Origin: an uncultured Caulobacterales bacterium
GTDB lineage: Bacteria > Pseudomonadota > Alphaproteobacteria > Caulobacterales > Maricaulaceae
Direction of reading: 5' to 3'
Assembly (NCBI GenBank): GCA_947503715.1
Contig: CANNER010000005.1
Coordinates: 1 to 64,000, forward strand
Length of the DNA stretch: 64,000 bases
Positions within the stretch are counted from its first letter, which is position 1; each line of letters opens with the position of its first letter. A model generated the notes under the pieces. The model had not been told where the DNA came from. It did not search any database and saw only the letters and a program-made list of their open reading frames with translations. Shown piece after piece: positions 1-64,000 of this stretch. The position numbers and the translations under genes were made by a program.

Positions 1-78
<78 letters not shown>

Positions 79-133
79 AGGTCGCTTTATATACCGGAGC
101 GTGACAGCGCTCCGGACCCCCGGTCGTACGGGA

Positions 134-209
134 AGGGGTATAGCTCAGTTGGTAGAGCACTGGATTCCAAATCCAGGTGTCGAGGGTTCGAGTCCTTCTG
201 CCCCTGCCA
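134..209 (+). tRNA. trpT: tRNA-Trp (anticodon CCA)
   Basis: A cloverleaf can be folded by eye. Acceptor strands AGGGGTA and TGCCCCT pair with one G·T. The D arm is GCTC…GAGC. The anticodon stem CTGGA/TCCAG closes a loop with CCA at its centre, and the T arm holds GTTCGAGTC. The 3' CCA is encoded at 207–209. It lies between tuf and secE, as in many proteobacteria. Confidence 0.97.
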
Positions 210-322
210 CCGCTTTCAGGTTCACCCCTTGAAACTGCGACAAACGGGCACAAAATAACGCGTCACTGGCAATTTTGTCGGTGCGCGTTTTTGGCCGTAA
301 GGTCGCAGAGATTAGGATCGTC

Positions 323-616
323 ATGCCAAAGAGCAAGAATAGACGGAAGAATGCGGGCAAAAAGCCTGCTGCTATTGAGGCAGCTGCTGCAGCTTCAGGG
401 TCCGCTGAATCCGCGACTCCAAAGGTTGGTCCCGTCAAATATGTCGGTCAGGTTCGTCAAGAGGCCCGCAAGGTTGTTTGGCCGGGTTGGTCTGAAGTTT
501 ATAAAACGACTATCCTTGTGATGATTATGGTTGTTTTGATGGGTGCGTTTTTCTTTGTGGTCGATTGGGCCTTGGCCAATATCGTCCAGTTTATTCTAGG
601 GTTTGGAGAAGCATAA
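323..616 (+). CDS. secE: Preprotein translocase subunit SecE
   Basis: This 97-residue protein is the small essential SecYEG subunit that clamps SecY in the inner membrane. The N-terminus is basic (PKSKNRRKN) and is followed by an Ala-rich linker. The family motif VVWPGWSE is at about residues 51–58, and there is one transmembrane helix at about 62–82. The ATG at 323 is preferred over an in-frame upstream start at 275 because it follows AGGATCG at a suitable distance and gives the usual family length. nusG follows after one base, so the two are cotranscribed. Confidence 0.93.
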   Translation: MPKSKNRRKNAGKKPAAIEAAAAASGSAESATPKVGPVKYVGQVRQEARKVVWPGWSEVYKTTILVMIMVVLMGAFFFVVDWALANIVQFILGFGEA

Positions 617-617
617 G

Positions 618-1148
618 ATGTCCGCAAAGTGGTATATCGTCCAAGCCTACTCGAATTTCGAGAAGCGCGTGAAAGAGACGCTCGAGCGTGATGCGGCCGA
701 AAAGGGCCTGGATCATCTATTCGAGGAAATTCTCGTTCCGACGGAATCGATTGTTGAGGTCCGCAAGGGGCGTAAAGTTGAGTCCGAGCGCAAGTTTTTC
801 CCGGGTTATGTCCTCGTGAAAGTCAACCTGACGGATGAGGCGTATCACCTCGTCAAGAACACGCCGAAAGTCACAGGTTTTCTCGGTTCTGCCTTGAAGC
901 CAATGCCTGTGTCCGAGGCTGAAGTTGCGCGTATTGTTGGTCAAATCCAAGAGGGTGTGGATAGTCCGCGTCCGATGATAACTTTTGATATTGGAGAGAC
1001 AATCAAAGTCGTCGACGGGCCGTTCCAGAGCTTTAACGGTACGGTTGAAAGTGTTGATGAGGAAAATGCGCGTCTTAAAGTGCTGATTAATATTTTCGGG
1101 CAGGGGACACCTGTCGAACTCAATTACACGCAGGTCGAAAAGCAATAG
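618..1148 (+). CDS. nusG: Transcription termination/antitermination factor NusG
   Basis: A protein of 176 residues that binds RNA polymerase and couples it to Rho or the ribosome. It starts MSAKWYIVQAYSNFEKRVK, the typical NGN domain, with FFPGYVLVKV in the middle. The C-terminal KOW domain contains FNGTVESVDEENARLKV. An upstream in-frame TTG at 603 would add five residues and overlap secE. The ATG at 618 matches the family N-terminus. It is translationally close to secE and followed by a 119-base gap before rplK. Confidence 0.96.
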   Translation: MSAKWYIVQAYSNFEKRVKETLERDAAEKGLDHLFEEILVPTESIVEVRKGRKVESERKFFPGYVLVKVNLTDEAYHLVKNTPKVTGFLGSALKPMPVSEAEVARIVGQIQEGVDSPRPMITFDIGETIKVVDGPFQSFNGTVESVDEENARLKVLINIFGQGTPVELNYTQVEKQ

Positions 1149-1267
1149 ACGGCCTGATGTAACTCGCTTGTGGGAGGGGGTGCTAAGTCCAGCACGTGCC
1201 GCACCACGGGCACCACGAAGACGGACGCAATCCTGCATCTGTCGCCTGAACACTTAAGGAGTGGAAA

Positions 1268-1699
1268 ATGGCAAAGAAGATTGATGGCTATATTAAGCTG
1301 ACGATCCCCGCGGGTTCTGCGAACCCGTCTCCACCGTTGGGACCTGCATTAGGTCAGCGCGGTGTGAATATTATGGAATTCGCCAAGGCGTTTAACGCCA
1401 AGACGGAAGAGATTGAAAAAGGCGTGCCGACCCCAACGGTTATCACGGTTTTTGCTGATAAATCGTTCACATTTGTGACGAAAACGGCGCCTGCCTCTTA
1501 CTTCTTGAAAAAGGCGGCTGGCAAAAAGCAGGGCTCTAATAATCCCGGCTCTGAAGTGGGTGGTACGGTCACAATGGACCAGTGCCGCGAAATCGCTGAA
1601 GCCAAGATGGCTGACTTGTCCGCGAATGATGTTGAAGCTGGTGCGAAAATCATCGCTGGTTCCGCCCGTTCCATGGGCTATGAAGTGACGGGAGAATAG
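1268..1699 (+). CDS. rplK: 50S ribosomal protein L11
   Basis: A 143-residue L11 protein of the GTPase-associated centre of the large subunit, which binds 23S rRNA together with the L10–L7/L12 stalk. The N-terminal proline-rich turn [18 protein letters not shown] is clear, as is the C-terminal rRNA-binding domain ending in [10 protein letters not shown]. An AAGGAG ribosome-binding site lies 8–13 bases before the ATG. It forms an L11 operon with rplA, which starts two bases after the stop. Confidence 0.97.
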
Positions 1700-1701
1700 A
1701 C

Positions 1702-2391
1702 ATGGCGGGTAAACGTTATAAGGCCGCAATGGCTGGTCTTGACCGCGACGCGGAATTGACAGTCGCTGATGCTGTGAAAACAGTGAAGGGCAATGCTACG
1801 GCGAAGTTCGATGAGACCATCGAAATCGCGATGAACCTTGGTGTTGATCCACGCCATGCCGACCAGATGGTCCGCGGTGTGTGTAATCTGCCAAACGGTA
1901 CAGGCCGTTCCGTTCGTGTTGCTGTTTTTGCCAAAGATGCAAAAGCGGATGAAGCGCGCGCAGCGGGTGCGGATGTTGTCGGTGCGGAAGATCTCGCCGA
2001 GCAAATTCAGAATGGCGACATGCCGTTTGAAAAAGTGATTGCCACACCGGACATGATGCCGCTTGTCGGTCGTCTCGGTAAGGTGCTTGGTCCAAAGGGC
2101 ATGATGCCAAACCCGAAAGTCGGGACGGTCACAATGGACGTCGCGAAAGCGGTGGCTGATTCTAAAGGCGGCGCTGTTGAGTTCCGCGTTGAGAAAGCCG
2201 GCGTAATCCACGCGGGCGTTGGCAAGGCCTCCTTCTCGGAAGATAAATTGACAGAGAACGTTACGGCGTTTCTCGCCGCGATCCAAAAGGCTCGGCCAAC
2301 AGGTGCAAAAGGCGTTTTCGTCAAGAAGATTGCTCTGAGCTCCACGATGGGCCCGTCTGTAAAGATCAATACAGCTGAAGTCCCGAACTAG
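1702..2391 (+). CDS. rplA: 50S ribosomal protein L1
   Basis: A 229-residue L1 protein, which forms the mobile L1 stalk that helps release deacylated tRNA. Recognisable blocks are [33 protein letters not shown], and [16 protein letters not shown] in the middle domain. In many bacteria L1 represses its own operon mRNA; no such site was resolved here. It directly follows rplK with a two-base gap. A 296-base leader separates it from rplJ. Confidence 0.97.
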
Positions 2392-2687
2392 GGATTTTAA
2401 TTTAAGAATTTGGCGAAGGGCTTTTGTCCTCCGCCAACTCTCCTCGGAAGGTTCGCTTTTCGAGGGGCTGTCCAAGACCACCGGTGTTGGCGCCTTTGAA
2501 GAAAGACGCTGACTTAATGTCCAGTGTAGACGGAGTGAGACCATTTCTAGCGACGGTGTGAGCCGTCAAATGTTGTGGTTCGAGTTCTGGGACAGACAAC
2601 CGCTCGCGGATCGTCTGGCAACAGACGAGATGTGAGTATCTCATGGACGTCCGCATGGTGTGGATGTCTGAAACTAGGAGACCGCAA
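2392..2687 (+). promoter_or_regulatory. Probable leader of the rplJL–rpoBC transcript (L10-leader position)
   Basis: A 296-base gap without a convincing gene sits between rplA and rplJ. In bacteria this position normally carries the rplJ promoter and the mRNA leader bound by L10(L7/L12)4. Short complementary segments are visible, for example GTCTGGCAACAGAC at about 2613–2626. No consensus structure could be confirmed by eye, so the assignment rests on position. Confidence 0.4.
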
Positions 2688-3203
2688 ATGGACCGCTCTC
2701 AAAAAGAGATTGCCGTTAAAGAACTCGAAGAGATCTTTGATGGTGCAGGATCCGTGGTACTGGCTGAATATTCAGGCATGACCGTTGCGGAAATGACGGA
2801 GTTGCGCGCAGACATGCGTGAGCGTGGCGCAACACTCCGTGTCGTAAAGAACCGTTTGGCGAAAATTGCCTTGAAAGGGAAACCTTTTGAGGGAGCTGCT
2901 GACCACTTCACCGGACCCGTGGCAATTGCCTGGGCCGAAGACATGATCAGTGCGCCAAAAGTGGCTGTGAAATATGCCGAAGATTCGAAAGTCTTCAACA
3001 TCATCGGCGGTTTCATGGGTGAGGAAATCTTTGACCCGGCTGGTGTCGAAGCGCTTTCTAAACTGCCAAGCCGCGAAGAGCTTATTGGTATGGCTGCGCA
3101 GCGTCTGCTGTCACAGGCTACGAATATCGCCTCCGCACTTCTTTCGCCAGCGCAAGGCTTGTCCGGCGCAATTGCGGCGATCGAAGAAAAGGCCGACGCC
3201 TGA
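2688..3203 (+). CDS. rplJ: 50S ribosomal protein L10
   Basis: A 171-residue base of the L7/L12 stalk. The start MDRSQKEIAVKELEEIF is the family N-terminus and follows TAGGAG with a seven-base spacer. In-frame ATGs at 2643 and 2655 would add a leader peptide not seen in L10, so 2688 was chosen. The motif VVKNRLAKIAL is present, and the alanine-rich C-terminal helix that binds L12 dimers ends the protein. rplL follows after 75 bases. Confidence 0.95.
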   Translation: MDRSQKEIAVKELEEIFDGAGSVVLAEYSGMTVAEMTELRADMRERGATLRVVKNRLAKIALKGKPFEGAADHFTGPVAIAWAEDMISAPKVAVKYAEDSKVFNIIGGFMGEEIFDPAGVEALSKLPSREELIGMAAQRLLSQATNIASALLSPAQGLSGAIAAIEEKADA

Positions 3204-3278
3204 TTTTACGATATCATTCTCGCAAAAACTCGAACCTAACCGCCTCAATCACGAGGCAAACATTAAAAGGAACATCAA

Positions 3279-3653
3279 ATGGCTGATGTGAAAAAACTCG
3301 CAGAAGAGCTCGTCGGATTGACGATCTTGGAAGCAAAAGAACTGAACGACATCCTCAAAGACGAGTACGGCATCGAAGCTGCTGCACCTGTCGCTATGGC
3401 TGGCCCTGCGGGCGCGGCTGGCGGCGCGGCAGCTGAAGAGAAGACTGACTTTGACGTTGTCATGACATCTTTCGGCGGAAACAAAATCTCCGTCATTAAA
3501 GAAGTTCGTGGAATCACAGGTCTTGGCTTGAAAGAAGCCAAAGAGCTGGTCGAATCTGCACCAAAAGCCGTCAAAGAAGGCGTGCCGGAAGCAGAAGCAA
3601 ACGATATCAAAGAGAAACTCGAAGCTGCCGGCGCTACCGTCGAGCTCAAGTAG
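3279..3653 (+). CDS. rplL: 50S ribosomal protein L7/L12
   Basis: A 124-residue stalk protein that recruits translational GTPases. It has an N-terminal dimerisation helix ([19 protein letters not shown]), an Ala/Gly-rich hinge at about residues 40–50, and a globular C-terminal domain with [20 protein letters not shown]. The protein is complete. It sits between rplJ and rpoB as usual. Confidence 0.97.
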
Positions 3654-3666
3654 TCTCTTTGACGAA

Positions 3667-3723
3667 GACCGGGTTTCCGGTCCTCGTGAAATACAGGGCG
3701 GCACGGGTTTTCCCGTGTCGCCC
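3667..3723 (+). promoter_or_regulatory. Two hairpins between rplL and rpoB
   Basis: Two stem-loops occur in the 222-base rplL–rpoB gap. The first is GACCGG/CCGGTC around GTTT (3667–3682). The second is GGGCGGCACGGG/CCCGTGTCGCCC around TTTT (3696–3723), twelve pairs with one G·T. No T-run follows the second, so it is not an obvious full terminator. In E. coli this gap carries a partial attenuator and an RNase III site; a similar role here is inferred. Confidence 0.5.
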
Positions 3724-3875
3724 GTTCCTGCCTGTGGTGGGGCCGCATGTTTCGACGCGGGTTAAAAATCGAAAATGACTGACGGAGCAGTTTAACTCCG
3801 CCGAAATTTAAGGGCTGATATCTGCGGGAGTGCACACTCGCAGGGGAGAGGCCCGCAAAGGAAAAGGTTGCTTTG

Positions 3876-6800
3876 ATGTCGCTAACATTCACTGGCAAGA
3901 AACGTATCCGCAAGAGCTTTGGCCGTATTCCGGAAGTTGTCCGGATGCCAAACCTGATCGAGGTTCAGAAATCCTCCTATGATCAGTTCCTGCAAAAAAA
4001 TATCGACCACGCAGATCGCGGAACCGATGATGGTATGAACGGCGTGTTCCACTCCGTCTTCCCCGTCCGGGATTTCTCTGACCGTGCGGTTCTGGAATAT
4101 GTCTCCTTCGTCTTCGAGAAGCCGAAATTTGACGAAGAAGAATGTCAGCAGCGCGACATCACTTACGCCGCCCCCCTAAAAGTCAAAATGCGTCTAGTCG
4201 TGTTTGATATCGACGATGATACAGGTGCCCGTTCCGTCAAGGACATTAAAGAGCAGGACGTTTATATGGGCGATATCCCGCTCATGACGGCCAAAGGTAC
4301 GTTCATCGTGAACGGCACAGAGCGCGTGATCGTCTCGCAAATGCACCGCTCACCGGGCGTGTTCTTCTCCCATGATAAGGGTAAGGGTCACTCCTCCGGC
4401 AAGTTCCTCTTCTCCGCGCGGATCATTCCTTATCGCGGATCCTGGCTCGATTTCGAATTCGACGCCAAAGACATCCTCTATGCCCGTATTGACCGTCGCC
4501 GGAAATTGCCCGCGACGACAGTTCTCTATGCGCTCGGCATGACGCGCGAAGATATTCTGAACGAATATTATGAGAGCATTGCGTTTAAACGTGACAAGAA
4601 AAAAGACGGCTGGACGCGTCCGTTCAATGCGGATGAGTATCGCGGTGCGAAACTCTTGCGTGACCTGGTTGATGCGAAAACAGGCGAAGTTGTTGCGCCA
4701 GCAGGTCGCAAACTGACAAAGCGTGGTGCTAAGAAATTGGCTGATGATGGTATGAAATCCGTCCTCATCTCAAATGAAGAAATGTCCGAGCGCTTTGCGT
4801 CTGAGGACATCGTGAACACTGAAACAGGTCAAATCTACGCCGAAGCCGGTGATGAGCTCTCCTTGGAAATCATGGAGCAGATCAACGAGGCGGACATCAA
4901 GGAAATTTCCGTCCTGAACATCGACCACGTCAATGTCGGACCTTATATCCGGAACACACTCGCCGCCGATAAGAATGATAGCCGCGAAGGGGCGTTGGTT
5001 GACATTTACCGCGTCATGCGTCCGGGCGAGCCGCCCACCGCTGAAGCGGCTGAAGATCTCTTCAACTCGCTCTTCTTTGACGGGGAGCGCTATGATCTCT
5101 CCGCTGTGGGTCGGGTAAAGATGAACCTTCGCATGGATATGCAGGATGTTGGCGACGAAATCCGCGTCCTTCGTAAGGAAGACATCCTTGCCGTTGTCGA
5201 CACGCTGACCAAGCTGAAAGACGGCATTGGGTCCATCGATGATATTGATAATCTCGGAAACCGTCGTGTCCGCTCCGTGGGTGAGCTGATGCAGAACCAA
5301 TACCGTATTGGTCTGCTCCGCATGGAACGCGCGATTAAAGAGCGTATGCAATCCGTCGATATTGAAACGGTCATGCCGCATGACCTCATCAATGCGAAAC
5401 CCGCTGCCGCGGTCGTTCGTGAATTCTTCGGCTCCTCGCAGCTGTCGCAATTTATGGACCAAACTAACCCGCTCTCCGAGATTACGCATAAGCGTCGTCT
5501 CTCCGCGCTTGGACCCGGTGGTCTGACACGTGAACGCGCAGGCTTTGAAGTCCGCGATGTCCATCCAACCCATTATGGTCGTATCTGTCCGATTGAAACA
5601 CCGGAAGGCCCGAACATTGGTCTGATTAACTCGCTCGCCACACATGCGCGCGTGAACAAATATGGCTTTATCGAAAGCCCATATCGCAAGATCAATAAAG
5701 GTAAATTGACAAAAGAAGTCGTCTATCTCTCTGCCATGGAAGAAGCGCGTTATACGGTTGCGCAGGCCAACGCGCCTGTGACGGCGGATAACGAGCTTGA
5801 GGAAGAGTTCGTAACCTGTCGCGTGAACGGCGATGTGACGCCTGTTGCCCGCGAAGAGGTCGACTTTATTGATGTCTCGCCGAAACAACTTGTCTCTGTC
5901 GCTGCGGCCCTCATCCCGTTCCTTGAGAATGACGATGCGAACCGCGCCTTGATGGGATCAAACATGATGCGTCAGGCTGTGCCGCTGCTGAAGGCGGAAG
6001 CGCCTCTCGTCGGCACCGGCATGGAAAGCGTTGTGGCGCTCGATTCCGGTGCGACGGTTGCTGCGAAACGTGAAGGTATCGTCGAACAGGTCGATGCCCG
6101 CCGGATCGTGGTGCGTGCAACGAAGGAAACAGACCTCACAAAGTCCGGGGTCGATATCTACAACCTGCTGAAATTCCAGCGTTCCAACCAGTCAACAACG
6201 ATCAACCAGCGTCCGCTCGTGAAAGTTGGCGACATCATCCAACAGGGTGACATCATTGCAGATGGTCCGTCGACCGATCTGGGTGAATTGGCTCTGGGTA
6301 AAAACGTGCTCGTCGCGTTTATGCCTTGGAATGGCTATAACTTTGAGGACTCGATCCTGATTTCGGAACGTATCGTGACGGATGATGTCTATACATCACT
6401 CCATATCGAAGAGTTCTCGATTATGGCGCGGGATACGAAGCTTGGGCCGGAAGAAATCACACGCGACATTCCAAATGTCGGTGAGGAAACCCTCCGCAAT
6501 CTCGACGAGGCGGGCATTGTGGCCGTCGGTGCCGAGGTCCATGCGGGCGATATCCTCGTCGGTAAGGTTACACCAAAAGGTGAATCGCCAATGACGCCGG
6601 AAGAGAAACTCCTCCGCGCTATCTTTGGTGAGAAAGCCTCTGACGTTCGCGATACATCCTTGAAGCTCAAGCCGGGTGCATCGGGTACAGTCGTGGAAGT
6701 CCGTGTCTTCAACCGTCATGGTGTCGATAAAGATGAGCGGGCGATGCAAATTGAACGCGAAGAAATCGAGAGCCTTGGTAAGGACCGCGATGACGAGCTG

Positions 6801-7961
6801 AAAATTCTTGAACGCTCTATCTATGCGTCGGTCCAGAAAACACTGATGGGAAAGAACGCTGTTTCCGGCCCACGGGGTTTCAAGAAGGGCCCTGTCACAG
6901 AGGAAAACCTCAATGATGTGCCGCGTTCTGATTGGTGGCGCATTGGTGTCGATGACGAGCAAGCCATTGGCGAGTTGGAAGCTCTGAAAGAGCAGTACGA
7001 TTCCTCCAAAGCCCGTCTCGACGCGCGTTTTGAAGATAAAGTCGATAAACTCCAGCGTGGTGATGAATTGCCACCAGGTGTTATGAAGATGGTCAAAGTC
7101 TTCGTTGCGGTGAAGCGTAAGCTCCAGCCGGGCGATAAAATGGCCGGACGTCATGGTAACAAGGGTGTCATCTCCAAAATTAATCCCGTCGAGGATATGC
7201 CATTCCTGGAAACAGGTCAGGCTGTCGATATCGTGTTGAACCCACTCGGCGTTCCATCGCGAATGAACGTGGGTCAGATTTTGGAAACCCATATGGGTTG
7301 GGCCTGTGCCGGTGTTGGTAAACTCATTGATGATGCGCTGGAAAATTACCGTGCTGAAAATGATATGTCCGCACTGCGCGATACGATCCAACATGTGTAT
7401 GGCGACGACATCACCTTGCCCCGCAAGAATGATGAAATCCTTGAGCTGGCCTCCAATGTGACGGGCGGTGTGCCGATTGCGACCCCTGTCTTTGACGGCG
7501 CGCGTGAGCCGGATATCGTGAAGATGCTTGAAAAAGCGGGTCTGCACAGTTCCGGTCAGATGGTTCTGCATGATGGTCGCACGGGTGAGAAATTCACACG
7601 TCCGGTCACCGTTGGCTATAAGTACCTGCTCAAGCTTCACCATTTGGTGGACGACAAAATCCATGCCCGTTCGATTGGGCCGTACTCCCTCGTCACCCAG
7701 CAGCCGCTCGGTGGTAAGGCACAGTTCGGTGGCCAGCGCTTCGGTGAGATGGAAGTTTGGGCCTTGGAAGCTTACGGTGCTGCCTACACGCTGCAGGAAA
7801 TGCTCACGGTCAAATCCGATGACGTGGCCGGCCGGACGAAAGTCTACGAATCCATCGTCCGCGGTGATGACGGGTTTGAAGCCGGTATTCCGGAATCGTT
7901 CAACGTGTTGGTCAAAGAGATCCGCTCATTGGGCCTCAATGTCGAACTGACAAACGGCTAA
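3876..7961 (+). CDS. rpoB: DNA-directed RNA polymerase subunit beta
   Basis: A complete β subunit of 1361 residues, half of the polymerase active-site cleft. The rifampicin-pocket region reads [20 protein letters not shown] and is followed by [17 protein letters not shown]. The C-terminus has [25 protein letters not shown], which contacts β'. The ATG at 3876 is preferred to an in-frame TTG one codon upstream. AAAGGAAAAGG precedes it. Nothing looks truncated or frameshifted. Several long antisense frames over this gene are codon-bias shadows. Confidence 0.98.
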
Positions 7962-7964
7962 TTT

Positions 7965-8006
7965 ATTCCAATTCCCCGGCGAAAGTCGGGGCGTTGTCTT
8001 TGGAAT
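7965..8006 (+). promoter_or_regulatory. Hairpin in the rpoB–rpoC spacer
   Basis: CCCCGGC and GTCGGGG (7974–7991) pair around a GAAA tetraloop. Outer strands ATTCCA and TGGAAT (7965–7970 and 8001–8006) can pair as well. It sits in the 95-base gap between rpoB and rpoC. There is no T-run, so an mRNA-processing or stability role is more likely than termination. Confidence 0.4.
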
Positions 8007-8056
8007 TTTTACGGACAAGCCGGACGCGGCAAAGTCCAAACTGAAAGGAAAATAAC

Positions 8057-11000
8057 ATGAACCAAGAGGTCATGAACATTTTCAACCCTGCGCAAGAAGG
8101 CCCGACCTTTGACCGTATTAAAATCTCTCTCGCCAGCCCGGAGAAAATCCTGAGCTGGTCCTTTGGCGAAATCAAAAAGCCGGAAACCATCAATTACCGG
8201 ACGTTCAAGCCCGAGAAAGACGGCCTGTTCTGTGCGCGTATCTTTGGCCCGGTCAAAGATTATGAATGTCTCTGCGGCAAATATAAGCGCATGAAATATA
8301 AAGGCGTCGTCTGCGAAAAATGCGGCGTCGAAGTCACCGTTACCCGCGTCCGTCGTGAGCGTATGGGCCATATCGAATTGGCTGCGCCGGTTGCGCATAT
8401 CTGGTTCCTGAAATCCCTGCCATCACGGATTTCGACGATGCTCAACATGACGCTGAAAGAAGTCGAGCGCGTTCTCTACTTTGAAAGCTATATTGTCACA
8501 GAGCCGGGCCTGACCTCACTCGGTGAACGTCAAATTCTTTCTGAGGAAGAATATGTCGAAGCGCAGGCTGAATTTGGCGAAGATAGCTTTACCGCCGGTA
8601 TCGGTGCGGAAGCCGTGCGCGACATGTTGCAAAATCTCGACCTCGAAGCCGAGATTGAGCGCACACGTTTCGATATGACGGAGACGGGCTCGCAGTTGAA
8701 GCTCAAGAAGCTCTCCAAGCGTCTCAAGCTGCTGGAAGCCTTCGTGACCTCCGGCAACCGTCCGGAATGGATGGTCCTGACCATCGTTCCCGTCATCCCG
8801 CCGGAACTTCGCCCGCTCGTCCCGCTGGATGGCGGTCGTTTTGCGACATCTGATCTGAACGATCTCTATCGTCGCGTCATCAACCGGAATAACCGTTTGA
8901 AGCGCCTGATCGAACTCCGCGCACCGGATATCATCATCCGGAACGAGAAGCGCATGTTGCAGGAATCTGTTGATGCGCTGTTTGATAATGGCCGTCGTGG
9001 TCGGACAATTACGGGTGCGAATAAGCGTCCGCTGAAATCCATGTCCGACATGCTTAAGGGTAAGCAAGGTCGTTTCCGTCAGAACCTCCTCGGAAAGCGC
9101 GTCGACTATTCCGGTCGGTCCGTTATCGTGGTTGGACCTGAGCTGAAATTGCATGAATGCGGTCTGCCAAAGAAAATGGCGCTCGAGCTGTTCAAACCGT
9201 TTATCTATGCGCGTCTCGACGCCAAAGGCCTGTCCGGTACTGTTAAACAGTCCAAGAAGCTGGTCGAAAAAGAACGTCCTGAAGTTTGGGATATCCTCGA
9301 CGAGGTTATCCGCGAGCATCCGGTCCTCCTCAACCGTGCGCCGACCCTTCATAGGCTTGGCATACAAGCGTTTGAACCGAAACTGACAGAAGGTAAGGCG
9401 ATCCGTCTTCACCCGCTCGTCTGTGCGGCCTTTAACGCTGACTTTGATGGTGACCAAATGGCTGTCCACGTGCCGCTCTCAATTGAGGCACAATTGGAAG
9501 CCCGCGTCCTGATGATGTCCACAAATAACATCCTGTCGCCGGCCAATGGTAAGCCTATCATTGTTCCGTCACAGGATATCGTTCTCGGTCTGTATTACAT
9601 GTCGCTGATGCGCGACGGTGAGAAGGGCGAGGGCATGATGTTCGCCTCCATGGCCGAGCTCGAAATGGCGCTCGATAATGGGCACGTCTCACTGCACGCC
9701 AAAGTCAAAGGTCGTTTCCCAGTCACACAGGAAGACGGGACAACGACATATGAAGTCGCGGAAACCTCTCCGGGACGTCTGAAACTGGCGGAATATCTGC
9801 CGAAACATCACCTGATCCCTTATTCCGTCGTGAACAAAGTTCTGACGAAGAAGGAAATTGGCAAGCTGATCGACACGGTCTATCGCCACGGTGGTCAGAA
9901 GGCGACGGTGATCTTCGCGGATAAGATGATGGGTCTCGGATTCAAGGAAGCGGCGAAGGCCGGTATTTCCTTCGGCAAGGACGACATGATTATTCCGGAT
10001 GCCAAATACACATTGGTGAACGAAACGCAGGCTCTGGCCGATGCATTCGAACAGCAATATGCGGATGGTCTCATCACCAAAGGCGAGAAGTATAACAAAG
10101 TCGTCGATGCCTGGTCCAAATGTACGGACAAAGTCGCGGATGCCATGATGGACGAAGCGGCGAAACCGCGTCAGACCATCAACTCGGTCTTTATGATGGC
10201 CGATTCCGGTGCCCGTGGTTCGAAGAACCAGATGAAACAGCTGGCGGGTATGCGCGGTCTTATGGCCAAGCCGTCCGGCGAGATTATCGAAACTCCGATT
10301 ACGGCCAACTTTAAAGAAGGCCTGACCGTGATGGATTACTTTAACAGTACCCATGGTGCGCGGAAGGGTCTGGCGGATACCGCTCTTAAAACCGCGAACT
10401 CGGGCTACCTCACACGTCGTCTCGTGGACGTTGCGCAGGATTGTATCGTCACGGAACAGGATTGCGGCACGGAAAATGGCATTGAGTTGAAGCCGGTTGT
10501 CGATGGCGGTGACGTTGTTGTCTCCCTCGGCGAACGGGCCTTGGGTCGGACGACCGCGGAAGACCTGCACGATCCGCGCAATGGCGAGTTGATGTTCCCG
10601 GCCAACACCTATGTTGACGAAGACATCGCCGCCGCGATTGACGAATCTGGCGCGCAGAACCTGCGTGTTCGCTCGGCGCTGACCTGCGATACGGTCACGG
10701 GTATCTGTGCGACCTGTTACGGTCGTGATCTGGCCCGTGGTACGAAGGTCAATATGGGTGAAGCCGTTGGTGTTATCGCCGCGCAATCCATTGGTGAGCC
10801 GGGTACCCAGCTGACCATGCGGACCTTCCATATTGGTGGTACGGCCTCGGTCTCGGATAAATCCGTGATTGAATCGTCTAACGAAGGCCTGATCAAATAT
10901 GACGAGGAAGACGTGATTAAGACGTCCTCCAACTTCATTGCCAAAGCCCGTAAAATGGAATTCCAGATCGTCGATAAAGACGGCAAGGAATTGGAGACTT

Positions 11001-12226
11001 ACAAAGTCGATTACGGCACACGTCTGCCGCTGAAAAACGGCGCGACTGTCAGCCGTGGTGATCGTCTTGCGGAATGGGATCCCTATGCGACCCCAATCAT
11101 CACCGAAGTCGGCGGGACCGTGCGTCTCCTCGATATCGTGGATGGTGTCTCTGCCAAGGAAGAGACCGACGAAGAAACGGGTATCTCCTCCAAGGTCATC
11201 GTTGACTGGCGTGCTTCATCCAAATCCGGAGACATTCAACCTGTCGCCGTGATCGAAGGTGAAGACGGCGAGCCAATCAAACTGCCAAATGGTAACATTG
11301 CGCGCTATATGCTCGCGGTGGGTGCGATCCTATCCGTCGAAGATGGGGCAACGGTCAAACCGGGCACAATCCTCGCCCGGATCGCCAAAGGCGGCGCGAC
11401 ACAGCGCGACATTACCGGTGGTCTGCCACGGGTGGCCGAGCTGTTCGAAGCCCGTCGTCCAAAAGACGATGCGGTCATCGCCGATATTGACGGGAAGATC
11501 GAATTTACGCGCGACTATAAAAACAAGCGTAAAATCCAGATCACACCGGAAGCTGAAGATGCGGAGCCAAGTTCCTTCCTCATCGCCAAGGGCAAGCATA
11601 TGCTCGTCTCTGACGGCGACATGGTGAAGAAGGGTGACTATCTCATCGATGGTAATCCTGCGCCACATGACATCCTCGCGATTATGGGTGTCGAAGCGCT
11701 GGCCGAATATCTCGTCGACGAAGTCCAAGGCGTCTACCGTCTGCAGGGCGTGCCGATCAACGATAAGCATATCGAAGTGATCGTCCGTCAAATGCTACAA
11801 AAGGTAGAAGTCACCGATGTGGGCGACACGACGCTTCTGAAAAACGAGCAAATGGACAAGATCGAGTTTAACAAGGTCAATACGGCCCTGTTGGAGAAGG
11901 ACAAAAACGCGACGCCGGCAACGGCTGTGCCTGTCCTGCTCGGTATTACCAAAGCCTCGCTCCAGACGCGTTCCTTCATCTCGGCGGCGTCCTTCCAGGA
12001 AACGACACGTGTCCTCACGGAAGCGTCGGTTCAGGGTAAGGAAGACATGCTCGAAGGTCTGAAAGAAAACGTCATCGTCGGACGCTTGATCCCAGCGGGT
12101 ACAGGTTCGAACCTCCGCAAGTATCAGAAGCTCGCCAATGACCGCGACCAGAAATTCCTCGAAGACCGCGCGGCCGCCGCACCGTCCCTCGAAGAATTCC
12201 CGAGTGAGATTGGGGACGATGCGTAG
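8057..12226 (+). CDS. rpoC: DNA-directed RNA polymerase subunit beta'
   Basis: A 1389-residue β' subunit, full length. The N-terminal zinc site ([19 protein letters not shown]) is at about residues 71–89. The catalytic magnesium loop NADFDGDQ is at 460–467. The trigger loop/bridge-helix region contains [19 protein letters not shown] and a second Cys cluster ([13 protein letters not shown]) follows. The gene ends about 85 bases before a strong terminator, so the cluster transcript likely stops there. Confidence 0.98.
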
Positions 12227-12267
12227 TGCGTCTTGCTTTCGCTCCACTGGAGCGAATGAGCGATACG

Positions 12268-12343
12268 CCGAAGCCTGATGGCTTCGGACTGCGATGCTAA
12301 ACTATAAAAAGAAAAAGCCGCTTCATCTGAAGCGGCTTTTTTA
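12268..12343 (+). terminator. Terminator region after rpoC
   Basis: A first hairpin CCGAAGCC–TGAT–GGCTTCGG occupies 12268–12287. About 25 bases later AAAAAGCCGCTTCA pairs with TGAAGCGGCTTTTT (12312–12343) and runs into T residues. The second is a textbook intrinsic terminator for the rpoBC transcript, and its A-run/T-run symmetry could let it work on both strands. Confidence 0.85.
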
Positions 12344-12480
12344 TTGTTCGGACGCCACTGGTTTGACGTATAAATATCTGGTAGCCTTTTGGCGTTGATT
12401 GAGAGTCCACGGGGCGGGTTCTCACGCAATCCCAAATCATAGCCCCGATTCGTGCTGTTTTTGGCACGTTGGAGGCGCAT

Positions 12481-13449
12481 ATGAATTCCTATGATACTAC
12501 TCTTGAAGCAGGCGCGGCGGGCTCATTTTATACGCTCGCCCTGAAACTTGCGACAATTGCTTATGAACAGCCATCAAAAATCGTGACGGATGTCCCCGGT
12601 GAGACCAATGGTAATTTACAAGTCGTCTGGGGGCCGGTCCTCGATCAATCTATTCTGTCAGGTCAATATAGTTGTATGTACATCACCTTGGATAAAACCA
12701 CGGGTGTGCATCATCTCGTCATTCGGGGCACTCACCGTGACAGTCTATTCTCATGGCTATTCGAAGACTTCAGCGTGGGCGAGACGAAGCCATTTTTCTC
12801 CTTACCCGGACTGACCGTAGGACGGCGGGCGGAGGCTTCATTGGGGGATATTATGATTTCCAAAGGCACATGGCGGGGGATGACTTATATTCTCAATATG
12901 CGGTCTTGGATGTCCAAAGTGGGTCTATATATGACGGCCCTCGAATATCTGGCGCATATAAAGGCCAAGTCTGTGATCGTTTGCGGTCATAGTTTAGGTG
13001 GAACCCTGACCCCGCCCATGTATCTTTATTTAAATTATCTCCTCAATGTTATCGGGAAACGGAACTGCTCTCTTGGGTTGGTTTCTTTTGCAGGACTTCC
13101 TCCAGGCGGGCAAAAATTCGCGACATATTTCAATCAGGTTTTTCAGAATGCCTATCCTTGGCGGATCAGAAACACGCTCGATATTGCACCGCTCATGTGG
13201 CTGAATTTAGAGACTGTTCTCAATATTTATCAGTCCAATAATCTCTCGCTGAGTTATGTGGACCCCGTACGAGGTCTCTTGGATGCATATTTCTGGGAAG
13301 CGGATGATTCCGGTATCACATACACACAGCCCACTCGCGCCGTCGATTTACCGGGCGTATTTGATACAAGATGGAGAGAGGACCATTTTTGGGCGGCTCA
13401 AGCCGCGCATCAACACGGGACGGATACCTATAAAGCTTTATTGGGATAG
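12481..13449 (+). CDS. Class 3-type lipase family protein
   Basis: A 322-residue protein with an α/β-hydrolase core of the fungal-type (class 3) lipase family. The nucleophile elbow GHSLGG is at about residue 168 (in VIVCGHSLGGTLTPP), after LVIRGTHRDSLFSW, the usual strand before the oxyanion loop. A conserved Asp/His-containing C-terminus (DTRWREDHFWAAQAAHQHG) may hold the rest of the triad. No signal peptide is seen, so it is probably cytosolic or released in another way. The ATG at 12481 follows GGAGG; an in-frame TTG at 12469 lacks this. The substrate is unknown. Confidence 0.75.
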   Translation: MNSYDTTLEAGAAGSFYTLALKLATIAYEQPSKIVTDVPGETNGNLQVVWGPVLDQSILSGQYSCMYITLDKTTGVHHLVIRGTHRDSLFSWLFEDFSVGETKPFFSLPGLTVGRRAEASLGDIMISKGTWRGMTYILNMRSWMSKVGLYMTALEYLAHIKAKSVIVCGHSLGGTLTPPMYLYLNYLLNVIGKRNCSLGLVSFAGLPPGGQKFATYFNQVFQNAYPWRIRNTLDIAPLMWLNLETVLNIYQSNNLSLSYVDPVRGLLDAYFWEADDSGITYTQPTRAVDLPGVFDTRWREDHFWAAQAAHQHGTDTYKALLG

Positions 13450-13518
13450 GTGGTAAAGGACCGTCAATCCCACAGAATGCGGATGTGTATCCGCGTTTTT
13501 GCTTTCATAAACCATCTG

Positions 13519-13617
13519 TCACCCCGGCCTTGAGCCGGGGCCTATCGCGTGCACACTTAACCTTTGTTTTGTAGCCGATAGGTCCCGCATCTGCGCTTCG
13601 CTGCGTGCGGGATGACA
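13519..13617. repeat. Paired REP-like palindromes
   Basis: ACCCCGGC(CTTGA)GCCGGGG and GTCCCGCATCTGCG…CGTGCGGGATGAC form two hairpins. They are joined by inverted segments CCTATCG and CGATAGG, so the whole block can fold as one structure. A relative of the second half recurs at 15720–15762. These are intergenic repeats of the alphaproteobacterial REP/BIME type. Confidence 0.65.
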
Positions 13618-14054
13618 TGGGTTGTTTGGGGCTAGATTGCCGTACCCAATCCCCAAAAACAACAATCGTATCCCCGCTTTTGCGCCCCGCGCTATATTTC
13701 ATCTGTTCCGATAGCGCGGACAGGCCAACGATCGTGGTTGACTGGCTATTGGACGGCGGGGTTGAGCGATCCGTGTCACGACGCGGATGTGTGCCGGGCC
13801 TTTTGCAGCGAGTGTTCCGACGCTGTTCGTTACGTATTGAAAGGCAATACGTAACCGACAACTGCGACCACACAGGACCGTTGCGACAAAAACTGCTGCC
13901 GCATGGCTGATGCTTTTGCGAAACCTTTTTACTTTCCGGTGTCCGGCAAAGGCATCGGCCATGCGGGCAGTCCACCTTTTACCGGACACACGCATTATTC
14001 GGCTGTCACACAGATGGGCAGTGAGCGATGACGTGTGTCTTGAGCTCAACCCCA
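13618..14054. other. Gene-poor stretch with a perfect hairpin at 13829–13855
   Basis: No credible coding region was found here; the short open frames overlap on opposite strands and lack ribosome-binding sites. The one clear structure is GTTACGTATTG–AAAGG–CAATACGTAAC at 13829–13855, an 11-base-pair stem with a five-base loop. The base composition suggests decayed DNA or accumulated repeats. Confidence 0.45.
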
Positions 14055-14089
14055 TTCGTCACCCTCGGGTCAAGCCCGAGGGTGACGAA
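14055..14089. repeat. 15-bp perfect hairpin, REP-like
   Basis: TTCGTCACCCTCGGG pairs fully with CCCGAGGGTGACGAA around TCAAG. It belongs to the same 'TCACCC…GGGTGA' class of intergenic palindrome as the block at 13519. It lies about 20 bases before a small gene. Confidence 0.6.
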
Positions 14090-14109
14090 ATGAAAAAAGG
14101 ACTATAATC

Positions 14110-14391
14110 GTGCGTCAACGCAATGTCGTTCCAAGTCAAAACCGTTCATCCCGCTGCCAGTGCGGCGCCAGGCTCCCGCTCTCACCCGCGGATGAACTGG
14201 CGCATGTCAGGCTCGAGATCGAGAAGGCGAAGCTCGCCAAATTGCGTGAAGACCTGCCCGACCCCGATGCGCCGAAATATACGCGCTGGGAAGATCTGCC
14301 ACCGCCTTCGCCCGAGGATGAGGAAATGTTCTATGAGGAATTTAAACGCCTGTTTCGAACGGTGGCAGGCGAGGATGAGGTGAACGACTAA
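14110..14391 (+). CDS. Small hypothetical acidic protein
   Basis: A possible 93-residue protein starting at GTG (14110), nine bases after AAAAAAGG. From about residue 28 the frame looks coding: LAHVRLEIEKAKLAKLREDLPDPDAPKYTRWEDLPPPSPEDEEMFYEEFKRLF. It is charged, rich in Glu/Asp and Pro, and has a helical heptad-like start. The first 25 residues look less convincing, so translation may begin further in. No family was recognised and no neighbour suggests a function. Confidence 0.5.
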   Translation: MRQRNVVPSQNRSSRCQCGARLPLSPADELAHVRLEIEKAKLAKLREDLPDPDAPKYTRWEDLPPPSPEDEEMFYEEFKRLFRTVAGEDEVND

Positions 14392-14499
14392 ACGCGTACT
14401 GTCTGACGCCTGAAGATCAAATCGCCCTATTTACCATTGCCAAAGGGCACGTGCGCCATAGGGTAGGGGATATACGCAACGCTTACGGAGTCCCCCGCC

Positions 14500-15696
14500 A
14501 TGAAAACGCTCACACTCTCACTCACCGCCGCGCTCTTGCTCTCGGCTTGTGCCACTGTTCCGTCCACCGATGTCGGGGCGCTGCATGGTCGGACCCTGAC
14601 GCTGGACACGCATATCGACATTCCGCTGACCTACATGACGGAGATTGACCCGACGGGTGAGACGGAGTTGCAGGTCGATCTGCCCAAACTCATGGCGGGC
14701 GATCTCGATAGCGGGTTCTGGATCGTCTACACCCCGCAGGGCGAATTAACAGCGGAAGGCTATGCCGCCGCCTATGACATTGCCAAGACGCGGATGGATG
14801 CGATCACGGCCCTCGTGACAACCCATACGGATAATTTCGAATTGGCGAAAACGGCGGAAGATGTGGAACGGATTGTCGCCGCCGGGAAACACGCCGTCCT
14901 CGTCGGGATGGAAAATGCCTTTCCACTCGGTCATTCCGCTGCGACAAATAATATAGACTGGTGGGCGGAACAGGGCGTGCGCTATGTCGGCCTGACCCAT
15001 TTTGGGCATAACCAATTTGGCGACAGTTCCAACCCGCATCCCGAACGCGATAGCGGGCCGAAATGGAACGGCCTGTCACCCGCCGGACGTGACCTGGTCG
15101 ATCAATTAAATAGAGCGGGCATCATGGTCGATGTCTCCCACACCGGAAAAGAGACGATGATGCAGGCCGCAGACTTGTCCCGCACACCGATTATTGCGTC
15201 CCATTCCGGCGCGAAGGCCGTCGCCGATAGCGCCCGCAATCTGGATGACCAACAACTAGAGAAAATTGCGGAAGTTGGCGGCGTGGCTCAGATGGTGGCC
15301 CTCGGCGCCTATGTGAAACTCCCGACGGCGGAACAGCAAGCCGCGCGTGACGCGCTGGATGCGGAATTTGGCGACCGCAATACGTGGAGCCAAGCCACGC
15401 GCGATGCCTATATGGAACGCCGCGCCCTGATCACCGCTATGGCGCCGGAGGCCACGGTTATGGATTTTGTCGACCATATTGATCACGCGGTCGCAGTCGC
15501 CGGAATCGACTCCGTCGGCATTGCGTCTGACTTTGACGGCGGCGGCGGGATTGTCGGCTGGCAGGATGCGTCCGAGACGGAGAATGTGACGGCAGAACTC
15601 GTGCGGCGCGGTTATTCGGAAAGCGAGATCGCGAAAATCTGGGGCGGGAATTTGCTGCGGGTTATGGAAGCGGTAGAGGCGGAGGCTGCGCGGTAG
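14500..15696 (+). CDS. Membrane dipeptidase (peptidase M19), lipoprotein
   Basis: A 398-residue zinc dipeptidase of the renal-dipeptidase family. The N-terminus is a lipoprotein signal with lipobox LLSAC, so the enzyme should be anchored to a membrane facing the periplasm. Metal-site motifs appear in order: DTHID, the bridging-Glu region MENAFP, VDVSHTGKE, IIASHSGAK and ASDFDGGGG. It probably hydrolyses dipeptides, including D-amino-acid or cell-wall dipeptides. It is a single gene, with a small hypothetical upstream and convergent glnA downstream. Confidence 0.9.
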   Translation: MKTLTLSLTAALLLSACATVPSTDVGALHGRTLTLDTHIDIPLTYMTEIDPTGETELQVDLPKLMAGDLDSGFWIVYTPQGELTAEGYAAAYDIAKTRMDAITALVTTHTDNFELAKTAEDVERIVAAGKHAVLVGMENAFPLGHSAATNNIDWWAEQGVRYVGLTHFGHNQFGDSSNPHPERDSGPKWNGLSPAGRDLVDQLNRAGIMVDVSHTGKETMMQAADLSRTPIIASHSGAKAVADSARNLDDQQLEKIAEVGGVAQMVALGAYVKLPTAEQQAARDALDAEFGDRNTWSQATRDAYMERRALITAMAPEATVMDFVDHIDHAVAVAGIDSVGIASDFDGGGGIVGWQDASETENVTAELVRRGYSESEIAKIWGGNLLRVMEAVEAEAAR

Positions 15697-15719
15697 ATTT
15701 ACCGGATTTTATCAAATGT

Positions 15720-15762
15720 CAGGTCCCGCATCTGCGCCCATCGGGCTTGTGCGGGATGACAT
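15720..15762. repeat. REP-like palindrome
   Basis: GTCCCGCATCTGCGCCCATC…GTGCGGGATGAC is a relative of the second half of the repeat at 13519–13617, with a different loop. It lies just after the dipeptidase stop. Confidence 0.6.
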
Positions 15763-15778
15763 CGATGGAAGATCCATT

Positions 15779-15809
15779 AAAAAAGCCGCCTCTTTCGAGA
15801 CGGCTTTAA
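15779..15809. terminator. Convergent terminator between the dipeptidase gene and glnA
   Basis: AAAAGCCG…CGGCTTT with an inner CTC/GAG pairing makes a hairpin flanked by A- and T-runs on both sides. It is 21 bases past the glnA stop on the minus strand and can also stop plus-strand transcription. Confidence 0.75.
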
Positions 15810-15829
15810 ATTTTAGCGAAAGGACAAAC

Positions 15830-17239
15830 CTAGCACTTATAATACATGTCAAATTCGACCGGATGCGGATGCATGGCGAGGCGGTGAACCTCTTCCATTT
15901 TCAACTCGATATAGGCATCGATCTGGTCATCATCAAACACGCCGCCGGCTTTTAGGAAGTCACGGTCACCGTCGAGGGACTCAAGCGCTTCGCGTAAGGA
16001 CCCACAAACCTGCGGGATTTTGGACGCTTCGGCTGGCGACAGCTCATAGAGGTCCATATCCATCGGATCGCCCGGGTGGATTTTGTTCTTAATCCCGTCA
16101 AGGCCCGCCATGAGGAGCGCTGTGTAAGTCAGGTAAGGGTTACCCGCCGGATCAGGATAACGGACTTCAAGGCGCTTACCATTGCGCGAAGCGGTCCACG
16201 GAATACGGATCGAGGCAGACCGGTTACGGGAGGAGTAAGCGAGCATAACTGGCGCTTCAAAACCCGGGACCAAACGCTTGTAGGAATTGGTCGAGGCATT
16301 GGAGAACGCGTTGATCGCTTTGGAATGTTTGATGATGCCGCCGATATAATGGAGGCACTGCTCGGACAGACCGGCATATTCATCACCCGCGAAAAGCGGC
16401 TGCTTGTCCTTCCAGATGGACATGTGAACGTGCATGCCCGTGCCATTGTCGTTCCACATCGGCTTCGGCATGAAGGTCGCCGTTTTGCCATAGGCATGGG
16501 CTACATTGTGCACGATATATTTATAAAGCTGCATATTGTCGCCCATTTGCAGCAGCGTGTCGAACTGCATACCCAGCTCATGCTGTGCAGGTGCGACTTC
16601 ATGATGGTGCTTCTCAGGGCGGAGTTGCAGCTCTTCCATGATAGAGAGCATTTCTGCGCGCATGTCCTGTGCGGAGTCAACGGGGGGAACGGGGAAGTAA
16701 CCGCCTTTTGGTCCCGGGCGGTGGCCCATATTGCCACCGGCATAGTCTGTGCCTGTATTTTGCGGTAGCTCGGAGGAATCGATAGAATACCCCGTAACGT
16801 TCTGCTCTGTCTGGAACTTCACATCGTCAAAGACGAAGAACTCGGCTTCCGGGCCGAAAAAGACGTCATCACCGACTTTGGCGGAACGCATATAGGCTTC
16901 TGCGGCCTTGGCTGTACCACGTGGGTCACGGTTATAGGCTTCGCCTGTATCCGGCTCGAGAATGTCACAGAAAACGGCGAGCGTGTCTTGCTGGAAGAAC
17001 GGGTCCATCTTGGCTGTGCCCGCATCGGGGAGGAGGACCATGTCGGACTCGTTAATGTCCTTCCAACCGGAGATGGAGGAGCCATCAAACATTGTGCCGT
17101 CCGCGAAGAGGTCTTCGTCGACGAGATCGGAATGGAAAGTCACGTGCTGCATTTTCCCTTTCGGGTCGGTGAAGCGAAGGTCGAGGAATTTAATATCCTC
17201 ATCCTTCATTTTTTTGATGAGCTTGGAAGCGTCTGACAT
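15830..17239 (-). CDS. glnA: Glutamine synthetase type I
   Basis: A 469-residue GSI enzyme that makes glutamine from glutamate, ammonia and ATP as a dodecamer. Signatures seen are FDGSSISGW, the catalytic [29 protein letters not shown] with the ATP-binding Asn/His set, and [10 protein letters not shown]. The adenylylation region [20 protein letters not shown] holds the regulatory Tyr, so activity is probably controlled by adenylylation. It is the second gene after glnB on the minus strand, 59 bases apart, the common alphaproteobacterial glnBA operon. Confidence 0.97.
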
Positions 17240-17298
17240 GAGTCGTTTTCCCTGTTTGGAGATTAAATGTGAATTCTGAGTTGGTTTCAGATTATGAA

Positions 17299-18052
<754 letters not shown>

Positions 18053-20350
18053 ATGAAAAAGCTGACCCCACGCCCGCCCAAGAAATCGTTCATCACGGAT
18101 GAGCAAGCGCTCAGGTTCCATGCGGAACCCACCCCCGGCAAACTTGCCCTACAACCGACAAAGCCCATGGCGACACAGCGCGATCTCAGCCTCGCCTACA
18201 GTCCCGGCGTTGCTGTGCCAGTTGAGGCAATCGCCGCGGATCCTGATACCGTTTACGACTATACCTCAAAGGGAAATATGGTTGCCGTCATCTCGAACGG
18301 TACTGCTATTCTTGGCCTCGGTAATCTTGGCGCAATGGCGTCCAAACCGGTGATGGAAGGAAAGTCCGTACTCTTTAAACGGTTTGCCGATATCGACAGT
18401 TTTGACATCGAAGTCGAAGAGGAAGACGCCACAGCTTTCATCGAATGCGTCAAACGGTTTGGCAATACATTTGGTGGCATTAATCTCGAAGATATTGGTT
18501 CGCCCGAATGTTTCATTATCGAGAGTGAGCTTCGGGATCTCCTCGATATTCCGGTCTTCCATGATGACCAGCACGGGACAGCGATTATCGCGACGGCGGG
18601 TCTCATCAATGCGTGCCACCTCACAGGACGAAAATTTGAAGATCTTAAACTCGTGCTCTGCGGGGCCGGTGCGGCAGGTCTGTCGGTTCTGAACCTCGTT
18701 AAGAGCTTGGGTGTTAAAGATGAGAACGCGGTAGTTGTAGACAGTCGGGGTGTCATCTATAAGGGCCGCACCGAATATATGGATCAGTGGAAAGCCCCGC
18801 ATGCGGTGGTCACAGACATGCGCAGCCTGTCCGAGGCTATGGAAGGCGCAGATGTGTTTTTCGGCCTCTCTGCCGCGGGCATTGTCAGCGGAGAGATGGT
18901 CGCCAGCATGGCACCGAACCCCATCATTTTCGCCATGGCAAACCCTGATCCGGAAATCCTACCCGAAGAGATTAAATCCGTGCGTGACGATGCGATAATC
19001 GCAACGGGACGGTCTGATTATCCGAACCAAGTCAACAATGTCCTTGGTTTTCCTTATATATTCCGTGGGGCGTTGGATGTTCGCGCGCGCAATGTGAATG
19101 ATGAAATGAAGCTTGCCTGTGCGCATGCGCTGGCCGATCTTGCCCGTCAGGACGTGCCAGAGGAGGTTGCGGCGGCCTATCACGGCAACCGTCCAAAATA
19201 CGGTCCTGATTACATTATTCCTGCGCCGTTTGATCCTCGCCTCATTTCAGAAATTCCGCCCTATGTTGCGCAGGCCGCTATGGATACAGGCGTCGCGCGC
19301 AAGCCCATCGAGGACATGGAAGCCTATAAGAAATCACTCGCCCGTCGTCAGGACCCAACCGCCGCAATATTGCAAGGTATCTCCGCGACTGTACAAGAAG
19401 AGCCAAAGACAATTGTCTTTGCCGAAGGCGAAGAACCTGCGGTTATTCGCGCCGCGCAGAGTTTCCAGCAACGCGGTCTTGGTAAGGCCATTCTTATAGG
19501 TCGGGAAAAGCCGATCTATGACAACATGAAATTGTTGGGCGTCGAAAATCCCGAGAGCCTGACCGTTCTTAACGCCCGTCTGTTTGACCGCAATGCAGAG
19601 TTCACGGAATATCTCTACAGCCGATTGCAGCGCAAAGGCTTCCTGCGTCGTGATGCGCAGCGTCTCGTGAATAATGACCGGAACGTTTTCTCTGCACTGC
19701 TGCTGCAACATGGATTAGCGGACGGTATGGTTTCGGGTGTCACCCGTTCCTACGATGTTGTTCTGCGCGATGTACGACTCGTCCTCGATCACCGTCCGGA
19801 GGAACGCACAATGGGTGTGTCTGTCGTGGTCAATAAAGGGCAAACGCTTTTCATCGCCGACACTAATGTCACCGAATTACCGGATGCGTGGGACCTCGCC
19901 AATATCGCGGAATCCACAGCGCATTTTGCCCGTGAATTCGGGTTCGAACCTCGCGTCGCCTTCCTCTCCTATTCAACCTTCGGCAACCCCGTCGGTGAGC
20001 GGATGGAGAAAGTGCGGGAAGCCGTCCAAATTCTCGATGAACGCGAAGTCGATTTCGAATATGAAGGCGACATCGCAGCAGATGTGGCACTCGATCCAAT
20101 GCATATGCTGACTTACCCGTTCTCGCGTTTGACGGACTCTGCAAATGTTCTCGTTATGCCGGCCATTCACAGCGCGTCTATTGCCACGAAATTGCTCGAC
20201 AGCGTCGGCGGCGCGACTGTGTTGGGACCGTTCCTGACGGGGCTTGAAAAGCCGGTCCAGATTTGTTCGCTCGGTGCAACGGCGTCCGACATTGTCCAGA
20301 TGGCAACGCTGGCGGCTTTTGCACCGTCCCATCGCGATATGCAGGGCTAG
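18053..20350 (+). CDS. maeB: NADP-type malic enzyme with phosphotransacetylase-like domain
   Basis: A 765-residue protein. Residues about 1–430 are the malic enzyme, converting malate to pyruvate and CO2 with NAD(P)H formation: SPGVAVPVEAIAADP, GNLGAMASKPVMEGK, the metal site DDQHGTAI and nucleotide fold CGAGAAGLSVLN. From about 440 to the end is a phosphotransacetylase-like domain (FAEGEEPAVIRAA, FLSYSTFGNP), which in this family acts as an acetyl-CoA-responsive regulatory module and is usually not catalytic. The start MKKLTPRPPKKSF follows CGGAG. A transporter gene follows in the same frame 42 bases downstream. Confidence 0.95.
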   Translation: MKKLTPRPPKKSFITDEQALRFHAEPTPGKLALQPTKPMATQRDLSLAYSPGVAVPVEAIAADPDTVYDYTSKGNMVAVISNGTAILGLGNLGAMASKPVMEGKSVLFKRFADIDSFDIEVEEEDATAFIECVKRFGNTFGGINLEDIGSPECFIIESELRDLLDIPVFHDDQHGTAIIATAGLINACHLTGRKFEDLKLVLCGAGAAGLSVLNLVKSLGVKDENAVVVDSRGVIYKGRTEYMDQWKAPHAVVTDMRSLSEAMEGADVFFGLSAAGIVSGEMVASMAPNPIIFAMANPDPEILPEEIKSVRDDAIIATGRSDYPNQVNNVLGFPYIFRGALDVRARNVNDEMKLACAHALADLARQDVPEEVAAAYHGNRPKYGPDYIIPAPFDPRLISEIPPYVAQAAMDTGVARKPIEDMEAYKKSLARRQDPTAAILQGISATVQEEPKTIVFAEGEEPAVIRAAQSFQQRGLGKAILIGREKPIYDNMKLLGVENPESLTVLNARLFDRNAEFTEYLYSRLQRKGFLRRDAQRLVNNDRNVFSALLLQHGLADGMVSGVTRSYDVVLRDVRLVLDHRPEERTMGVSVVVNKGQTLFIADTNVTELPDAWDLANIAESTAHFAREFGFEPRVAFLSYSTFGNPVGERMEKVREAVQILDEREVDFEYEGDIAADVALDPMHMLTYPFSRLTDSANVLVMPAIHSASIATKLLDSVGGATVLGPFLTGLEKPVQICSLGATASDIVQMATLAAFAPSHRDMQG

Positions 20351-20392
20351 ACACTGGCCGCACCGCAAAAGACCAATGTCCTGGAAGGATCG

Positions 20393-21733
20393 GTGGCCAA
20401 GCATATCCTGCGTATGCTTGGACCATTTTCGATTGCGGTCATCGCGCTAATTTCGACGGGTATTGTTGATACAATTTATCTTGGTCGTTTGGAGGATCCG
20501 AATGACCCCAATGTTGCCAGAGCTGTTCTCGCCGCGCTGGGTATTGCTTTCCCAATTAGCTTTATCGGGAATAGCGCCAATATCGGGCTGGGTGCCGGAA
20601 CGATGAGCGCGGTTTCCCGGGCTTTGGGGCAAGGGGATATTGCGAAATCAAAACGTCATGCCGCAGCGGCGATTTTAATGGGTCTTTTCGTCATGACGTT
20701 TCTGGTGTCATTCATGTTGTTGATCTCACCCTTCACTCTTTCGCTCATGGGGCAAAGTGATGATGTGGAACGCCGGGCCTTTGGTTACTTATTGATTGTC
20801 ATGCCGGGACTGGTGCTCGTCTCCGTCGCGTCTATGAGTAATAATATTCTCAGGGCAGGGGGAGAAGCGCTTCTGCCGTCCTCAATTATGATATTGGGGG
20901 CGCTCGTCAATATTATCATGAACCCGTTTTTTATTTACGGATGGGGACCCTTCCCGCGTATGGAATTACAAGGCGCTGCCCTGTCCACATTACTTGGTAA
21001 TGGTATTGGGGCCGCTTACGGATTTTACATCATTCTATTCCATCGCAAGGCTGTTGATTTTGTCGGCATGACCTTGAAGTCCATACAGCATGCTTGGTCG
21101 ATTATTGGCCAAGTCGGTATACCGGCGGCGGGTACGAATATTATCATCCCTGTTGCCACTTGGGTCGTGGTCGCCATTATCGGGAATGTTTTGGGAGAAG
21201 CGGATGTTGCCGCCTTTACGGTTGCCAGTCGCGCGGAGTTAATCTCAGTTGGTCTTCTCTATGCGTTATCGGCCTGTATCGGTGCCGTGACAGGCCGTAA
21301 TGGGGGTGCGGGTCAAACGGCGCGGGTCCGTGAAGCATTTAAAGTTTGCTATATTATCTGCGTGATTTGGAGCACGGCGATGGCGGTGCTATTGGCAGTC
21401 TTCGCGACGCAGATTGCAAATATCTTCACGAGCGATGAGGTTTTGATCGCGAAGATCATCCCGTATTTCTACATCGTACCCATTACGATTTTTGCCTATG
21501 GTTTTGTGTTTGTCAGCGCTGCCGGATTAAATGCATTGGGTCGTCCGATATTCGGATTGATCTATACGATCATTCGCTCTCTCATTCTATATATCGGACT
21601 TATCGCGATTGGAGTCTGGACAGCCGGACTTATCGGGGCTTTTGTCGGGGTTGCAGCCGCCAATATCGTCTCGGGCCTCATCGCGATAATCTGGACGTTA
21701 AAGAAAGCGCCGATGACCGCCAAAGAGAGTTGA
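20393..21733 (+). CDS. MATE family efflux transporter
   Basis: A protein of at least 446 residues with about twelve hydrophobic segments, of the multidrug and toxin extrusion family, exchanging Na+ or H+ for drugs across the inner membrane. DTIYLGRL and the GxGTMSAVSRALGQG block fit the N-terminal repeat. The first usable start is GTG at 20393, after GGAAGGAT. The family motif 'LxEGS' is encoded just upstream (NVLEGS) with no ATG, GTG or TTG before it, and the frame is the same as maeB. The true N-terminus may therefore be longer, perhaps from CTG at 20354. Confidence 0.85.
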   Translation: MAKHILRMLGPFSIAVIALISTGIVDTIYLGRLEDPNDPNVARAVLAALGIAFPISFIGNSANIGLGAGTMSAVSRALGQGDIAKSKRHAAAAILMGLFVMTFLVSFMLLISPFTLSLMGQSDDVERRAFGYLLIVMPGLVLVSVASMSNNILRAGGEALLPSSIMILGALVNIIMNPFFIYGWGPFPRMELQGAALSTLLGNGIGAAYGFYIILFHRKAVDFVGMTLKSIQHAWSIIGQVGIPAAGTNIIIPVATWVVVAIIGNVLGEADVAAFTVASRAELISVGLLYALSACIGAVTGRNGGAGQTARVREAFKVCYIICVIWSTAMAVLLAVFATQIANIFTSDEVLIAKIIPYFYIVPITIFAYGFVFVSAAGLNALGRPIFGLIYTIIRSLILYIGLIAIGVWTAGLIGAFVGVAAANIVSGLIAIIWTLKKAPMTAKES

Positions 21734-21773
21734 CGAGCCGTGTATCTAAGGTTACCTCGCCGCACTCACCTGT

Positions 21774-21858
21774 GCGGGTGTGGCGGAATTGGTAGACGCG
21801 CTAGATTTAGGTTCTAGTATCTTAGGATGTGAAGGTTCAAGTCCTTTCACCCGCACCA
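21774..21858 (+). tRNA. tRNA-Leu (anticodon TAG), integration target
   Basis: A class II tRNA. Acceptor strands GCGGGTG and CACCCGC pair. The D arm is GGCGGAATTGGTAGACGC, the anticodon loop carries TAG in TTTAGGT, the long variable arm follows, and the T arm contains GGTTCAAGTC. CCA is encoded. Its 3' end is repeated at 33826 and 41504, which marks it as the attachment site of the elements that follow. Confidence 0.96.
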
Positions 21859-21864
21859 CTCTCT
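21842..21864 (+). repeat. att core copy 1 (tRNA-Leu 3' end)
   Basis: CTTTCACCCGCACCA with flanking bases. The same core recurs at 33826–33848 (CTTTCACCCGCACCATTC) and, with one T for C, at 41504–41525 (CTTTTACCCGCACCATTT). Copy 1 is the reconstructed tRNA end next to the intact integrase. Confidence 0.8.
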
Positions 21865-21944
21865 AGAGGGTTCAAACGGCTTAAGCCTTTGGAACTTATA
21901 GGGAAACTTCTTGCTTCCTTTTCGTTCCTCTAGTCGCCTAAGCG

Positions 21945-21979
21945 ATTTGACCTACTTTTTGGCCTACATTTGGCCTTAC
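21945..21979 (+). promoter_or_regulatory. Putative integrase arm-type sites, left end
   Basis: TTGACCTACTTTTTGGCC followed at once by TACATTTGGCCTTAC gives two imperfect copies of a '(T)GRCCTACATTTT' unit just before the int start. Related units occur at the right ends of both elements (33733–33777 and 41411–41454). This fits integrase arm binding and autoregulation. Confidence 0.5.
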
Positions 21980-21994
21980 AAAGGAGGCGGTGAT

Positions 21995-23371
21995 ATGAGG
22001 TCTGTTCAACGCATTGACCAATATTTGCGTTTGCGAGGTGGCACTTGGTATTATGTCCGCCGCGTCCCGAAATCCCTTCGACATGTCGAAGACAGAAAAT
22101 TCATCAACCAATCTTTGCAAACGGATAGTCTAACCACGGCGCGACAGCGGCGAAATGTGTGTGCGGCGGCTGATAATCAGCGCTGGGCTGAGATAACACC
22201 TCAACGCTTTGATGAGGTACCTAGAGACGCCACCCAAAAAGATATGAACCAACGAGCTGAGGCTTACGGGTTCACCTACCGCCCTGCGGCGGACATTGCA
22301 GAGACCGCTGAACTCTCGGAACTCATTGATCGGCTGAAGGCAGTCGTCCCTAGCCAGACTCCTATGACGCCAAAGGTCCAGAGGGACACTGACGCCTTGC
22401 TAGGGTTAGCCGAGCCGACATCCACGACAATCACTCAGGCAATGGACCTATATCTCTCTGAGATCGCGCTGGATGAGCTTTCTGGTAAGTCACCAGAGCA
22501 GGTAGCCAATTACTCTAAGGTCAAGCGCCGCGCCGTCGGCAACTTCGTCCGGATGAATGGCGATATGGATATGCGCGAGATTGAACGTGAACATGGGCGT
22601 AAGGTGTATCAGCATTGGGCGTCTAAGGTTCATCCAACTGACGGCTCTAAGCCTATGAGCGGGAATAGTGCTAACCGCGATCTCGGAAACCTGCGAAAGC
22701 TCTACCGCCGTTATTTTGAACATATTGGCGAGGAGGACAGGCAGAACCCGTTTCGAAATCTACGTTTCTCTGATGCCAAGATGAGCGACGTGAAGCCTTT
22801 CTCCAGCGAATGGGTGCAAACTCGTATTTTTGAACCTAATGTTTTCGAGGGACTGAATAGGGAGGCTGCGTTGCTGTGCTTCGCGCTTATCGAAACGGGC
22901 TGCCGTCCGAGTGAGTTGAGCAACATTCTCCCTGAGAACATCTGTATTGATGCTGATGTCCCACATATTCGCATTCGGTCAACGAAGGCGCGGCAACTGA
23001 AATCAAAAGCGTCAATTCGTGATGTACCGCTCGTTGGTATAAGCCTTGAGGCTATGAAGCTCGCACGGAATGGCTTCCCGCATTATAGGGAGAGGGGATA
23101 TCTTCTTTCGCAATCTCTAACTAAGGCGTTCAAAGCCCGTAAGTTAATGCCGTCAGACAATCATCGTATCTACAGCTTCCGACATAGCTTTGAGAACCGG
23201 ATGCTCGAAGCGGGAATCGATTTTGGTTTGCGTTGCACCTTGATGGGGCATCGAAATCCACGTCCAGAATATGGCGACGGAGGCTCACTGACTTACCGCC
23301 GAGACGAGATGCTTAAGATTGTCCACCCAGTAAGTGAAGACTTGCTCAAAGGCTTTCCTTTCAAAACATAA
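21995..23371 (+). CDS. Tyrosine recombinase/integrase of element 1
   Basis: A 458-residue phage-type integrase. The N-terminus (YLRLRGGTWYYVRRVPKSLR) is the short β-rich domain common in proteobacterial island integrases. The core-binding domain runs from about 150 to 250. The catalytic domain contains the first Arg in ETGCRPSELSNI, then IRIRSTKARQLKSK, RIYSFRHSFENRM with the His-x-x-Arg pair, and LMGHRN. The nucleophile is probably the Tyr in SLTYRRDEM. ATG 21995 is chosen because AAGGAGGCGG lies eight bases upstream; an open frame extends further back to the arm repeats. It sits 136 bases after the tRNA. Confidence 0.92.
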   Translation: MRSVQRIDQYLRLRGGTWYYVRRVPKSLRHVEDRKFINQSLQTDSLTTARQRRNVCAAADNQRWAEITPQRFDEVPRDATQKDMNQRAEAYGFTYRPAADIAETAELSELIDRLKAVVPSQTPMTPKVQRDTDALLGLAEPTSTTITQAMDLYLSEIALDELSGKSPEQVANYSKVKRRAVGNFVRMNGDMDMREIEREHGRKVYQHWASKVHPTDGSKPMSGNSANRDLGNLRKLYRRYFEHIGEEDRQNPFRNLRFSDAKMSDVKPFSSEWVQTRIFEPNVFEGLNREAALLCFALIETGCRPSELSNILPENICIDADVPHIRIRSTKARQLKSKASIRDVPLVGISLEAMKLARNGFPHYRERGYLLSQSLTKAFKARKLMPSDNHRIYSFRHSFENRMLEAGIDFGLRCTLMGHRNPRPEYGDGGSLTYRRDEMLKIVHPVSEDLLKGFPFKT

Positions 23372-23399
23372 CAGCAAGCTGTTTTCGCCGCTTCGCGAC

Positions 23400-23458
23400 G
23401 AGTCTGGCGGTCCTGCCTGCGCTCGTAATGGGGCGGCTCCGGCAGGACCGCCAGACTC
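23400..23458. repeat. Long stem-loop A (18-bp perfect stem)
   Basis: GAGTCTGGCGGTCCTGCC at 23400–23417 is fully complementary to GGCAGGACCGCCAGACTC at 23441–23458. The loop contains GCTCGTAATGGGGCGGCTC. The reverse complement of this loop (with A for one G) is the loop of a second stem-loop at 26212–26265, whose stem sequence is different but still self-paired. It lies 29 bases past the int stop and could double as a terminator. Confidence 0.7.
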
Positions 23459-23495
23459 ATTTCCCGACAGTTAGGAGAGAATTATGGATAGGGTA

Positions 23496-23692
23496 GAAAA
23501 GGGGAAATGTGGAGGGCGAGATAAAGGAAGGTGTGCACACCTAGGTGCTAACCCCTTGTCGGCACATCGTTTTAGGTATGCACACGCGCCATTGAGGTGT
23601 GCACATGGAGTCGTGGTTTTCCTATATTTCATGGGGCTTAGCCGTGTGCACAAAGCCGCAATGCAGCAGCTTTTAAGGAAATTTCATTGCGG
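23496..23692 (+). repeat. Inverted repeat, left copy, with GTGCACAC palindromes
   Basis: No gene is supported here. From about 23500 the sequence matches the reverse complement of 26000–26175 over more than 100 bases, for example GTGTGCACACCTA and GCACATCGTTTT. Four copies of a GTGTGCAC-type palindrome lie at 23531, 23577, 23597 and 23644. A further inverted pair, CCGCAATG and CATTGCGG, is at about 23656–23692. Part of this block also recurs at 34661–34740. Confidence 0.65.
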
Positions 23693-23916
23693 CAGTAAGC
23701 TCCCGAACGGCTCTTAATTATGAACCTCTCAAAAATAACTCTTGCCAAAAAGCAATTCCGTAAATAATGGGCGCGTCTAATTCGAGGATATCATGTAGCA
23801 TCAAGACCCACATCTTTAGCGAATTTTTGCCAGTAGCGCGGCAAACTCTACCCCTATGTTCATCAGGCTGCGTGACGACGAAATTCTCCCGTACCTGATC
23901 TTGATGAGACAAAATC
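23693..23916. other. Non-coding stretch before the RNA ligase gene
   Basis: I found no supported gene. The 220 bases are AT-rich and probably hold the promoter of the ligase–HD-Pnk pair; no consensus was clear. Confidence 0.35.
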
Positions 23917-24728
23917 ATGAAAATTTATAAATATCCGCGCACGCGGCATATTGAGGGCTCACGCCTGCAATATGGCGATAGCCGGGATGATCAAGCCTTT
24001 GAGAACCTCAAAGGTAAAAGGCTGATCATCGAAGAAAAAGTCGATGGTGCAAATTGCGCCCTCTCTTTCGAGGCGGGGAAACTCCGTCTGCAAAGCCGAG
24101 GTCATTTTTGACGGGTGGCACTAGGGAGCGCCATTTTGATCTGTTCAAATCTTGGACTGCCTGTCACGCGGAGGCGTTTCACGCGGCTCTGGGCGACCGA
24201 TTTATTGTGTATGGCGAGTGGCTCTACGCGAAACATACCGTATTCTACGATGCGTTGCAGCACTATTTTATGGAGTTTGACGTGTTGGACCAGAAGACGG
24301 GGTTGTTTCTGTCAACGGATCGCCGCCGCGATTTGCTGGCAGGTTTACCCGTCATGCCGGTCCCGGTGTTGAAAGACGGAGCGTTTTCCAGCTTGGAGGA
24401 GGTCACGGATTTAGTGCGACCTTCGCTTTATAAAACGACTGAGTGGCGCGCGGCGTTGGAAAATGCGGCCGAACAGTCTGGTAGTCGCCCAGACTTTGTT
24501 GAAAGGCAAACCGAAGACAGTGACTTGTCCGAAGGCTTATATCTTAAGCTTGAAGATGAAGATCAGGTCATCGGTCGTTTTAAATATGTCCGCGCAGATT
24601 TTGTGCAGGCTATTATGGATGGTGACAGCCATTGGCACGAGCGACCAATTTTGCCAAATATTTTGGCAGAAGGAGTTGATATTTTCGCTTCCCACCTTGG
24701 ATTGAAGGGAGCCTATGATGAAACATAA
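23917..24728 (+). pseudogene. ATP-dependent RNA ligase, frameshifted
   Basis: The gene reads as an RNA ligase of the nucleotidyltransferase superfamily split over two frames. Frame one (23917–24111) has motif I, IIEEKVDGAN, with the AMP-accepting Lys at about 41, and ends at a TGA in RGHF-stop. The frame one base back continues LTGGTRERHFDLFKSW, then YGEWLYAKHTVFYDAL (motif III region), EGLYLKLEDED (motif IV) and GRFKYVRADF (motif V). One extra T in the run of five at 24105–24109 would restore a protein of about 270 residues. All five motifs are kept, so this is a recent lesion, a base error or a frameshift signal. Its end overlaps the HD-Pnk start by 14 bases. Confidence 0.8.
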
Positions 24729-25866
24729 TCAACTCACATATGACGCCTTGCTGTCCTTGGTGCCTAAATCACCTGTGTGGTCAATTGATTGGTCACGTAT
24801 CTGGGGTTTATGGCCAGAGTTGGCTGCTTTGGACAGCTGTCCGCAAGATCCAATCCATCATGCCGAAGGGAATGTTGGTCTGCATACTCGCATGGTCACT
24901 GAAGCTTTGGTAGGATTGGAGGAGTGGCGGCGGTTGGATGCCAAGGACCGGAGCTTGTTATTCTGGTCGGCAATCTTGCACGACATCGGCAAACCGGCGA
25001 CCACGCGCGAGGAGGACGGCGGGCGTATTTCTGCCCGTAATCATGCGCGTGTCGGTACGCAGATGGTGCGGCAACTGCTGTGGGAGATTGGCGCGCCTTT
25101 CGCATGGCGAGAAGCCCTATGCGGAATCGTGTCGGAGCATTTGGTGCCGTTTTGGCTGATCGAAAAAAACAACGTCCAGCGCCAAGCGATTTTGACGTCG
25201 TGGCGCTGTCGTCCCGACCATCTCTGCCTGCATGCGCAGGCGGATACGCTCGGGCGTTTCTGTGCGGACCGACAAGGTGTTTTGGATAACATCGACCTCG
25301 CGCGGGAGGCATTTAAAGAGGCGAGGTGCTTCAAAGCTCCCTTCGCCTTTGCCAATGCCGCCAGTCGTGTTTCCTACTTTGAAAAAGTTGATCGTGATCC
25401 CGCCTACGTGGAATTCGAAGATTTCCGCTGCCGTGTGACGGTTATGTCTGGCCTACCTGGGGCGGGAAAGGACACCTGGATTAAAGCCAATTGTCCTAAC
25501 TTACCGATGGTTAGTTTGGATCAAATCCGTCTTGAATTAGGAGCGCCAAATACGGGGAATCAAGGTCGTGTTATTCAAGCTGCAAGGGAACGAGCGCGTG
25601 AATATTTGAGAGCTGGTCAGAACTTTGTTTGGAACGCCACGAATATCAGTCGTCAGCTCAGAGAGAAAAGTTTGAAACTTTTGCGTGACTATAACGCAGA
25701 AGTAGAACTCATCTATCTTGAGCCTAAGGTCGAAACGTTATTTTTGCAAAACCAAAACCGAGACAGCGCTATTCCGGCGAAAGCCTTGAGTGGTTTGATA
25801 AGGAAATTGGAGCCTCCGCAAGACTGGGAAGCCCACAATGTCGAGCGCGTAATCGCTGCATATTAA
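24715..25866 (+). CDS. HD-Pnk: HD-domain phosphoesterase fused to polynucleotide 5'-kinase
   Basis: A 383-residue RNA end-healing enzyme. The N-terminal half is an HD domain: HTRMVTEAL, FWSAILHDIGKPATT with the metal-binding His-Asp at about 90, and RNHARVGTQM. In described HD-Pnk proteins this part removes 2',3'-cyclic or 3' phosphates. The C-terminal half is a P-loop kinase with GLPGAGKDTW at about 245, MVSLDQIRLELG and VWNATNISRQLREKS, as in T4-type 5'-OH kinases. Together they would give the 3'-OH and 5'-phosphate ends needed by the ligase gene it overlaps. An alternative ATG is one codon later. Confidence 0.88.
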   Translation: MMKHNQLTYDALLSLVPKSPVWSIDWSRIWGLWPELAALDSCPQDPIHHAEGNVGLHTRMVTEALVGLEEWRRLDAKDRSLLFWSAILHDIGKPATTREEDGGRISARNHARVGTQMVRQLLWEIGAPFAWREALCGIVSEHLVPFWLIEKNNVQRQAILTSWRCRPDHLCLHAQADTLGRFCADRQGVLDNIDLAREAFKEARCFKAPFAFANAASRVSYFEKVDRDPAYVEFEDFRCRVTVMSGLPGAGKDTWIKANCPNLPMVSLDQIRLELGAPNTGNQGRVIQAARERAREYLRAGQNFVWNATNISRQLREKSLKLLRDYNAEVELIYLEPKVETLFLQNQNRDSAIPAKALSGLIRKLEPPQDWEAHNVERVIAAY

Positions 25867-25869
25867 ATT

Positions 25870-25892
25870 GGGGCCCGATATGATCGGGCCCC
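25870..25892 (+). terminator. Hairpin after HD-Pnk gene
   Basis: GGGGCCCGAT–ATG–ATCGGGCCCC, a perfect ten-base-pair stem, begins four bases after the HD-Pnk stop. No T-run follows, so it may mark the mRNA 3' end by stability rather than act as a strong intrinsic terminator. Confidence 0.55.
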
Positions 25893-25999
25893 TACTCGAA
25901 CCTAACGTTTTGAATATTCCTTCCGATGATAAGGGGTGATTGAGTGCTTTTTCGTTCTAGATCACCAAGTCAGAGAATTGAGGTTGGAAAAGGCTGGTT

Positions 26000-26200
26000 G
26001 AGGTTAGTGTTTCGGTGTGCACACCTATTCCTCTTATGGTTCAATAACTTGGTGGAAAACGGGTGCACACCATGTTTTCCAAAGTGCATGCCAAAAACGA
26101 TGTGCAGACAATGGGTTAACCCATAGGTGTGCACACCTCCTTTTATCTTGCTCTCCACGCCTCCCTTTATTTCGGCCTCAAATTCGCGTTTTATTAGATC
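26000..26200 (-). repeat. Inverted repeat, right copy, with GTGCACAC palindromes
   Basis: The reverse complement of this stretch aligns with 23496–23640 over more than 100 bases: GGTGTGCACACCTA, then TAACCC, then GCACATCGTTTT, a TATGCAC/CATGCAC block, GGTGTGCAC and a TTTTCC end. Palindromes GTGTGCACAC are at 26015–26024 and 26127–26136, with a partial one at 26061. With the left copy it brackets the ligase–HD-Pnk pair. The short open frames inside are not credible genes. Confidence 0.6.
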
Positions 26201-26211
26201 GGTGTGATGCC

Positions 26212-26282
26212 GTCCAGCGGGCCTGATCGAGCCGCTCCATTACGAGCGAGGCAGGGGCGCTGGACTTGCCGCTAGGCGGCAA
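26212..26282. repeat. Long stem-loop B and adjacent short hairpin
   Basis: GTCCAGCG (about 26212–26219) pairs with CGCTGGAC (26258–26265). The inner strands GCCTG and CAGG extend the stem, and the loop holds GAGCCGCTCCATTACGAGC, the reverse complement of the stem-loop A loop. A hairpin TTGCCGC–TAG–GCGGCAA follows at 26266–26282, just downstream of the rtcA stop on the minus strand, where it could help terminate. Confidence 0.6.
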
Positions 26283-26300
26283 AGATACCGCGTACTGAGG

Positions 26301-27350
26301 TTACTTCAGGACTTCAACTTTCCAACATTTTCGTCCCAATTGGGTCATCTTAACTTCAACATCGAGGAACTGTTTTATGATGTCGATGTTTGTTCGTGTG
26401 TGCTGAGAGATGTCTGTTGTCGTGAAAACACCGCCCCCAAACAACGCCATTGGCAAGAGAAGTTGGTCCGCTAAATGCTCTCCGACGGCTGTACTTATCT
26501 TTCCAGAGCCATCCTTTGCAGGAAGGTATTTCTGAGCTTGATGCACGACTTTTTTGGCAACGGCTTCAGCGCGTACGCCATGTTCGCCCAAACCAATAAA
26601 GACCTCAGTGACGTTCTCGTGCTCGAGAAAAAGTGTCACCGCATTGCCAGGACCAGGGCCTTCGGCATGGATGATTTCGCCTTGTTCCTCCCTCAAGTTA
26701 AACGCCTTCAGAAGCGTTGTGAGTTCGCGGTTCGCAATGTCTCTTTTCAAGTTTGCGACAACAGCCACAACCTTCTCACCTGTCCGTTCGCCTCTGTCTT
26801 CCAAGGCTAACGCATGGGTTTCTGTGGTCGGCTTAACTGCTATGCGAATAGCTCCGCCGCCCGCAGGATAGAAGCCATAAGCCTCTAATTCAGCGGATGC
26901 ACGGCCACCCATTTTCTGAAATTGAGGAAGAAAAGCCTGATCAAGAAAGTCAAATGTTGGAGCCCATTGGTTATGGGTTCCGCCAGAAATTTTGACGCTC
27001 GAGGCCGTGTCTGCATGTGCCAAGATTGGGAGAAGTGTCTGCGCGACAAGGTTTGTTGCACCGGCAGATCCAATAGCGAAGTCGTATTCTCCGCCTTTGA
27101 TTTTTCCAGGATGAAAGGCGATTTCGGACGAGCCTAATTCTGCGCCTTCCATTGTCGCATCGCAAATTTCTGCTGCAGCTTTGAACGCCGTCAAATGCTG
27201 CCGAAACAAGCCAGGTTTCTTCCGCCGTCCACGGACATTCTCAATCCGAACGGGTTTACCTGTGATGGCGGATAGGGAGAGGGACGTACGCAGAACTTGT
27301 CCACCGCCTTCACCTTCGCTGCCGTCAACTATGATTTCACTTTTAGTCAT
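26301..27350 (-). CDS. rtcA: RNA 3'-terminal phosphate cyclase RtcA
   Basis: A 349-residue enzyme that converts RNA 3'-phosphates (or 2'-phosphates) to 2',3'-cyclic phosphates through an enzyme-AMP intermediate. Family features are DGSEGEGGGQVLRTSLSLS at the N-terminus, RGRRKKPGLFRQHLTA, the glycine-rich GFYPAGGGAIRI and the C-terminal GEHLADQLLLPMALFGGG, whose His is the adenylylation site. ATG 27350 is preferred to the ATG at 27365, because it overlaps the stop of the upstream small frame as TAATG. It is the last gene of the minus-strand rsr–rtc block. Confidence 0.94.
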   Translation of the reverse strand: MTKSEIIVDGSEGEGGGQVLRTSLSLSAITGKPVRIENVRGRRKKPGLFRQHLTAFKAAAEICDATMEGAELGSSEIAFHPGKIKGGEYDFAIGSAGATNLVAQTLLPILAHADTASSVKISGGTHNQWAPTFDFLDQAFLPQFQKMGGRASAELEAYGFYPAGGGAIRIAVKPTTETHALALEDRGERTGEKVVAVVANLKRDIANRELTTLLKAFNLREEQGEIIHAEGPGPGNAVTLFLEHENVTEVFIGLGEHGVRAEAVAKKVVHQAQKYLPAKDGSGKISTAVGEHLADQLLLPMALFGGGVFTTTDISQHTRTNIDIIKQFLDVEVKMTQLGRKCWKVEVLK

Positions 27351-27495
27351 TATGCCTGTGTCCATCTTGTAGTGTCAGCGCTAGGGACGAAAACCTTTTC
27401 ATAATAGCACTCGCTAAATTCGTAACCAATATCCACGCCACAAATGCACTTACGGTTGGGTTTGTCATGGCCTGGGACTACGCCGCAACAGCCAT
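27350..27495 (-). pseudogene. Small Cys-rich (zinc-ribbon-like) gene with a one-base lesion
   Basis: Between the unknown gene at 27506 and rtcA, one minus-strand frame reads GYGCCGVVPGHDKPNRK, then CICGVDIGYEFSECYYEK and VFVPSADTTRWTQA, and stops by TAATG overlap with rtcA. It has CC and CxC pairs, as in a small zinc ribbon. Its only good start, ATG at 27495 after AGGAGAAAGG, lies in another frame and stops after five codons. The span of 146 bases is one short of a whole number of codons. The gene is therefore frameshifted, or uses a start I cannot see. Function unknown. Confidence 0.5.
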
Positions 27496-27505
27496 AACCT
27501 TTCTC

Positions 27506-27817
27506 CTAATTCTGGTTTCTCAAAATATGATCTTTGATATCATCTAGGTTAAGCCAATATTGGTGAGGCAGTTCGTCAGTTTGTAAATGAAGAAAATGTT
27601 GAACACTGACACTCGCTTTAAAGGCAACTCCCTTTGGGATAAATGCGCCTTCTGTTGAGGAATTCGGAATAATATCGCCCTTTGCAAATGTTCCCTTAAA
27701 GGGAACCAGGCGTCCGTTTACTTTACCAAATTCAACTGAGGCGTCAGCTTCATCATAGTGGCGTAAAGTGCCCGTGACTGGTTTCCCGCAACCTTTACAA
27801 ATTAGTATTACATTCAT
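27506..27817 (-). CDS. Hypothetical protein between rtcB and rtcA
   Basis: A 103-residue protein. It begins MNVILICKGCGKPVTGTLRHYDE, with a single CxxC at residues 8–11, then a mixed β-rich middle (RLVPFKGTFAKGDIIPNSS) and a C-terminus HQYWLNLDDIKDHILRNQ. An upstream ATG at 27850 would add 11 residues; 27817 was chosen because the CxxC-near-N-terminus layout resembles metal-binding small proteins, but the choice is open. I do not recognise a family. Its place inside the rtc operon suggests a role with RtcB or RtcA. Confidence 0.7.
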   Translation of the reverse strand: MNVILICKGCGKPVTGTLRHYDEADASVEFGKVNGRLVPFKGTFAKGDIIPNSSTEGAFIPKGVAFKASVSVQHFLHLQTDELPHQYWLNLDDIKDHILRNQN

Positions 27818-27856
27818 AGGAACTCCAATGTGGGCGCTAAAAGCGCCCACTTGTAA

Positions 27857-29089
27857 TCATCCTTTTACACACACGACTTGGCGAAGTGTATGCACGATCT
27901 CGACGAGATCTTTTTGGGCTTCCATCACGTCGTCGATTGATTTGTAAGCCGATGGTGTTTCATCCAAAACGCCAATATCTTTACGACACTCGACATCTTT
28001 GACGGCCTCCAAATGCTCTTCCATCGACACGCTTTTTTTGGCTTCGGTTCGAGACATCACCCGTCCAGCCCCATGGGAGCAAGAGCAGAATGAGTCCTCA
28101 TTACCGAGGCCGCGCACAATGTAAGACCGCGTCCCCATAGAGCCCGGAATAATACCCATATCACCTTTGCGAGCACGGACTGAGCCCTTACGCGTGACGA
28201 GGATATTCTCCCCGAAATGGTTCTCGCGGCTGACATAGTTATGGTGACAATTCACGGCCTCTACTTCCGCGTCAAACGGTACTGACAAGACAGCCCGCGC
28301 GGCGGCAATAACGTTCTTCATCATAACAGTCCGGTTGGCGAAAGCGAAGTCCTGAGCCCATTCCACGGCCTCCACATAATCATCGAAATGATCTGTGCCT
28401 TCCGGGAAATAGGCCAAATCCTTGTCAGGGATATTGATGAACCATTGCTCCATGTCTTTCTTGGCAAGTTCGATAAAGTAACGCCCGATCCGATTGCCAA
28501 CACCCCGAGATCCGGTGTGAAGCATGAACCAAACACGGTCCTCTTGATCCAAGCAGACTTCAATGAAGTGATTACCTGTTCCAAGCGTTCCGAGGTGTCG
28601 TAAGTTATTGCTCTGGGCAATGACCTTATGTTTCTCGGTGATGGTATCGAAACGACCCTTCAAGCCAGACCATGCGACTTCGGATGTTGCAGGCACATCA
28701 TGCCAAGAGCCTTTATCACGACGACGACCAGACGTGCGGCCATGGGGCACAGCACGTTCAATCGCAGAGCGTAAATGCCCGAGGCTGTCTGGCAAATCGG
28801 TAGCCGTCAAAGTTGTTCGACATGCCATCATTCCGCAACCAATATCCACGCCAACAGCGGCTGGGATAATAGCATTCTTTGTCGGGATCACAGAGCCTAC
28901 CGTCGCGCCAATACCTACGTGAACGTCTGGCATGACGGCGACATGTTTGAAGATAAAGGGCATCTGCGCAGCGCGTAGCAATTGCTCACGCGCCCGATCA
29001 TCAATGGGAACGCCGCGCGTCCACATTTTTACGGGCACGCCGCCTTCGCCTGCCATTACGTCGAAACCATGTTGTGTTTCGTGTTCCAT
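27857..29089 (-). CDS. rtcB: RNA-splicing ligase RtcB
   Basis: A 410-residue GTP-dependent, Mn-dependent ligase that joins 2',3'-cyclic-phosphate or 3'-phosphate RNA ends to 5'-OH ends. Motifs seen are MPDVHVGIGATVGSVIP, GVDIGCGMMACRTTL with the metal-binding Asp and Cys, GTGNHFIEV, MLHTGSRGVGNRIG, NCHHNYVSRE, IIPGSMGTRSYIV and CSHGAGRVMSR with the guanylylated His. The ATG at 29089 follows GAGGAGGA; the longer in-frame start at 29146 would run into the tRNA-Tyr region. It follows five tRNA genes on the same strand. Confidence 0.95.
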   Translation of the reverse strand: MEHETQHGFDVMAGEGGVPVKMWTRGVPIDDRAREQLLRAAQMPFIFKHVAVMPDVHVGIGATVGSVIPTKNAIIPAAVGVDIGCGMMACRTTLTATDLPDSLGHLRSAIERAVPHGRTSGRRRDKGSWHDVPATSEVAWSGLKGRFDTITEKHKVIAQSNNLRHLGTLGTGNHFIEVCLDQEDRVWFMLHTGSRGVGNRIGRYFIELAKKDMEQWFINIPDKDLAYFPEGTDHFDDYVEAVEWAQDFAFANRTVMMKNVIAAARAVLSVPFDAEVEAVNCHHNYVSRENHFGENILVTRKGSVRARKGDMGIIPGSMGTRSYIVRGLGNEDSFCSCSHGAGRVMSRTEAKKSVSMEEHLEAVKDVECRKDIGVLDETPSAYKSIDDVMEAQKDLVEIVHTLRQVVCVKG

Positions 29090-29119
29090 GTCTTCCTCCT
29101 CGCGCCTTTCAAACGCTAT

Positions 29120-29205
29120 TGGTGTGTGAGGTTGGATTCGAACCAACGTACCCTTTCGGGGGCAGTTTTACAGACTGCCTGCTTTGGCCGCTTGCATACT
29201 CACAC
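29120..29205 (-). tRNA. tRNA-Tyr (anticodon GTA), accessory
   Basis: Class II fold on the minus strand. Acceptor strands GTGTGAG and CTCACAC pair fully. The anticodon stem is GCAGT/ACTGC around CTGTAAA, the variable arm is CCCCGAAAGGG, and the T arm is TTGGTTCGAATCCAA. CCA is encoded. It is the last of five tandem tRNAs before rtcB. Confidence 0.93.
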
Positions 29206-29228
29206 ATGTTTGACCTTTCGGTCTTTAT

Positions 29229-29306
29229 TGGTCGGGGCAGCAGGATTTGAACCTGCGGCATCTCGGCTCCAAACCGAGAACTCTGACCGGACTGAGCTAC
29301 ACCCCG
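29229..29306 (-). tRNA. tRNA-Pro (anticodon TGG), accessory
   Basis: Acceptor strands CGGGGTG and TGCCCCG pair. The D arm is GCTCAGTCCGGTCAGAGT. The anticodon stem CTCGG/CCGAG holds TTTGGAG with TGG. The T arm is GCAGGTTCAAATCCTGC, and CCA is encoded at 29229–29231. The fold appears functional. Confidence 0.93.
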
Positions 29307-29314
29307 TTTTATTC

Positions 29315-29390
29315 TGGCTCACGTGACAGGACTCGAACCTGTAACTACCGCATTAACAGTGCAGCTCCCCTACCAGCAGGGACCCACGTG
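29315..29390 (-). tRNA. tRNA-Asn (anticodon GTT), accessory
   Basis: Acceptor strands CACGTGG and TCACGTG pair. The anticodon stem CTGCA/TGCGG contains two G·T-type pairs and holds CTGTTAA with GTT. The T arm is ACAGGTTCGAGTCCTGT. The D arm is unusual (TCCCTGCTGGTAGGGGA), lacking the usual AGYY start of the loop, so it is a divergent tRNA-Asn. CCA is encoded. Confidence 0.88.
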
Positions 29391-29395
29391 AAGAT

Positions 29396-29472
29396 TGGTA
29401 CTAACTAGGGGACTTGAACCCGCTATCTCAGGAGCCACAATCCTGCGTTCGAGCCAGTTGAACTAAGTTAGC
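29396..29472 (-). tRNA. tRNA-His (anticodon GTG), accessory
   Basis: Acceptor strands GCTAACT and AGTTAGT pair, with G·T at the first position. The anticodon stem CAGGA/TCCTG surrounds TTGTGGC. The T arm is CGGGTTCAAGTCCCC. The discriminator is A and no G precedes position 1, so the usual G-1:C73 identity pair is absent. That loss is known from alphaproteobacteria and agrees with the host class. CCA is encoded. Confidence 0.9.
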
Positions 29473-29481
29473 AATTTAATT

Positions 29482-29555
29482 TGGTTGATCCCCCAGGATT
29501 CGAACCTAGATTTACGCATCCAAAATGCGTCGTCCTACCATTAGACTAGGGATCA
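29482..29555 (-). tRNA. tRNA-Gln (anticodon TTG), accessory
   Basis: Acceptor strands TGATCCC and GGGATCA pair. The D arm is AGTCTAATGGTAGGAC. The anticodon stem ACGCA/TGCGT holds TTTTGGA with TTG. The T arm is CTAGGTTCGAATCCTGG. CCA is encoded. It is the first canonical tRNA after the Y-RNA array. Confidence 0.92.
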
Positions 29556-29562
29556 AAATGTA

Positions 29563-29693
29563 TGGGCGACAAGTAAGATGTGAAACATTCGTGCTCTACC
29601 AGACTGAGCTACGGGATGGCTTTCGCCACTCCGGTAGGATTCGAACCCACGACCCCGATCGTTGAAAGATGTAGTTCCACAGGCATTCGCCCA
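29563..29693 (-). ncRNA. Y-RNA-like gene 5: Ro stem joined at the anticodon arm of a permuted tRNA mimic
   Basis: Minus-strand transcript of about 131 bases. Ends TGGGCGA and TCGCCCA pair. The 5' strand carries CGAATGCC and the 3' strand ACTTGTCG, like the conserved bulged Ro60-binding helix of Y RNAs. Stem 2 is TGTGGAA/TTTCACA, then TACAT. The inner part reads tRNA 3' half first (GTGGGTTCGAATCCTAC T arm), an acceptor-like helix CGGAGTGGC/GCCATCCCG capped by GAAA, then a complete D arm GCTCAGTCTGGTAGAGC. The former anticodon arm leads into the Ro stem. One A·C mismatch interrupts the acceptor helix. Confidence 0.8.
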
Positions 29694-29724
29694 TTCAATT
29701 TTTAAAGGCTCAATCCAACAGGTC

Positions 29725-29858
29725 GGCGACAAGTGGGATGTGAAACACTCACCATGCTCTACTCGCTGAGCTACTGAGGGGTCCGAGCAAACGGTGCCTC
29801 TCAGACGGGATTCGAACCCGCGACCTTGGTATCCAATGTAGTTTCACAGGCATTCGCC
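29725..29858 (-). ncRNA. Y-RNA-like gene 4: Ro stem joined at the anticodon arm of a permuted tRNA mimic
   Basis: About 134 bases on the minus strand. The outer stem is GGCGA/TCGCC with CGAATGCC and ACTTGTCG, stem 2 is TGTGAAAC/GTTTCACA, then TACATT. The tRNA-like part fits standard geometry: anticodon stem TGGTG/TACCA, five-base variable loop AGGTC, T arm GCGGGTTCGAATCCCGT, acceptor CTGAGAG/CCCTCAG with one mismatch, then a cap closed by CCG/CGG, and D arm GCTCAGCGAGTAGAGC. Read circularly it is a tRNA whose termini are joined and whose anticodon loop is opened to the Ro-binding stem. Confidence 0.82.
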
Positions 29859-29873
29859 AGTGTTGTGACTGAA

Positions 29874-30004
29874 TGACGACAAGTTTATTAGAGACGTTTC
29901 TTCCGCCACATCATTTCTGATGGAAGGACTTGAACCTTCACTTCCTCTTTCAAGGAACCGCTTTCGCGGCGCGTCTACCAATGTAGTCTCTAAGGCATTC
30001 GTCA
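29874..30004 (-). ncRNA. Y-RNA-like gene 3: Ro stem inserted in the D-loop of a permuted tRNA-Leu-like mimic
   Basis: About 131 bases. The outer stem is TGACGA/TCGTCA, stem 2 is TTAGAGAC/GTCTCTAA, with CGAATGCC, TACATT and AACTTGTCG conserved. The inner sequence is TTGGTAGACGC, a hairpin CCGC–GAAA–GCGG in the anticodon-arm place, a variable arm TTCCT/AGGAA, a T arm GAAGGTTCAAGTCCTTC, acceptor strands CATCA/TGATG capped by GAAA, then TGGCGGAA. Joining TGGCGGAA to TTGGTAGACGC recreates a tRNA-Leu D arm, so the Ro stem sits in the D-loop, not the anticodon loop. Confidence 0.8.
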
Positions 30005-30019
30005 AAATTCATGCCAAGC

Positions 30020-30124
30020 CATGACAACAAGTTTTGTGAAGATCCGCAGGATTTGAACCTGCTTTTACAACGGGCCGAAGTGGCGTTGCTTTCAACCAAT
30101 GTAATCTTCACGGCATTTGCCATG
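30020..30124 (-). ncRNA. Y-RNA-like gene 2: reduced tRNA mimic (T arm kept)
   Basis: About 105 bases. The outer stem CATGGCAA/TTGTCATG and stem 2 GTGAAGAT/ATCTTCAC are paired, with AAATGCC, TACATT and AACTTGT in the conserved places. The inner part has a hairpin CAACG…CGTTG with an inner CC/GG, and a good T arm GCAGGTTCAAATCCTGC running directly into stem 2. No D arm or acceptor stem is obvious. It looks like a three-way junction retaining only the T arm. Confidence 0.7.
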
Positions 30125-30145
30125 TGAATGAAGAAAGAAAGTGGT

Positions 30146-30207
30146 CGCGACAAGAAATGCAGAGACGGTTTTACATTTAACAGATGTAGTCTCCTGCAGC
30201 ATTCGCG
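30146..30207 (-). ncRNA. Y-RNA-like gene 1: minimal, no tRNA module
   Basis: Only about 62 bases, the first after rsr. The outer stem is CGCGA/TCGCG, stem 2 is TGCAGGAGAC against GTCTCTGCA with one bulged G, and CGAATGC, TACATC and CTTGTCG are conserved. The inner part is a simple hairpin TACAT–CTGTTAA–ATGTA. It has the Ro-binding module without an effector module. Confidence 0.68.
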
Positions 30208-30236
30208 GCCTTATATCTTCCTCCAATACTTGAGCG

Positions 30237-31826
30237 TTAATTTATACTCCTTAATTCAATTGTCTCAATCTCTCCCACCCAGTGGTTGGGACCGAGGTTT
30301 CCTTTGGCAAACCGGCCAATGACATCAAAGACGCGGTCGGAAAATCCGCCGATGTTCAAGATGTCTGGTCGGTTGACCGCTTGTGTTGTTCTATTCGGCG
30401 TAAGGTCGATACAGACCATCCGCGCGTTCGGGTTGCGGGTTTTCATCCGTTCCCATTCACGCATTAGGGCTGTCGAACGACCGCCTTGAATATCCGCCCA
30501 GCTTTCATTGTCTGAAACTAGGATCAACAAATCGACTTTGGCGCGTTGACGGTTGAGATGAACCAAAGGCGCACTGCAGTTTGTTCCGCCACCGCCAATT
30601 GATGCGAGCTTTTCAGCATTCGTCAAAACATCGGCACGTCGATCCAATTTCAAATCAGACACGCAGACTTCAAATGGCAATACTTGGGTCGTTTCGCTGT
30701 TCCGAAGGACAACTGACGACATCAAGCCCGCAACATCGATGCACCGTACCGCAGATGTAGACCCTGCGCGATGACCCGTAACGGAGGACCATTTCATCGA
30801 TCCCGATACATCCGGACAGACAACGACATTGCCCGCAAAGCTAGGCACGTTTTCAAGTGCAATCTCCAAGGCTTCTTTCAAAGCCTCTTTAATTTCAGTC
30901 GGCAAATCTGACTTCTGGCTTGCCATATAGGCCGCCATAATCTGATATGGGAACACTTTGGCGCGGCGAATTGCATCGACATCAGTCAAGCGTTTCGCAA
31001 TCGCCTTCACAGCGCCTCGGCGTTTAAATACGCCGTGACGTGCAAATGTGTTCAGGTTCATTCGAACCATATGCCAACCGCCTCGCTGAGCGATTTGCGT
31101 CCAATGATCGGTCGTCAAATTTAACGACGTCAACATCTGAAACGGTACATCGGGTGCGATCTTGCCGCCACGTTCCTTAAAAACTTCAAAGTCTTTGATA
31201 GGCTGAGGCAGTTTTGAAAAATCGTACTCGCGACCAATGAAGTATCCAAACAGAGCATCACGTTGCTTCGTCAAAGGCTTTGGATGAACCATCTTGATGA
31301 CATCGGCGAGCGACGGATCATTACCGACACAAGCGTGGATGAGATCGCGATCGCTCGCATTAATAAGCCAGTTTTGAACAAGGCGTTTTGGTGCCGAACC
31401 GAGAGATTTACGGCCCACTATACCAGAGCGCATGATTTGAACGAAGGTGCGAAGCATCTTGCCGTTATCAATGACTTTGTGAAAAACAGGCGCAACGAGA
31501 TCAGGGCGCATTTCGCCTTTACCGTTAGGCACTGTCAAACAGGCCAACAAGAGCGCTGGCATGTCTTTCATAAAACCGCTCTGGCGAGCATAGATTGCCG
31601 TCTTGGCGACAAATTCAGGCTCAACTTTATTCGCAAGGCCTAAGACCTCATCAAGTTGATCCTTTGCAGTCGCATAGAATGTTCCGTTCAAGCAGCCTGT
31701 TACAGCTAATTGAGCCAAAGCTTCGCGTGGGTCCAACATGAAGGCGTTGCCACCTGCAGCGTTTAGACCGTTCACCGCTGGCAGTAACTTACCGCGCATC
31801 GATGCAAACATTGTTTTATTCGCCAT
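30237..31826 (-). CDS. rsr: Ro60 orthologue (TROVE-domain RNA-binding protein)
   Basis: A 529-residue ring-shaped RNA-binding protein. The N-terminal two-thirds is the HEAT-like TROVE module (NGLNAAGGNAFMLDPREALAQLAVTGCLNGTFY, ARQSGFMKDMPALLLACL). From about residue 330 a von Willebrand A domain carries the MIDAS motif DVSGSM, then GGGGTNCSAPL and LVSDNESW. Such proteins hold Y RNAs on the outside and misfolded or cut RNA ends in the ring, and can pass them to exonucleases. The ATG at 31826 has GGAGAAAG upstream; an in-frame start at 31901 would cover a strong leader hairpin. Y-RNA genes follow directly, as in known rsr operons. Confidence 0.93.
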   Translation of the reverse strand: MANKTMFASMRGKLLPAVNGLNAAGGNAFMLDPREALAQLAVTGCLNGTFYATAKDQLDEVLGLANKVEPEFVAKTAIYARQSGFMKDMPALLLACLTVPNGKGEMRPDLVAPVFHKVIDNGKMLRTFVQIMRSGIVGRKSLGSAPKRLVQNWLINASDRDLIHACVGNDPSLADVIKMVHPKPLTKQRDALFGYFIGREYDFSKLPQPIKDFEVFKERGGKIAPDVPFQMLTSLNLTTDHWTQIAQRGGWHMVRMNLNTFARHGVFKRRGAVKAIAKRLTDVDAIRRAKVFPYQIMAAYMASQKSDLPTEIKEALKEALEIALENVPSFAGNVVVCPDVSGSMKWSSVTGHRAGSTSAVRCIDVAGLMSSVVLRNSETTQVLPFEVCVSDLKLDRRADVLTNAEKLASIGGGGTNCSAPLVHLNRQRAKVDLLILVSDNESWADIQGGRSTALMREWERMKTRNPNARMVCIDLTPNRTTQAVNRPDILNIGGFSDRVFDVIGRFAKGNLGPNHWVGEIETIELRSIN

Positions 31827-31844
31827 TTTCTTTCTCCAGTCATT

Positions 31845-31876
31845 GGGCGGCTCTGCTAGTGTCAGCAGAGCCGCCC
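31845..31876 (-). promoter_or_regulatory. Strong hairpin in the rsr leader
   Basis: GGGCGGCTCTGCT and AGCAGAGCCGCCC form a perfect 13-base-pair stem with a six-base loop. On the rsr transcript it ends 18 bases before the ATG, beside the ribosome-binding site GGAGAAAG. It could block 5' decay or modulate translation. It has no T-run of a terminator. Confidence 0.6.
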
Positions 31877-32019
31877 GGATTTCGCTGTTGACTGCAAACA
31901 TCTATTTGTTCGCTTATTCCCGTCATTCAACGAGGATGAAAATGCGCAGGGAGATAGATGTTAGAAAATGAAAATTTGATGGAAAGCTATAAGTTACTGT
32001 AATCAATCATTTCTTTTTC

Positions 32020-32046
32020 AAATTTCTTACCTTGAGAAAGAAATTT
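32020..32046. promoter_or_regulatory. Inverted repeat in the rsr–rtcR divergent region, candidate RtcR site
   Basis: AAATTTCTT (32020–32028) and AAGAAATTT (32038–32046) are exact inverted repeats with nine bases between. They lie in the AT-rich 279-base gap between rsr and rtcR, about 195 bases upstream of the rsr ATG and 60 upstream of rtcR. That is a normal distance for an enhancer-type activator site. TATAAT-like boxes lie between it and rtcR. On the rsr strand I found no GG-N10-GC element for σ54 in 31860–32105. Confidence 0.45.
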
Positions 32047-32105
32047 TCATATCAAAGTTTCGTTATTTTATATATTTTTATATAATATTATAATATCAGA
32101 TATGC

Positions 32106-33692
32106 ATGAAGAAGAATGTTGCCATCGGATTCCTCGGAATCAACTTAGATAATGGTAAAGGTGCCGGGCGTTGGGAGCGCTGGAGGCCTACAGTTGATCT
32201 TTGCCGTCAAGATGATTTCATCATCCATCGCTTTGAACTGCTCGTTGATCCCAAACACATGGCTATAGCAGAGCAGGTGGAAGCAGATATCGCGCTGGTC
32301 TCACCGAACACGACGGTCGTCATCAATGAAATGGAGGTCCATAACCCTTGGGATTTAGAGGAGGTCTATGAAGCGCTCTTCGATTTCACCGACCTTTATC
32401 GATTCAATACTCAAGAGGAAGATTACCTGCTTCACATTACGACAGGCACGCATGTTGCGCAGATTTGTCTCTTCCTTCTAAATGAAGCGAGATATCTACC
32501 TGGGAAAATACTTCAACTCTCTCCGCCGCGCAAGAAAGATAAGACAGGACCAGGTAAGGTCTCCGTTATCGACCTGGATCTTTCAAAATATGATCGTCTA
32601 GCAGATCGGTTTGAGACAGAGCGTCAAACGGATACGTCATTTTTGAAGTCTGGAATTCCAACACGTAACCTAGCCTTTAACACGATGATTGACGAAATCG
32701 AACAAGTTGCCATTCGGACGACCAACCCAGTCTTGATTTCCGGTCCGACAGGTGCAGGCAAGTCTCATCTCGCGAAACGCATTTTCGAGCTCAAAAAACG
32801 CCGACATCAAGTTGAGGGTGACTTCATAAGCGTGAACTGCGCGACCCTTCGCGGGGACACGGCCATGTCGACCCTGTTCGGTCACAAGCGCGGGGCTTAT
32901 GCTGGAGCCATCAAAGATAGAGCAGGTTTGTTGCGCATGGCGCATAAGGGTCTCATTTTCTTAGACGAGATTGAAGCGTTAGGTTTGGACGAACAAGCCA
33001 TGATCCTTAGCGCACTCGAAGATCAAAAATTCTATCCAGTTGGCGGGGACCAAGAAGTCAAAAGTGAGTTCCAGCTTATCGCGGGCACTACAACGGATTT
33101 GGTTGAGCTTGTTGCGAAGGGTGAGTTTCGTGAAGACTTACTAGCGCGGATAAATATGTGGAGCTACACCCTTCCTGGCCTGAAAGACCGTCGTGAGGAC
33201 ATCGAGCCCAATTTGAACTATGAGCTCACCAAGTTCAGCTCTCAAAATAATCGTAAGATGACCCTAAATGCCGAAGCAAGAAAAGCATATCTGAACTACG
33301 CGTTGTCGTCCGAAGCTAGATGGGCGGCTAATTTCCGCGATCTCGCGGCGTCGGTAACCCGCCTTTGTACATTTGCAGATGGATCACGCATTCAGCTGGA
33401 AAGCGTCGAGCGTGAAATTGAACGATTGCAAAAAGGATGGCGACTGAAGTCCGGAAACTCCACCGAGGAGACTTTGCTGTCCGTGATGAGTCAAACTCAG
33501 CTAAGCGTGATTGATCCGTTTGATCGTCCATCATTGGCCAATACCATCATCGTTTGTCGTCAATCCGACAGTCTCAGTGATGCTGGACGAAAACTGTTCG
33601 CCATATCTCGAGAGAATAGAAAATCTAAGAACGACGCGGACCGCCTTAAAAAGTATCTCGCGAAATATGATGTGAGTTGGGCGGATATTTAA
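32106..33692 (+). CDS. rtcR: RtcR: CARF-domain AAA+ transcriptional activator of the rtc operon
   Basis: A 528-residue regulator. Residues about 1–185 are the RtcR-type CARF sensor (IGFLGINLDNGKG, HITTGTHVAQICLFLL, ILQLSPPRK), thought to sense RNA fragments or cyclic-phosphate ends. The AAA+ domain has Walker A GPTGAGKSH at about 213, Walker B LIFLDEIEAL and arginine region LLARINMWSYTLPGL. The σ54-contact loop reads GAYAGA in place of the usual GAFTGA. The C-terminus ends NDADRLKKYLAKYDVSW, as in RtcR. It is divergent from rsr and the last gene before the element's right end. Confidence 0.93.
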   Translation: MKKNVAIGFLGINLDNGKGAGRWERWRPTVDLCRQDDFIIHRFELLVDPKHMAIAEQVEADIALVSPNTTVVINEMEVHNPWDLEEVYEALFDFTDLYRFNTQEEDYLLHITTGTHVAQICLFLLNEARYLPGKILQLSPPRKKDKTGPGKVSVIDLDLSKYDRLADRFETERQTDTSFLKSGIPTRNLAFNTMIDEIEQVAIRTTNPVLISGPTGAGKSHLAKRIFELKKRRHQVEGDFISVNCATLRGDTAMSTLFGHKRGAYAGAIKDRAGLLRMAHKGLIFLDEIEALGLDEQAMILSALEDQKFYPVGGDQEVKSEFQLIAGTTTDLVELVAKGEFREDLLARINMWSYTLPGLKDRREDIEPNLNYELTKFSSQNNRKMTLNAEARKAYLNYALSSEARWAANFRDLAASVTRLCTFADGSRIQLESVEREIERLQKGWRLKSGNSTEETLLSVMSQTQLSVIDPFDRPSLANTIIVCRQSDSLSDAGRKLFAISRENRKSKNDADRLKKYLAKYDVSWADI

Positions 33693-33732
33693 GGCTCTAT
33701 ACTTATCAATCTGTCTGGGAGCATTGATAATG

Positions 33733-33777
33733 TTGCCCTACATTTTGCCCTGAAAATTGCCCGACAAATAACTTGTG
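33733..33777 (+). promoter_or_regulatory. Putative arm-type sites at the right end of element 1
   Basis: TTGCCCTACATTTTGCCCTG, then AAAATTGCCCGACAAATA and CTTGTG. It aligns base for base over most of its length with 41411–41454 near the end of element 2, and contains the CCTACATTT unit found before int at 21945–21979. It lies about 50 bases before the att core. Confidence 0.5.
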
Positions 33778-33825
33778 TTAGGTCGTAACTTATTGTAATA
33801 ATTAAATTTATTGGAGCATGCTGCA

Positions 33826-33848
33826 CCCTTTCACCCGCACCATTCTCC
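33826..33848 (+). repeat. att core copy 2 (junction of elements 1 and 2)
   Basis: CCCTTTCACCCGCACCATTC repeats the tRNA-Leu end (15-base identical core CTTTCACCCGCACCA). Before it is GCTGCAC, matching TTGCAC before copy 3. After it comes AAGGGTTCA, matching AGAGGGTTCA after copy 1. It therefore combines a right-end left flank with an integrase-side right flank, as expected at a tandem junction. Confidence 0.78.
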
Positions 33849-34676
33849 TAAGGGTTCACTTATTGCCCTGCAGTAGATTTAGCGGATAAGGCTGACCTCT
33901 CAGATCTTATTGACCGCTTAAAAGATGTAGTGCCCAGCAAAACACCTATAACACTTGAGGTTCAACAAGACGCTGATGCATTCGCATGAGCGGCAACATA
34001 GATATGCGCGAGATCGGATGTGAGCGTGGGCGTAAGGTATAGCAGCGTTGGGCCGCAAGGTTCATCCGACCAGCGGTTCCGAGCCGCTGAGCGGCAATAG
34101 TGCGAACCGCGACTTGGGGAATCTATGGAAGCTTTATCGCCGTTACTTTGAACACATTGGTGAAGGGGACAGGCCGAATCCGTTTCATAATTTCCGGTAT
34201 CAGATGTAAAATTAGGGAACACAAAACCATTCTCCAGCGATTGTGTGCAGACTCGCATTTTTGAGCCAAATGTCCTGAAGGGTTTATACCGAGAGGCCGC
34301 TTTGCTTTGCGCTTATGGAGACCGGCTGCCGTCCAGGCGAGCTGAGCAATATTCCTCCTGAGAATATTTGCCTCGATTCAGATATACCGCATATTCGCAT
34401 TCGGTCGACAAAAGAGCGAAAGCTCAAATCTAAGGAGTTGATCCGCAACATTCCGTTTGTGGCCCTCAGTCTGGAAGTTATGAAACTGACCCAGAATGGA
34501 TTTTCGCATTATAGTGAGAGAGGCTACCTGCTTTCACAATCGCTGATGAAGGCGTTCAAGGCCCGCAAACTTATGCCGTCAGACAATCATCGAATTTATA
34601 GTTTCCGCCATAGCTTTGAGAGCCGGATGCGAGAAGCAGGAATAGACTTTGGTTTGCGCTGCACATCGTTGTAAGT
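33849..34676 (+). pseudogene. Integrase pseudogene of element 2
   Basis: Fragments in several frames match the intact integrase closely: residues near DLSDLIDRLKDVVPS, the GNSANRDLGNL region with RRYFEHIGE, then METGCRPGELSNIPPENICLDSDIPHIRIRSTKERKLKSK through RIYSFRHSFESRMREAGIDFGLRCT. The N-terminal third is missing; the junction is GGGTTCA, present both beside att and inside the gene. The last part with the nucleophile Tyr is missing; that junction is at GCAC, joining the gene to the repeat block. Internal frameshifts and a stop are also present. Confidence 0.85.
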
Positions 34677-34740
34677 ATGCACACGCGTCGCTTGAATGTG
34701 CACACTAAGTTTCATTTCCCCTATATTTTATGGTGCTTCG
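34661..34740 (+). repeat. Third, partial copy of the GTGCACAC repeat block
   Basis: GCACATCGTT, TATGCACACGCG, TGTGCACA and a CCTATATTTTATGG end match 23565–23640 in order. It directly follows the broken integrase, as the full block follows the intact one. This shows that the block belongs to this family of elements. Confidence 0.6.
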
Positions 34741-34806
34741 CGATTTGCGCAACGTTCTATTTATTAACTAACTTAATAAAATTCGCCAGCTGTAGAAAAT
34801 GGAGTC

Positions 34807-37800
34807 TTATGGACTTCCAACACGCTCTAATACGCTATCATAGTTATCCCATAACTGAGATAGCGGGACGAGAATAACGGTCCATCCAAAGGCTTCGAGA
34901 ATATCGGCACGGGCCGTGTATGTCTCCACAACATCATTGCTGCGATATCTTTCGGGCGTGTCAAAAAGAAGTGCGGTGCGGGCCGAACCGTTAGGTCCGG
35001 ATAACGCCAGATCGACCGTGAAAAACGATAAGCCAACATTGCGATCTACCTGCCAACCGTATTGTTTGAGATCGGCCTCTAGCTTATCAAAAGTAGCGTC
35101 AGTAGGTTTAGATGTGTCGCGATCGGGTCCTCTCTGCATGGCAATTCGAGAAAGCGCAGAATGGGCCGCCTCTGTCTGCCCGACTGAAAGCGCTTCTGCA
35201 TAACGAAGGTATGTTTTTAGCGCATTGGCACCGAAATTATAGTCATTGGTTATGGCTGAACTTTGGATAGAAGAGACAACCATCATTGCGGTTTTTGACC
35301 GTGAGAAGATAACGTTCAAACGCTTCTCTCCGCCTGCCTTATTGATAGGGCCAAAATTCATCCGCATTTTACCTGAGGCAGCGGGCGCGTAACATATTGA
35401 GAGTATGATTATATCACGTTCGTCGCCCTGTACATTCTCCAAATTCTTGACAAATAGACCGATATATTCCCCGTCTTCTTCTCGCTCTCGTTCGGCTTCC
35501 AAGAGGTTTTCGAAGGCCGTATCTGTACTCGCTAAATTGTCCAAGGCTCGGTCTATCTCGCCCTGTTGAGCTTCAGAGAAGGCGACAATACCAAAGGTTC
35601 TTCTGGTCCCGGCTTTGGCTTGATCTGTCAGAAGAGTCCTTAACAGGGTCGCTATATATCGCGCCTCATTTGCATTCTTTCGATCCGTATAAACACCTGA
35701 AGGGATGTGGTGAAAACTGATGGGGCGAGCGAGGATATCTTCGGAGGATACGGGTAGAATTTCAACGTCCTCGACGACGATGGGTGCGCGTTTTTCTGAG
35801 CGTCTGACGGATGGAATTGTGAGCAGACGAGTGCCGTAAAACGCAGCATTGGAAAAACCGATAAGCTCTTCAGATCTTGAGCGATAATGCCAACCCAGCA
35901 AGGTCGAGGGAAGATGTTCTGCGGCTAATGTAAGAAAGCTGTCTTGGTTGAGTTCGAAATCAACATCGACATCTTCCGCAGCTTCATCAAAGTCTTCTTC
36001 TCCGCCGCTAGAATTAAAGAAATTGGTAGGCGGGAGCTGTTTCTCATCGCCGACAATAATGGCTTGCGGAGCGCGCAACACGGTTGGGATCGCGTCCTCG
36101 ACAGGTATTTGCGACGCTTCATCAAAGATAACTACATCGAACAGCCTTCCTGATAATGGTAATACATCTGCAACGGAAAGGGGGCTCATCATCCAAATAG
36201 GTTTAATAGTCGGAAGTACGGAACCTGCAGGGCCTGCGAGCAACTCCCGAGGTGATCGATAGGCGCGTGTTTTGCCGAACTCATGTTCAAGAGCACGTAG
36301 GCCCTTGTTGACGGCTGATTTACGCTTACGTTCCATTTGAGACAGGTCGCGATCAGGTGTATTTTTCAAAGCTGTCAACGCGTGGAAGCTGTCAATCGAA
36401 CGGCGTAAAATAAGCTGTGCGTTCAAGCTATAGAGCTGTGTTTGATGGCCTCTAATTCGTTCACGGATATCATTTAATGCGTCTGAATCGACATTTAGGA
36501 GGCCCGATGCGGCCGTGAGGCTACGCTCCACCGTATCAGCCATGATTGCGGTTTCTAATTGCTCAGGCTCCAGCTCGCTTTCGCGCAGCGTCCGCCAAAT
36601 TGAACGTGGCGCATTTTTAAGAGCTAGGGCTGCGGGTTGAATATCTCGCAAGCGGCGATTTGCTTCGGAGAGATCTGTCAGCTCTGTTGCGAGCTGCTGA
36701 ACCGGTATATTATCTACACCTTCAAAGCTGAGTTTTAGGCGCTTATCTGTCTCACCCAAGGTCTCATAAAGTGCGCTTAAGTCTTTGATTCCGTCTCTTG
36801 TTGAGGTCGGGTTACTTGAAACAACATTCCAAAGTGGAAGCGCAGCATTACCTTCTGCTGGTGTGAGGGAGTCGCGTTCGTGTAGAAGTCCCGACAATTG
36901 ATCTGCGCTCTCATATCCAAATCGTCGCGTCAGCTGCCTTGACGCGTTTTCTAAAACTTCTACGGCTTCGTGTTCCAGTTTTAGATCCGTCAATAAATCG
37001 CGGATCCGCGGTTTTACAGAGAGGCTGCCTTCATCTATAGAGCTCAAGACAAGCTTTTTTGTTCTTCTCCAATCGCCAGACAGGAAAGCTAAAATCTTAC
37101 CTTCTTTTTGCTCGGCCAAAGCCAAAGCGTTTCGCGTGTCGCGCGGCGATAACTTATTGGTCCATATTTTAGTATCTTTGTGCGCCTGGCTGACTTTGTG
37201 CTTTAAGTCCTCTAGTTCGCGCAGTCCGTTTATCCATTGCAGAAATTCTGAACTACCGGGCTTAAATACACCTTCCATGCCGACCTCAAAACAGGGGCTT
37301 AGACGATGGGCGAGCGTAATCTGTGCGCGCATCTCATCAAGACTTGCCACATCAATCTCAGCAGTCCTCATAAGTTTCGCTGACCCGTCTGAAAGGCGAG
37401 ACACTAAAGGCAAAAGTGCCTGCGCTTCATTTGGGAGAGTTTCAGACATATCATTGGCGAACCAAACGCTGGTGCGGATCAACCGCTCCGATGCTTTTGA
37501 AAACACCTCTTCACCCGTCAGTCGACGCACTGCAGCAGAAAGCCCTCGAGCCGCAACGGCGTGTTTTTGCCAGTCTGATAAATCAGGAAAGGCGATATCC
37601 AGAGGTAAAGACTTCGCATTATTAAGGGCCAGGGTTTCTGCCAGAATATCATGTAAAGGTGCGTCGGTCCCCAGCGCTGATTTGGAAAGTGTATCGGTTA
37701 GGCGATGCAAATCAGACAAAGCTGTCCTTACGCCTTCAATTTGCCAAGATCGTGATTTTTCTATTTCGGACAGCGTTGGAACAGTTTTGTCTTTTGTCCA

Positions 37801-40002
37801 GTCTTCATAGATGCCCGACAGCTCGGCGATAAACTCCCGTTTACTTTCTTGTGCGTCATGTACCAACGCACAGAGGGATTCTAAGTTTGCACCTCGCAAG
37901 CGGTTATAGACCACATCGAGGGCAGCGCGTTTTTCGCAAACGAAGAGCACGCGTTTATTTTGGCTGACGGCTTCGGCCAACAGGTTGGCGATAGTCTGGG
38001 ATTTCCCTGTACCGGGTGGACCTTGAATGACGTAGGATTGAGGCGCCCGGAGTTGCGCGATGGAGCGCGCCTGTGTCGGGTCTTGCGCCATGATAGGGAA
38101 GCGTTTTTCAAGCGGAGCTGACTCGACGGTGGCAACTTCAGGGCGTGCAGCGTCAGTGAAAAAGCGGGTGAACAAACTCTCCGCCTCGCTTTCACCGCGC
38201 AGGACGGCGTCATAATCCCGAACGAGACTCATTTTACGATAATTGAAATTCGCAAGCGTTACGGCGCATAGATCGAAGGACCAGTCATATCGGGATGCGT
38301 CTTCATCTATTTGTTGGAATTGCGTGACTTTCTTCTCACGAACCTTCGCCTTGTCATTATTTTCGACAGCGTTGTAGAGTTGGGGTTTAGGTGCACCGAA
38401 AATGTCGCGCGTCGGAGCTTCGGCCAGCGCCACATATTCTCTGAACATTTGGACGCCCAGCGGGGCGTAGCTCTTTCGTTCATAACTATAGCTGAGGGAG
38501 CCGCGGGACCTGACACCACGTGTGCGGTGCGCGCGGCGTTTATTGAACTTGTCCAAGCGGCGGCGAACAGTACGGTGTAGCAGGCGAAGTTTGGGTTTAT
38601 CTGCAAATGAAAGAGACACACCCGGCTCACTTGCCATGATTTGATTTTGTAAGGTTTCGTGCAAACTCTGCAGGGCGGAAGGTTCCGCTAAATCAACAAA
38701 ATCAGGCAACTTAATGCCGTAGAGTTGGTCGAGAATAAAGGAGAGGGCAGGATTTATTTCTGCTTTCGTATCGCTTAGCGAAAGTGTGTAGGCATCCTTA
38801 ACGCCCTTGCGGCGTTTCAATTCCACTCGCATCAATAGCAAAGGTGAGGAAATCGACTCCGAAGGCGCATTTTTCAGGTCGCGCCACTTGAGGAAAACTG
38901 GAACAAGGCGTAGGGGCGAGCCGCCGAATTCACGTTCATCCCGTGCTGCGCTTGATCGCAGCTTTGCGAGAACAGAGGGCGTGAATGCCATTTCTTCGAA
39001 GCGAATATATTCTGATAATTTGACTTCATCGCCATTAAGGAGGCGTTGGAAAGGTCGCGTTTTCGCGGTGAACAAATCTTCGGGCTTAATAGCGGAAATG
39101 TTAAGGACCAAGGGAACGGAGGTTTCCGTCAAGTTCAATTCTGTTGAAACCCGCCGATGGTAAATGAGACGATTTCGGCGTGTCAGATCATAAAGTCTTG
39201 CGCGCAACCGTTTCAGTAATCGTGTCCTGGCGTCATCGGCTTTGTCTGAATGAAACCCCTTGATGCCGCCCAAATCAAGATCAACGACAGATCCGATCTG
39301 GCGATGGTTCTCCAAGGCTGTAATCAAGACGCCGATGTCTTGTACACGTTCCTCGCGTCGCAATGCGGTCATGCGCTCGATGGCGCGGCACAACACCGGA
39401 TGGAGGCGATTGTTGAGAGTTGACAGGTCTTTGCGCTGCGTGACAAAGCGCTCAAGTTCTCCACGATCTCTGAAATCGAGTTGTGTGGCCAGCGCGGCGG
39501 CTATCATACCGACAAGGAAAATATCTGTGACGGGGTCTTGGTGGCCCTGACGGATTTCCCATGATTGAAAATGCGTTAAAAACCGAGGCTTGGCGTCTTT
39601 TTGGACGGTCTCATCCTCTGCGTCGCGAACATCATGGTCGCGTATATCTGCTCCAGTTGTGTCATCTGAAGTGATAGATACTTCTTCGACAACATCAATC
39701 GCGCCTTTTGCGTTGATTGGCCTAGAGCGGACCCGATGGGATTGGTTTTCGATAGGTTTCGCATCGGCATTAGAGAACCATAGACGACCATTTGCAACTT
39801 GGAGGTTTTCAATTTGGGCGAGGGGACCGACCTTCCCCTCTTTATGAAGTTCATCCAGTTGAGACATAAGCGGGAGAATGGCTGACAAGACGTCCTCTGT
39901 TCCGACACTCGCCAGTTCACGCCATTCAACCAGAAAAGTATTTAAATCCTGAGAGTCTTTGAAGTTTGCTTCTGCAGCTGCAGTGTATATGTCGTCGGTC
40001 AT
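34807..40002 (-). CDS. DUF4011-like superfamily 1 helicase with C-terminal nuclease-like domain
   Basis: A 1731-residue protein. The region from about 255 (RARLYDLTRRNRLIYHRR) is typical of DUF4011 helicases. Walker A QGPPGTGKSQTIANLL is at about 660, with LFVCEKRAALDVVYNRL after it. Walker B FDVVIFDEASQIPVEDAIP is near 1295, followed by VGDEKQLPPTNFF. Motifs V–VI include NLENVQGDERDIIILS and GGEKRLNVIFSRS. The last about 130 residues (FDKLEADLKQYGWQVDRNVG, FFTVDLALSGP, ALLFDTPERY) look like a Vsr/PD-(D/E)xK-type nuclease fold. The start overlaps the peptidase stop by four bases. A role in defence against foreign nucleic acid is inferred. Confidence 0.85.
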   Translation of the reverse strand: MTDDIYTAAAEANFKDSQDLNTFLVEWRELASVGTEDVLSAILPLMSQLDELHKEGKVGPLAQIENLQVANGRLWFSNADAKPIENQSHRVRSRPINAKGAIDVVEEVSITSDDTTGADIRDHDVRDAEDETVQKDAKPRFLTHFQSWEIRQGHQDPVTDIFLVGMIAAALATQLDFRDRGELERFVTQRKDLSTLNNRLHPVLCRAIERMTALRREERVQDIGVLITALENHRQIGSVVDLDLGGIKGFHSDKADDARTRLLKRLRARLYDLTRRNRLIYHRRVSTELNLTETSVPLVLNISAIKPEDLFTAKTRPFQRLLNGDEVKLSEYIRFEEMAFTPSVLAKLRSSAARDEREFGGSPLRLVPVFLKWRDLKNAPSESISSPLLLMRVELKRRKGVKDAYTLSLSDTKAEINPALSFILDQLYGIKLPDFVDLAEPSALQSLHETLQNQIMASEPGVSLSFADKPKLRLLHRTVRRRLDKFNKRRAHRTRGVRSRGSLSYSYERKSYAPLGVQMFREYVALAEAPTRDIFGAPKPQLYNAVENNDKAKVREKKVTQFQQIDEDASRYDWSFDLCAVTLANFNYRKMSLVRDYDAVLRGESEAESLFTRFFTDAARPEVATVESAPLEKRFPIMAQDPTQARSIAQLRAPQSYVIQGPPGTGKSQTIANLLAEAVSQNKRVLFVCEKRAALDVVYNRLRGANLESLCALVHDAQESKREFIAELSGIYEDWTKDKTVPTLSEIEKSRSWQIEGVRTALSDLHRLTDTLSKSALGTDAPLHDILAETLALNNAKSLPLDIAFPDLSDWQKHAVAARGLSAAVRRLTGEEVFSKASERLIRTSVWFANDMSETLPNEAQALLPLVSRLSDGSAKLMRTAEIDVASLDEMRAQITLAHRLSPCFEVGMEGVFKPGSSEFLQWINGLRELEDLKHKVSQAHKDTKIWTNKLSPRDTRNALALAEQKEGKILAFLSGDWRRTKKLVLSSIDEGSLSVKPRIRDLLTDLKLEHEAVEVLENASRQLTRRFGYESADQLSGLLHERDSLTPAEGNAALPLWNVVSSNPTSTRDGIKDLSALYETLGETDKRLKLSFEGVDNIPVQQLATELTDLSEANRRLRDIQPAALALKNAPRSIWRTLRESELEPEQLETAIMADTVERSLTAASGLLNVDSDALNDIRERIRGHQTQLYSLNAQLILRRSIDSFHALTALKNTPDRDLSQMERKRKSAVNKGLRALEHEFGKTRAYRSPRELLAGPAGSVLPTIKPIWMMSPLSVADVLPLSGRLFDVVIFDEASQIPVEDAIPTVLRAPQAIIVGDEKQLPPTNFFNSSGGEEDFDEAAEDVDVDFELNQDSFLTLAAEHLPSTLLGWHYRSRSEELIGFSNAAFYGTRLLTIPSVRRSEKRAPIVVEDVEILPVSSEDILARPISFHHIPSGVYTDRKNANEARYIATLLRTLLTDQAKAGTRRTFGIVAFSEAQQGEIDRALDNLASTDTAFENLLEAEREREEDGEYIGLFVKNLENVQGDERDIIILSICYAPAASGKMRMNFGPINKAGGEKRLNVIFSRSKTAMMVVSSIQSSAITNDYNFGANALKTYLRYAEALSVGQTEAAHSALSRIAMQRGPDRDTSKPTDATFDKLEADLKQYGWQVDRNVGLSFFTVDLALSGPNGSARTALLFDTPERYRSNDVVETYTARADILEAFGWTVILVPLSQLWDNYDSVLERVGSP

Positions 40003-41216
40003 TCCGCCGCCTCAAGGAACGAGTCCGTCTTACGCAGAGTTGAAATATTGTTTTTTGAGAGCTTCAAATCCTGCTTCAGGGCCGCGTTGAATATGTCAGT
40101 CATGTCAAGCCGATCGGCAAAATGCGTGGCTTCTATTAAGGGGCGGTCTTCCAAATCTGAGTCTACCGTCGCAAAATCGAGCAGCACATAAGCGAAAAAT
40201 TCCTTCATGCTCTTGGGCAGCATTTTGACGGCCTTTATGACTTCGCTCTCAGGCGGCGTCGGCTTTTTTATGATGCCTTCAATATCAACGAAAAATCCTT
40301 GTGCATGTGCAACTAAGGTTTCTTTGTCGCGCCACGGATATTGCAGAAATACCGAAATTAGATTTTGAGTTAGTTCAGACAGCTTCTTTTGACCCAGTAA
40401 ATCAAGTTGCTCCAGTGTTTGTGAGCCTTCGACCAAAGCAATCAATTTTTCCGTCGCTGTGTCGGGGTCGATGTCCCAATCGGCAAGCGCGCGAGCTCGG
40501 ATAAATGTTTCAGGGTGAGACCAACCTTCAGAGCCTAATTGGACACCGTCCTTTACGGAGGCTGCCAAGGCCTCATCCGCTTGCTTTAAATAGGCTTTGG
40601 CTGACACATCCACGAGACCGGAGGTTACTCGGACGAGCGCACATATCGATGCCTCCAAGTTTTGCGAGGCGTATAGTCCGACGCGGTCCGAAAAAATTTC
40701 TTGGTAGAGACGAGACAGTCGGAAACTATGGCTATGCGCCGCCACTGATCCCGGTTCGCCGCATATCCAATCCAGCAATCGGTCGGCTGTTCCATATCGC
40801 GAGTTTTGACGCGTATTGTGAAGATGGTGAGCCATCTCGTGACCCAAAATAAAATCCAACTCCGTTTCGGATAGTGTCGAGAAGAGGTCGCCCGAAAATA
40901 AAATATGTACTTCATCAGGTTGGAAGATGAGTCCAGCATTCCGCAGATCTGAATTCATAGCTTGGTAGAGCGTGACGGGCAGTTCAATTCCTAAACGCGC
41001 AGCTACCTGCCGCGCTTGTTTATAAAGCTTGGCGTGCGACTCATCTTCCAAGCGGTAGCTATTCTTCAATAGATATAGCCGCTGCGCCTCATAGGCTTCT
41101 GATGTGAATGTGTCGCCTGAAAACCAATTCCACAGTTCAACCTCGTTTTCTTCGAGCAGGGTCGACAGCTTTTGATGGTAAGGAAGTGATGACGGGGGAG
41201 CAATTTCGGCGGGCAT
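39999..41216 (-). CDS. M48-family metallopeptidase
   Basis: A 405-residue zinc peptidase. The active site ILGHEMAHHLH (HExxH) is at about residues 125–135, and a downstream Glu in EIFSDRVGLYAS gives the third ligand, as in M48. No signal peptide or strong membrane helix is seen, unlike HtpX, so it is probably cytosolic. The C-terminal 200 residues are helical and not recognised. The stop and the helicase start overlap as ATGA, so the two are translated together. This linkage suggests that the peptidase processes the helicase or acts as its effector. Confidence 0.85.
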   Translation of the reverse strand: MPAEIAPPSSLPYHQKLSTLLEENEVELWNWFSGDTFTSEAYEAQRLYLLKNSYRLEDESHAKLYKQARQVAARLGIELPVTLYQAMNSDLRNAGLIFQPDEVHILFSGDLFSTLSETELDFILGHEMAHHLHNTRQNSRYGTADRLLDWICGEPGSVAAHSHSFRLSRLYQEIFSDRVGLYASQNLEASICALVRVTSGLVDVSAKAYLKQADEALAASVKDGVQLGSEGWSHPETFIRARALADWDIDPDTATEKLIALVEGSQTLEQLDLLGQKKLSELTQNLISVFLQYPWRDKETLVAHAQGFFVDIEGIIKKPTPPESEVIKAVKMLPKSMKEFFAYVLLDFATVDSDLEDRPLIEATHFADRLDMTDIFNAALKQDLKLSKNNISTLRKTDSFLEAAE

Positions 41217-41410
41217 TTTTATCCAAAAGGGTGCGGCTTTAATAGATTACTTATGCAACCTTATATTTTGAATGCAATCACTTGGATAAACTTTGTGCTG
41301 TGAGCCAACTTCAATAAAATCAATATGTCTTAAGATCGAGAAATTCTCAGAGGACTGGGCTTCATCAACATACCTTATTTTTCCTAGCTTTTGCAGATAC
41401 TGATTGAGGG

Positions 41411-41454
41411 GTGCCCTACATTTTGACCTATATTTTGGCCAAAAATGTCTTGTG
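41411..41454 (+). promoter_or_regulatory. Putative arm-type sites at the right end of element 2
   Basis: GTGCCCTACATTTTGACCTA, then TATTTTGGCCAAAAATGT and CTTGTG. It corresponds position by position to 33733–33777 and shares the 'CCTA(C/T)ATTTTG' unit with the sequence before int. Confidence 0.5.
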
Positions 41455-41503
41455 AGACTCCTTAAGTTGTTGTGGTCGTGAACTAAAATAGAGTTTGTTG
41501 CAC

Positions 41504-41525
41504 GCTTTTACCCGCACCATTTTCC
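41504..41525 (+). repeat. att core copy 3 (right boundary)
   Basis: GCTTTTACCCGCACCATTTT differs from copy 2 by single bases and is preceded by TTGCAC as in copy 2. Downstream sequence no longer resembles the elements, so this is the outer boundary. Confidence 0.7.
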
Positions 41526-41630
41526 TATTTATATAAATTGCATTCAACGCTTAGGGCGAGCGTCCTTGATACGTCCAGAATTACGACGCGTGCAAAGTTG
41601 GAGTCTTCAAGAAGTATCAGAAATCTCTTG

Positions 41631-41651
41631 AGTGTGTTATTTAATCACACT
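41631..41651. promoter_or_regulatory. Possible operator before the metal/receptor cluster
   Basis: AGTGTG–N9–CACACT is a short inverted repeat about 30 bases before the ribosome-binding site of the 41683 gene. It could be a regulator site for the small exported protein and the TonB receptor gene. The assignment is tentative. Confidence 0.3.
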
Positions 41652-41682
41652 ATTGGGAGGGACCTTCTCATAGGAAAGACCT

Positions 41683-42030
41683 TTGAAACTGATGTTTTTG
41701 ACATCTAGAGCGCTCATGAAGGCGGTAAGTCTACTTATCGTATCCATGTTTCTATGTGTCCAGATCTCGTCAGCCTCTCATGTTCATCATATGGAAGATA
41801 CGACCCCTGAACCCAACGTATGTGTGGCTTGTATTGCCTCTTCGCAGGACGATGATCTTGAGCGCGACCTGCCGCCACTGCCATCCCTTCCAGAATTTTT
41901 AATAGCGAATACATTGGACCATGATTTGAATGGTCTGAATGCCGTGCAGTTTACGCTTGTTTTAAGCGATGAGACCGCGCTTGAACCGCCAAATTTGCGG
42001 TTATCGGCCCCACGTGCCCCGCCTGTCTAA
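41683..42030 (+). CDS. Small exported Cys/His-containing protein
   Basis: Up to 115 residues. A hydrophobic segment (AVSLLIVSMFLCVQISSASH) acts as a signal peptide, followed by HVHHMED, and then CVACIASS before an acidic, proline-rich tail. Start choice: TTG 41683 is right after AGGAAAG, while ATGs at 41692 and 41716 also fit. The HVHH and CxxC groups could bind a metal, as in DUF2946-type proteins often found beside TonB receptors, but this is inference. The receptor gene follows after 102 bases. Confidence 0.65.
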   Translation: MKLMFLTSRALMKAVSLLIVSMFLCVQISSASHVHHMEDTTPEPNVCVACIASSQDDDLERDLPPLPSLPEFLIANTLDHDLNGLNAVQFTLVLSDETALEPPNLRLSAPRAPPV

Positions 42031-42132
42031 GGCCGCTTAAAATTGACATTGTCTGAGTTCGTTTTGGAACTCGCCATTTTCTGACGTCGTCAGAGACAAA
42101 TACTTCTATTAAAAATCATATTGGAGGATCCC

Positions 42133-44334
42133 ATGCGGTCTCTTAAACTTGCTGGCTTGGCCTCAACGGCCCTTTGCGTTGTTGCGCTTTCTACATCTGC
42201 CAATGCCCAAATTGATGACGAGGTCGTCATCGCCACAGATACACGCCAAGCCTATCTTGGGAACTTCAACCCTCTCGAGGTCCCGAATGCTGATCAAGTT
42301 ATTGACAGCGAACTTCTTGAAAATGCGGGCGTGCTCAACTTGAGTGAAGCCCTCGACTTATCCGCGTCGGTCGCGCGCCAAAATAATTTTGGCGGGTTGT
42401 GGAACAGTTTTTCCGTTCGCGGTTTCGCGGGTGATATTAATCTGCCGAGCGGTTTTCTTGTCAACGGCTTTAACGCCGGGCGCGGCTTTGGCGGGCCCCG
42501 CGATTTGGCCGGAATTGAGTCGGTCAGCGTCCTGAAGGGTCCAAGGTCAGCCTTGTTTGGCAGAGGCGAGCCCGGCGGAACTGTTAACCTCGTGACCAAA
42601 AGACCCCAATTCGAATCTGGTGGTTATATCAAAGGCACAGTGGGGAGCTGGGAACAGTACCGCGCTGAGGCGGATATACAGCATTTTGTCAGCGGAGACG
42701 GGGGCGATTTGGGTTTCCGTTTGGTCGGTTTCTATGAAGATGCCGAGAGTTTTCGCAATGATGTTGAGACGGAAAAGTTGGGTTTTTACCCGTCTGTGAC
42801 ACTCAACCTAAATGACGCTGCGACGGTGACTTATGAATTGGAATATACGGAACAAGAGCTTCCTTTTGATCGTGGCGTCGTCTTTTCCGAGGAATTTGGA
42901 TTCTCGCCGCGCGATTTTTTTGTTGGCGAGAATGTTCCAATTGAGACGCAGGTTTTAGGCCATCAGCTGGAAGTCGAATTTGACCTCAATGAGAATTGGA
43001 GCCTACTCACGGGCGCGGGTTACCGTGAGACGAGCTTGGAAGGGGACGCGTTTGAGCCACAATTCGGATCGCGTCAAACCTTCTTCCGGGACGATGAAGG
43101 TGGTCAATTCGTTTCGCGTTTCTTCCGTTCGCGTGATTTTGAGTCAGATTATGTCGTCCTTCGCGGTGAGTTGGCGGGTGAGTTCAACACGGGCGGCTTA
43201 CGCCATCGTTTGATCTTAGGGGCTGACTATGATGAGTTTGATAATACACTTGTGATCGACCGGGGACGCCCCAGCCCGCGCGGTGATTTCCTTGGCGAGG
43301 GTCGCCTACTCACGGATGCGACTCCGGCAGAGCTTGGCCGGTTCCTCTTGCTGGATATCAATAATCCCGTTTACGGCTTGAACCTCGCCCCTGATGCAGG
43401 CGCGAATACGAACCGAAATGAAGTGCTGAGCGGTTTTGGTCTCTATATTCAGGACCAGATTGATATTACCGATCAACTCCAGGTCCGGATCGGTGGCCGC
43501 TTTAGTGATTTTGAGCAGGACATTACCAATAACCTTGTGGATCCTAACGCGACACGCACAACATCCGATACCCGGTTCTCTCCACAGGTTGGGGTGGTCT
43601 ATCGTGTCAATGAAGGGGTGAGCCTTTATGCGTCCTACGGAGAAGGTTTCCGTCAGCAGACGGGTGTTGATTTCCAAGGTGATCAATTTGACCCGAATTT
43701 AACAGATTCACTGGAGGGCGGCGTGAAAGCCGAACTCGGTCAATTTTTCGACACAGTAAACGGTTCGGTGAGTTTGACGGTTTTCCAAGTCAATCAGGAT
43801 AATTTCCTCGTCAATGATGATAGACCCGAAGCGACCGCAGTTGGTTTCTTCTCCATTCCGGCAGGTGAGGCCGCAAGTACAGGCGTGGAATTTGATGCCA
43901 ATGTAGAGTTCGAAAACGATCTCAGCCTCTGGGTGTCCTATGCCTATACGGATGCGGAATTTAAAAATAGCTTTGCCGATGCTGACGGATTTGGATTTAC
44001 AATCGATGCGGGTGATCCGCTGATCAATACGCCAAAACATCAGTTTAACGTGCAGGCCGCCAAGAATTTCGATCTCGGTGCTATCCAGGCGCAACTTGGC
44101 GGAGGCTTGCTTTATGTGGGCGACCGAAATGGTTTTGTGGGGTCGGACTTCGAATTGCCGGATTATACAACTGTGCGGGCCTTTGCAGAAATCGAACCCG
44201 TTGAAAATATTTCACTCCGTTTGGATGTTGATAATATCTTCGATGAAACTTTCTACACGAATTCCTTTGCCAATGTGTGGGTTGAACCGGGTGCGCCGCG
44301 TCGTTTCCGGATCACCGCCGCGTATAATTTTTAG
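42133..44334 (+). CDS. TonB-dependent outer-membrane receptor (siderophore-type)
   Basis: A 733-residue receptor. A signal peptide (LAGLASTALCVVALSTSANA) is followed by a plug domain with NLSEALDLSASVARQN, FSVRGFAGD, and SVLKGPRSALFGRGEPGG, the pattern of ferri-siderophore receptors. Then come β-barrel strands ending with RFRITAAYNF, whose terminal Phe is recognised by the BAM machinery. ATG 42133 follows GGAGG. An ABC exporter-type operon follows nine bases after the stop, so ligand import and the ABC system are probably linked. The ligand is unknown; iron or copper chelates are likely. Confidence 0.92.
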   Translation: MRSLKLAGLASTALCVVALSTSANAQIDDEVVIATDTRQAYLGNFNPLEVPNADQVIDSELLENAGVLNLSEALDLSASVARQNNFGGLWNSFSVRGFAGDINLPSGFLVNGFNAGRGFGGPRDLAGIESVSVLKGPRSALFGRGEPGGTVNLVTKRPQFESGGYIKGTVGSWEQYRAEADIQHFVSGDGGDLGFRLVGFYEDAESFRNDVETEKLGFYPSVTLNLNDAATVTYELEYTEQELPFDRGVVFSEEFGFSPRDFFVGENVPIETQVLGHQLEVEFDLNENWSLLTGAGYRETSLEGDAFEPQFGSRQTFFRDDEGGQFVSRFFRSRDFESDYVVLRGELAGEFNTGGLRHRLILGADYDEFDNTLVIDRGRPSPRGDFLGEGRLLTDATPAELGRFLLLDINNPVYGLNLAPDAGANTNRNEVLSGFGLYIQDQIDITDQLQVRIGGRFSDFEQDITNNLVDPNATRTTSDTRFSPQVGVVYRVNEGVSLYASYGEGFRQQTGVDFQGDQFDPNLTDSLEGGVKAELGQFFDTVNGSVSLTVFQVNQDNFLVNDDRPEATAVGFFSIPAGEAASTGVEFDANVEFENDLSLWVSYAYTDAEFKNSFADADGFGFTIDAGDPLINTPKHQFNVQAAKNFDLGAIQAQLGGGLLYVGDRNGFVGSDFELPDYTTVRAFAEIEPVENISLRLDVDNIFDETFYTNSFANVWVEPGAPRRFRITAAYNF

Positions 44335-44343
44335 GAGCGTTTT

Positions 44344-45060
44344 ATGTCAGCTATCGAAGTCAATGACCTATTCGTCAGTCGTGACGGGACCGAGGTCCTG
44401 CAAGGCATTTCCTTCTCTGTTGAACGGGGCAGCGTGTATGCGCTGCTCGGCGGGAATGGGGCCGGGAAGTCCACTACTCTGTTAACTTTATTGGGTTTTC
44501 TATCTCCGCAACGTGGCGCGGTAAATGTGCTCGACTCTGACGTTGCAAAAGATGTGAAACAGTTGCGTCAGCAGATTGCCTATCTTCCGGAAGCGGCGAC
44601 TCTTTATCCGCATCTTAATGCCTATGAAAATCTTGAATATTTTCTCGACTTGGCGGGCAAGACGACACCGAAAGCTGAATTAGATGTGGTTTTGGACGAG
44701 GTCGGACTTCAAGTTGAGGCCCGGTCCCGCCACATGGATAATTATTCCAAGGGCATGCGCCAGAAAGTGGCGATTGCGCTTGCGATCCTGCGGGAAACTC
44801 CCGTTTTATTGCTTGACGAACCCACCTCCGGTCTCGACCCGATTGCTATTGATGAGTTTAATGCCTTGGTGCGGAAACTGGCGGGGCAGGGCAAAACGAT
44901 CCTCATGGTGACCCATGATGTTTACGGGGCCTGTCAGGTCGCAGACCGCATTGGCCTTTTGCGGCGCGGGCAACTCGTCGGAAGTTTCGATGCAGAGACC
45001 GGACAGCGGATTGACACGGACCGCGTCCATGCGGCCTTTGCAAAAAGGGCTGTAGCATGA
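44344..45060 (+). CDS. ABC transporter ATP-binding protein
   Basis: A 238-residue ATPase. Walker A GGNGAGKST, signature NYSKGMRQKVAIAL, Walker B VLLLDEPTSGLDP and switch His in VTHDVYG are all present. It is of the CcmA/NosF-like branch that pairs with separate permeases. It starts nine bases after the TonB receptor and its stop overlaps the first permease start (ATGA). Confidence 0.94.
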   Translation: MSAIEVNDLFVSRDGTEVLQGISFSVERGSVYALLGGNGAGKSTTLLTLLGFLSPQRGAVNVLDSDVAKDVKQLRQQIAYLPEAATLYPHLNAYENLEYFLDLAGKTTPKAELDVVLDEVGLQVEARSRHMDNYSKGMRQKVAIALAILRETPVLLLDEPTSGLDPIAIDEFNALVRKLAGQGKTILMVTHDVYGACQVADRIGLLRRGQLVGSFDAETGQRIDTDRVHAAFAKRAVA

Positions 45061-46493
45061 GCAGTTCACTCCGCATCGCAAAAGAAGAATGGCGGCAATG
45101 GCTGCGCTCGCGCCTCGCCGTACTCAGCTTAATCGTCTTCACCGTTCTACTTCTATTTACGACCGCATTTACAATGCTAGATGCGCAGGAAGCCCGTCAT
45201 GAACGGCTTCATCAACAGGAACAGGCTGAAGAGACATTCCTCAATCAGCCGGACCGCCATCCGCATCGTATGGTACATTACGGACATTACGTTTTCCGCG
45301 CTCCGCCACCGCTCGCCATGTTTGATCCCGGCGTGGATGCCGTCACCGGGCAGTCCCTTTTCCTAGAGGGTCACAGACAAAATTCAGCGATGTTTGCTGA
45401 TGCGCGCGCAGAAGCGCGTACAGGTGGCTTTGGCGCTCTAACACCCGCAAAGCTGTATCATCTCTTCCTCCCATTGCTTATTATTGCGCTGGGGCATGGG
45501 GTCATTTTGCGTGAGCGTGAGGCCCGAACATTGGGGCCGCTCTTGTCACAAGGGGTGTCCGGTTCAAGGCTTTACCGTGGTAAATTACTAGCCTTAGGCG
45601 TATTGATCGCAGCGCTATCGCTGCCCGCTTTATTCTCCGCCATCGCTGCAACGTTTTTCGGTGAAAGTCTTTTGGCTAGCCTAGCCCTCTATACAGGGAC
45701 TTTACTCTATCTGGGGGTCTGGGCGGCCTTGACCCTTCTGGTCTCTCTTGCAACCCGCTCACGCGGTTTGGCATTGGGCGTTTTATCCGCCCTCTGGGTG
45801 ATAACAGTTCTCGTCATTCCAAGAATTGGTGTAACCTCAGCTAGTGCAGCTTTGCCGACGGAAGGTAAAATTCTGACAGATATGCGTATGAATGAAGACC
45901 TCAGAAAGCTGGGAGATGGTCACAACGCAGCGGATCCAGCTTTTGCTAAATTGCGGGCAAACCTGCTCGCGCAATATGATGTTGAGACTGTTGATGAGCT
46001 CCCCATAAATTTCCGCGGTATGGTCGCCTCGGAAAGTGAAACCAAACTGACGGAAACGCTGAATGCCTATGCGGAAAAACGTATGGAGCGGGAACGGGAC
46101 CAAGCGGCTCATCTGTCCGCATATGGTTGGATTTCGCCTTACATTGCCGTTGGTGCTGCCTCTCGTCATCTCGCCGGGACGGATCTTGAAACGCATCATC
46201 GTTTCCTCCGCGAGGCAGAGGCGGTCCGGTTTGATTTTGTCCAAGGGTTGAATAAAGCCCATATCGAAGACCTATCCTATGAGGATGATATTAATCGTAA
46301 TAATGGTGAAGAGGGATGGAAAAATGCACGTATCGACTCGGAGAATTGGAAGGTATTAAATAACTTCCGTTTTGCGCCCGATGCTGCGCAAACGCGCTTG
46401 GATAGGGCCATGTCCATGCTCATGGCTTTGACCCTCTGGTTTATGGGTTTACTTGGCTTAGGGCTTATAGCGGCACGGAGGCTCACACCATGA
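45057..46493 (+). CDS. ABC transporter permease, DUF3526-like (first)
   Basis: A 478-residue membrane protein. The first transmembrane helix is near residue 20, and then a long extracytoplasmic segment contains the DUF3526-type features (HPHRMVHYGHYVFRAPPPLAMFDPGVD). The helices from about 135 on include REREARTLGPLLSQGVSGSRLYRGK, the cytoplasmic coupling loop. A second extracytoplasmic region lies at about 265–440, then a final helix. It overlaps the ATPase and the next permease, so the three genes form one translation-coupled unit. Confidence 0.85.
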   Translation: MSSSLRIAKEEWRQWLRSRLAVLSLIVFTVLLLFTTAFTMLDAQEARHERLHQQEQAEETFLNQPDRHPHRMVHYGHYVFRAPPPLAMFDPGVDAVTGQSLFLEGHRQNSAMFADARAEARTGGFGALTPAKLYHLFLPLLIIALGHGVILREREARTLGPLLSQGVSGSRLYRGKLLALGVLIAALSLPALFSAIAATFFGESLLASLALYTGTLLYLGVWAALTLLVSLATRSRGLALGVLSALWVITVLVIPRIGVTSASAALPTEGKILTDMRMNEDLRKLGDGHNAADPAFAKLRANLLAQYDVETVDELPINFRGMVASESETKLTETLNAYAEKRMERERDQAAHLSAYGWISPYIAVGAASRHLAGTDLETHHRFLREAEAVRFDFVQGLNKAHIEDLSYEDDINRNNGEEGWKNARIDSENWKVLNNFRFAPDAAQTRLDRAMSMLMALTLWFMGLLGLGLIAARRLTP

Positions 46494-47767
46494 TGCGCGA
46501 AATAAAATTTATGTTCCGCGATAAAGCCGTTTGGGTTTGGCTCACGCTGGCTTTTCTATTTTCCCTCGCGGCTGTGATACTTGGGGTGAACGAGGTTCGC
46601 CAGCAGCGCGCCGAAATTGCGGAGCTTAAACAGCTGGATCAGATTGAGCGGGAAGTTGCACTTTCCGATCAATCTGACTGGGGCTCTGCGGCCTATTATA
46701 CCTTTCACATCACCTATGATCCCCCATCCGATTTTGCCTATGCGGCTATCGGACAGAGGGATGTGAATCCATGGAAACATCGTATTCGGATGTTGGCGCT
46801 GGAGGGGCAAATCTATGAGACCGATGCCAATAATCCTGACTTTGCCTTGATTGGTCGATTTGATTTCGCTTTTGTTGCGAGTTTGATTGCACCCTTACTC
46901 GTCATCCTGCTCTTATTTGATCTAAGATCCGGAGAGCAGGTGGCGGGAAGATTGCGGTTGATCGAAGCCAGTGCGGGTAATCCGCGAACACTCTGGCGTC
47001 TGCGGGCAGCCTTACGGGTTGCCGCTCTATCAATCGTGCTGTGTTTGCCCGTCATTCTTGGCGGGTTAGTGTCCGGGGCGTCAATAGGGACCCTCGTGCT
47101 CTGCGTTTTGGCCGTCTGCCTTTACCTCATTTTTTGGACGGCTTTGACGCTTTGGCTAACGCCAGCAAAACGGACGGGCGCTTATAATTTGACCATTATG
47201 CTCGGTGTTTGGTTGCTCACCTGCGCCGTCATTCCGGCAACGCTCACGGAAGCAATCAGTCGCGCGGTTCACCTTCCTGATGGGGGTGAAATCGTTCTGA
47301 CGCAGCGCGAAGCCGTCAATGATGCCTGGGACCTTCCTCGAGCCGATACGTATACACCATTTCTCGAGCGTCATCCTGATTGGAAAGATTACACAAGTTG
47401 GGACAAGGAGGCCTTTGAGTGGAAATGGTATTATGCATTCCAACAAGTGGGTGATCAAACAGCTGAAGATCTCAGCCAAGCTTACCGCGAAGGACAGGCC
47501 CGCCGCGATGAAATGGCCTGTTTGTCCAGCGTCGTGTCTCCCGCGACACTTCTTCAACGGGTGATGGAAAACTTAGCCGAGACAGATATGCAGGCTGCCA
47601 TAGCTTATGAGCAGGATGTTCGAGATTTTCACGCAAATTTACGCGCGTGGCATTATCCCAAAATCTTTAAAGATGAGCGTTTCGATGCGGATGAGGCCGT
47701 ACGGATAATCCCAACCTTCGATCCCGAAATTGTACGGGACGGCAAAGCAGGAGGATTAAGCCACTAA
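46490..47767 (+). CDS. ABC transporter permease, DUF3526-like (second)
   Basis: A 425-residue partner of the preceding permease with the same order: helix near 20, extracytoplasmic stretch with YYTFHITYDPPSDFAYAAIGQRD, helix group with LRLIEASAGNPRTLWRLRAA, and a further external domain. It lacks the final C-terminal helix of the first permease and ends EIVRDGKAGGLSH. Starts at 46490 or 46493 are both possible. The pair would form a heterodimeric exporter or a machine acting on a periplasmic or surface substrate supplied with the TonB receptor. Confidence 0.82.
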   Translation: MMREIKFMFRDKAVWVWLTLAFLFSLAAVILGVNEVRQQRAEIAELKQLDQIEREVALSDQSDWGSAAYYTFHITYDPPSDFAYAAIGQRDVNPWKHRIRMLALEGQIYETDANNPDFALIGRFDFAFVASLIAPLLVILLLFDLRSGEQVAGRLRLIEASAGNPRTLWRLRAALRVAALSIVLCLPVILGGLVSGASIGTLVLCVLAVCLYLIFWTALTLWLTPAKRTGAYNLTIMLGVWLLTCAVIPATLTEAISRAVHLPDGGEIVLTQREAVNDAWDLPRADTYTPFLERHPDWKDYTSWDKEAFEWKWYYAFQQVGDQTAEDLSQAYREGQARRDEMACLSSVVSPATLLQRVMENLAETDMQAAIAYEQDVRDFHANLRAWHYPKIFKDERFDADEAVRIIPTFDPEIVRDGKAGGLSH

Positions 47768-47942
47768 AGTCTGACACTTGATTTTGTCTCGTGGTATTTT
47801 CGCAACACTGTCTCTGAGATTTGCATCCGAAGTCAAAACCACTTGTGAGTCCAAGGTTTGATTGAGGTCAATTGTTTATATTATTCCTGCACAAATAGTT
47901 TTTTGAGACGTAAGTAGTGCATTCCTTTAAGGGCAATCTCAA

Positions 47943-49355
47943 ATGAAACGTTTCTCTAAATTGGTCTATGCTTTGTCCGTGTCGGGAACTCTTTTGTCCG
48001 CATGCGCAAGTCTCACTGTTCCTGAAAAACCAAGCCCTGAGTCCTCCCTCGCCATAGCGGCTGAAATTCCGGAAGTCTTTTTCAACGCGGACGGTGTTTC
48101 TTTGCCGTTTGAGACCTCTTGGTGGGAAGCTTTTGGGGATCCCGATCTGACGAGGCTGGTAAATGCCGCTTTGGCTGAAAATAGAGCGCTTGAGGTTGCC
48201 CAAGCCAATGTCAGGATTGCGTCTATGCGGCTGGAACGGCAAGAGCGGGAAAGGGGTATTCAGACGTCCAGTTCTGCGAATTTGGAAGCTGGGCGTGCGG
48301 CCTTTCCAAATAGATCTGTTATTGCGACGGCCTCAGGTAATCTGGGCGCGAGTTGGGAATATGATGCTTTTGGTCGGATTGCGTCCGCCATCCGCGCAGC
48401 CGCGTTCACTGTTGAGGCGGAAGAGCAAGCCCGTCGAGATATCGCCGTAATCATTAGCAGCGAAACAGCTTTGGCCTATATAGATTTGCGGGGGGCGCAG
48501 CGCCGACTGGCTGTCGCGCGCGATAATGCTCAGACGCAGTTACAGAGTTTAGACCTGCTAAAATTACGTCTTGAGAACGGTCGGGCCACCGATTTAGATG
48601 TGAGCCGTTCAGAAGCGCAATACCGTACAACACTCGCAGACCTTCCGCGTTTTCAGGCTGGCATTGAAAGCGCGGTGAGTCGGCTGGCCGTTCTAACAGG
48701 GACGTCTGCCTCCGCGCCGAGCCAAGATTTACTAGATTTGAAAGAGACCGAACGTGATATTCCGAGCCTAACAGAGAGTTTTACGGTCAATGCGCCGCAA
48801 ACCCTTTTGAGGCGTCGACCGGATATACGTTTGGCCGAAACTGAAATTTCAAGACGGTTGGCTTTAAGCGATGTGGAGAGAGCACGCCTATTCCCGACCC
48901 TAATTTTTAATGCGGATATATTCAGTCTTTTTGGAAATGGTAACCGGTTTGATCAAGCCTCAAGCCTCGGATTTGGTCTCGGTCCGGCCTTGCGCTGGGA
49001 AGGCCCGGATCTAACGCGTGTGCGCGCGGATATCGCTGTCGCAGATGCTGAAACCGAGCGGGCCTATATTGTTTATGAGCAGACAGTCCTGCAAGCTCTT
49101 GCCGATGTTGAGGCCGCCTTGTCCAATCGCCGGAACGAGGCCACAAGGCAGGAAAATCTGATATTGGCTGTGCGGTCCGCAAAACAATCCTTAGAGCTAG
49201 CGCAGCTGCGTTTCGAAGAAGGTGTTGATGATTTCCTAGACGTTCTGGACGCACAACGGACATTATTGGCAGCTGAGGACCGGCTGGCTGAGAACCGCTT
49301 GCAAACAACCAGATTGACGGTTCAAACGTACAGAGAATTAGGCGGAATTTGGTAA
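47943..49355 (+). CDS. NodT-family RND efflux outer-membrane lipoprotein
   Basis: A 470-residue TolC-type outer-membrane channel. Lipobox GTLLSACAS gives an acylated N-terminus. Then follow WWEAFGDPDLTRLV, LRRRPDIRLAETEISRR in the second repeat, and LALSDVERARLFPTL. The two-fold coiled-coil repeat (OEP domains) is complete. It starts 175 bases after the ABC operon and is followed by the adaptor and pump, making a full tripartite efflux set. Confidence 0.93.
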   Translation: MKRFSKLVYALSVSGTLLSACASLTVPEKPSPESSLAIAAEIPEVFFNADGVSLPFETSWWEAFGDPDLTRLVNAALAENRALEVAQANVRIASMRLERQERERGIQTSSSANLEAGRAAFPNRSVIATASGNLGASWEYDAFGRIASAIRAAAFTVEAEEQARRDIAVIISSETALAYIDLRGAQRRLAVARDNAQTQLQSLDLLKLRLENGRATDLDVSRSEAQYRTTLADLPRFQAGIESAVSRLAVLTGTSASAPSQDLLDLKETERDIPSLTESFTVNAPQTLLRRRPDIRLAETEISRRLALSDVERARLFPTLIFNADIFSLFGNGNRFDQASSLGFGLGPALRWEGPDLTRVRADIAVADAETERAYIVYEQTVLQALADVEAALSNRRNEATRQENLILAVRSAKQSLELAQLRFEEGVDDFLDVLDAQRTLLAAEDRLAENRLQTTRLTVQTYRELGGIW

Positions 49356-49399
49356 TTGCCTTCCAAATGACCGGCCACGTAAAAAAAGCAGTTCTAAAA

Positions 49400-50527
49400 A
49401 TGACATATCGCATATTTTCCACCGTCGCCGTCTTTATCACGTGTTTGGGCCTGTCGCAGTTTGCGCAAGCGCAGCGTGGCCCGGCGAGTGTTTTTGTTGA
49501 GCCCGTCACAGAACGTGAATTTGCCATTAGGGTAGAGGCCTTGGGCACACTCACACCGAATGAAGTCGTGAATCTCACGTTGAATACGGCGGATCGTGTT
49601 CAATCACTATATTTTGATGATGGCCAGCGTGTCCGAAAAGGAAAAACACTCTTATCGCTTGCGCAGCGCGAACAGATAGCGCTCACCGAACAAGCGGAAG
49701 CCAATTCAGAAGAAGCCATCAAACAACTTGAGCGGGTTGAAAGACTGGCGAATCGCAACGCGGTTTCAAAAGCGGAACTGGATGAAGCCAGACGTGCGGT
49801 TGAGTCTGCGAGTGCGCAATTAAGAGCCGTGCAATCCCGTCAGAAGGATAGGGTACTTGTTGCACCTTTCGATGGTGTTCTCGGGTTTCGACAGGTCAGT
49901 GTCGGATCCTTTGTCAGGCCGGGTGATACCGTCGCGCGTTTAATCGATGACAGTGAAATGAATTTGGAATTTTCGGTCCCGTCAACATTTTTGAGATCGT
50001 TAAAACCGGGAACGAAAGTCTCCGCGCGGACGGATGACTTGCCCGATATGGCTTTTGATGGTGAGATTGCGACTTTGGATAATGTGATTGATCCTATCAC
50101 GCGATCTGTGACCGTTCGTGCGACACTTCCTAATCCTGATAGAGTTTTGATGTCCGGTATGTTTATGGAGGTCATCTTAATCGCAAACCCGCGCAAGAGC
50201 CTATCTATACCAGAAGAGGCCGTGCAGCCCATTGGCCCAAAAACCTATGTCTACAGGCTCAATGATGCAGATGGTACACTCACGGCGCAACGGCTCTATG
50301 TTGAGCTTGGGGCGGCAGAAAACGGCTATATCGAAGTGAAGTCAGGTTTAAATCCTGGTGACCGGGTTATTACGGAAGGCGTGATCCGCATTCGCGACGG
50401 CGCGGAAGTGAAAGTAGAAAGTAAATCCATACTTTTGCCGACAAAGGCCGGTGAGGTGCGTGTTTCAGGCGGTACGAATATATCCCGATCAACTGGAATT
50501 ATGGCTGATGCGGCGCAGAGACCCTAA
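49400..50527 (+). CDS. RND efflux periplasmic adaptor (membrane fusion protein)
   Basis: About 375 residues. A signal peptide (FSTVAVFITCLGLSQFAQA) leads to the barrel/lipoyl domain (VEPVTEREFAIRVEALGTL, FDDGQRVRKGKTLL), a helical hairpin, and VAPFDGVLGFRQVSVGSFV. Starts at 49367 or TTG 49349 are possible and would overlap the channel gene; 49400 gives the best signal peptide but has a weak ribosome-binding site. It links the inner-membrane pump to the outer channel. Confidence 0.88.
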   Translation: MTYRIFSTVAVFITCLGLSQFAQAQRGPASVFVEPVTEREFAIRVEALGTLTPNEVVNLTLNTADRVQSLYFDDGQRVRKGKTLLSLAQREQIALTEQAEANSEEAIKQLERVERLANRNAVSKAELDEARRAVESASAQLRAVQSRQKDRVLVAPFDGVLGFRQVSVGSFVRPGDTVARLIDDSEMNLEFSVPSTFLRSLKPGTKVSARTDDLPDMAFDGEIATLDNVIDPITRSVTVRATLPNPDRVLMSGMFMEVILIANPRKSLSIPEEAVQPIGPKTYVYRLNDADGTLTAQRLYVELGAAENGYIEVKSGLNPGDRVITEGVIRIRDGAEVKVESKSILLPTKAGEVRVSGGTNISRSTGIMADAAQRP

Positions 50528-50529
50528 AT

Positions 50530-53500
50530 ATGTTGCTCTCTGATACAGCCGTCAAACGGCCGGTCTTTGCATCCGTTATTGCCCTGATCCTCATCATTTT
50601 TGGGGTGATTGCCTTTGATCGTCTGTCCTTGCGCGAATATCCGGATATTGATGCGCCGATTGTGTCAATTGATACGCGCTATGCCGGCGCATCCGCTTCG
50701 GTCGTTGAAACCCGGATCACCCAAATCATCGAAGACCGCATTGCCGGTGTTGAGGGCATCCGATTTATTAATTCGACGAGTTCAGATGGTCGTTCCCGTA
50801 TCAGTGTCGAGTTTGGAATTGATCAGGATATTGATGTCGCTGCAAATGATATTCGCGACCGTATTTCAGGCGTTCTCGATAATTTGCCGGAAGAGGCTGA
50901 CCCGCCGGAAGTGGAAAAAGCTGATAGCAATGATGATGTCATCATTTGGTTGAACCTTGCCAGTGATAGTATGACGGTTCCGGAATTGTCAGACTATGCG
51001 GACAGATATCTTGTTGATCGGTTTTCCGCATTGGACGGCGTGGCACGCGTGCGCGTTGGTGGCTCAAGAGACTATGCGTTGCGCGTCTGGATTGACCGCC
51101 GCAAATTGGCTGCGCGTAATTTAACGGTTGCGGATATTGAAGGCGCGCTCAGGTCTGAAAATATTGAGGCCCCTGCCGGGAATTTGGAGTCAAACCAGCG
51201 TATTTACACGATGCGTCTGAACCGGGCTTTCCAGACTGCCGATGACTTTGCGGGCCTTGTGATCGCCGAAGGGGATGATGGATTTCTCGTCCGACTTGGT
51301 GATATTGCACGCGTGGAGCGTGGGACGGAAGAAGATCGGAATATGTTTCGTGGGAATGGTGTACCCATGGTCGGTCTTGGTATTGTCAAACAATCGACGG
51401 CCAATACGGTCGATGTTGCGCAATCCGCCCGCGATCTTGCGGATCGCCTGAATGAGACGTTACCGGAAGGCATCGTCATTGCGCGGAGTTTTGACAGTTC
51501 GGTTTTTATTTCCGCCTCTATTCGTGAAGTTTACACAACGCTGGGTATTGCCGTCGTACTCGTCACGCTCGTGATCTTCCTGTTTTTGGGCAGCCTACGC
51601 GCGACAATTATACCGGCAATCACAGTTCCGATTTCAATCACGGCGACATTTATCATTCTTTTCGCGCTAGGACTTTCTATTAACCTGCTTACACTTTTAG
51701 CACTTGTACTGGCCATTGGGTTGGTTGTGGATGATGCCATTGTTGTGTTGGAAAATATTGTCCGTCGCATCAATGCATATGACGAGACACCGCTGGTCGC
51801 GGCCTATCGCGGGACACGACAGGTTGGTTTTGCCGTGGTCGCAACGACGTTAGTTTTGGTCGCCGTCTTTGTTCCAATCACATTTTTGCAGGGCGATATT
51901 GGGCGTCTCTTCAGAGAGTTTGCGCTGACCATTGCGGCCGCCGTTGTGTTTTCCAGCCTGCTGGCGCTCACCTTGACGCCGATGCTGGCGTCCAAGCTTA
52001 TAAAGATGAAAAATCGTGATAAGCCCACGCTTTTATCGGCGCTCCCGCGGGCTGTTGATCGTCTGTTTGAACATGTTTTGAAAGGATATGGCTGGGTCAT
52101 CGACAGATTGATTAAACGTCCGATCCTCGTGGGCCTCGTGCTTGTGGGGCTTCTGGGCGGGGCGGTTTATGGGGTGAATAATATCCAGCAGGAATATGTT
52201 CCAATCGAGGACCGCGGCGGTTTCTTCGTGGCTGTCCGCGGGCCCGAGGGGGCGTCCTATAGCTATATGGAACGCTATATGGACGAGATCGAAAGACGTC
52301 TTTTACCCTATACGGAGAGCCAAGACGGCAATCCGCCGGAAATGACACGCCTGCTCATTCGGGCTCCGGGCTTTGGCGGAAATTCTTACAATGGTGGATT
52401 CGTAATTGTCGTATTGAACGACTGGAGCGCACGCCGACCTGCGGATGAAATTATCTCGGAAATCAATAGAGGTCTTTCCGATCTTCCCGGTATTCGAGCC
52501 TTTGCCCGGATGCGTCAGGGCTTGGGCGGGGGGACGGGCAAACCGGTTCAATTCGTCCTCGGCGGCCCCTCTTATGAGACTTTGACGGAATGGCGAGATA
52601 TATTTGTTGAAGCGTTGGAAACTAATAATCCCGGCTTGGTAGATATTGACTGGGATTATAAAGAAACCCAACCCCAATACCGTATTGATATCAATTATGA
52701 TCGCGCGGCAGATTTGGGTGTGACCGTTGATGATATTGGTCGCACATTGCAGACGATGCTGGGCTCGCGTCGGGTCACGACTTATATTGATAAGGGTGAG
52801 GAATATGACATCATCCTTGAAGGCCTTCGTAACGAACAGAATAATGCGAATGATGTCTCGAATATATATGTACGGTCGGACCGTTCCGGTCGGCTGATTC
52901 CGCTTTCTAACCTCGTCACGATTTTGCCAAGTGCGGATAGTGCGTCGCTCAATCGATATAATCGCGTGCGCGCGATTACAATCGAAGCTGGATTGGCAGA
53001 CGGTGCGGCGTTGGGTGATGTTTTGGACGCGATGCAGAAAACGGCACGTGAGGTTTTACCACAAGAGGCTACAATCGATTTCAAAGGGCAGTCCTTGGAC
53101 TTTAAGACGTCTGGAAGTTCAATTATTTTTGTTTTTGGCACGGGACTTGTGATTGTGTTCCTCGTTCTCGCCGCGCAATTTGAGAGCTACCGCCACCCCG
53201 TGATTATTATCCTGACGGTTCCCGCAACAATTGCTGGCGGCCTGCTCGGATTATGGCTGACGGGGAACTCGCTCAATATCTACACCCAGATTGGATTGAT
53301 TATGTTGATTGGCTTGGCGGCCAAGAACGGTATTCTGATTGTCGAATTTGCAAACCAGCTTCGAGACGAGGGTGTTGAATTTGCAGAAGCGATAAAAGAA
53401 TCTGCGATGACGCGTTTTCGTCCCATCGTCATGACGGGTTTGACAACTGCGGCGGGCGCTGTACCGCTTTTGATCTCCAGCGGGGCTGGATCTGAAACAC

Positions 53501-53709
53501 GCGCCGCGATCGGTGTGGTTATCCTATTTGGTGTTATCGCAGCCGCCTTAGTGTGCGTTTTATTCGTGCCGACGGCCTATGCTCTACTCGCCCGCGGGAC
53601 AGGATCTCCAAAAGATGTCGCGAGACGGTTAGAGGCGGAAGCCAAACAAAGCCGGTTGCAAGACGATGGAGCCACAGAAGGTAAGGGTGGCCTCCTCCCG
53701 GCAGAGTAG
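50530..53709 (+). CDS. RND multidrug efflux transporter (HAE1/AcrB family)
   Basis: A 1059-residue proton-driven pump with the classical 12-helix layout. Seen are AVKRPVFASVIALILI, LREYPDIDAP, and the proton-relay helix AIGLVVDDAIVVLENIVRR with two Asp residues. GLAAKNGILIVEFANQLRDEG and FRPIVMTGLTTAAGAVPLL lie in the C-terminal half. The start is two bases after the adaptor stop. No dedicated regulator is next to the operon. Confidence 0.95.
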   Translation: MLLSDTAVKRPVFASVIALILIIFGVIAFDRLSLREYPDIDAPIVSIDTRYAGASASVVETRITQIIEDRIAGVEGIRFINSTSSDGRSRISVEFGIDQDIDVAANDIRDRISGVLDNLPEEADPPEVEKADSNDDVIIWLNLASDSMTVPELSDYADRYLVDRFSALDGVARVRVGGSRDYALRVWIDRRKLAARNLTVADIEGALRSENIEAPAGNLESNQRIYTMRLNRAFQTADDFAGLVIAEGDDGFLVRLGDIARVERGTEEDRNMFRGNGVPMVGLGIVKQSTANTVDVAQSARDLADRLNETLPEGIVIARSFDSSVFISASIREVYTTLGIAVVLVTLVIFLFLGSLRATIIPAITVPISITATFIILFALGLSINLLTLLALVLAIGLVVDDAIVVLENIVRRINAYDETPLVAAYRGTRQVGFAVVATTLVLVAVFVPITFLQGDIGRLFREFALTIAAAVVFSSLLALTLTPMLASKLIKMKNRDKPTLLSALPRAVDRLFEHVLKGYGWVIDRLIKRPILVGLVLVGLLGGAVYGVNNIQQEYVPIEDRGGFFVAVRGPEGASYSYMERYMDEIERRLLPYTESQDGNPPEMTRLLIRAPGFGGNSYNGGFVIVVLNDWSARRPADEIISEINRGLSDLPGIRAFARMRQGLGGGTGKPVQFVLGGPSYETLTEWRDIFVEALETNNPGLVDIDWDYKETQPQYRIDINYDRAADLGVTVDDIGRTLQTMLGSRRVTTYIDKGEEYDIILEGLRNEQNNANDVSNIYVRSDRSGRLIPLSNLVTILPSADSASLNRYNRVRAITIEAGLADGAALGDVLDAMQKTAREVLPQEATIDFKGQSLDFKTSGSSIIFVFGTGLVIVFLVLAAQFESYRHPVIIILTVPATIAGGLLGLWLTGNSLNIYTQIGLIMLIGLAAKNGILIVEFANQLRDEGVEFAEAIKESAMTRFRPIVMTGLTTAAGAVPLLISSGAGSETRAAIGVVILFGVIAAALVCVLFVPTAYALLARGTGSPKDVARRLEAEAKQSRLQDDGATEGKGGLLPAE

Positions 53710-54017
53710 GTTGATAAAACGGTAAGAACTGGCGCACCCGACAGGACTGCTTCTGACGTAATAAAAACATTATAAAACATATAGATAGCAGGTGGATAAA
53801 TGTCAATGTACCACAGTTTTTTTGCTAAAGTTCACCCCAATTGGGAAGTGTGATAGCAAGCGTTCTTTTGCTCAATTCCCGTTAAGCTAGAGGCTATTCG
53901 TAGCGAAAGCGTCAAGCGAGTAGCCTGCCTGTCCGGCGAGGACGCCTGCTCGATGGTCGCGGCTGGTTGCGTAGTCGATGGCCCTTTAACCAAAGGTCCA
54001 ACAGCTTCGGCTTAGCT
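53710..54017. other. Convergent intergenic region, no gene seen
   Basis: This 308-base stretch separates the RND operon from the type I restriction operon (convergent). It contains an AT-rich part (53755–53830) and a GC-richer part, without an open frame or a clear hairpin terminator. It may be the edge of an acquired restriction locus. Confidence 0.4.
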
Positions 54018-55463
54018 TTATAGATCGAGAGCCTCTTCAACTTCTGTGAAATGCTCTAAGGCTTCTCGTAGATTTTCAACGATATCAGCAGCGATAATGT
54101 CAGGCGGCGGCAGAGCATCTACATCTTCAAGGCTATCATCTTTCAACCAAAATATATCCAAATTTGTCTTATCACGTGCAATAAGATCGTCGTAGTCGAA
54201 GGCTTTAAAGCGTTCACTCTCTACGCGTTTATGCCGTTCGCCTGACTTATAACAGCCCACAAAGTCATCTAAATCAGTGCGGCGCAGGCCGTTTTTCTTG
54301 AGCGTAAAATGCTTGTTTGTTCGAAAATCATATATCCAAAGCTTCTCTGTTTGAGCCGTTTTTGAAGCCGCCTTGGCGGTAAAAAACAAGACATTCGCCT
54401 TCACGCCGGGCTTATAGAATATCCCGGTTGGAAGCCTTAAAAGCGTGTGGAAATCAAATTGTTCAAGCAAGCGTTTGCGAATGCCTTCGCCCGCACTTCC
54501 CGCCTCAAAAAGCACATTGTCCGGCAAAACGACGCCTGCCTCTCCATTCGTTTCCAATGTCGACATGATGTGCTGGAGGAAATTTAGCTGCTTGTTTGAC
54601 GTGGTATATTTGAAATCCTCACGCTCATAGCTTTCAGTTTCAGTGACAACTTCACCGTTTGCACCAATATCCTTAAAGCTCGATTTTTTACCGAAAGGCG
54701 GGTTTGTCAGTATGGTGCCATAACTCGTACCGCGCTTTGATAAAGCATCGGCGCGCGTCACCGGGGACTCGTCACCGCCAATGCCGTGCAGATACATATT
54801 CATTGATGACAATCGCACAACATCTTGGACAATATCTGTGCCGGAAAAGGTCTGTTCGCGTAGTTGCCGTGCCTGCTCTTTGTCCCCTGAGACTTTGGTT
54901 TTCATATGCTCGTAAGCGGATAATAAAAAGCCTGACGTGCCGCAGGCTGGGTCATGCACAGTCTTACCCAAAGGCGGGTCAACGACTTCGACGATAGCGT
55001 CAATCAGCGGACGCGGCGTGAAGTATTGCCCCGCGCCTGATGCGACTTCGGAAGCATTTTTTTCCAAAAGCCCCTCGTAAATCTCGCCTTTGACATCAAC
55101 CTTAAGCCCTAGCCAAGCCTCTGCCCCGATAAGCGATATGACTTTGGTCAGGCGTGCAGGGTTATTAAACTTGTTCTGCGCACCCTTAAAAATCGTTCCC
55201 ATAAAGCCGGACGTTTTGACCAGCTCTTTGAGAATGTCGTTATAGCGGCTCTCTAAAGCTTCACCTGTCAGATGCGCAAAGTCTGCCCAGCGACAACCCT
55301 TTGGTACACGTGAGGGTTCACCCAAAAGGCTCTCACGCTCTTCATCCATTTTAAGGAAAAGCAGATAGGTGATTTGCTCAAGATAATCGCCATAACTAAT
55401 GCCCTCCTCACGCAGGACATGAGCCATATTCCAAACTTTAGCGACAAGGTCTTCACGGGTCAT
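54018..55463 (-). CDS. hsdM: Type I restriction-modification methyltransferase subunit HsdM
   Basis: A 481-residue N6-adenine methyltransferase. The N-terminal helical domain (WNMAHVLREEGISYGDYLEQI) is followed by GQYFTPRPLIDAIVEVV, the SAM-binding motif DPACGTSGFLLSAYEHM at about 170, and catalytic TNPPFGKKSSF at about 253. It modifies host DNA at the site chosen by HsdS. It is the last gene of the operon, and its start overlaps the preceding ATPase gene by four bases. This position, after two extra genes, is unusual. Confidence 0.94.
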   Translation of the reverse strand: MTREDLVAKVWNMAHVLREEGISYGDYLEQITYLLFLKMDEERESLLGEPSRVPKGCRWADFAHLTGEALESRYNDILKELVKTSGFMGTIFKGAQNKFNNPARLTKVISLIGAEAWLGLKVDVKGEIYEGLLEKNASEVASGAGQYFTPRPLIDAIVEVVDPPLGKTVHDPACGTSGFLLSAYEHMKTKVSGDKEQARQLREQTFSGTDIVQDVVRLSSMNMYLHGIGGDESPVTRADALSKRGTSYGTILTNPPFGKKSSFKDIGANGEVVTETESYEREDFKYTTSNKQLNFLQHIMSTLETNGEAGVVLPDNVLFEAGSAGEGIRKRLLEQFDFHTLLRLPTGIFYKPGVKANVLFFTAKAASKTAQTEKLWIYDFRTNKHFTLKKNGLRRTDLDDFVGCYKSGERHKRVESERFKAFDYDDLIARDKTNLDIFWLKDDSLEDVDALPPPDIIAADIVENLREALEHFTEVEEALDL

Positions 55464-57322
55464 ACTAATGGTACTCCTGGTAGTGTAAGCCCGAGCTCAT
55501 ACGAAATATTGTCAAACAGTCTTAGGAATTCTCTGGAAAGTGGTTCCAAGTCATTGTCATCGTGGTCGGTCATCCATTCCACCCAGTCGGTTTTTATTTC
55601 GTCGCGTGGACTGTACTTAAGAAACAGTGTTTCTTCATCATCAAATACCTGATTTAGCGCCTCATTCTCTTCGATAAGACGTCGTGATAAATCGCTAGAT
55701 ATTCGTGTTGCAATGCTCTCTTCTCTGAGCCATCCATCATCGAACGCTTCTCGCCAAATTCGAGGCGGCCAGAGAGTTTCAAGGCAAACTGGAATTTGCA
55801 TCCCATTTTCGAACGCAGTTCTTAAATGGATAGGGGTAAGATGTAATTTCGGGGACACGTATTTAGGTCGCGGGATATCTGTATTAAAACGCTCTAGGGC
55901 TGACTGACCTTCTTCATCTGTATCAAGTATTCCATACGCTTTCCTTCTGTCAGCATTTGGTAAATGCCTGTTTTTAAACTCCCAAGAACGCAGCATATTC
56001 GTGACATAATTAGCACCAGCTCGGGCAGGAGGTTGAGCAAGGAAAATATGCTCTAACAACCTAGGACGGAAGCGTTCCAATAAATTTGATAATAATGCGT
56101 ATTCTGTGGGGCCCTCAACGAAAATAGTGGGAAGAGTAGCAGGGTTAAGCTCATCAAGTTTTTGCTGTAGGTCGGCTTGCTGAGTTAGGAGCGTTTCCAC
56201 CTCTTCCTGCGCTCTCAATATATGGGGTGCAATGATAGGCATTACGCCCATATGAGTGTCGAGCGAATTATCTATCTCGCTCAAGTCTTGAATTATAGTG
56301 CCAGTGTTACCACTGGGACACACGATGTGCTTTACGTCTCTGAACTCATTATCTTCGTTTGCTAGATTATAAAAAACAGGTGAATGAGTAGTAAGTAGAA
56401 CTTGGGTGAGACCTGACTGAGCTAAATCGCAAAAGGTGTCTGCTAACTCTTGTGATCGGCGAAATTCAAGATTGTTTTCTGGTTCTTCATACGCCCATAT
56501 AAATGTGTGCGGTGGAGCGCCCCTAACCCCTAACGCCTTTTTTTGCTCAACAATGAATTTTAAAATAAGGGGAATGTAACGTGCTTTGATTCCGTCACCA
56601 CGACTATCTAAAGAAATCAATTTGTCGGTATAAAGAAAATCTAATTGTTCAAAAATATTACTCAGGTCGTTGGGCATACTTATTTTAGCATCATCGCCTA
56701 ACTGTCCTGTAATATCAGTGATAAGCCCTTCGACATACCCAGCAATGGCGGCTTCAAAATCACCGCTAGTCTCCCTCATTCCTTCTTCAGCGACTTGAGA
56801 AATAACTCTATATATTCTTCCCCGCAACTCTTTGAAGAAGACAGCACTGCGGATAGCAGGAACGTATTCAAATTCAATTTTTGTCAACAACGTGCGCACA
56901 TTAGATTTGGCCGGAATGCCGTCTTCTAAAAATTCTGTTCTGAAACCTCCACCCCTTCTCTTTGGAACGTAATTGAAACCATTATAATCATCTTTGTGCG
57001 CTCCAGCTGAACGCCATGTCTTAGTCCAACGCACAAAGTGACCATTGTTTTGATGATAACTATCAGGAAGTTCGAGGTCTAAAGTTACTTCAATCTGAGG
57101 AGCCTTGTTAGCAATTGGCTCAACATATCGATTGTAATCTGTTCTGAAGTCAAAATCTTGATTAGGATTTGTCTTGCCATTGAAGAAAAGATTTAGAGCC
57201 CGAAGAATGTTAGATTTTCCACAATCATTATCGCCAACAAATACGGAAAGGTCTTTGACATTGATATCGAGGCTATGAATTGATCGGAAATTCTTAATTT
57301 GTATTCGTCTGATTTTAGGCAC
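55460..57322 (-). CDS. OLD-like ATPase with TOPRIM nuclease domain, embedded in the type I R-M operon
   Basis: A 620-residue protein. The N-terminus is a RecF/SMC-type ABC ATPase: IKNFRSIHSLDI, Walker A GDNDCGKSN at 30–38, and downstream WAYEEPENNLEF and QVLLTTHSPVFYNLA (Walker B and switch His). From about residue 395 a TOPRIM-type domain is suggested by PTIFVEGPTEYALLSNLL and GILDTDEEGQSA. Such ATPase-nucleases (OLD, GajA) act in phage defence. Its 4-base overlap with hsdM and its 23-base distance from the gene upstream show that it is transcribed with the restriction system. Confidence 0.87.
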   Translation of the reverse strand: MPKIRRIQIKNFRSIHSLDINVKDLSVFVGDNDCGKSNILRALNLFFNGKTNPNQDFDFRTDYNRYVEPIANKAPQIEVTLDLELPDSYHQNNGHFVRWTKTWRSAGAHKDDYNGFNYVPKRRGGGFRTEFLEDGIPAKSNVRTLLTKIEFEYVPAIRSAVFFKELRGRIYRVISQVAEEGMRETSGDFEAAIAGYVEGLITDITGQLGDDAKISMPNDLSNIFEQLDFLYTDKLISLDSRGDGIKARYIPLILKFIVEQKKALGVRGAPPHTFIWAYEEPENNLEFRRSQELADTFCDLAQSGLTQVLLTTHSPVFYNLANEDNEFRDVKHIVCPSGNTGTIIQDLSEIDNSLDTHMGVMPIIAPHILRAQEEVETLLTQQADLQQKLDELNPATLPTIFVEGPTEYALLSNLLERFRPRLLEHIFLAQPPARAGANYVTNMLRSWEFKNRHLPNADRRKAYGILDTDEEGQSALERFNTDIPRPKYVSPKLHLTPIHLRTAFENGMQIPVCLETLWPPRIWREAFDDGWLREESIATRISSDLSRRLIEENEALNQVFDDEETLFLKYSPRDEIKTDWVEWMTDHDDNDLEPLSREFLRLFDNISYELGLTLPGVPLV

Positions 57323-57345
57323 AATTAGACTCCGATAAAATACAA

Positions 57346-58497
57346 TTACGCACTGCTGCTCTCCCTATCTTTCTGGACGTCACTCCAAAAACTTTTTATG
57401 CTATCAGAATATGCGCTGTAGGGACGCGTTGCCGCATCAACATCAACTGAAATTACTTCACTTACTAATTCAAGAATGTTTTTTGTTAAGCCATGCACTT
57501 CTTCGAGTTGCGGGCTGGACTCATGCAAATACTTACTGGCCTTCTCCCACAATGTGTCAAATCGTTTTCCTAATCTTTCAGTTTCAGGCAGGGGAAGCAT
57601 TAGATTGTCGGAAAGGTGAGTCCAAAACCTGTTTTTAACATGAGAGTCAGTCATTGGCCTCCCGTTGTGTTTACCAGATTTTGGGGGCGGAAACCAAGCG
57701 TCGGTTAGCAATTTCATAAAACGGCGGCACCCGAGGCCAGCCATTGCAAATTCTTCCGTCGTGTGGGCCTGCTTCAACGCCTTGGTAATTGCGTGGAGCG
57801 GTTCGAATAATTTCGGGTGCGCTTCTTCAAGATTATGAATTATCTCATCAACTAAATTATCCTCTATCTCTAGCGCATCTCTAAAATACCGATGTAGTCC
57901 ACTTATTCTTTGAAAATGCTCAAGTGTATCATAGTCATCAAAAATAGTACGGCGAGCACCTGAGTCTACATATTTTGTATCAAACCCCGCTTCTTCAAAC
58001 TGTTTGATGAGGTATATATCTTTGGTGTTTTCAAGATCACCCATACTGTAAAAAAGGCGACATCTTTTTCCTTGTAAACGGCCTCGTTCCACAAGGGAGT
58101 TTCTAAAATAAACAAGGTGCTTCGGTTCTGAAAAATCAACCTCGATAGCGCCAAGATACCAATCGAAATCTGAAAGGTAGTTGTCGATTTCACGCGCTAT
58201 CTCTTCACTCATATTTTGGATCAAAAACACACAAATCGTTATATTGGGCAGCAACGCGGAAGCCTTGTCCTGCTTTAGCAAATATAAGCCATCAGTCTCT
58301 AAAACAGACAGTGTCGTCAGTTTATACTCCCAGTAGGTTTTGCTTCTCGAGAACGTTAAAATGTCGCCCTCAGCAAAACGTTTTGCTCGACTGCAAGCCT
58401 GAAGCACACCGCTATTAATGACCTTTTCTCTGATAGGGTCGCCGTAGCTACCGCCAAAATCGTCATGGTCAGAATTGAATAAGAATGCGATATTCAC
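57346..58497 (-). CDS. Unknown protein paired with the OLD-like ATPase
   Basis: A 383-residue protein of unknown family. It begins MNIAFLFNSDHDDFGGSYGDPIR; its first 200 residues are mixed α/β and include YLSDFDWYLGAIEVDFSEPKH. The C-terminal half is helical, with GLGCRRFMKLLTDAWFPPP and WEKASKYLHESSPQLEEVH. No signal peptide, membrane helix or P-loop is seen. Its start overlaps the hsdS stop (ATGA) and it lies 23 bases before the ATPase gene, so it probably acts with that ATPase as a sensor, toxin or regulator. Confidence 0.75.
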   Translation of the reverse strand: MNIAFLFNSDHDDFGGSYGDPIREKVINSGVLQACSRAKRFAEGDILTFSRSKTYWEYKLTTLSVLETDGLYLLKQDKASALLPNITICVFLIQNMSEEIAREIDNYLSDFDWYLGAIEVDFSEPKHLVYFRNSLVERGRLQGKRCRLFYSMGDLENTKDIYLIKQFEEAGFDTKYVDSGARRTIFDDYDTLEHFQRISGLHRYFRDALEIEDNLVDEIIHNLEEAHPKLFEPLHAITKALKQAHTTEEFAMAGLGCRRFMKLLTDAWFPPPKSGKHNGRPMTDSHVKNRFWTHLSDNLMLPLPETERLGKRFDTLWEKASKYLHESSPQLEEVHGLTKNILELVSEVISVDVDAATRPYSAYSDSIKSFWSDVQKDRESSSA

Positions 58498-60002
58498 GAC
58501 GCGGCCTTAATCTGTTTCAGCAATTCGCTGGCGGGTTCGTCATTTGGGTTTTGGGGGACGAGATTGCCTTCGAAGGCGGTTTTTAGGACGGCTTGTTTGA
58601 GGGCTTTGGCTTGGCGTGCTTGGGCGTCCAATGTGGCCTCAACCTTATCCGCCTTGGACAAGGCTTCCTCGACGCGCGAGACGATTTCGGCTTGTTCGTT
58701 TAGTGGCGGGAGGGGAATGGGGAATGATCTAAGCTGTTCAAGGTTAAGAGTTTTTCGAGCTACTTCTCGAGAAGACCCGATTAAGTTTTGATTACTTTTT
58801 TCTTCAATTAAAGCTAACTCCACCCATCGAGCCTGAATTATATCGCTAATAGGCAAAACTCCAACGGCCCTCGCAACATTAGCCCCTTGAAGGGATTTAG
58901 GGACGATTGCCGTACGACCAACGCTGCCTACTAAAGTGACGAGTAATTCGCCGCCCTCAAGAAATGTTCGTTGATACTTTTCGGCGATGCTAGGGTCGAT
59001 TATTTTTAGCTTTTCTTGATTTATGCGTGAATTTTTCACATCGCATACTCGCACTAACTTTGTGCCTTCAGGCAGATTATCTCCGGGCTGCAACACGCCA
59101 TATGAAATAACCCTTACCGCTGAAGTTAATCTTTCGACAGAAGCTTGCCGCCAACCCTTTGGAAACTTTAACTGAAACTCCTCAAGAGGCTCAACAGGAG
59201 TTTTATACTTCGCCCGAAACTTCGCCAATTCCTTATCCGTCTTTGGCCGCGCTTTCCCCTTAGCGTCCAGCTTCTCTAGCTCGGCTTTTTCCCATGCAGT
59301 GTAGCGGGCTTTTAGGATACGGGTGAGAAGGGCGTCTGCTGTCTCAGAAGGTGGGTTTTGGGCGCGCCAGTCTGCGGTTAGTTCGCCTGTGACGGCGGCT
59401 TTGAGGACGGCTTTGCGGTAGCGGGTCAGGGCCGTGCGCGCCCGCGCAATTGCTCGCTCCCCCGCCTCAATGCTCGAGAACAGTTCATCAATTTTATCAA
59501 CGATGCGGCTTTGTTCCGCGAGGGGGGGAAGGGGTAAAGGAATGTTCTGAATTGTCCGCGATGACAGGTGCTTAACCGTCACAGCAGACGTATGTTCATT
59601 TATCTTATTCAAATATCCCGGAAGCGCGTATGATAACAAACGCGGATGATAATGATTGCTTTTAATATCAATTCGGCAAACACGTTGGTTTAGAAGCGCA
59701 TTCCGACCCTGCCAACGCGCAGCGTTAAAATCACCATCCATTCCAATCAGTAAGTCGCCAGCTTTAACATCATATCCGTCTATGCGTGGTCCATTGTAAA
59801 GTGTCCCAGTTTCACCCGACAGAATATCACGAATTCTGATAAGGGGTTCGCCGTCATCACGTGAGAAATATTTAGATTTAAAAGCATAGCCATTCACGAC
59901 ATTGGCAATGTTGCTAAGCCTTACGCGCTCCCAAGTTTCAAACTTGCCAAGAAGGCCGCCCGTTTTTTCAACCAGCTCATCTAAGTCTTCACCGAATGCC
60001 AT
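58494..60002 (-). CDS. hsdS: Type I restriction-modification specificity subunit HsdS
   Basis: A 502-residue DNA-recognition subunit with two target-recognition domains. The first TRD (about 20–170) ends in the conserved IPLPPLAEQSRIVDKIDELFSS; the second (about 280–440) ends in FPIPLPPLNEQAEIVSRVEEAL. Central and C-terminal helical spacers (RARTALTRYRKAVLKAAVTGEL; QAKALKQAVLKTAFEGNL) are near-repeats that set the distance between the half-sites. The specificity cannot be read from sequence. It starts three bases after the hsdR stop. Confidence 0.94.
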   Translation of the reverse strand: MAFGEDLDELVEKTGGLLGKFETWERVRLSNIANVVNGYAFKSKYFSRDDGEPLIRIRDILSGETGTLYNGPRIDGYDVKAGDLLIGMDGDFNAARWQGRNALLNQRVCRIDIKSNHYHPRLLSYALPGYLNKINEHTSAVTVKHLSSRTIQNIPLPLPPLAEQSRIVDKIDELFSSIEAGERAIARARTALTRYRKAVLKAAVTGELTADWRAQNPPSETADALLTRILKARYTAWEKAELEKLDAKGKARPKTDKELAKFRAKYKTPVEPLEEFQLKFPKGWRQASVERLTSAVRVISYGVLQPGDNLPEGTKLVRVCDVKNSRINQEKLKIIDPSIAEKYQRTFLEGGELLVTLVGSVGRTAIVPKSLQGANVARAVGVLPISDIIQARWVELALIEEKSNQNLIGSSREVARKTLNLEQLRSFPIPLPPLNEQAEIVSRVEEALSKADKVEATLDAQARQAKALKQAVLKTAFEGNLVPQNPNDEPASELLKQIKAAS

Positions 60003-60005
60003 TCT

Positions 60006-62753
60006 CTAAGCCACCAATGCAATCGAAAGTTCATCAAGCAAGCCGTTCAGCCCATCACCAAACAAAGCCCGCGCGCGGATCAAGCCTCCTGCATCGGCAA
60101 AGTCTGCCATTTCCATCAGGTCGCGCGCCGAGATTTCGGCATTGGCTGCAATGTGGTCGCGGATATTTTCAAGCCACCGCATTTGGTCGGCGCTATATTG
60201 TGTGCCCGCTTTTTTCTGCCGTCCAATCCAGAGGTTAAAGCGGCGGGTGACGTCGGCGCTGATGGGTTCTAAAAACTCGCTTTGGCCCAGCGCAAAACGC
60301 ACAAGCGCAATTATTTCAGTCAGCAGCTTGTCTGCGGGCGCGCCGCGCACGGCGGCTTCATTCACGCGTTTATAGGCTTGCCATACGGTGGCCGTGGTCA
60401 GGTATTGCGGTGGGTCGGCGAGTTTGACTGTCAGCTCTTTGATTTGGGCATAGGTCAGGCGCTGCTGTCCCATGGGCTGCTCATATAGGATTTGCAGAGC
60501 CGTGATTTCATTGCGGTTATCGGCCATAAATTGCTTAAAGCTGCTGATGGTTTCTTCGGATTTTTGAATGTCAAATTCAGCCTGAATCACCGTGTCGGGG
60601 TTGATGTCGTCGATCACAATATCGGCGCGCGATTTCATATCGACCAACAGCTTACGCACAGCGGGGGTATCAAAGACGCGGCAAGCTTCATCCTTTTTAC
60701 GCGCCGCGATTTCGGCTTCTTGCTCAACGCTGGCTAGCGGGCCAAATTCGGCTTTAGCCTCTGCCTCTATCAGGTCGGCGTCTGTCGTATCCAGCAGGGC
60801 ATTGGCCATTTCACGCAGGGACACGCCGGCCACATCGCGGATGCGCGCCATATCGTCTTTGCTCAGTTGTGTCTCTAACTTGGCGAGACGTCCCGCCAGT
60901 GAGGTCAGCGCGTCTTCGTCGCGGCGGCCTTGGGCGATTTGCTCAATCAGCTTTTCAAAGCCAAGATGGCGTTGCCGTTCCAGCGGTTGTGAGACGTTTT
61001 TCTTGCCTTCGGTCACGCCCACAGCGTCAATCAGAACAAAGCGGGTTTTCGTGCGTGCATCAGGGGTGACTTTGGCCAGTTCGCTATCGTCGATCGTGCG
61101 CACGCCTCGGCCCTTCATCTGTTCGTAATAGCCTTCGGATTTCACGTCGCGCATAAAGATGATCGCTTCGACGGGTTTGATATCTGTGCCTGTGGCAATC
61201 ATATCCACGGTCACAGCAATGCGTGGGTTTTTATCCACCCGAAAGCCTTTAATACGCGCGGCGGGTTTTTCGCCGCTGACTTTATAAGTAATCTTCTTGG
61301 CAAAATCATTGCCTTCGCCAAAGACTTCGCGCGCGGCGATAACGATTTCTTCGGCGTGATTATCGTCCTTGGCAAAGATAAGCGTCTTGGGCACCCAATC
61401 GCCTGTGCGTCCCGGGAAAAGCTCTGTGAAGAGGTTGTCCTTATAGGATTGCAGAACTGTGCGGATTTGCGCTTTAGATGTAACAGAGCGGTCAAGCTCA
61501 CTCGCTTGGTAATCCAAATCGGCATCCAGCGCCTCGTAACGTTCTTTGCGCGAGCGTTTGTCCATGATGGGGACATGATAGCCTTCTTCAATTAGGCCGC
61601 CGCCTTCGCCAACTTCGGTGCGGATGCGGAAGACTTCATAGCCGACATTCACGCCGTCCGCGACAGAGCGTTCATAGGGATATTCTGCGACAAGGTTTTG
61701 CTGAAAGAACCCTAATGTGTGTTTTGTCGGCGTGGCGGTCAGGCCAATCAGGTGCGCGTCAAAATAATCCAACACTTGTCGCCACAGCCCATAGATTGAG
61801 CGGTGGCATTCATCCGTGACAATAAAATCAAACGTCTCAATCGGCAGGTCAGGATTATACTCAAGCGGTTCAATCTCGCCGTCCTTCTGCTCCCAAATTT
61901 CGAAGGCTGATTTCTCTTCATTTTCTTCGTCCAGCTCCTTGCCTTTCAGCATCGAATAAAGGCGCTGTATGGTTGTGATAACCACTTTGGCGTCGGTGTC
62001 GATGTGGGCGGATTTTAGCTGTTGGCTGATGTAGATATCTGTGAACTTTTGGTTCGCGCCTGGTGGGTCAAAATTTTGAAATTCTTTAAGCGTTTGCGAG
62101 CCAAGGTTGGAGCGGTCAACGAGGAACAAAATGCGCTTGGCACCCGCGTGCTTCAAAAGCCGCCAAGAAAAAGAGCAAGCCGTAAATGTTTTGCCCGCGC
62201 CCGTCGCCATTTGGATAAGCGATTTCGGACGGTCTTCAGACAGAGATTTTTCAAGGCCTGTAATGGCGTCAATCTGGCAATCGCGCAGTCCGGGCTGATC
62301 GAGCGGTGGCATGGTCGTCAGCTTTGTTCGCAGGGACTCTCCCGCGAGTAGCCATTCATGCAAAGTTTCGGGGCGATGAAAGGCAAAGAGGCGGCGCGAG
62401 CGTGGCTTTGGGTCGCGCATGTCTTTGAAGTTAGTTTCGACCCCTGTGCTTTCATAACTAAAAAGCAGATTGTCTTCCCATTTGGGAATATGGGCGGGAA
62501 GCGCACCCATATATTTATCGGACTGCTCGGCGACGCCTGACAGCGTGATGCCTTCGGCCTTGGCTTCAATGATACCTGCCGCTTTGCGGTCAATAAACAT
62601 GAGGTAATCGGCTTCATCTTTTCCAAGCTGAAAATGGCGCACGATAACGCCTAAGCCCGCGCCAAGATTCAGGGCGTCCTTGTCTTGAATAATCCAGCCC
62701 GCTGCTTCGAGCAGGGCGTCGATTTTCAATCTGGCTTTGTCCTCAGGAGTCAT
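60006..62753 (-). CDS. hsdR: Type I restriction endonuclease subunit HsdR
   Basis: A 915-residue motor and nuclease. The N-terminal PD-(D/E)xK nuclease site is EADYLMFID…GIIEAKAEG (Asp-49, Glu-63, Lys-65). The SF2 motor follows with QMATGAGKTFTA at about 180, VTDECHRSIYG near 314, TATPTKHTLGFF, and a helicase C domain with VDMIATGTDIKPVEAIIFMR. The C-terminal helical region binds the methyltransferase. The gene is complete. A 48-base gap separates it from the upstream fic gene. Confidence 0.94.
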   Translation of the reverse strand: MTPEDKARLKIDALLEAAGWIIQDKDALNLGAGLGVIVRHFQLGKDEADYLMFIDRKAAGIIEAKAEGITLSGVAEQSDKYMGALPAHIPKWEDNLLFSYESTGVETNFKDMRDPKPRSRRLFAFHRPETLHEWLLAGESLRTKLTTMPPLDQPGLRDCQIDAITGLEKSLSEDRPKSLIQMATGAGKTFTACSFSWRLLKHAGAKRILFLVDRSNLGSQTLKEFQNFDPPGANQKFTDIYISQQLKSAHIDTDAKVVITTIQRLYSMLKGKELDEENEEKSAFEIWEQKDGEIEPLEYNPDLPIETFDFIVTDECHRSIYGLWRQVLDYFDAHLIGLTATPTKHTLGFFQQNLVAEYPYERSVADGVNVGYEVFRIRTEVGEGGGLIEEGYHVPIMDKRSRKERYEALDADLDYQASELDRSVTSKAQIRTVLQSYKDNLFTELFPGRTGDWVPKTLIFAKDDNHAEEIVIAAREVFGEGNDFAKKITYKVSGEKPAARIKGFRVDKNPRIAVTVDMIATGTDIKPVEAIIFMRDVKSEGYYEQMKGRGVRTIDDSELAKVTPDARTKTRFVLIDAVGVTEGKKNVSQPLERQRHLGFEKLIEQIAQGRRDEDALTSLAGRLAKLETQLSKDDMARIRDVAGVSLREMANALLDTTDADLIEAEAKAEFGPLASVEQEAEIAARKKDEACRVFDTPAVRKLLVDMKSRADIVIDDINPDTVIQAEFDIQKSEETISSFKQFMADNRNEITALQILYEQPMGQQRLTYAQIKELTVKLADPPQYLTTATVWQAYKRVNEAAVRGAPADKLLTEIIALVRFALGQSEFLEPISADVTRRFNLWIGRQKKAGTQYSADQMRWLENIRDHIAANAEISARDLMEMADFADAGGLIRARALFGDGLNGLLDELSIALVA

Positions 62754-62801
62754 ACACTTACACTCCCCAGATTCGATAGTATGTCAAAGGAAAGCAGGCC
62801 A

Positions 62802-63863
62802 TTATTTGGTCCGGCGATAGAATGCACCGCGCCCTTTTCCAGTTAGCTCTAAATCGCCGCTCGCAACAAGTTCACGGAGGCGCACTTTTACTGTGTTTCT
62901 GTTGGCGTTTGTTTGCTCAACTATTTCCGAAACGGACAGGCGTTTTTGTTTCCCGAACAAGGCTAATATTTCCTCTGATAACGGATGTAGTTCTTCAATC
63001 GTGACTTCCGCTTCTTTTTCGTCCTCGACACGCTCTTCAAGAATGGTCTTCTGCTTCTTCAAAGCCCGCAGAAAAAATCCAATCCACGGCTCCCAATCCG
63101 GCGTGTCATCTAGGCTCTTTTGTGTGCGTCGCAGGGCGTTGTAATACTGGCCTTTGTTTTCTTCCACGACACTCTCAAGCGATGCGTAGGGCACATATGC
63201 GTAACCTGCTCTTAAAAGCATGAGTGTTGTCAGAACGCGCGAAAGCCTTCCATTCCCATCTTGGAATGGGTGAATGGCGAGGAACTTCACAATAAAAATT
63301 GCGACGATCAATAGCGGGTGAAACGCTTCTTCTCGAATGGCCTTCTGAACCCATCCAACAAGGGCCTCCATTTCGCGGGGTGTGTCGAATGGTGAAGTAG
63401 TTGCAAAAACGACTCCAAGCTCTTCGCCGTGTGGCCCGAATGCGACAACATGATTGTCGAGCGTTTTGTAGCCGCCACGGTGGCGCTCGTCTTTGGTGCT
63501 GTGCCGTAAAAGTGTTTGGTGAAGCTGCCGGATATGGTTCTCGGTGATTGGCATGTCTTCCCAAGCCTGAAAAACCAAATCCATCGCCTCAGCATAACCT
63601 GCTACTTCCTGCTCATCGCGGCTTTGAAAGCTCTTCGTTTTGAGGCCTGACAAAAGCGTCTCAACTTGGGCGTCTGTTAGCTTCGCGCCCTCAATTCGAG
63701 TGGATGACCCGATGCTCTCAATTGTCGCGACTTTGCGGAGCTTGTTCAGGCGTTCAGGCGCAAGTGTTTTAAGGGCCTCCCAACGGCCTTTAAACTCGTC
63801 GATTTCAGCGACAAGTTTAACCATGTTTTGGTCTAATCGGATATCCAATAGGGCGTAATCCAT
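62802..63863 (-). CDS. Fic-family protein with C-terminal winged helix
   Basis: A 353-residue protein. The Fic motif HPFQDGNGRLSR is at about residue 199, giving an AMPylase or related transferase. The N-terminal segment SIGSSTRIEGAKL carries the inhibitory (S/T)xxxE(G/N) motif in SSTRIEG, so the enzyme is probably self-inhibited. The C-terminal 65 residues (LSEEILALFGKQKRLSVSEIVEQTNANRNTVKVRLRELV) form a winged helix that can bind DNA. ATG 63863 is preferred to an in-frame TTG at 63869. It is the first gene of the restriction operon and has repeated 10-base boxes over its start. Confidence 0.9.
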   Translation of the reverse strand: MDYALLDIRLDQNMVKLVAEIDEFKGRWEALKTLAPERLNKLRKVATIESIGSSTRIEGAKLTDAQVETLLSGLKTKSFQSRDEQEVAGYAEAMDLVFQAWEDMPITENHIRQLHQTLLRHSTKDERHRGGYKTLDNHVVAFGPHGEELGVVFATTSPFDTPREMEALVGWVQKAIREEAFHPLLIVAIFIVKFLAIHPFQDGNGRLSRVLTTLMLLRAGYAYVPYASLESVVEENKGQYYNALRRTQKSLDDTPDWEPWIGFFLRALKKQKTILEERVEDEKEAEVTIEELHPLSEEILALFGKQKRLSVSEIVEQTNANRNTVKVRLRELVASGDLELTGKGRGAFYRRTK

Positions 63864-63890
63864 ACCCAATTATACCCAATAATATCCAAT
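63840..63890 (-). promoter_or_regulatory. Phased 10-bp repeats over the fic start, candidate operator
   Basis: On the minus strand, ATTGGATATT, ATTGGGTATA and ATTGGGTATG follow each other without a gap (63890–63861), and ATTGGATATC lies 11 bases further in, inside codons near residue 6. The repeats are one helical turn apart and cover the start codon. They would suit cooperative binding by a winged-helix protein, most simply Fic's own C-terminal domain. Confidence 0.6.
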
Positions 63891-63913
63891 TGTCATTCTC
63901 TCATTTTAGAAGC

Positions 63914-63949
63914 CACTAAGAAAAGAAACGGCCATATCTTTTCTTAGTG
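63914..63949. repeat. 13-bp perfect inverted repeat upstream of fic
   Basis: CACTAAGAAAAGA and TCTTTTCTTAGTG are exact inverted repeats with ten bases between. They lie about 50 bases before the fic start. It may be a second operator, the terminator of a gene outside the window, or a terminal repeat. Nothing coding was recognised in the last 130 bases. Confidence 0.45.
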
Positions 63950-64000
63950 AATTTCTTAAGAAAGGTTCGGCGCGTTATTTCGGCGTGGAAGATGACCTGA

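Follow-up and report, generated by a model that had tools for sequence, protein, structure and literature searches.

Bacterial Y RNAs, the permutation of YrlA and the rsr-rtcBA operons are already known, and they provide the background against which the locus described here is best read. A bacterial Y RNA that is circularly permuted relative to tRNA has been described (excerpts of PMC11472068), and YrlA is reported to be a substrate of TruB and DusA (excerpts of PMC8394870). Permuted tRNAs are also found in algae, where, in the excerpted text of PMC3978253, the break points lie at 20/21 in the D-loop and at 37/38 in the anticodon loop. Spare tRNAs form a further point of comparison. The Anabaena trn operon carries spare tRNAs that stay silent until translational stress and are repressed together with rtcB by one regulator (excerpts of PMC10272220), and for phage tRNA sets the extra tRNAs are proposed to counter the depletion of host tRNAs (excerpts of PMC10264068).

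We focus here on a window of 64,000 nucleotides from an uncultured Caulobacterales bacterium (assembly GCA_947503715.1, contig CANNER010000005.1, positions 1 to 64,000). By its predicted proteins and RNAs, the locus under study in it is an rtcR/rsr/rtcB/rtcA RNA-repair operon, with Y-RNA-like genes between rsr, which encodes Ro60, and rtcB. It shares with YrlA (RF02553) and the Salmonella rsr-yrlBA-rtcBA operon the Ro-binding stems, the rsr neighbour, the tRNA module and the RtcR-linked repair operon. One of its units, U3, carries a complete tRNA cloverleaf that is opened in the D-loop, and units of this type recur beside Ro60 genes in other genomes.

Organization of the operon

On the minus strand the order is rsr, five Y-RNA units, the tRNA genes for Gln, His, Asn, Pro and Tyr, rtcB, a 114-aa frame and rtcA, with rtcR divergent (Table 1). 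A Pfam search gave no match for the 114-aa frame. For the Ro60 of the window, the nearest solved structure by sequence is Rsr of D. radiodurans (2nvo, E 9.2e-21). The order rtcR, rsr, Y RNAs, tRNAs, rtcB, rtcA is kept in three close relatives, two Caulobacterales MAGs (L015 and L016) and Hellea balneolensis (L017), and RtcB is present in 72 of 86 related loci. A search of the entire window for the -24/-12 consensus of sigma-54 promoters, with at most one mismatch allowed, gave no match, and a weaker promoter scoring of four upstream regions gave nothing common to them. Among eight proteins compared with a defence library, RtcR matched RtcR-type models, the protein encoded at 34807-40002 matched PDC-S37 and the other six were without a match.

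Table 1. Coordinates of the features discussed, as positions in the window
Feature	Position	Strand	Basis
tRNA-Leu(TAG), best genome match of the U3 module	21774..21858	+	ARAGORN and dimer test
rtcA, RNA 3'-phosphate cyclase	26301..27365	-	domain match
rtcB, RNA ligase	27857..29089	-	ATG start; open frame from 29146
tRNA-Tyr(GTA), second copy	29120..29205	-	72% identical to core copy
tRNA-Pro(TGG), second copy	29229..29306	-	74% identical to core copy
tRNA-Asn(GTT), second copy	29315..29391	-	75% identical to core copy
tRNA-His(GTG), second copy	29396..29472	-	65% identical to core copy
tRNA-Gln(TTG), second copy	29482..29555	-	66% identical to core copy
U5, YrlA order	29562..29694	-	YrlA 65.9 bits
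U4, YrlA order	29724..29859	-	YrlA 65.8 bits
U3, Y RNA with complete class II (Leu-like) cloverleaf opened in the D-loop	29874..30004	-	minimum-energy fold, model R1, tRNA match
U3 D-stem 5' strand	29904..29906	-	parse
U3 acceptor stem closed as a hairpin, 4-nt loop	29909..29922	-	parse
U3 T arm	29923..29939	-	parse
U3 anticodon-arm stem, GAAA tetraloop, no anticodon	29957..29970	-	parse and fold
U3 D-stem 3' strand, pairs with 29904-29906 at the opposite end of the module	29971..29973	-	parse
U2, Y RNA with reduced tRNA module	30020..30124	-	sequence and relatives
U1, short YrlB-like Y RNA without tRNA module	30146..30207	-	fold z; YrlB 24.5 bits
rsr, Ro60 orthologue	30237..31901	-	vWA_Ro60 and TROVE domains; sequence match to solved Rsr
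rtcR, CARF/sigma-54 activator, divergent from rsr	32106..33692	+	domain match and defence-library match

Five Y RNA units, four with tRNA-derived modules

A sequence-only reading of the window had proposed an array of five minus-strand Y-RNA-like genes with covarying Ro-binding stems. The five units are real, being visible in the sequence and found again by a scan for paired Y-RNA ends, and the proposed span of the array agrees to within a few bases with the unit block at 29562-30207; the neighbour is a Ro60/Rsr gene, encoding a vWA_Ro60/TROVE protein of the 2nvo kind. The compensated changes that it had listed for the outer stems are all present, with one G-U in the GGCAA/TTGTC pairing of U2, as is a second stem with changes on both sides. 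Its remark that five units are many did not hold up, as 14 of the 74 loci with units carry at least five. These counts come from a strict scan of 80 genome-contig loci, which found at least one unit on the Ro60 strand in 74 and at least five in 14; the scan misses some units, may include a few false ones and counts any position in the locus. When both strands of 87 loci (the window, six loci from other genomes and the 80 genome-contig loci) were scanned for paired ends, 244 units were found, against 9 in mononucleotide shuffles.

Each of the five units contains both strands of the Ro-binding stem (CGAATG/CTTGTCG-type) in paired form, and the outer helix is paired in 98.0% of cells in an alignment of 16 units, in 97.5% in one of 46 units and in 100% in a third alignment of relatives. 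Given the paired strands and the Ro60 neighbour, we class the units as bacterial Y RNAs, for which binding to Ro60 is predicted. The fold z-scores against dinucleotide shuffles are -2.58, -2.80, -2.80, -1.60 and -1.25 for U1 to U5, so that the folding energy of a single sequence is by itself weak evidence for U4 and U5. With its threshold off, Rfam gives YrlA scores of 65.9 bits for U5, 65.8 for U4, 36.2 for U3 and 28.4 for U2, and a YrlB score of 24.5 bits for U1; at the gathering scores (69 for YrlA, RF02553; 97 for YrlB, RF02565) no unit of the window passes, U4 and U5 falling narrowly below.

Four of the five units contain tRNA-derived modules, and these differ in topology. The sequence-only reading had noted neither these modules nor the five intact, backup-like tRNA genes that come next downstream. 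The exception, U1, has a counterpart in L015 and L017 by the scan, and one is visible in L016. In U4 and U5 the order is T arm, acceptor hairpin and D arm, that is, a tRNA circularly opened at the anticodon. The module of U2 consists of the D-loop GG strand, a UUCG-capped hairpin in the place of the anticodon arm and a T arm, which joins the 3' strand of the Y stem after 0-3 bases; the acceptor hairpin is absent. U2 shares the 5' junction TACATTGG with U3, and its UUCG-capped hairpin shows compensatory changes among relatives. The U2 type occurs in five loci (the window, L015-L017 and L089 of Massilia glaciei). That it might be a widespread class was ruled out, since a model of the type (R2) recovers its five training members and, at E 1e-9, matches nothing beyond them; the U2 type thus stays rare and ambiguous. 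U2 may be a D-loop-opened module without the acceptor, or a tRNA in normal order that uses the Y stem as its acceptor stem. Should Ro60 carry several adaptors, as discussed below, U2 would add a third graft point, perhaps on the acceptor side.

A cloverleaf opened in the D-loop

Inside the Y stem of U3, the 5' part of the module holds the 3' half of the D arm with G18G19, the GAAA-capped stem of the anticodon arm and a variable-arm hairpin, and the 3' part holds the T arm, the self-closed acceptor stem, U8-G9 and the 5' half of the D arm. All five tRNA helices appear in the minimum-energy fold, and U3 scores 109.8 bits with the covariance model R1, of which it is itself a training member. Among the 45 distinct tRNAs of the genome, as called by ARAGORN, the best match of the module is tRNA-Leu(UAG). 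The match begins in the D-loop and then wraps round, with a score of 76 with the wrap and 64 without it, compared with 44.5 for the best of five shuffles. Since a tetraloop hairpin stands in for its anticodon arm and its acceptor stem folds back on itself, U3 should neither be charged nor decode. We also considered that U3 could be a mis-read YrlA. This was rejected on two grounds: the D stem connects one end of the module with the other, and the 46 units described below parse in an order that differs from that of YrlA.

Sixteen full D-loop-opened cloverleaves were picked by eye, which is a selection step, and were then parsed and used to train R1, in which the anticodon arm and the variable arm were left unpaired. 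An automatic parser labelled 12 units 'Dopen+AC' and 22 'Dopen-noAC', missing several clear cases and mislabelling others. Eight of the training units are Leu-like, with a D stem of 3 bp, and the other eight are class I-like, with a D stem of 4 bp and a variable loop of 4-5 nt, as in real tRNAs. In a dimer test, allowing the match to wrap raised the score by 4.5-14 in all 16 modules and by 0 in five U2-type modules; since the dimer score can never be lower than that of the single tRNA, a gain in 16 of 16 carries less weight than it might seem to. All of the modules but that of L047 scored above the best of five shuffles, and in 15 of the 16 the match starts at tRNA index 10-17.

Searching the 87 loci with R1 gave 46 matches of at least 63 bits in 40 loci, 30 of them outside the training set. 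No gap in the scores marks the 63-bit line, which was drawn through a continuum, and R1 does not separate the types cleanly: of the next two matches, both at 60.1 bits, the one in L027 resembles the type seen in L022 and L025 and the one in L083 has the YrlA order. Most other Y RNAs score below 60.1 bits, and real tRNA genes reach at most 29.4 bits (L091, L072). All 46 units share the strand of Ro60 and are found 67-1511 bases 3' of it, and 44 have a D stem of 3-4 consecutive pairs, which is reduced to just 2 in L058 and L037.

Covariation supports treating these units as one class. In the alignment of 16 units, 25 of 29 pairs are changed on both sides, and the covariation score is 0.589, against 0.220 when shuffled and at most 0.161 with the partners slid. 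In the alignment of 46 units, which was fitted to R1 and thus leans to the model, 27 of the 28 modelled pairs covary (0.712, against 0.232 shuffled); at 80% identity the 46 form 32 clusters, with nine units in a single Variovorax/Acidovorax cluster. Two features outside the model were also scored. First, a hairpin of at least 5 bp in the place of the anticodon arm, beside the 3' strand of the D stem, is found in 41 of 46 units (mean 12.9 and maximum 21 over 200 shuffles). Second, the tertiary Levitt pair 15-48 is G-C in 28 units and A-U in 15, and is thus consistent in 43 of 46, a number that none of 2000 shuffles reaches (mean 24.9, maximum 35). With one unit per cluster, which reduces the influence of kinship, 29 of 32 are consistent, again beyond all of 5000 shuffles (mean 16.4, maximum 27). 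U8, A14 and G18G19 are each kept in 45 of 46 units, these single letters being columns of R1 and hence not independent of it.

A 7-nt anticodon loop with U33 occurs in none of the 46 units in the parse, which prefers long stems. Across all 40 loci, ARAGORN calls two of the 46 units tRNAs, as Gly(tcc) in L031 and Leu(cag) in L047. In addition, a Y RNA of an Acidobacteriota MAG that scores 49.7 bits (L072:7866-7985) seems to have an intact GAT anticodon loop and is called tRNA-Ile by ARAGORN. The loss of the anticodon is therefore not universal. A unit with the T arm first is also present in 36 of the 40 loci with D-loop-opened units, the window included, so that the two kinds usually coexist. 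Taken together, the alignments and matches show the D-loop-opened U3 type as a predicted RNA class that is widespread, covarying and located beside Ro60.

Distribution of the class

The sequence-only reading had suggested searching bacterial genomes with a covariance model built from the units, and R1 indeed picks out neighbours of Ro60 in other genomes. Among 398 genomes of the phylum, it reached at least 80 bits in 7, all of them within the 10 that have Ro60, in surveys whose stricter filters lose weak matches and whose genomes overlap the training loci in part (G000, G252 and possibly others). The strong matches sit just 3' of Ro60 on the same strand, an eighth Ro60 genome gave 53.6 bits, and none of the 388 genomes without Ro60 gave a match at E 1e-10. 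In 385 genomes of the class, at least 83 bits were reached in 3, all among the 7 with Ro60, and 3 of the 378 genomes without Ro60 gave weak matches of at most 37.6 bits.

Forty-seven of the 87 Ro60 loci have no unit of at least 63 bits, and neither do 42 viral Ro60 loci, so Ro60 function does not depend on the class. With 50.0 bits as the best score of any viral locus, we ruled out that U3-type units are a phage trait. The carriers are mainly what we take, from the genera, to be Alpha- and Betaproteobacteria. Going by the titles of their records, the exceptions are L037, a Desulfuromonas MAG, L045, whose record is named Mycobacterium sp. KBS0706, and L071, an unplaced proteobacterium, and Variovorax accounts for 12 of the 80 genome-contig loci.

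At the gathering thresholds, Rfam reports seven YrlA in ten loci (L010, L015-L017, L026, L061, L077, L085, L090 and L094), none of the 15 D-loop-opened units in them and no Y RNA in the window, so that 0 of 16 D-loop-opened units are reported as YrlA across the ten loci and the window.

The tRNA genes of the operon

The genome has 47 tRNA matches, and ARAGORN gives 45 distinct sequences. For each of the five operon tRNAs, the same isoacceptor has one other distinct sequence elsewhere in the genome, with an identical anticodon. Their identity to their own core copies is 65-75%, compared with 88-100% to the operon copies of L015-L017 (L017 contributing Asn and Pro only). Being closer to the operon copies of relatives than to the core set, they form a separate and conserved tRNA lineage. 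The gene comparisons show the operon tRNAs as second copies, diverged from isoacceptors that keep a core copy. Genes for tRNAs also lie 3' of Ro60 in L026 (Asn), L046 (Pro), L075 and L083 (both Lys and Asn) and L092 (Pro, Asn and Gln).

A proposed role in tRNA damage

We think it fairly probable that the locus is an inducible tRNA-damage operon, which would combine repair, backup tRNAs and Ro60 adaptors that present the tRNA shape in different ways. The induction of the operon is inferred from RtcR. The parts of this proposal differ in strength. We are highly confident of the anatomy of the units and their modules as read from alignments and folds, and we put forward the adaptor mechanism drawn from that anatomy only tentatively, as something that may well fail.

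In this mechanism, the Y stem would dock on Ro60 and the tRNA-shaped module would act as an adaptor that recruits, or occupies, proteins recognising the tRNA body. A module in YrlA order is attached via the anticodon side and that of U3 via the D-loop, so that different faces of the L would point outward, and a single Ro60 could thus be fitted with several handles for class I and class II tRNAs. Elbow contacts are retained in the D-loop-opened form, while the anticodon and the free acceptor end are lost, which makes the tRNA body the part that seems to matter. RtcAB repair, the backup tRNAs and the adaptors would then together sort, repair and replace tRNAs after nuclease damage. The most elaborate version, in which Ro60 adaptors grafted at several points of the tRNA direct damaged tRNAs of class I and class II to separate handlers, with ligase, cyclase and replacement tRNAs provided from the same transcript, is a possibility that we regard with some doubt.

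The main rivals of the adaptor reading are decoy and lid models. As decoys, uncleavable and unchargeable Y RNAs would soak up tRNA nucleases or toxins, with RtcAB mending tRNAs and the operon tRNAs replacing them. Mimics of class I-like and class II-like kind both occur, as a decoy model would have it, and a role as competitive inhibitor has been suggested for YrlA of Salmonella (excerpts of PMC7790460). However, a nuclease that cuts anticodons should require the anticodon loop, and in the parse this loop is missing from 46 of 46 units (ARAGORN disagreeing for two). A decoy could also do without a Ro-binding stem, whereas the outer stem is paired in 97.5% of cells. We consider decoys unlikely. 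As a lid, the module would be a bulky gate over the Ro60 ring, for which any stable tRNA fold would suffice and topology would drift. The wide variation in topology, which extends to reduced forms and to modules without tRNA arms, fits such a role, but in the D-loop-opened class paired changes preserve the pair 15-48, which is more than mere bulk would call for, and we judge the lid model improbable.

Two further explanations fare far worse. It is very improbable that both opened forms are permuted tRNA genes, processed and rejoined into working tRNAs as in Cyanidioschyzon: the algal break points are of the same kinds (excerpts of PMC3978253), an RNA ligase is encoded in the operon and the Acidobacteriota Y RNA of L072 seems to keep its anticodon loop, but none of the 46 units has a 7-nt anticodon loop with U33 in the parse, and U3 has a 4-nt loop capping its acceptor stem. 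That the modules are functionless, decayed tRNA insertions into Y RNA genes deserves hardly any credence, for although U3 is still like tRNA-Leu(UAG), encoded 8 kb away, all five modelled helices cov­ary across many loci and strong R1 matches occur in Ro60 genomes only.

The D-loop-opened units supply a second, differently wired tRNA mimic among bacterial Y RNAs, with the whole cloverleaf and its tertiary contacts and no anticodon or free acceptor end. The purpose of the mimicry thereby becomes a testable question, with the shape of the tRNA body as the selected trait, and one cell would allow the partners of two attachments to be compared. Ro60 loci would appear as holders of a graded set of mimics that is missed by current RNA families, and the spare tRNAs in the same operon suggest that repair and replacement together answer tRNA damage.

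Comparison with known systems

In the literature searched, partly available as excerpts and with the main YrlA papers outside it, there is no description of D-loop-opened Y RNAs or of tRNA genes inside an rsr-rtcB operon. An earlier description of the complete-cloverleaf class and its spread is thus possible, although that literature holds none.

Phage tRNA sets, as excerpted, differ from the operon tRNAs in that the latter lie in a bacterial repair operon and have the same anticodons as the core copies. In the Anabaena trn operon the spare tRNA genes, like those of the window, stand apart from the housekeeping set; going by the excerpts, it comprises 26 plasmid tRNAs under the repressor TrcR, with rtcB as a separate chromosomal gene, and neither 'Ro60' nor 'Y RNA' occurs in the main text of PMC10272220. 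The permuted tRNA genes of red and green algae and of Thermofilum show, in the excerpted sources, the same kinds of break point, in the D-loop and in the anticodon loop. They give working tRNAs, whereas the units described here lack the anticodon and their product is attached to a Ro-binding stem.

Close parallels are the Y RNAs of Salmonella. YrlB (RF02565) is short and has no tRNA module, as is the case for U1, which scores 24.5 against a gathering score of 97. The YrlA order of T arm, acceptor hairpin and D arm is found in U4 and U5 only. U3 and its class, on the other hand, have their opening in the D-loop and retain all five tRNA helices, with the order, unlike that of YrlA, running from the D 3' strand through the anticodon arm, variable arm, T arm and acceptor to the D 5' strand. 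Finally, compared with the Salmonella operon, the window brings together five Y RNAs and five tRNA genes in one operon.

Y RNA forms and tRNA genes at related loci

ARAGORN called Y RNAs as tRNA genes at three of the Ro60 loci of other genomes (Table), so annotations may contain false tRNAs at such loci; the L072 Y RNA, which seems to retain a real GAT anticodon loop, would be an exception. The same program places 32 tRNA genes upstream of Ro60 and on its strand in L072, an Acidobacteriota MAG, and six tRNA genes in the Polyangia locus L082. In the window's own genome, two tRNA hits lie side by side on another contig (C1:755870-756008); for one of them the call is a tRNA-Leu(tag) of 71 nt, diverged and lacking CCA.

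Two further Y RNA forms were observed. Variovorax and relatives carry a reduced version of the Y RNA whose tRNA cloverleaf is opened in the D-loop, with the D stem, T arm and acceptor hairpin kept and the anticodon arm missing. An additional long type combines a T-arm-like hairpin with a distinct 3' part, is fitted by neither tRNA topology, and recurs in Ruegeria, Thalassococcus, Shimia and Rhodobacteraceae, as named in the record titles.

Genes in and around the operon

The frame between rtcB and rtcA has no match in Pfam or in the 86 related loci, and the DUF4011/helicase/nuclease protein matches the candidate defence family PDC-S37 in a defence-library search. Near rtcA, the RNA ligase gene overlaps that of the HD-domain protein, whose AAA_33 domain is kinase-like, and together they are a predicted second RNA-repair pair; this pair was not found in the 86 related loci, whose flanks are limited. 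Finally, the short frame that lies about 11 kb from the integrase at tRNA-Leu(TAG) resembles, in translation, a stretch of that integrase, and the two flank the repair region, a layout like that of a genomic island.

Table. Features of the window and of related Ro60 loci (L-numbers)
Feature	Location	Strand	Basis
tRNA-Leu(TAG), then phage-type integrase	window 21774-23371	+	translations
RNA ligase (PF09414) and HD-domain protein with AAA_33	window 24054-25866	+	Pfam domains
114-aa frame between rtcB and rtcA	window 27506-27850	-	no Pfam match
Short frame resembling part of phage-type integrase	window 34315-34674	+	translations
1731-aa DUF4011/helicase/nuclease protein	window 34807-40002	-	Pfam and defence-library match
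Y RNA called tRNA-Gly	L031:2057-2191		ARAGORN
Y RNA called tRNA-Leu	L047:8080-8218		ARAGORN
Y RNA called tRNA-Ile	L072:7866-7985		ARAGORN
Reduced D-loop-opened Y RNA	L030, L035, L036, L038, L052, L065, L070, L077:4423, L078:7599		
Long Y RNA, T-arm-like hairpin and distinct 3' part	L057:6873-7023, L074/L085:8058-8209, L075:8101-8255, L083:7920-8068, L092:7998-8145
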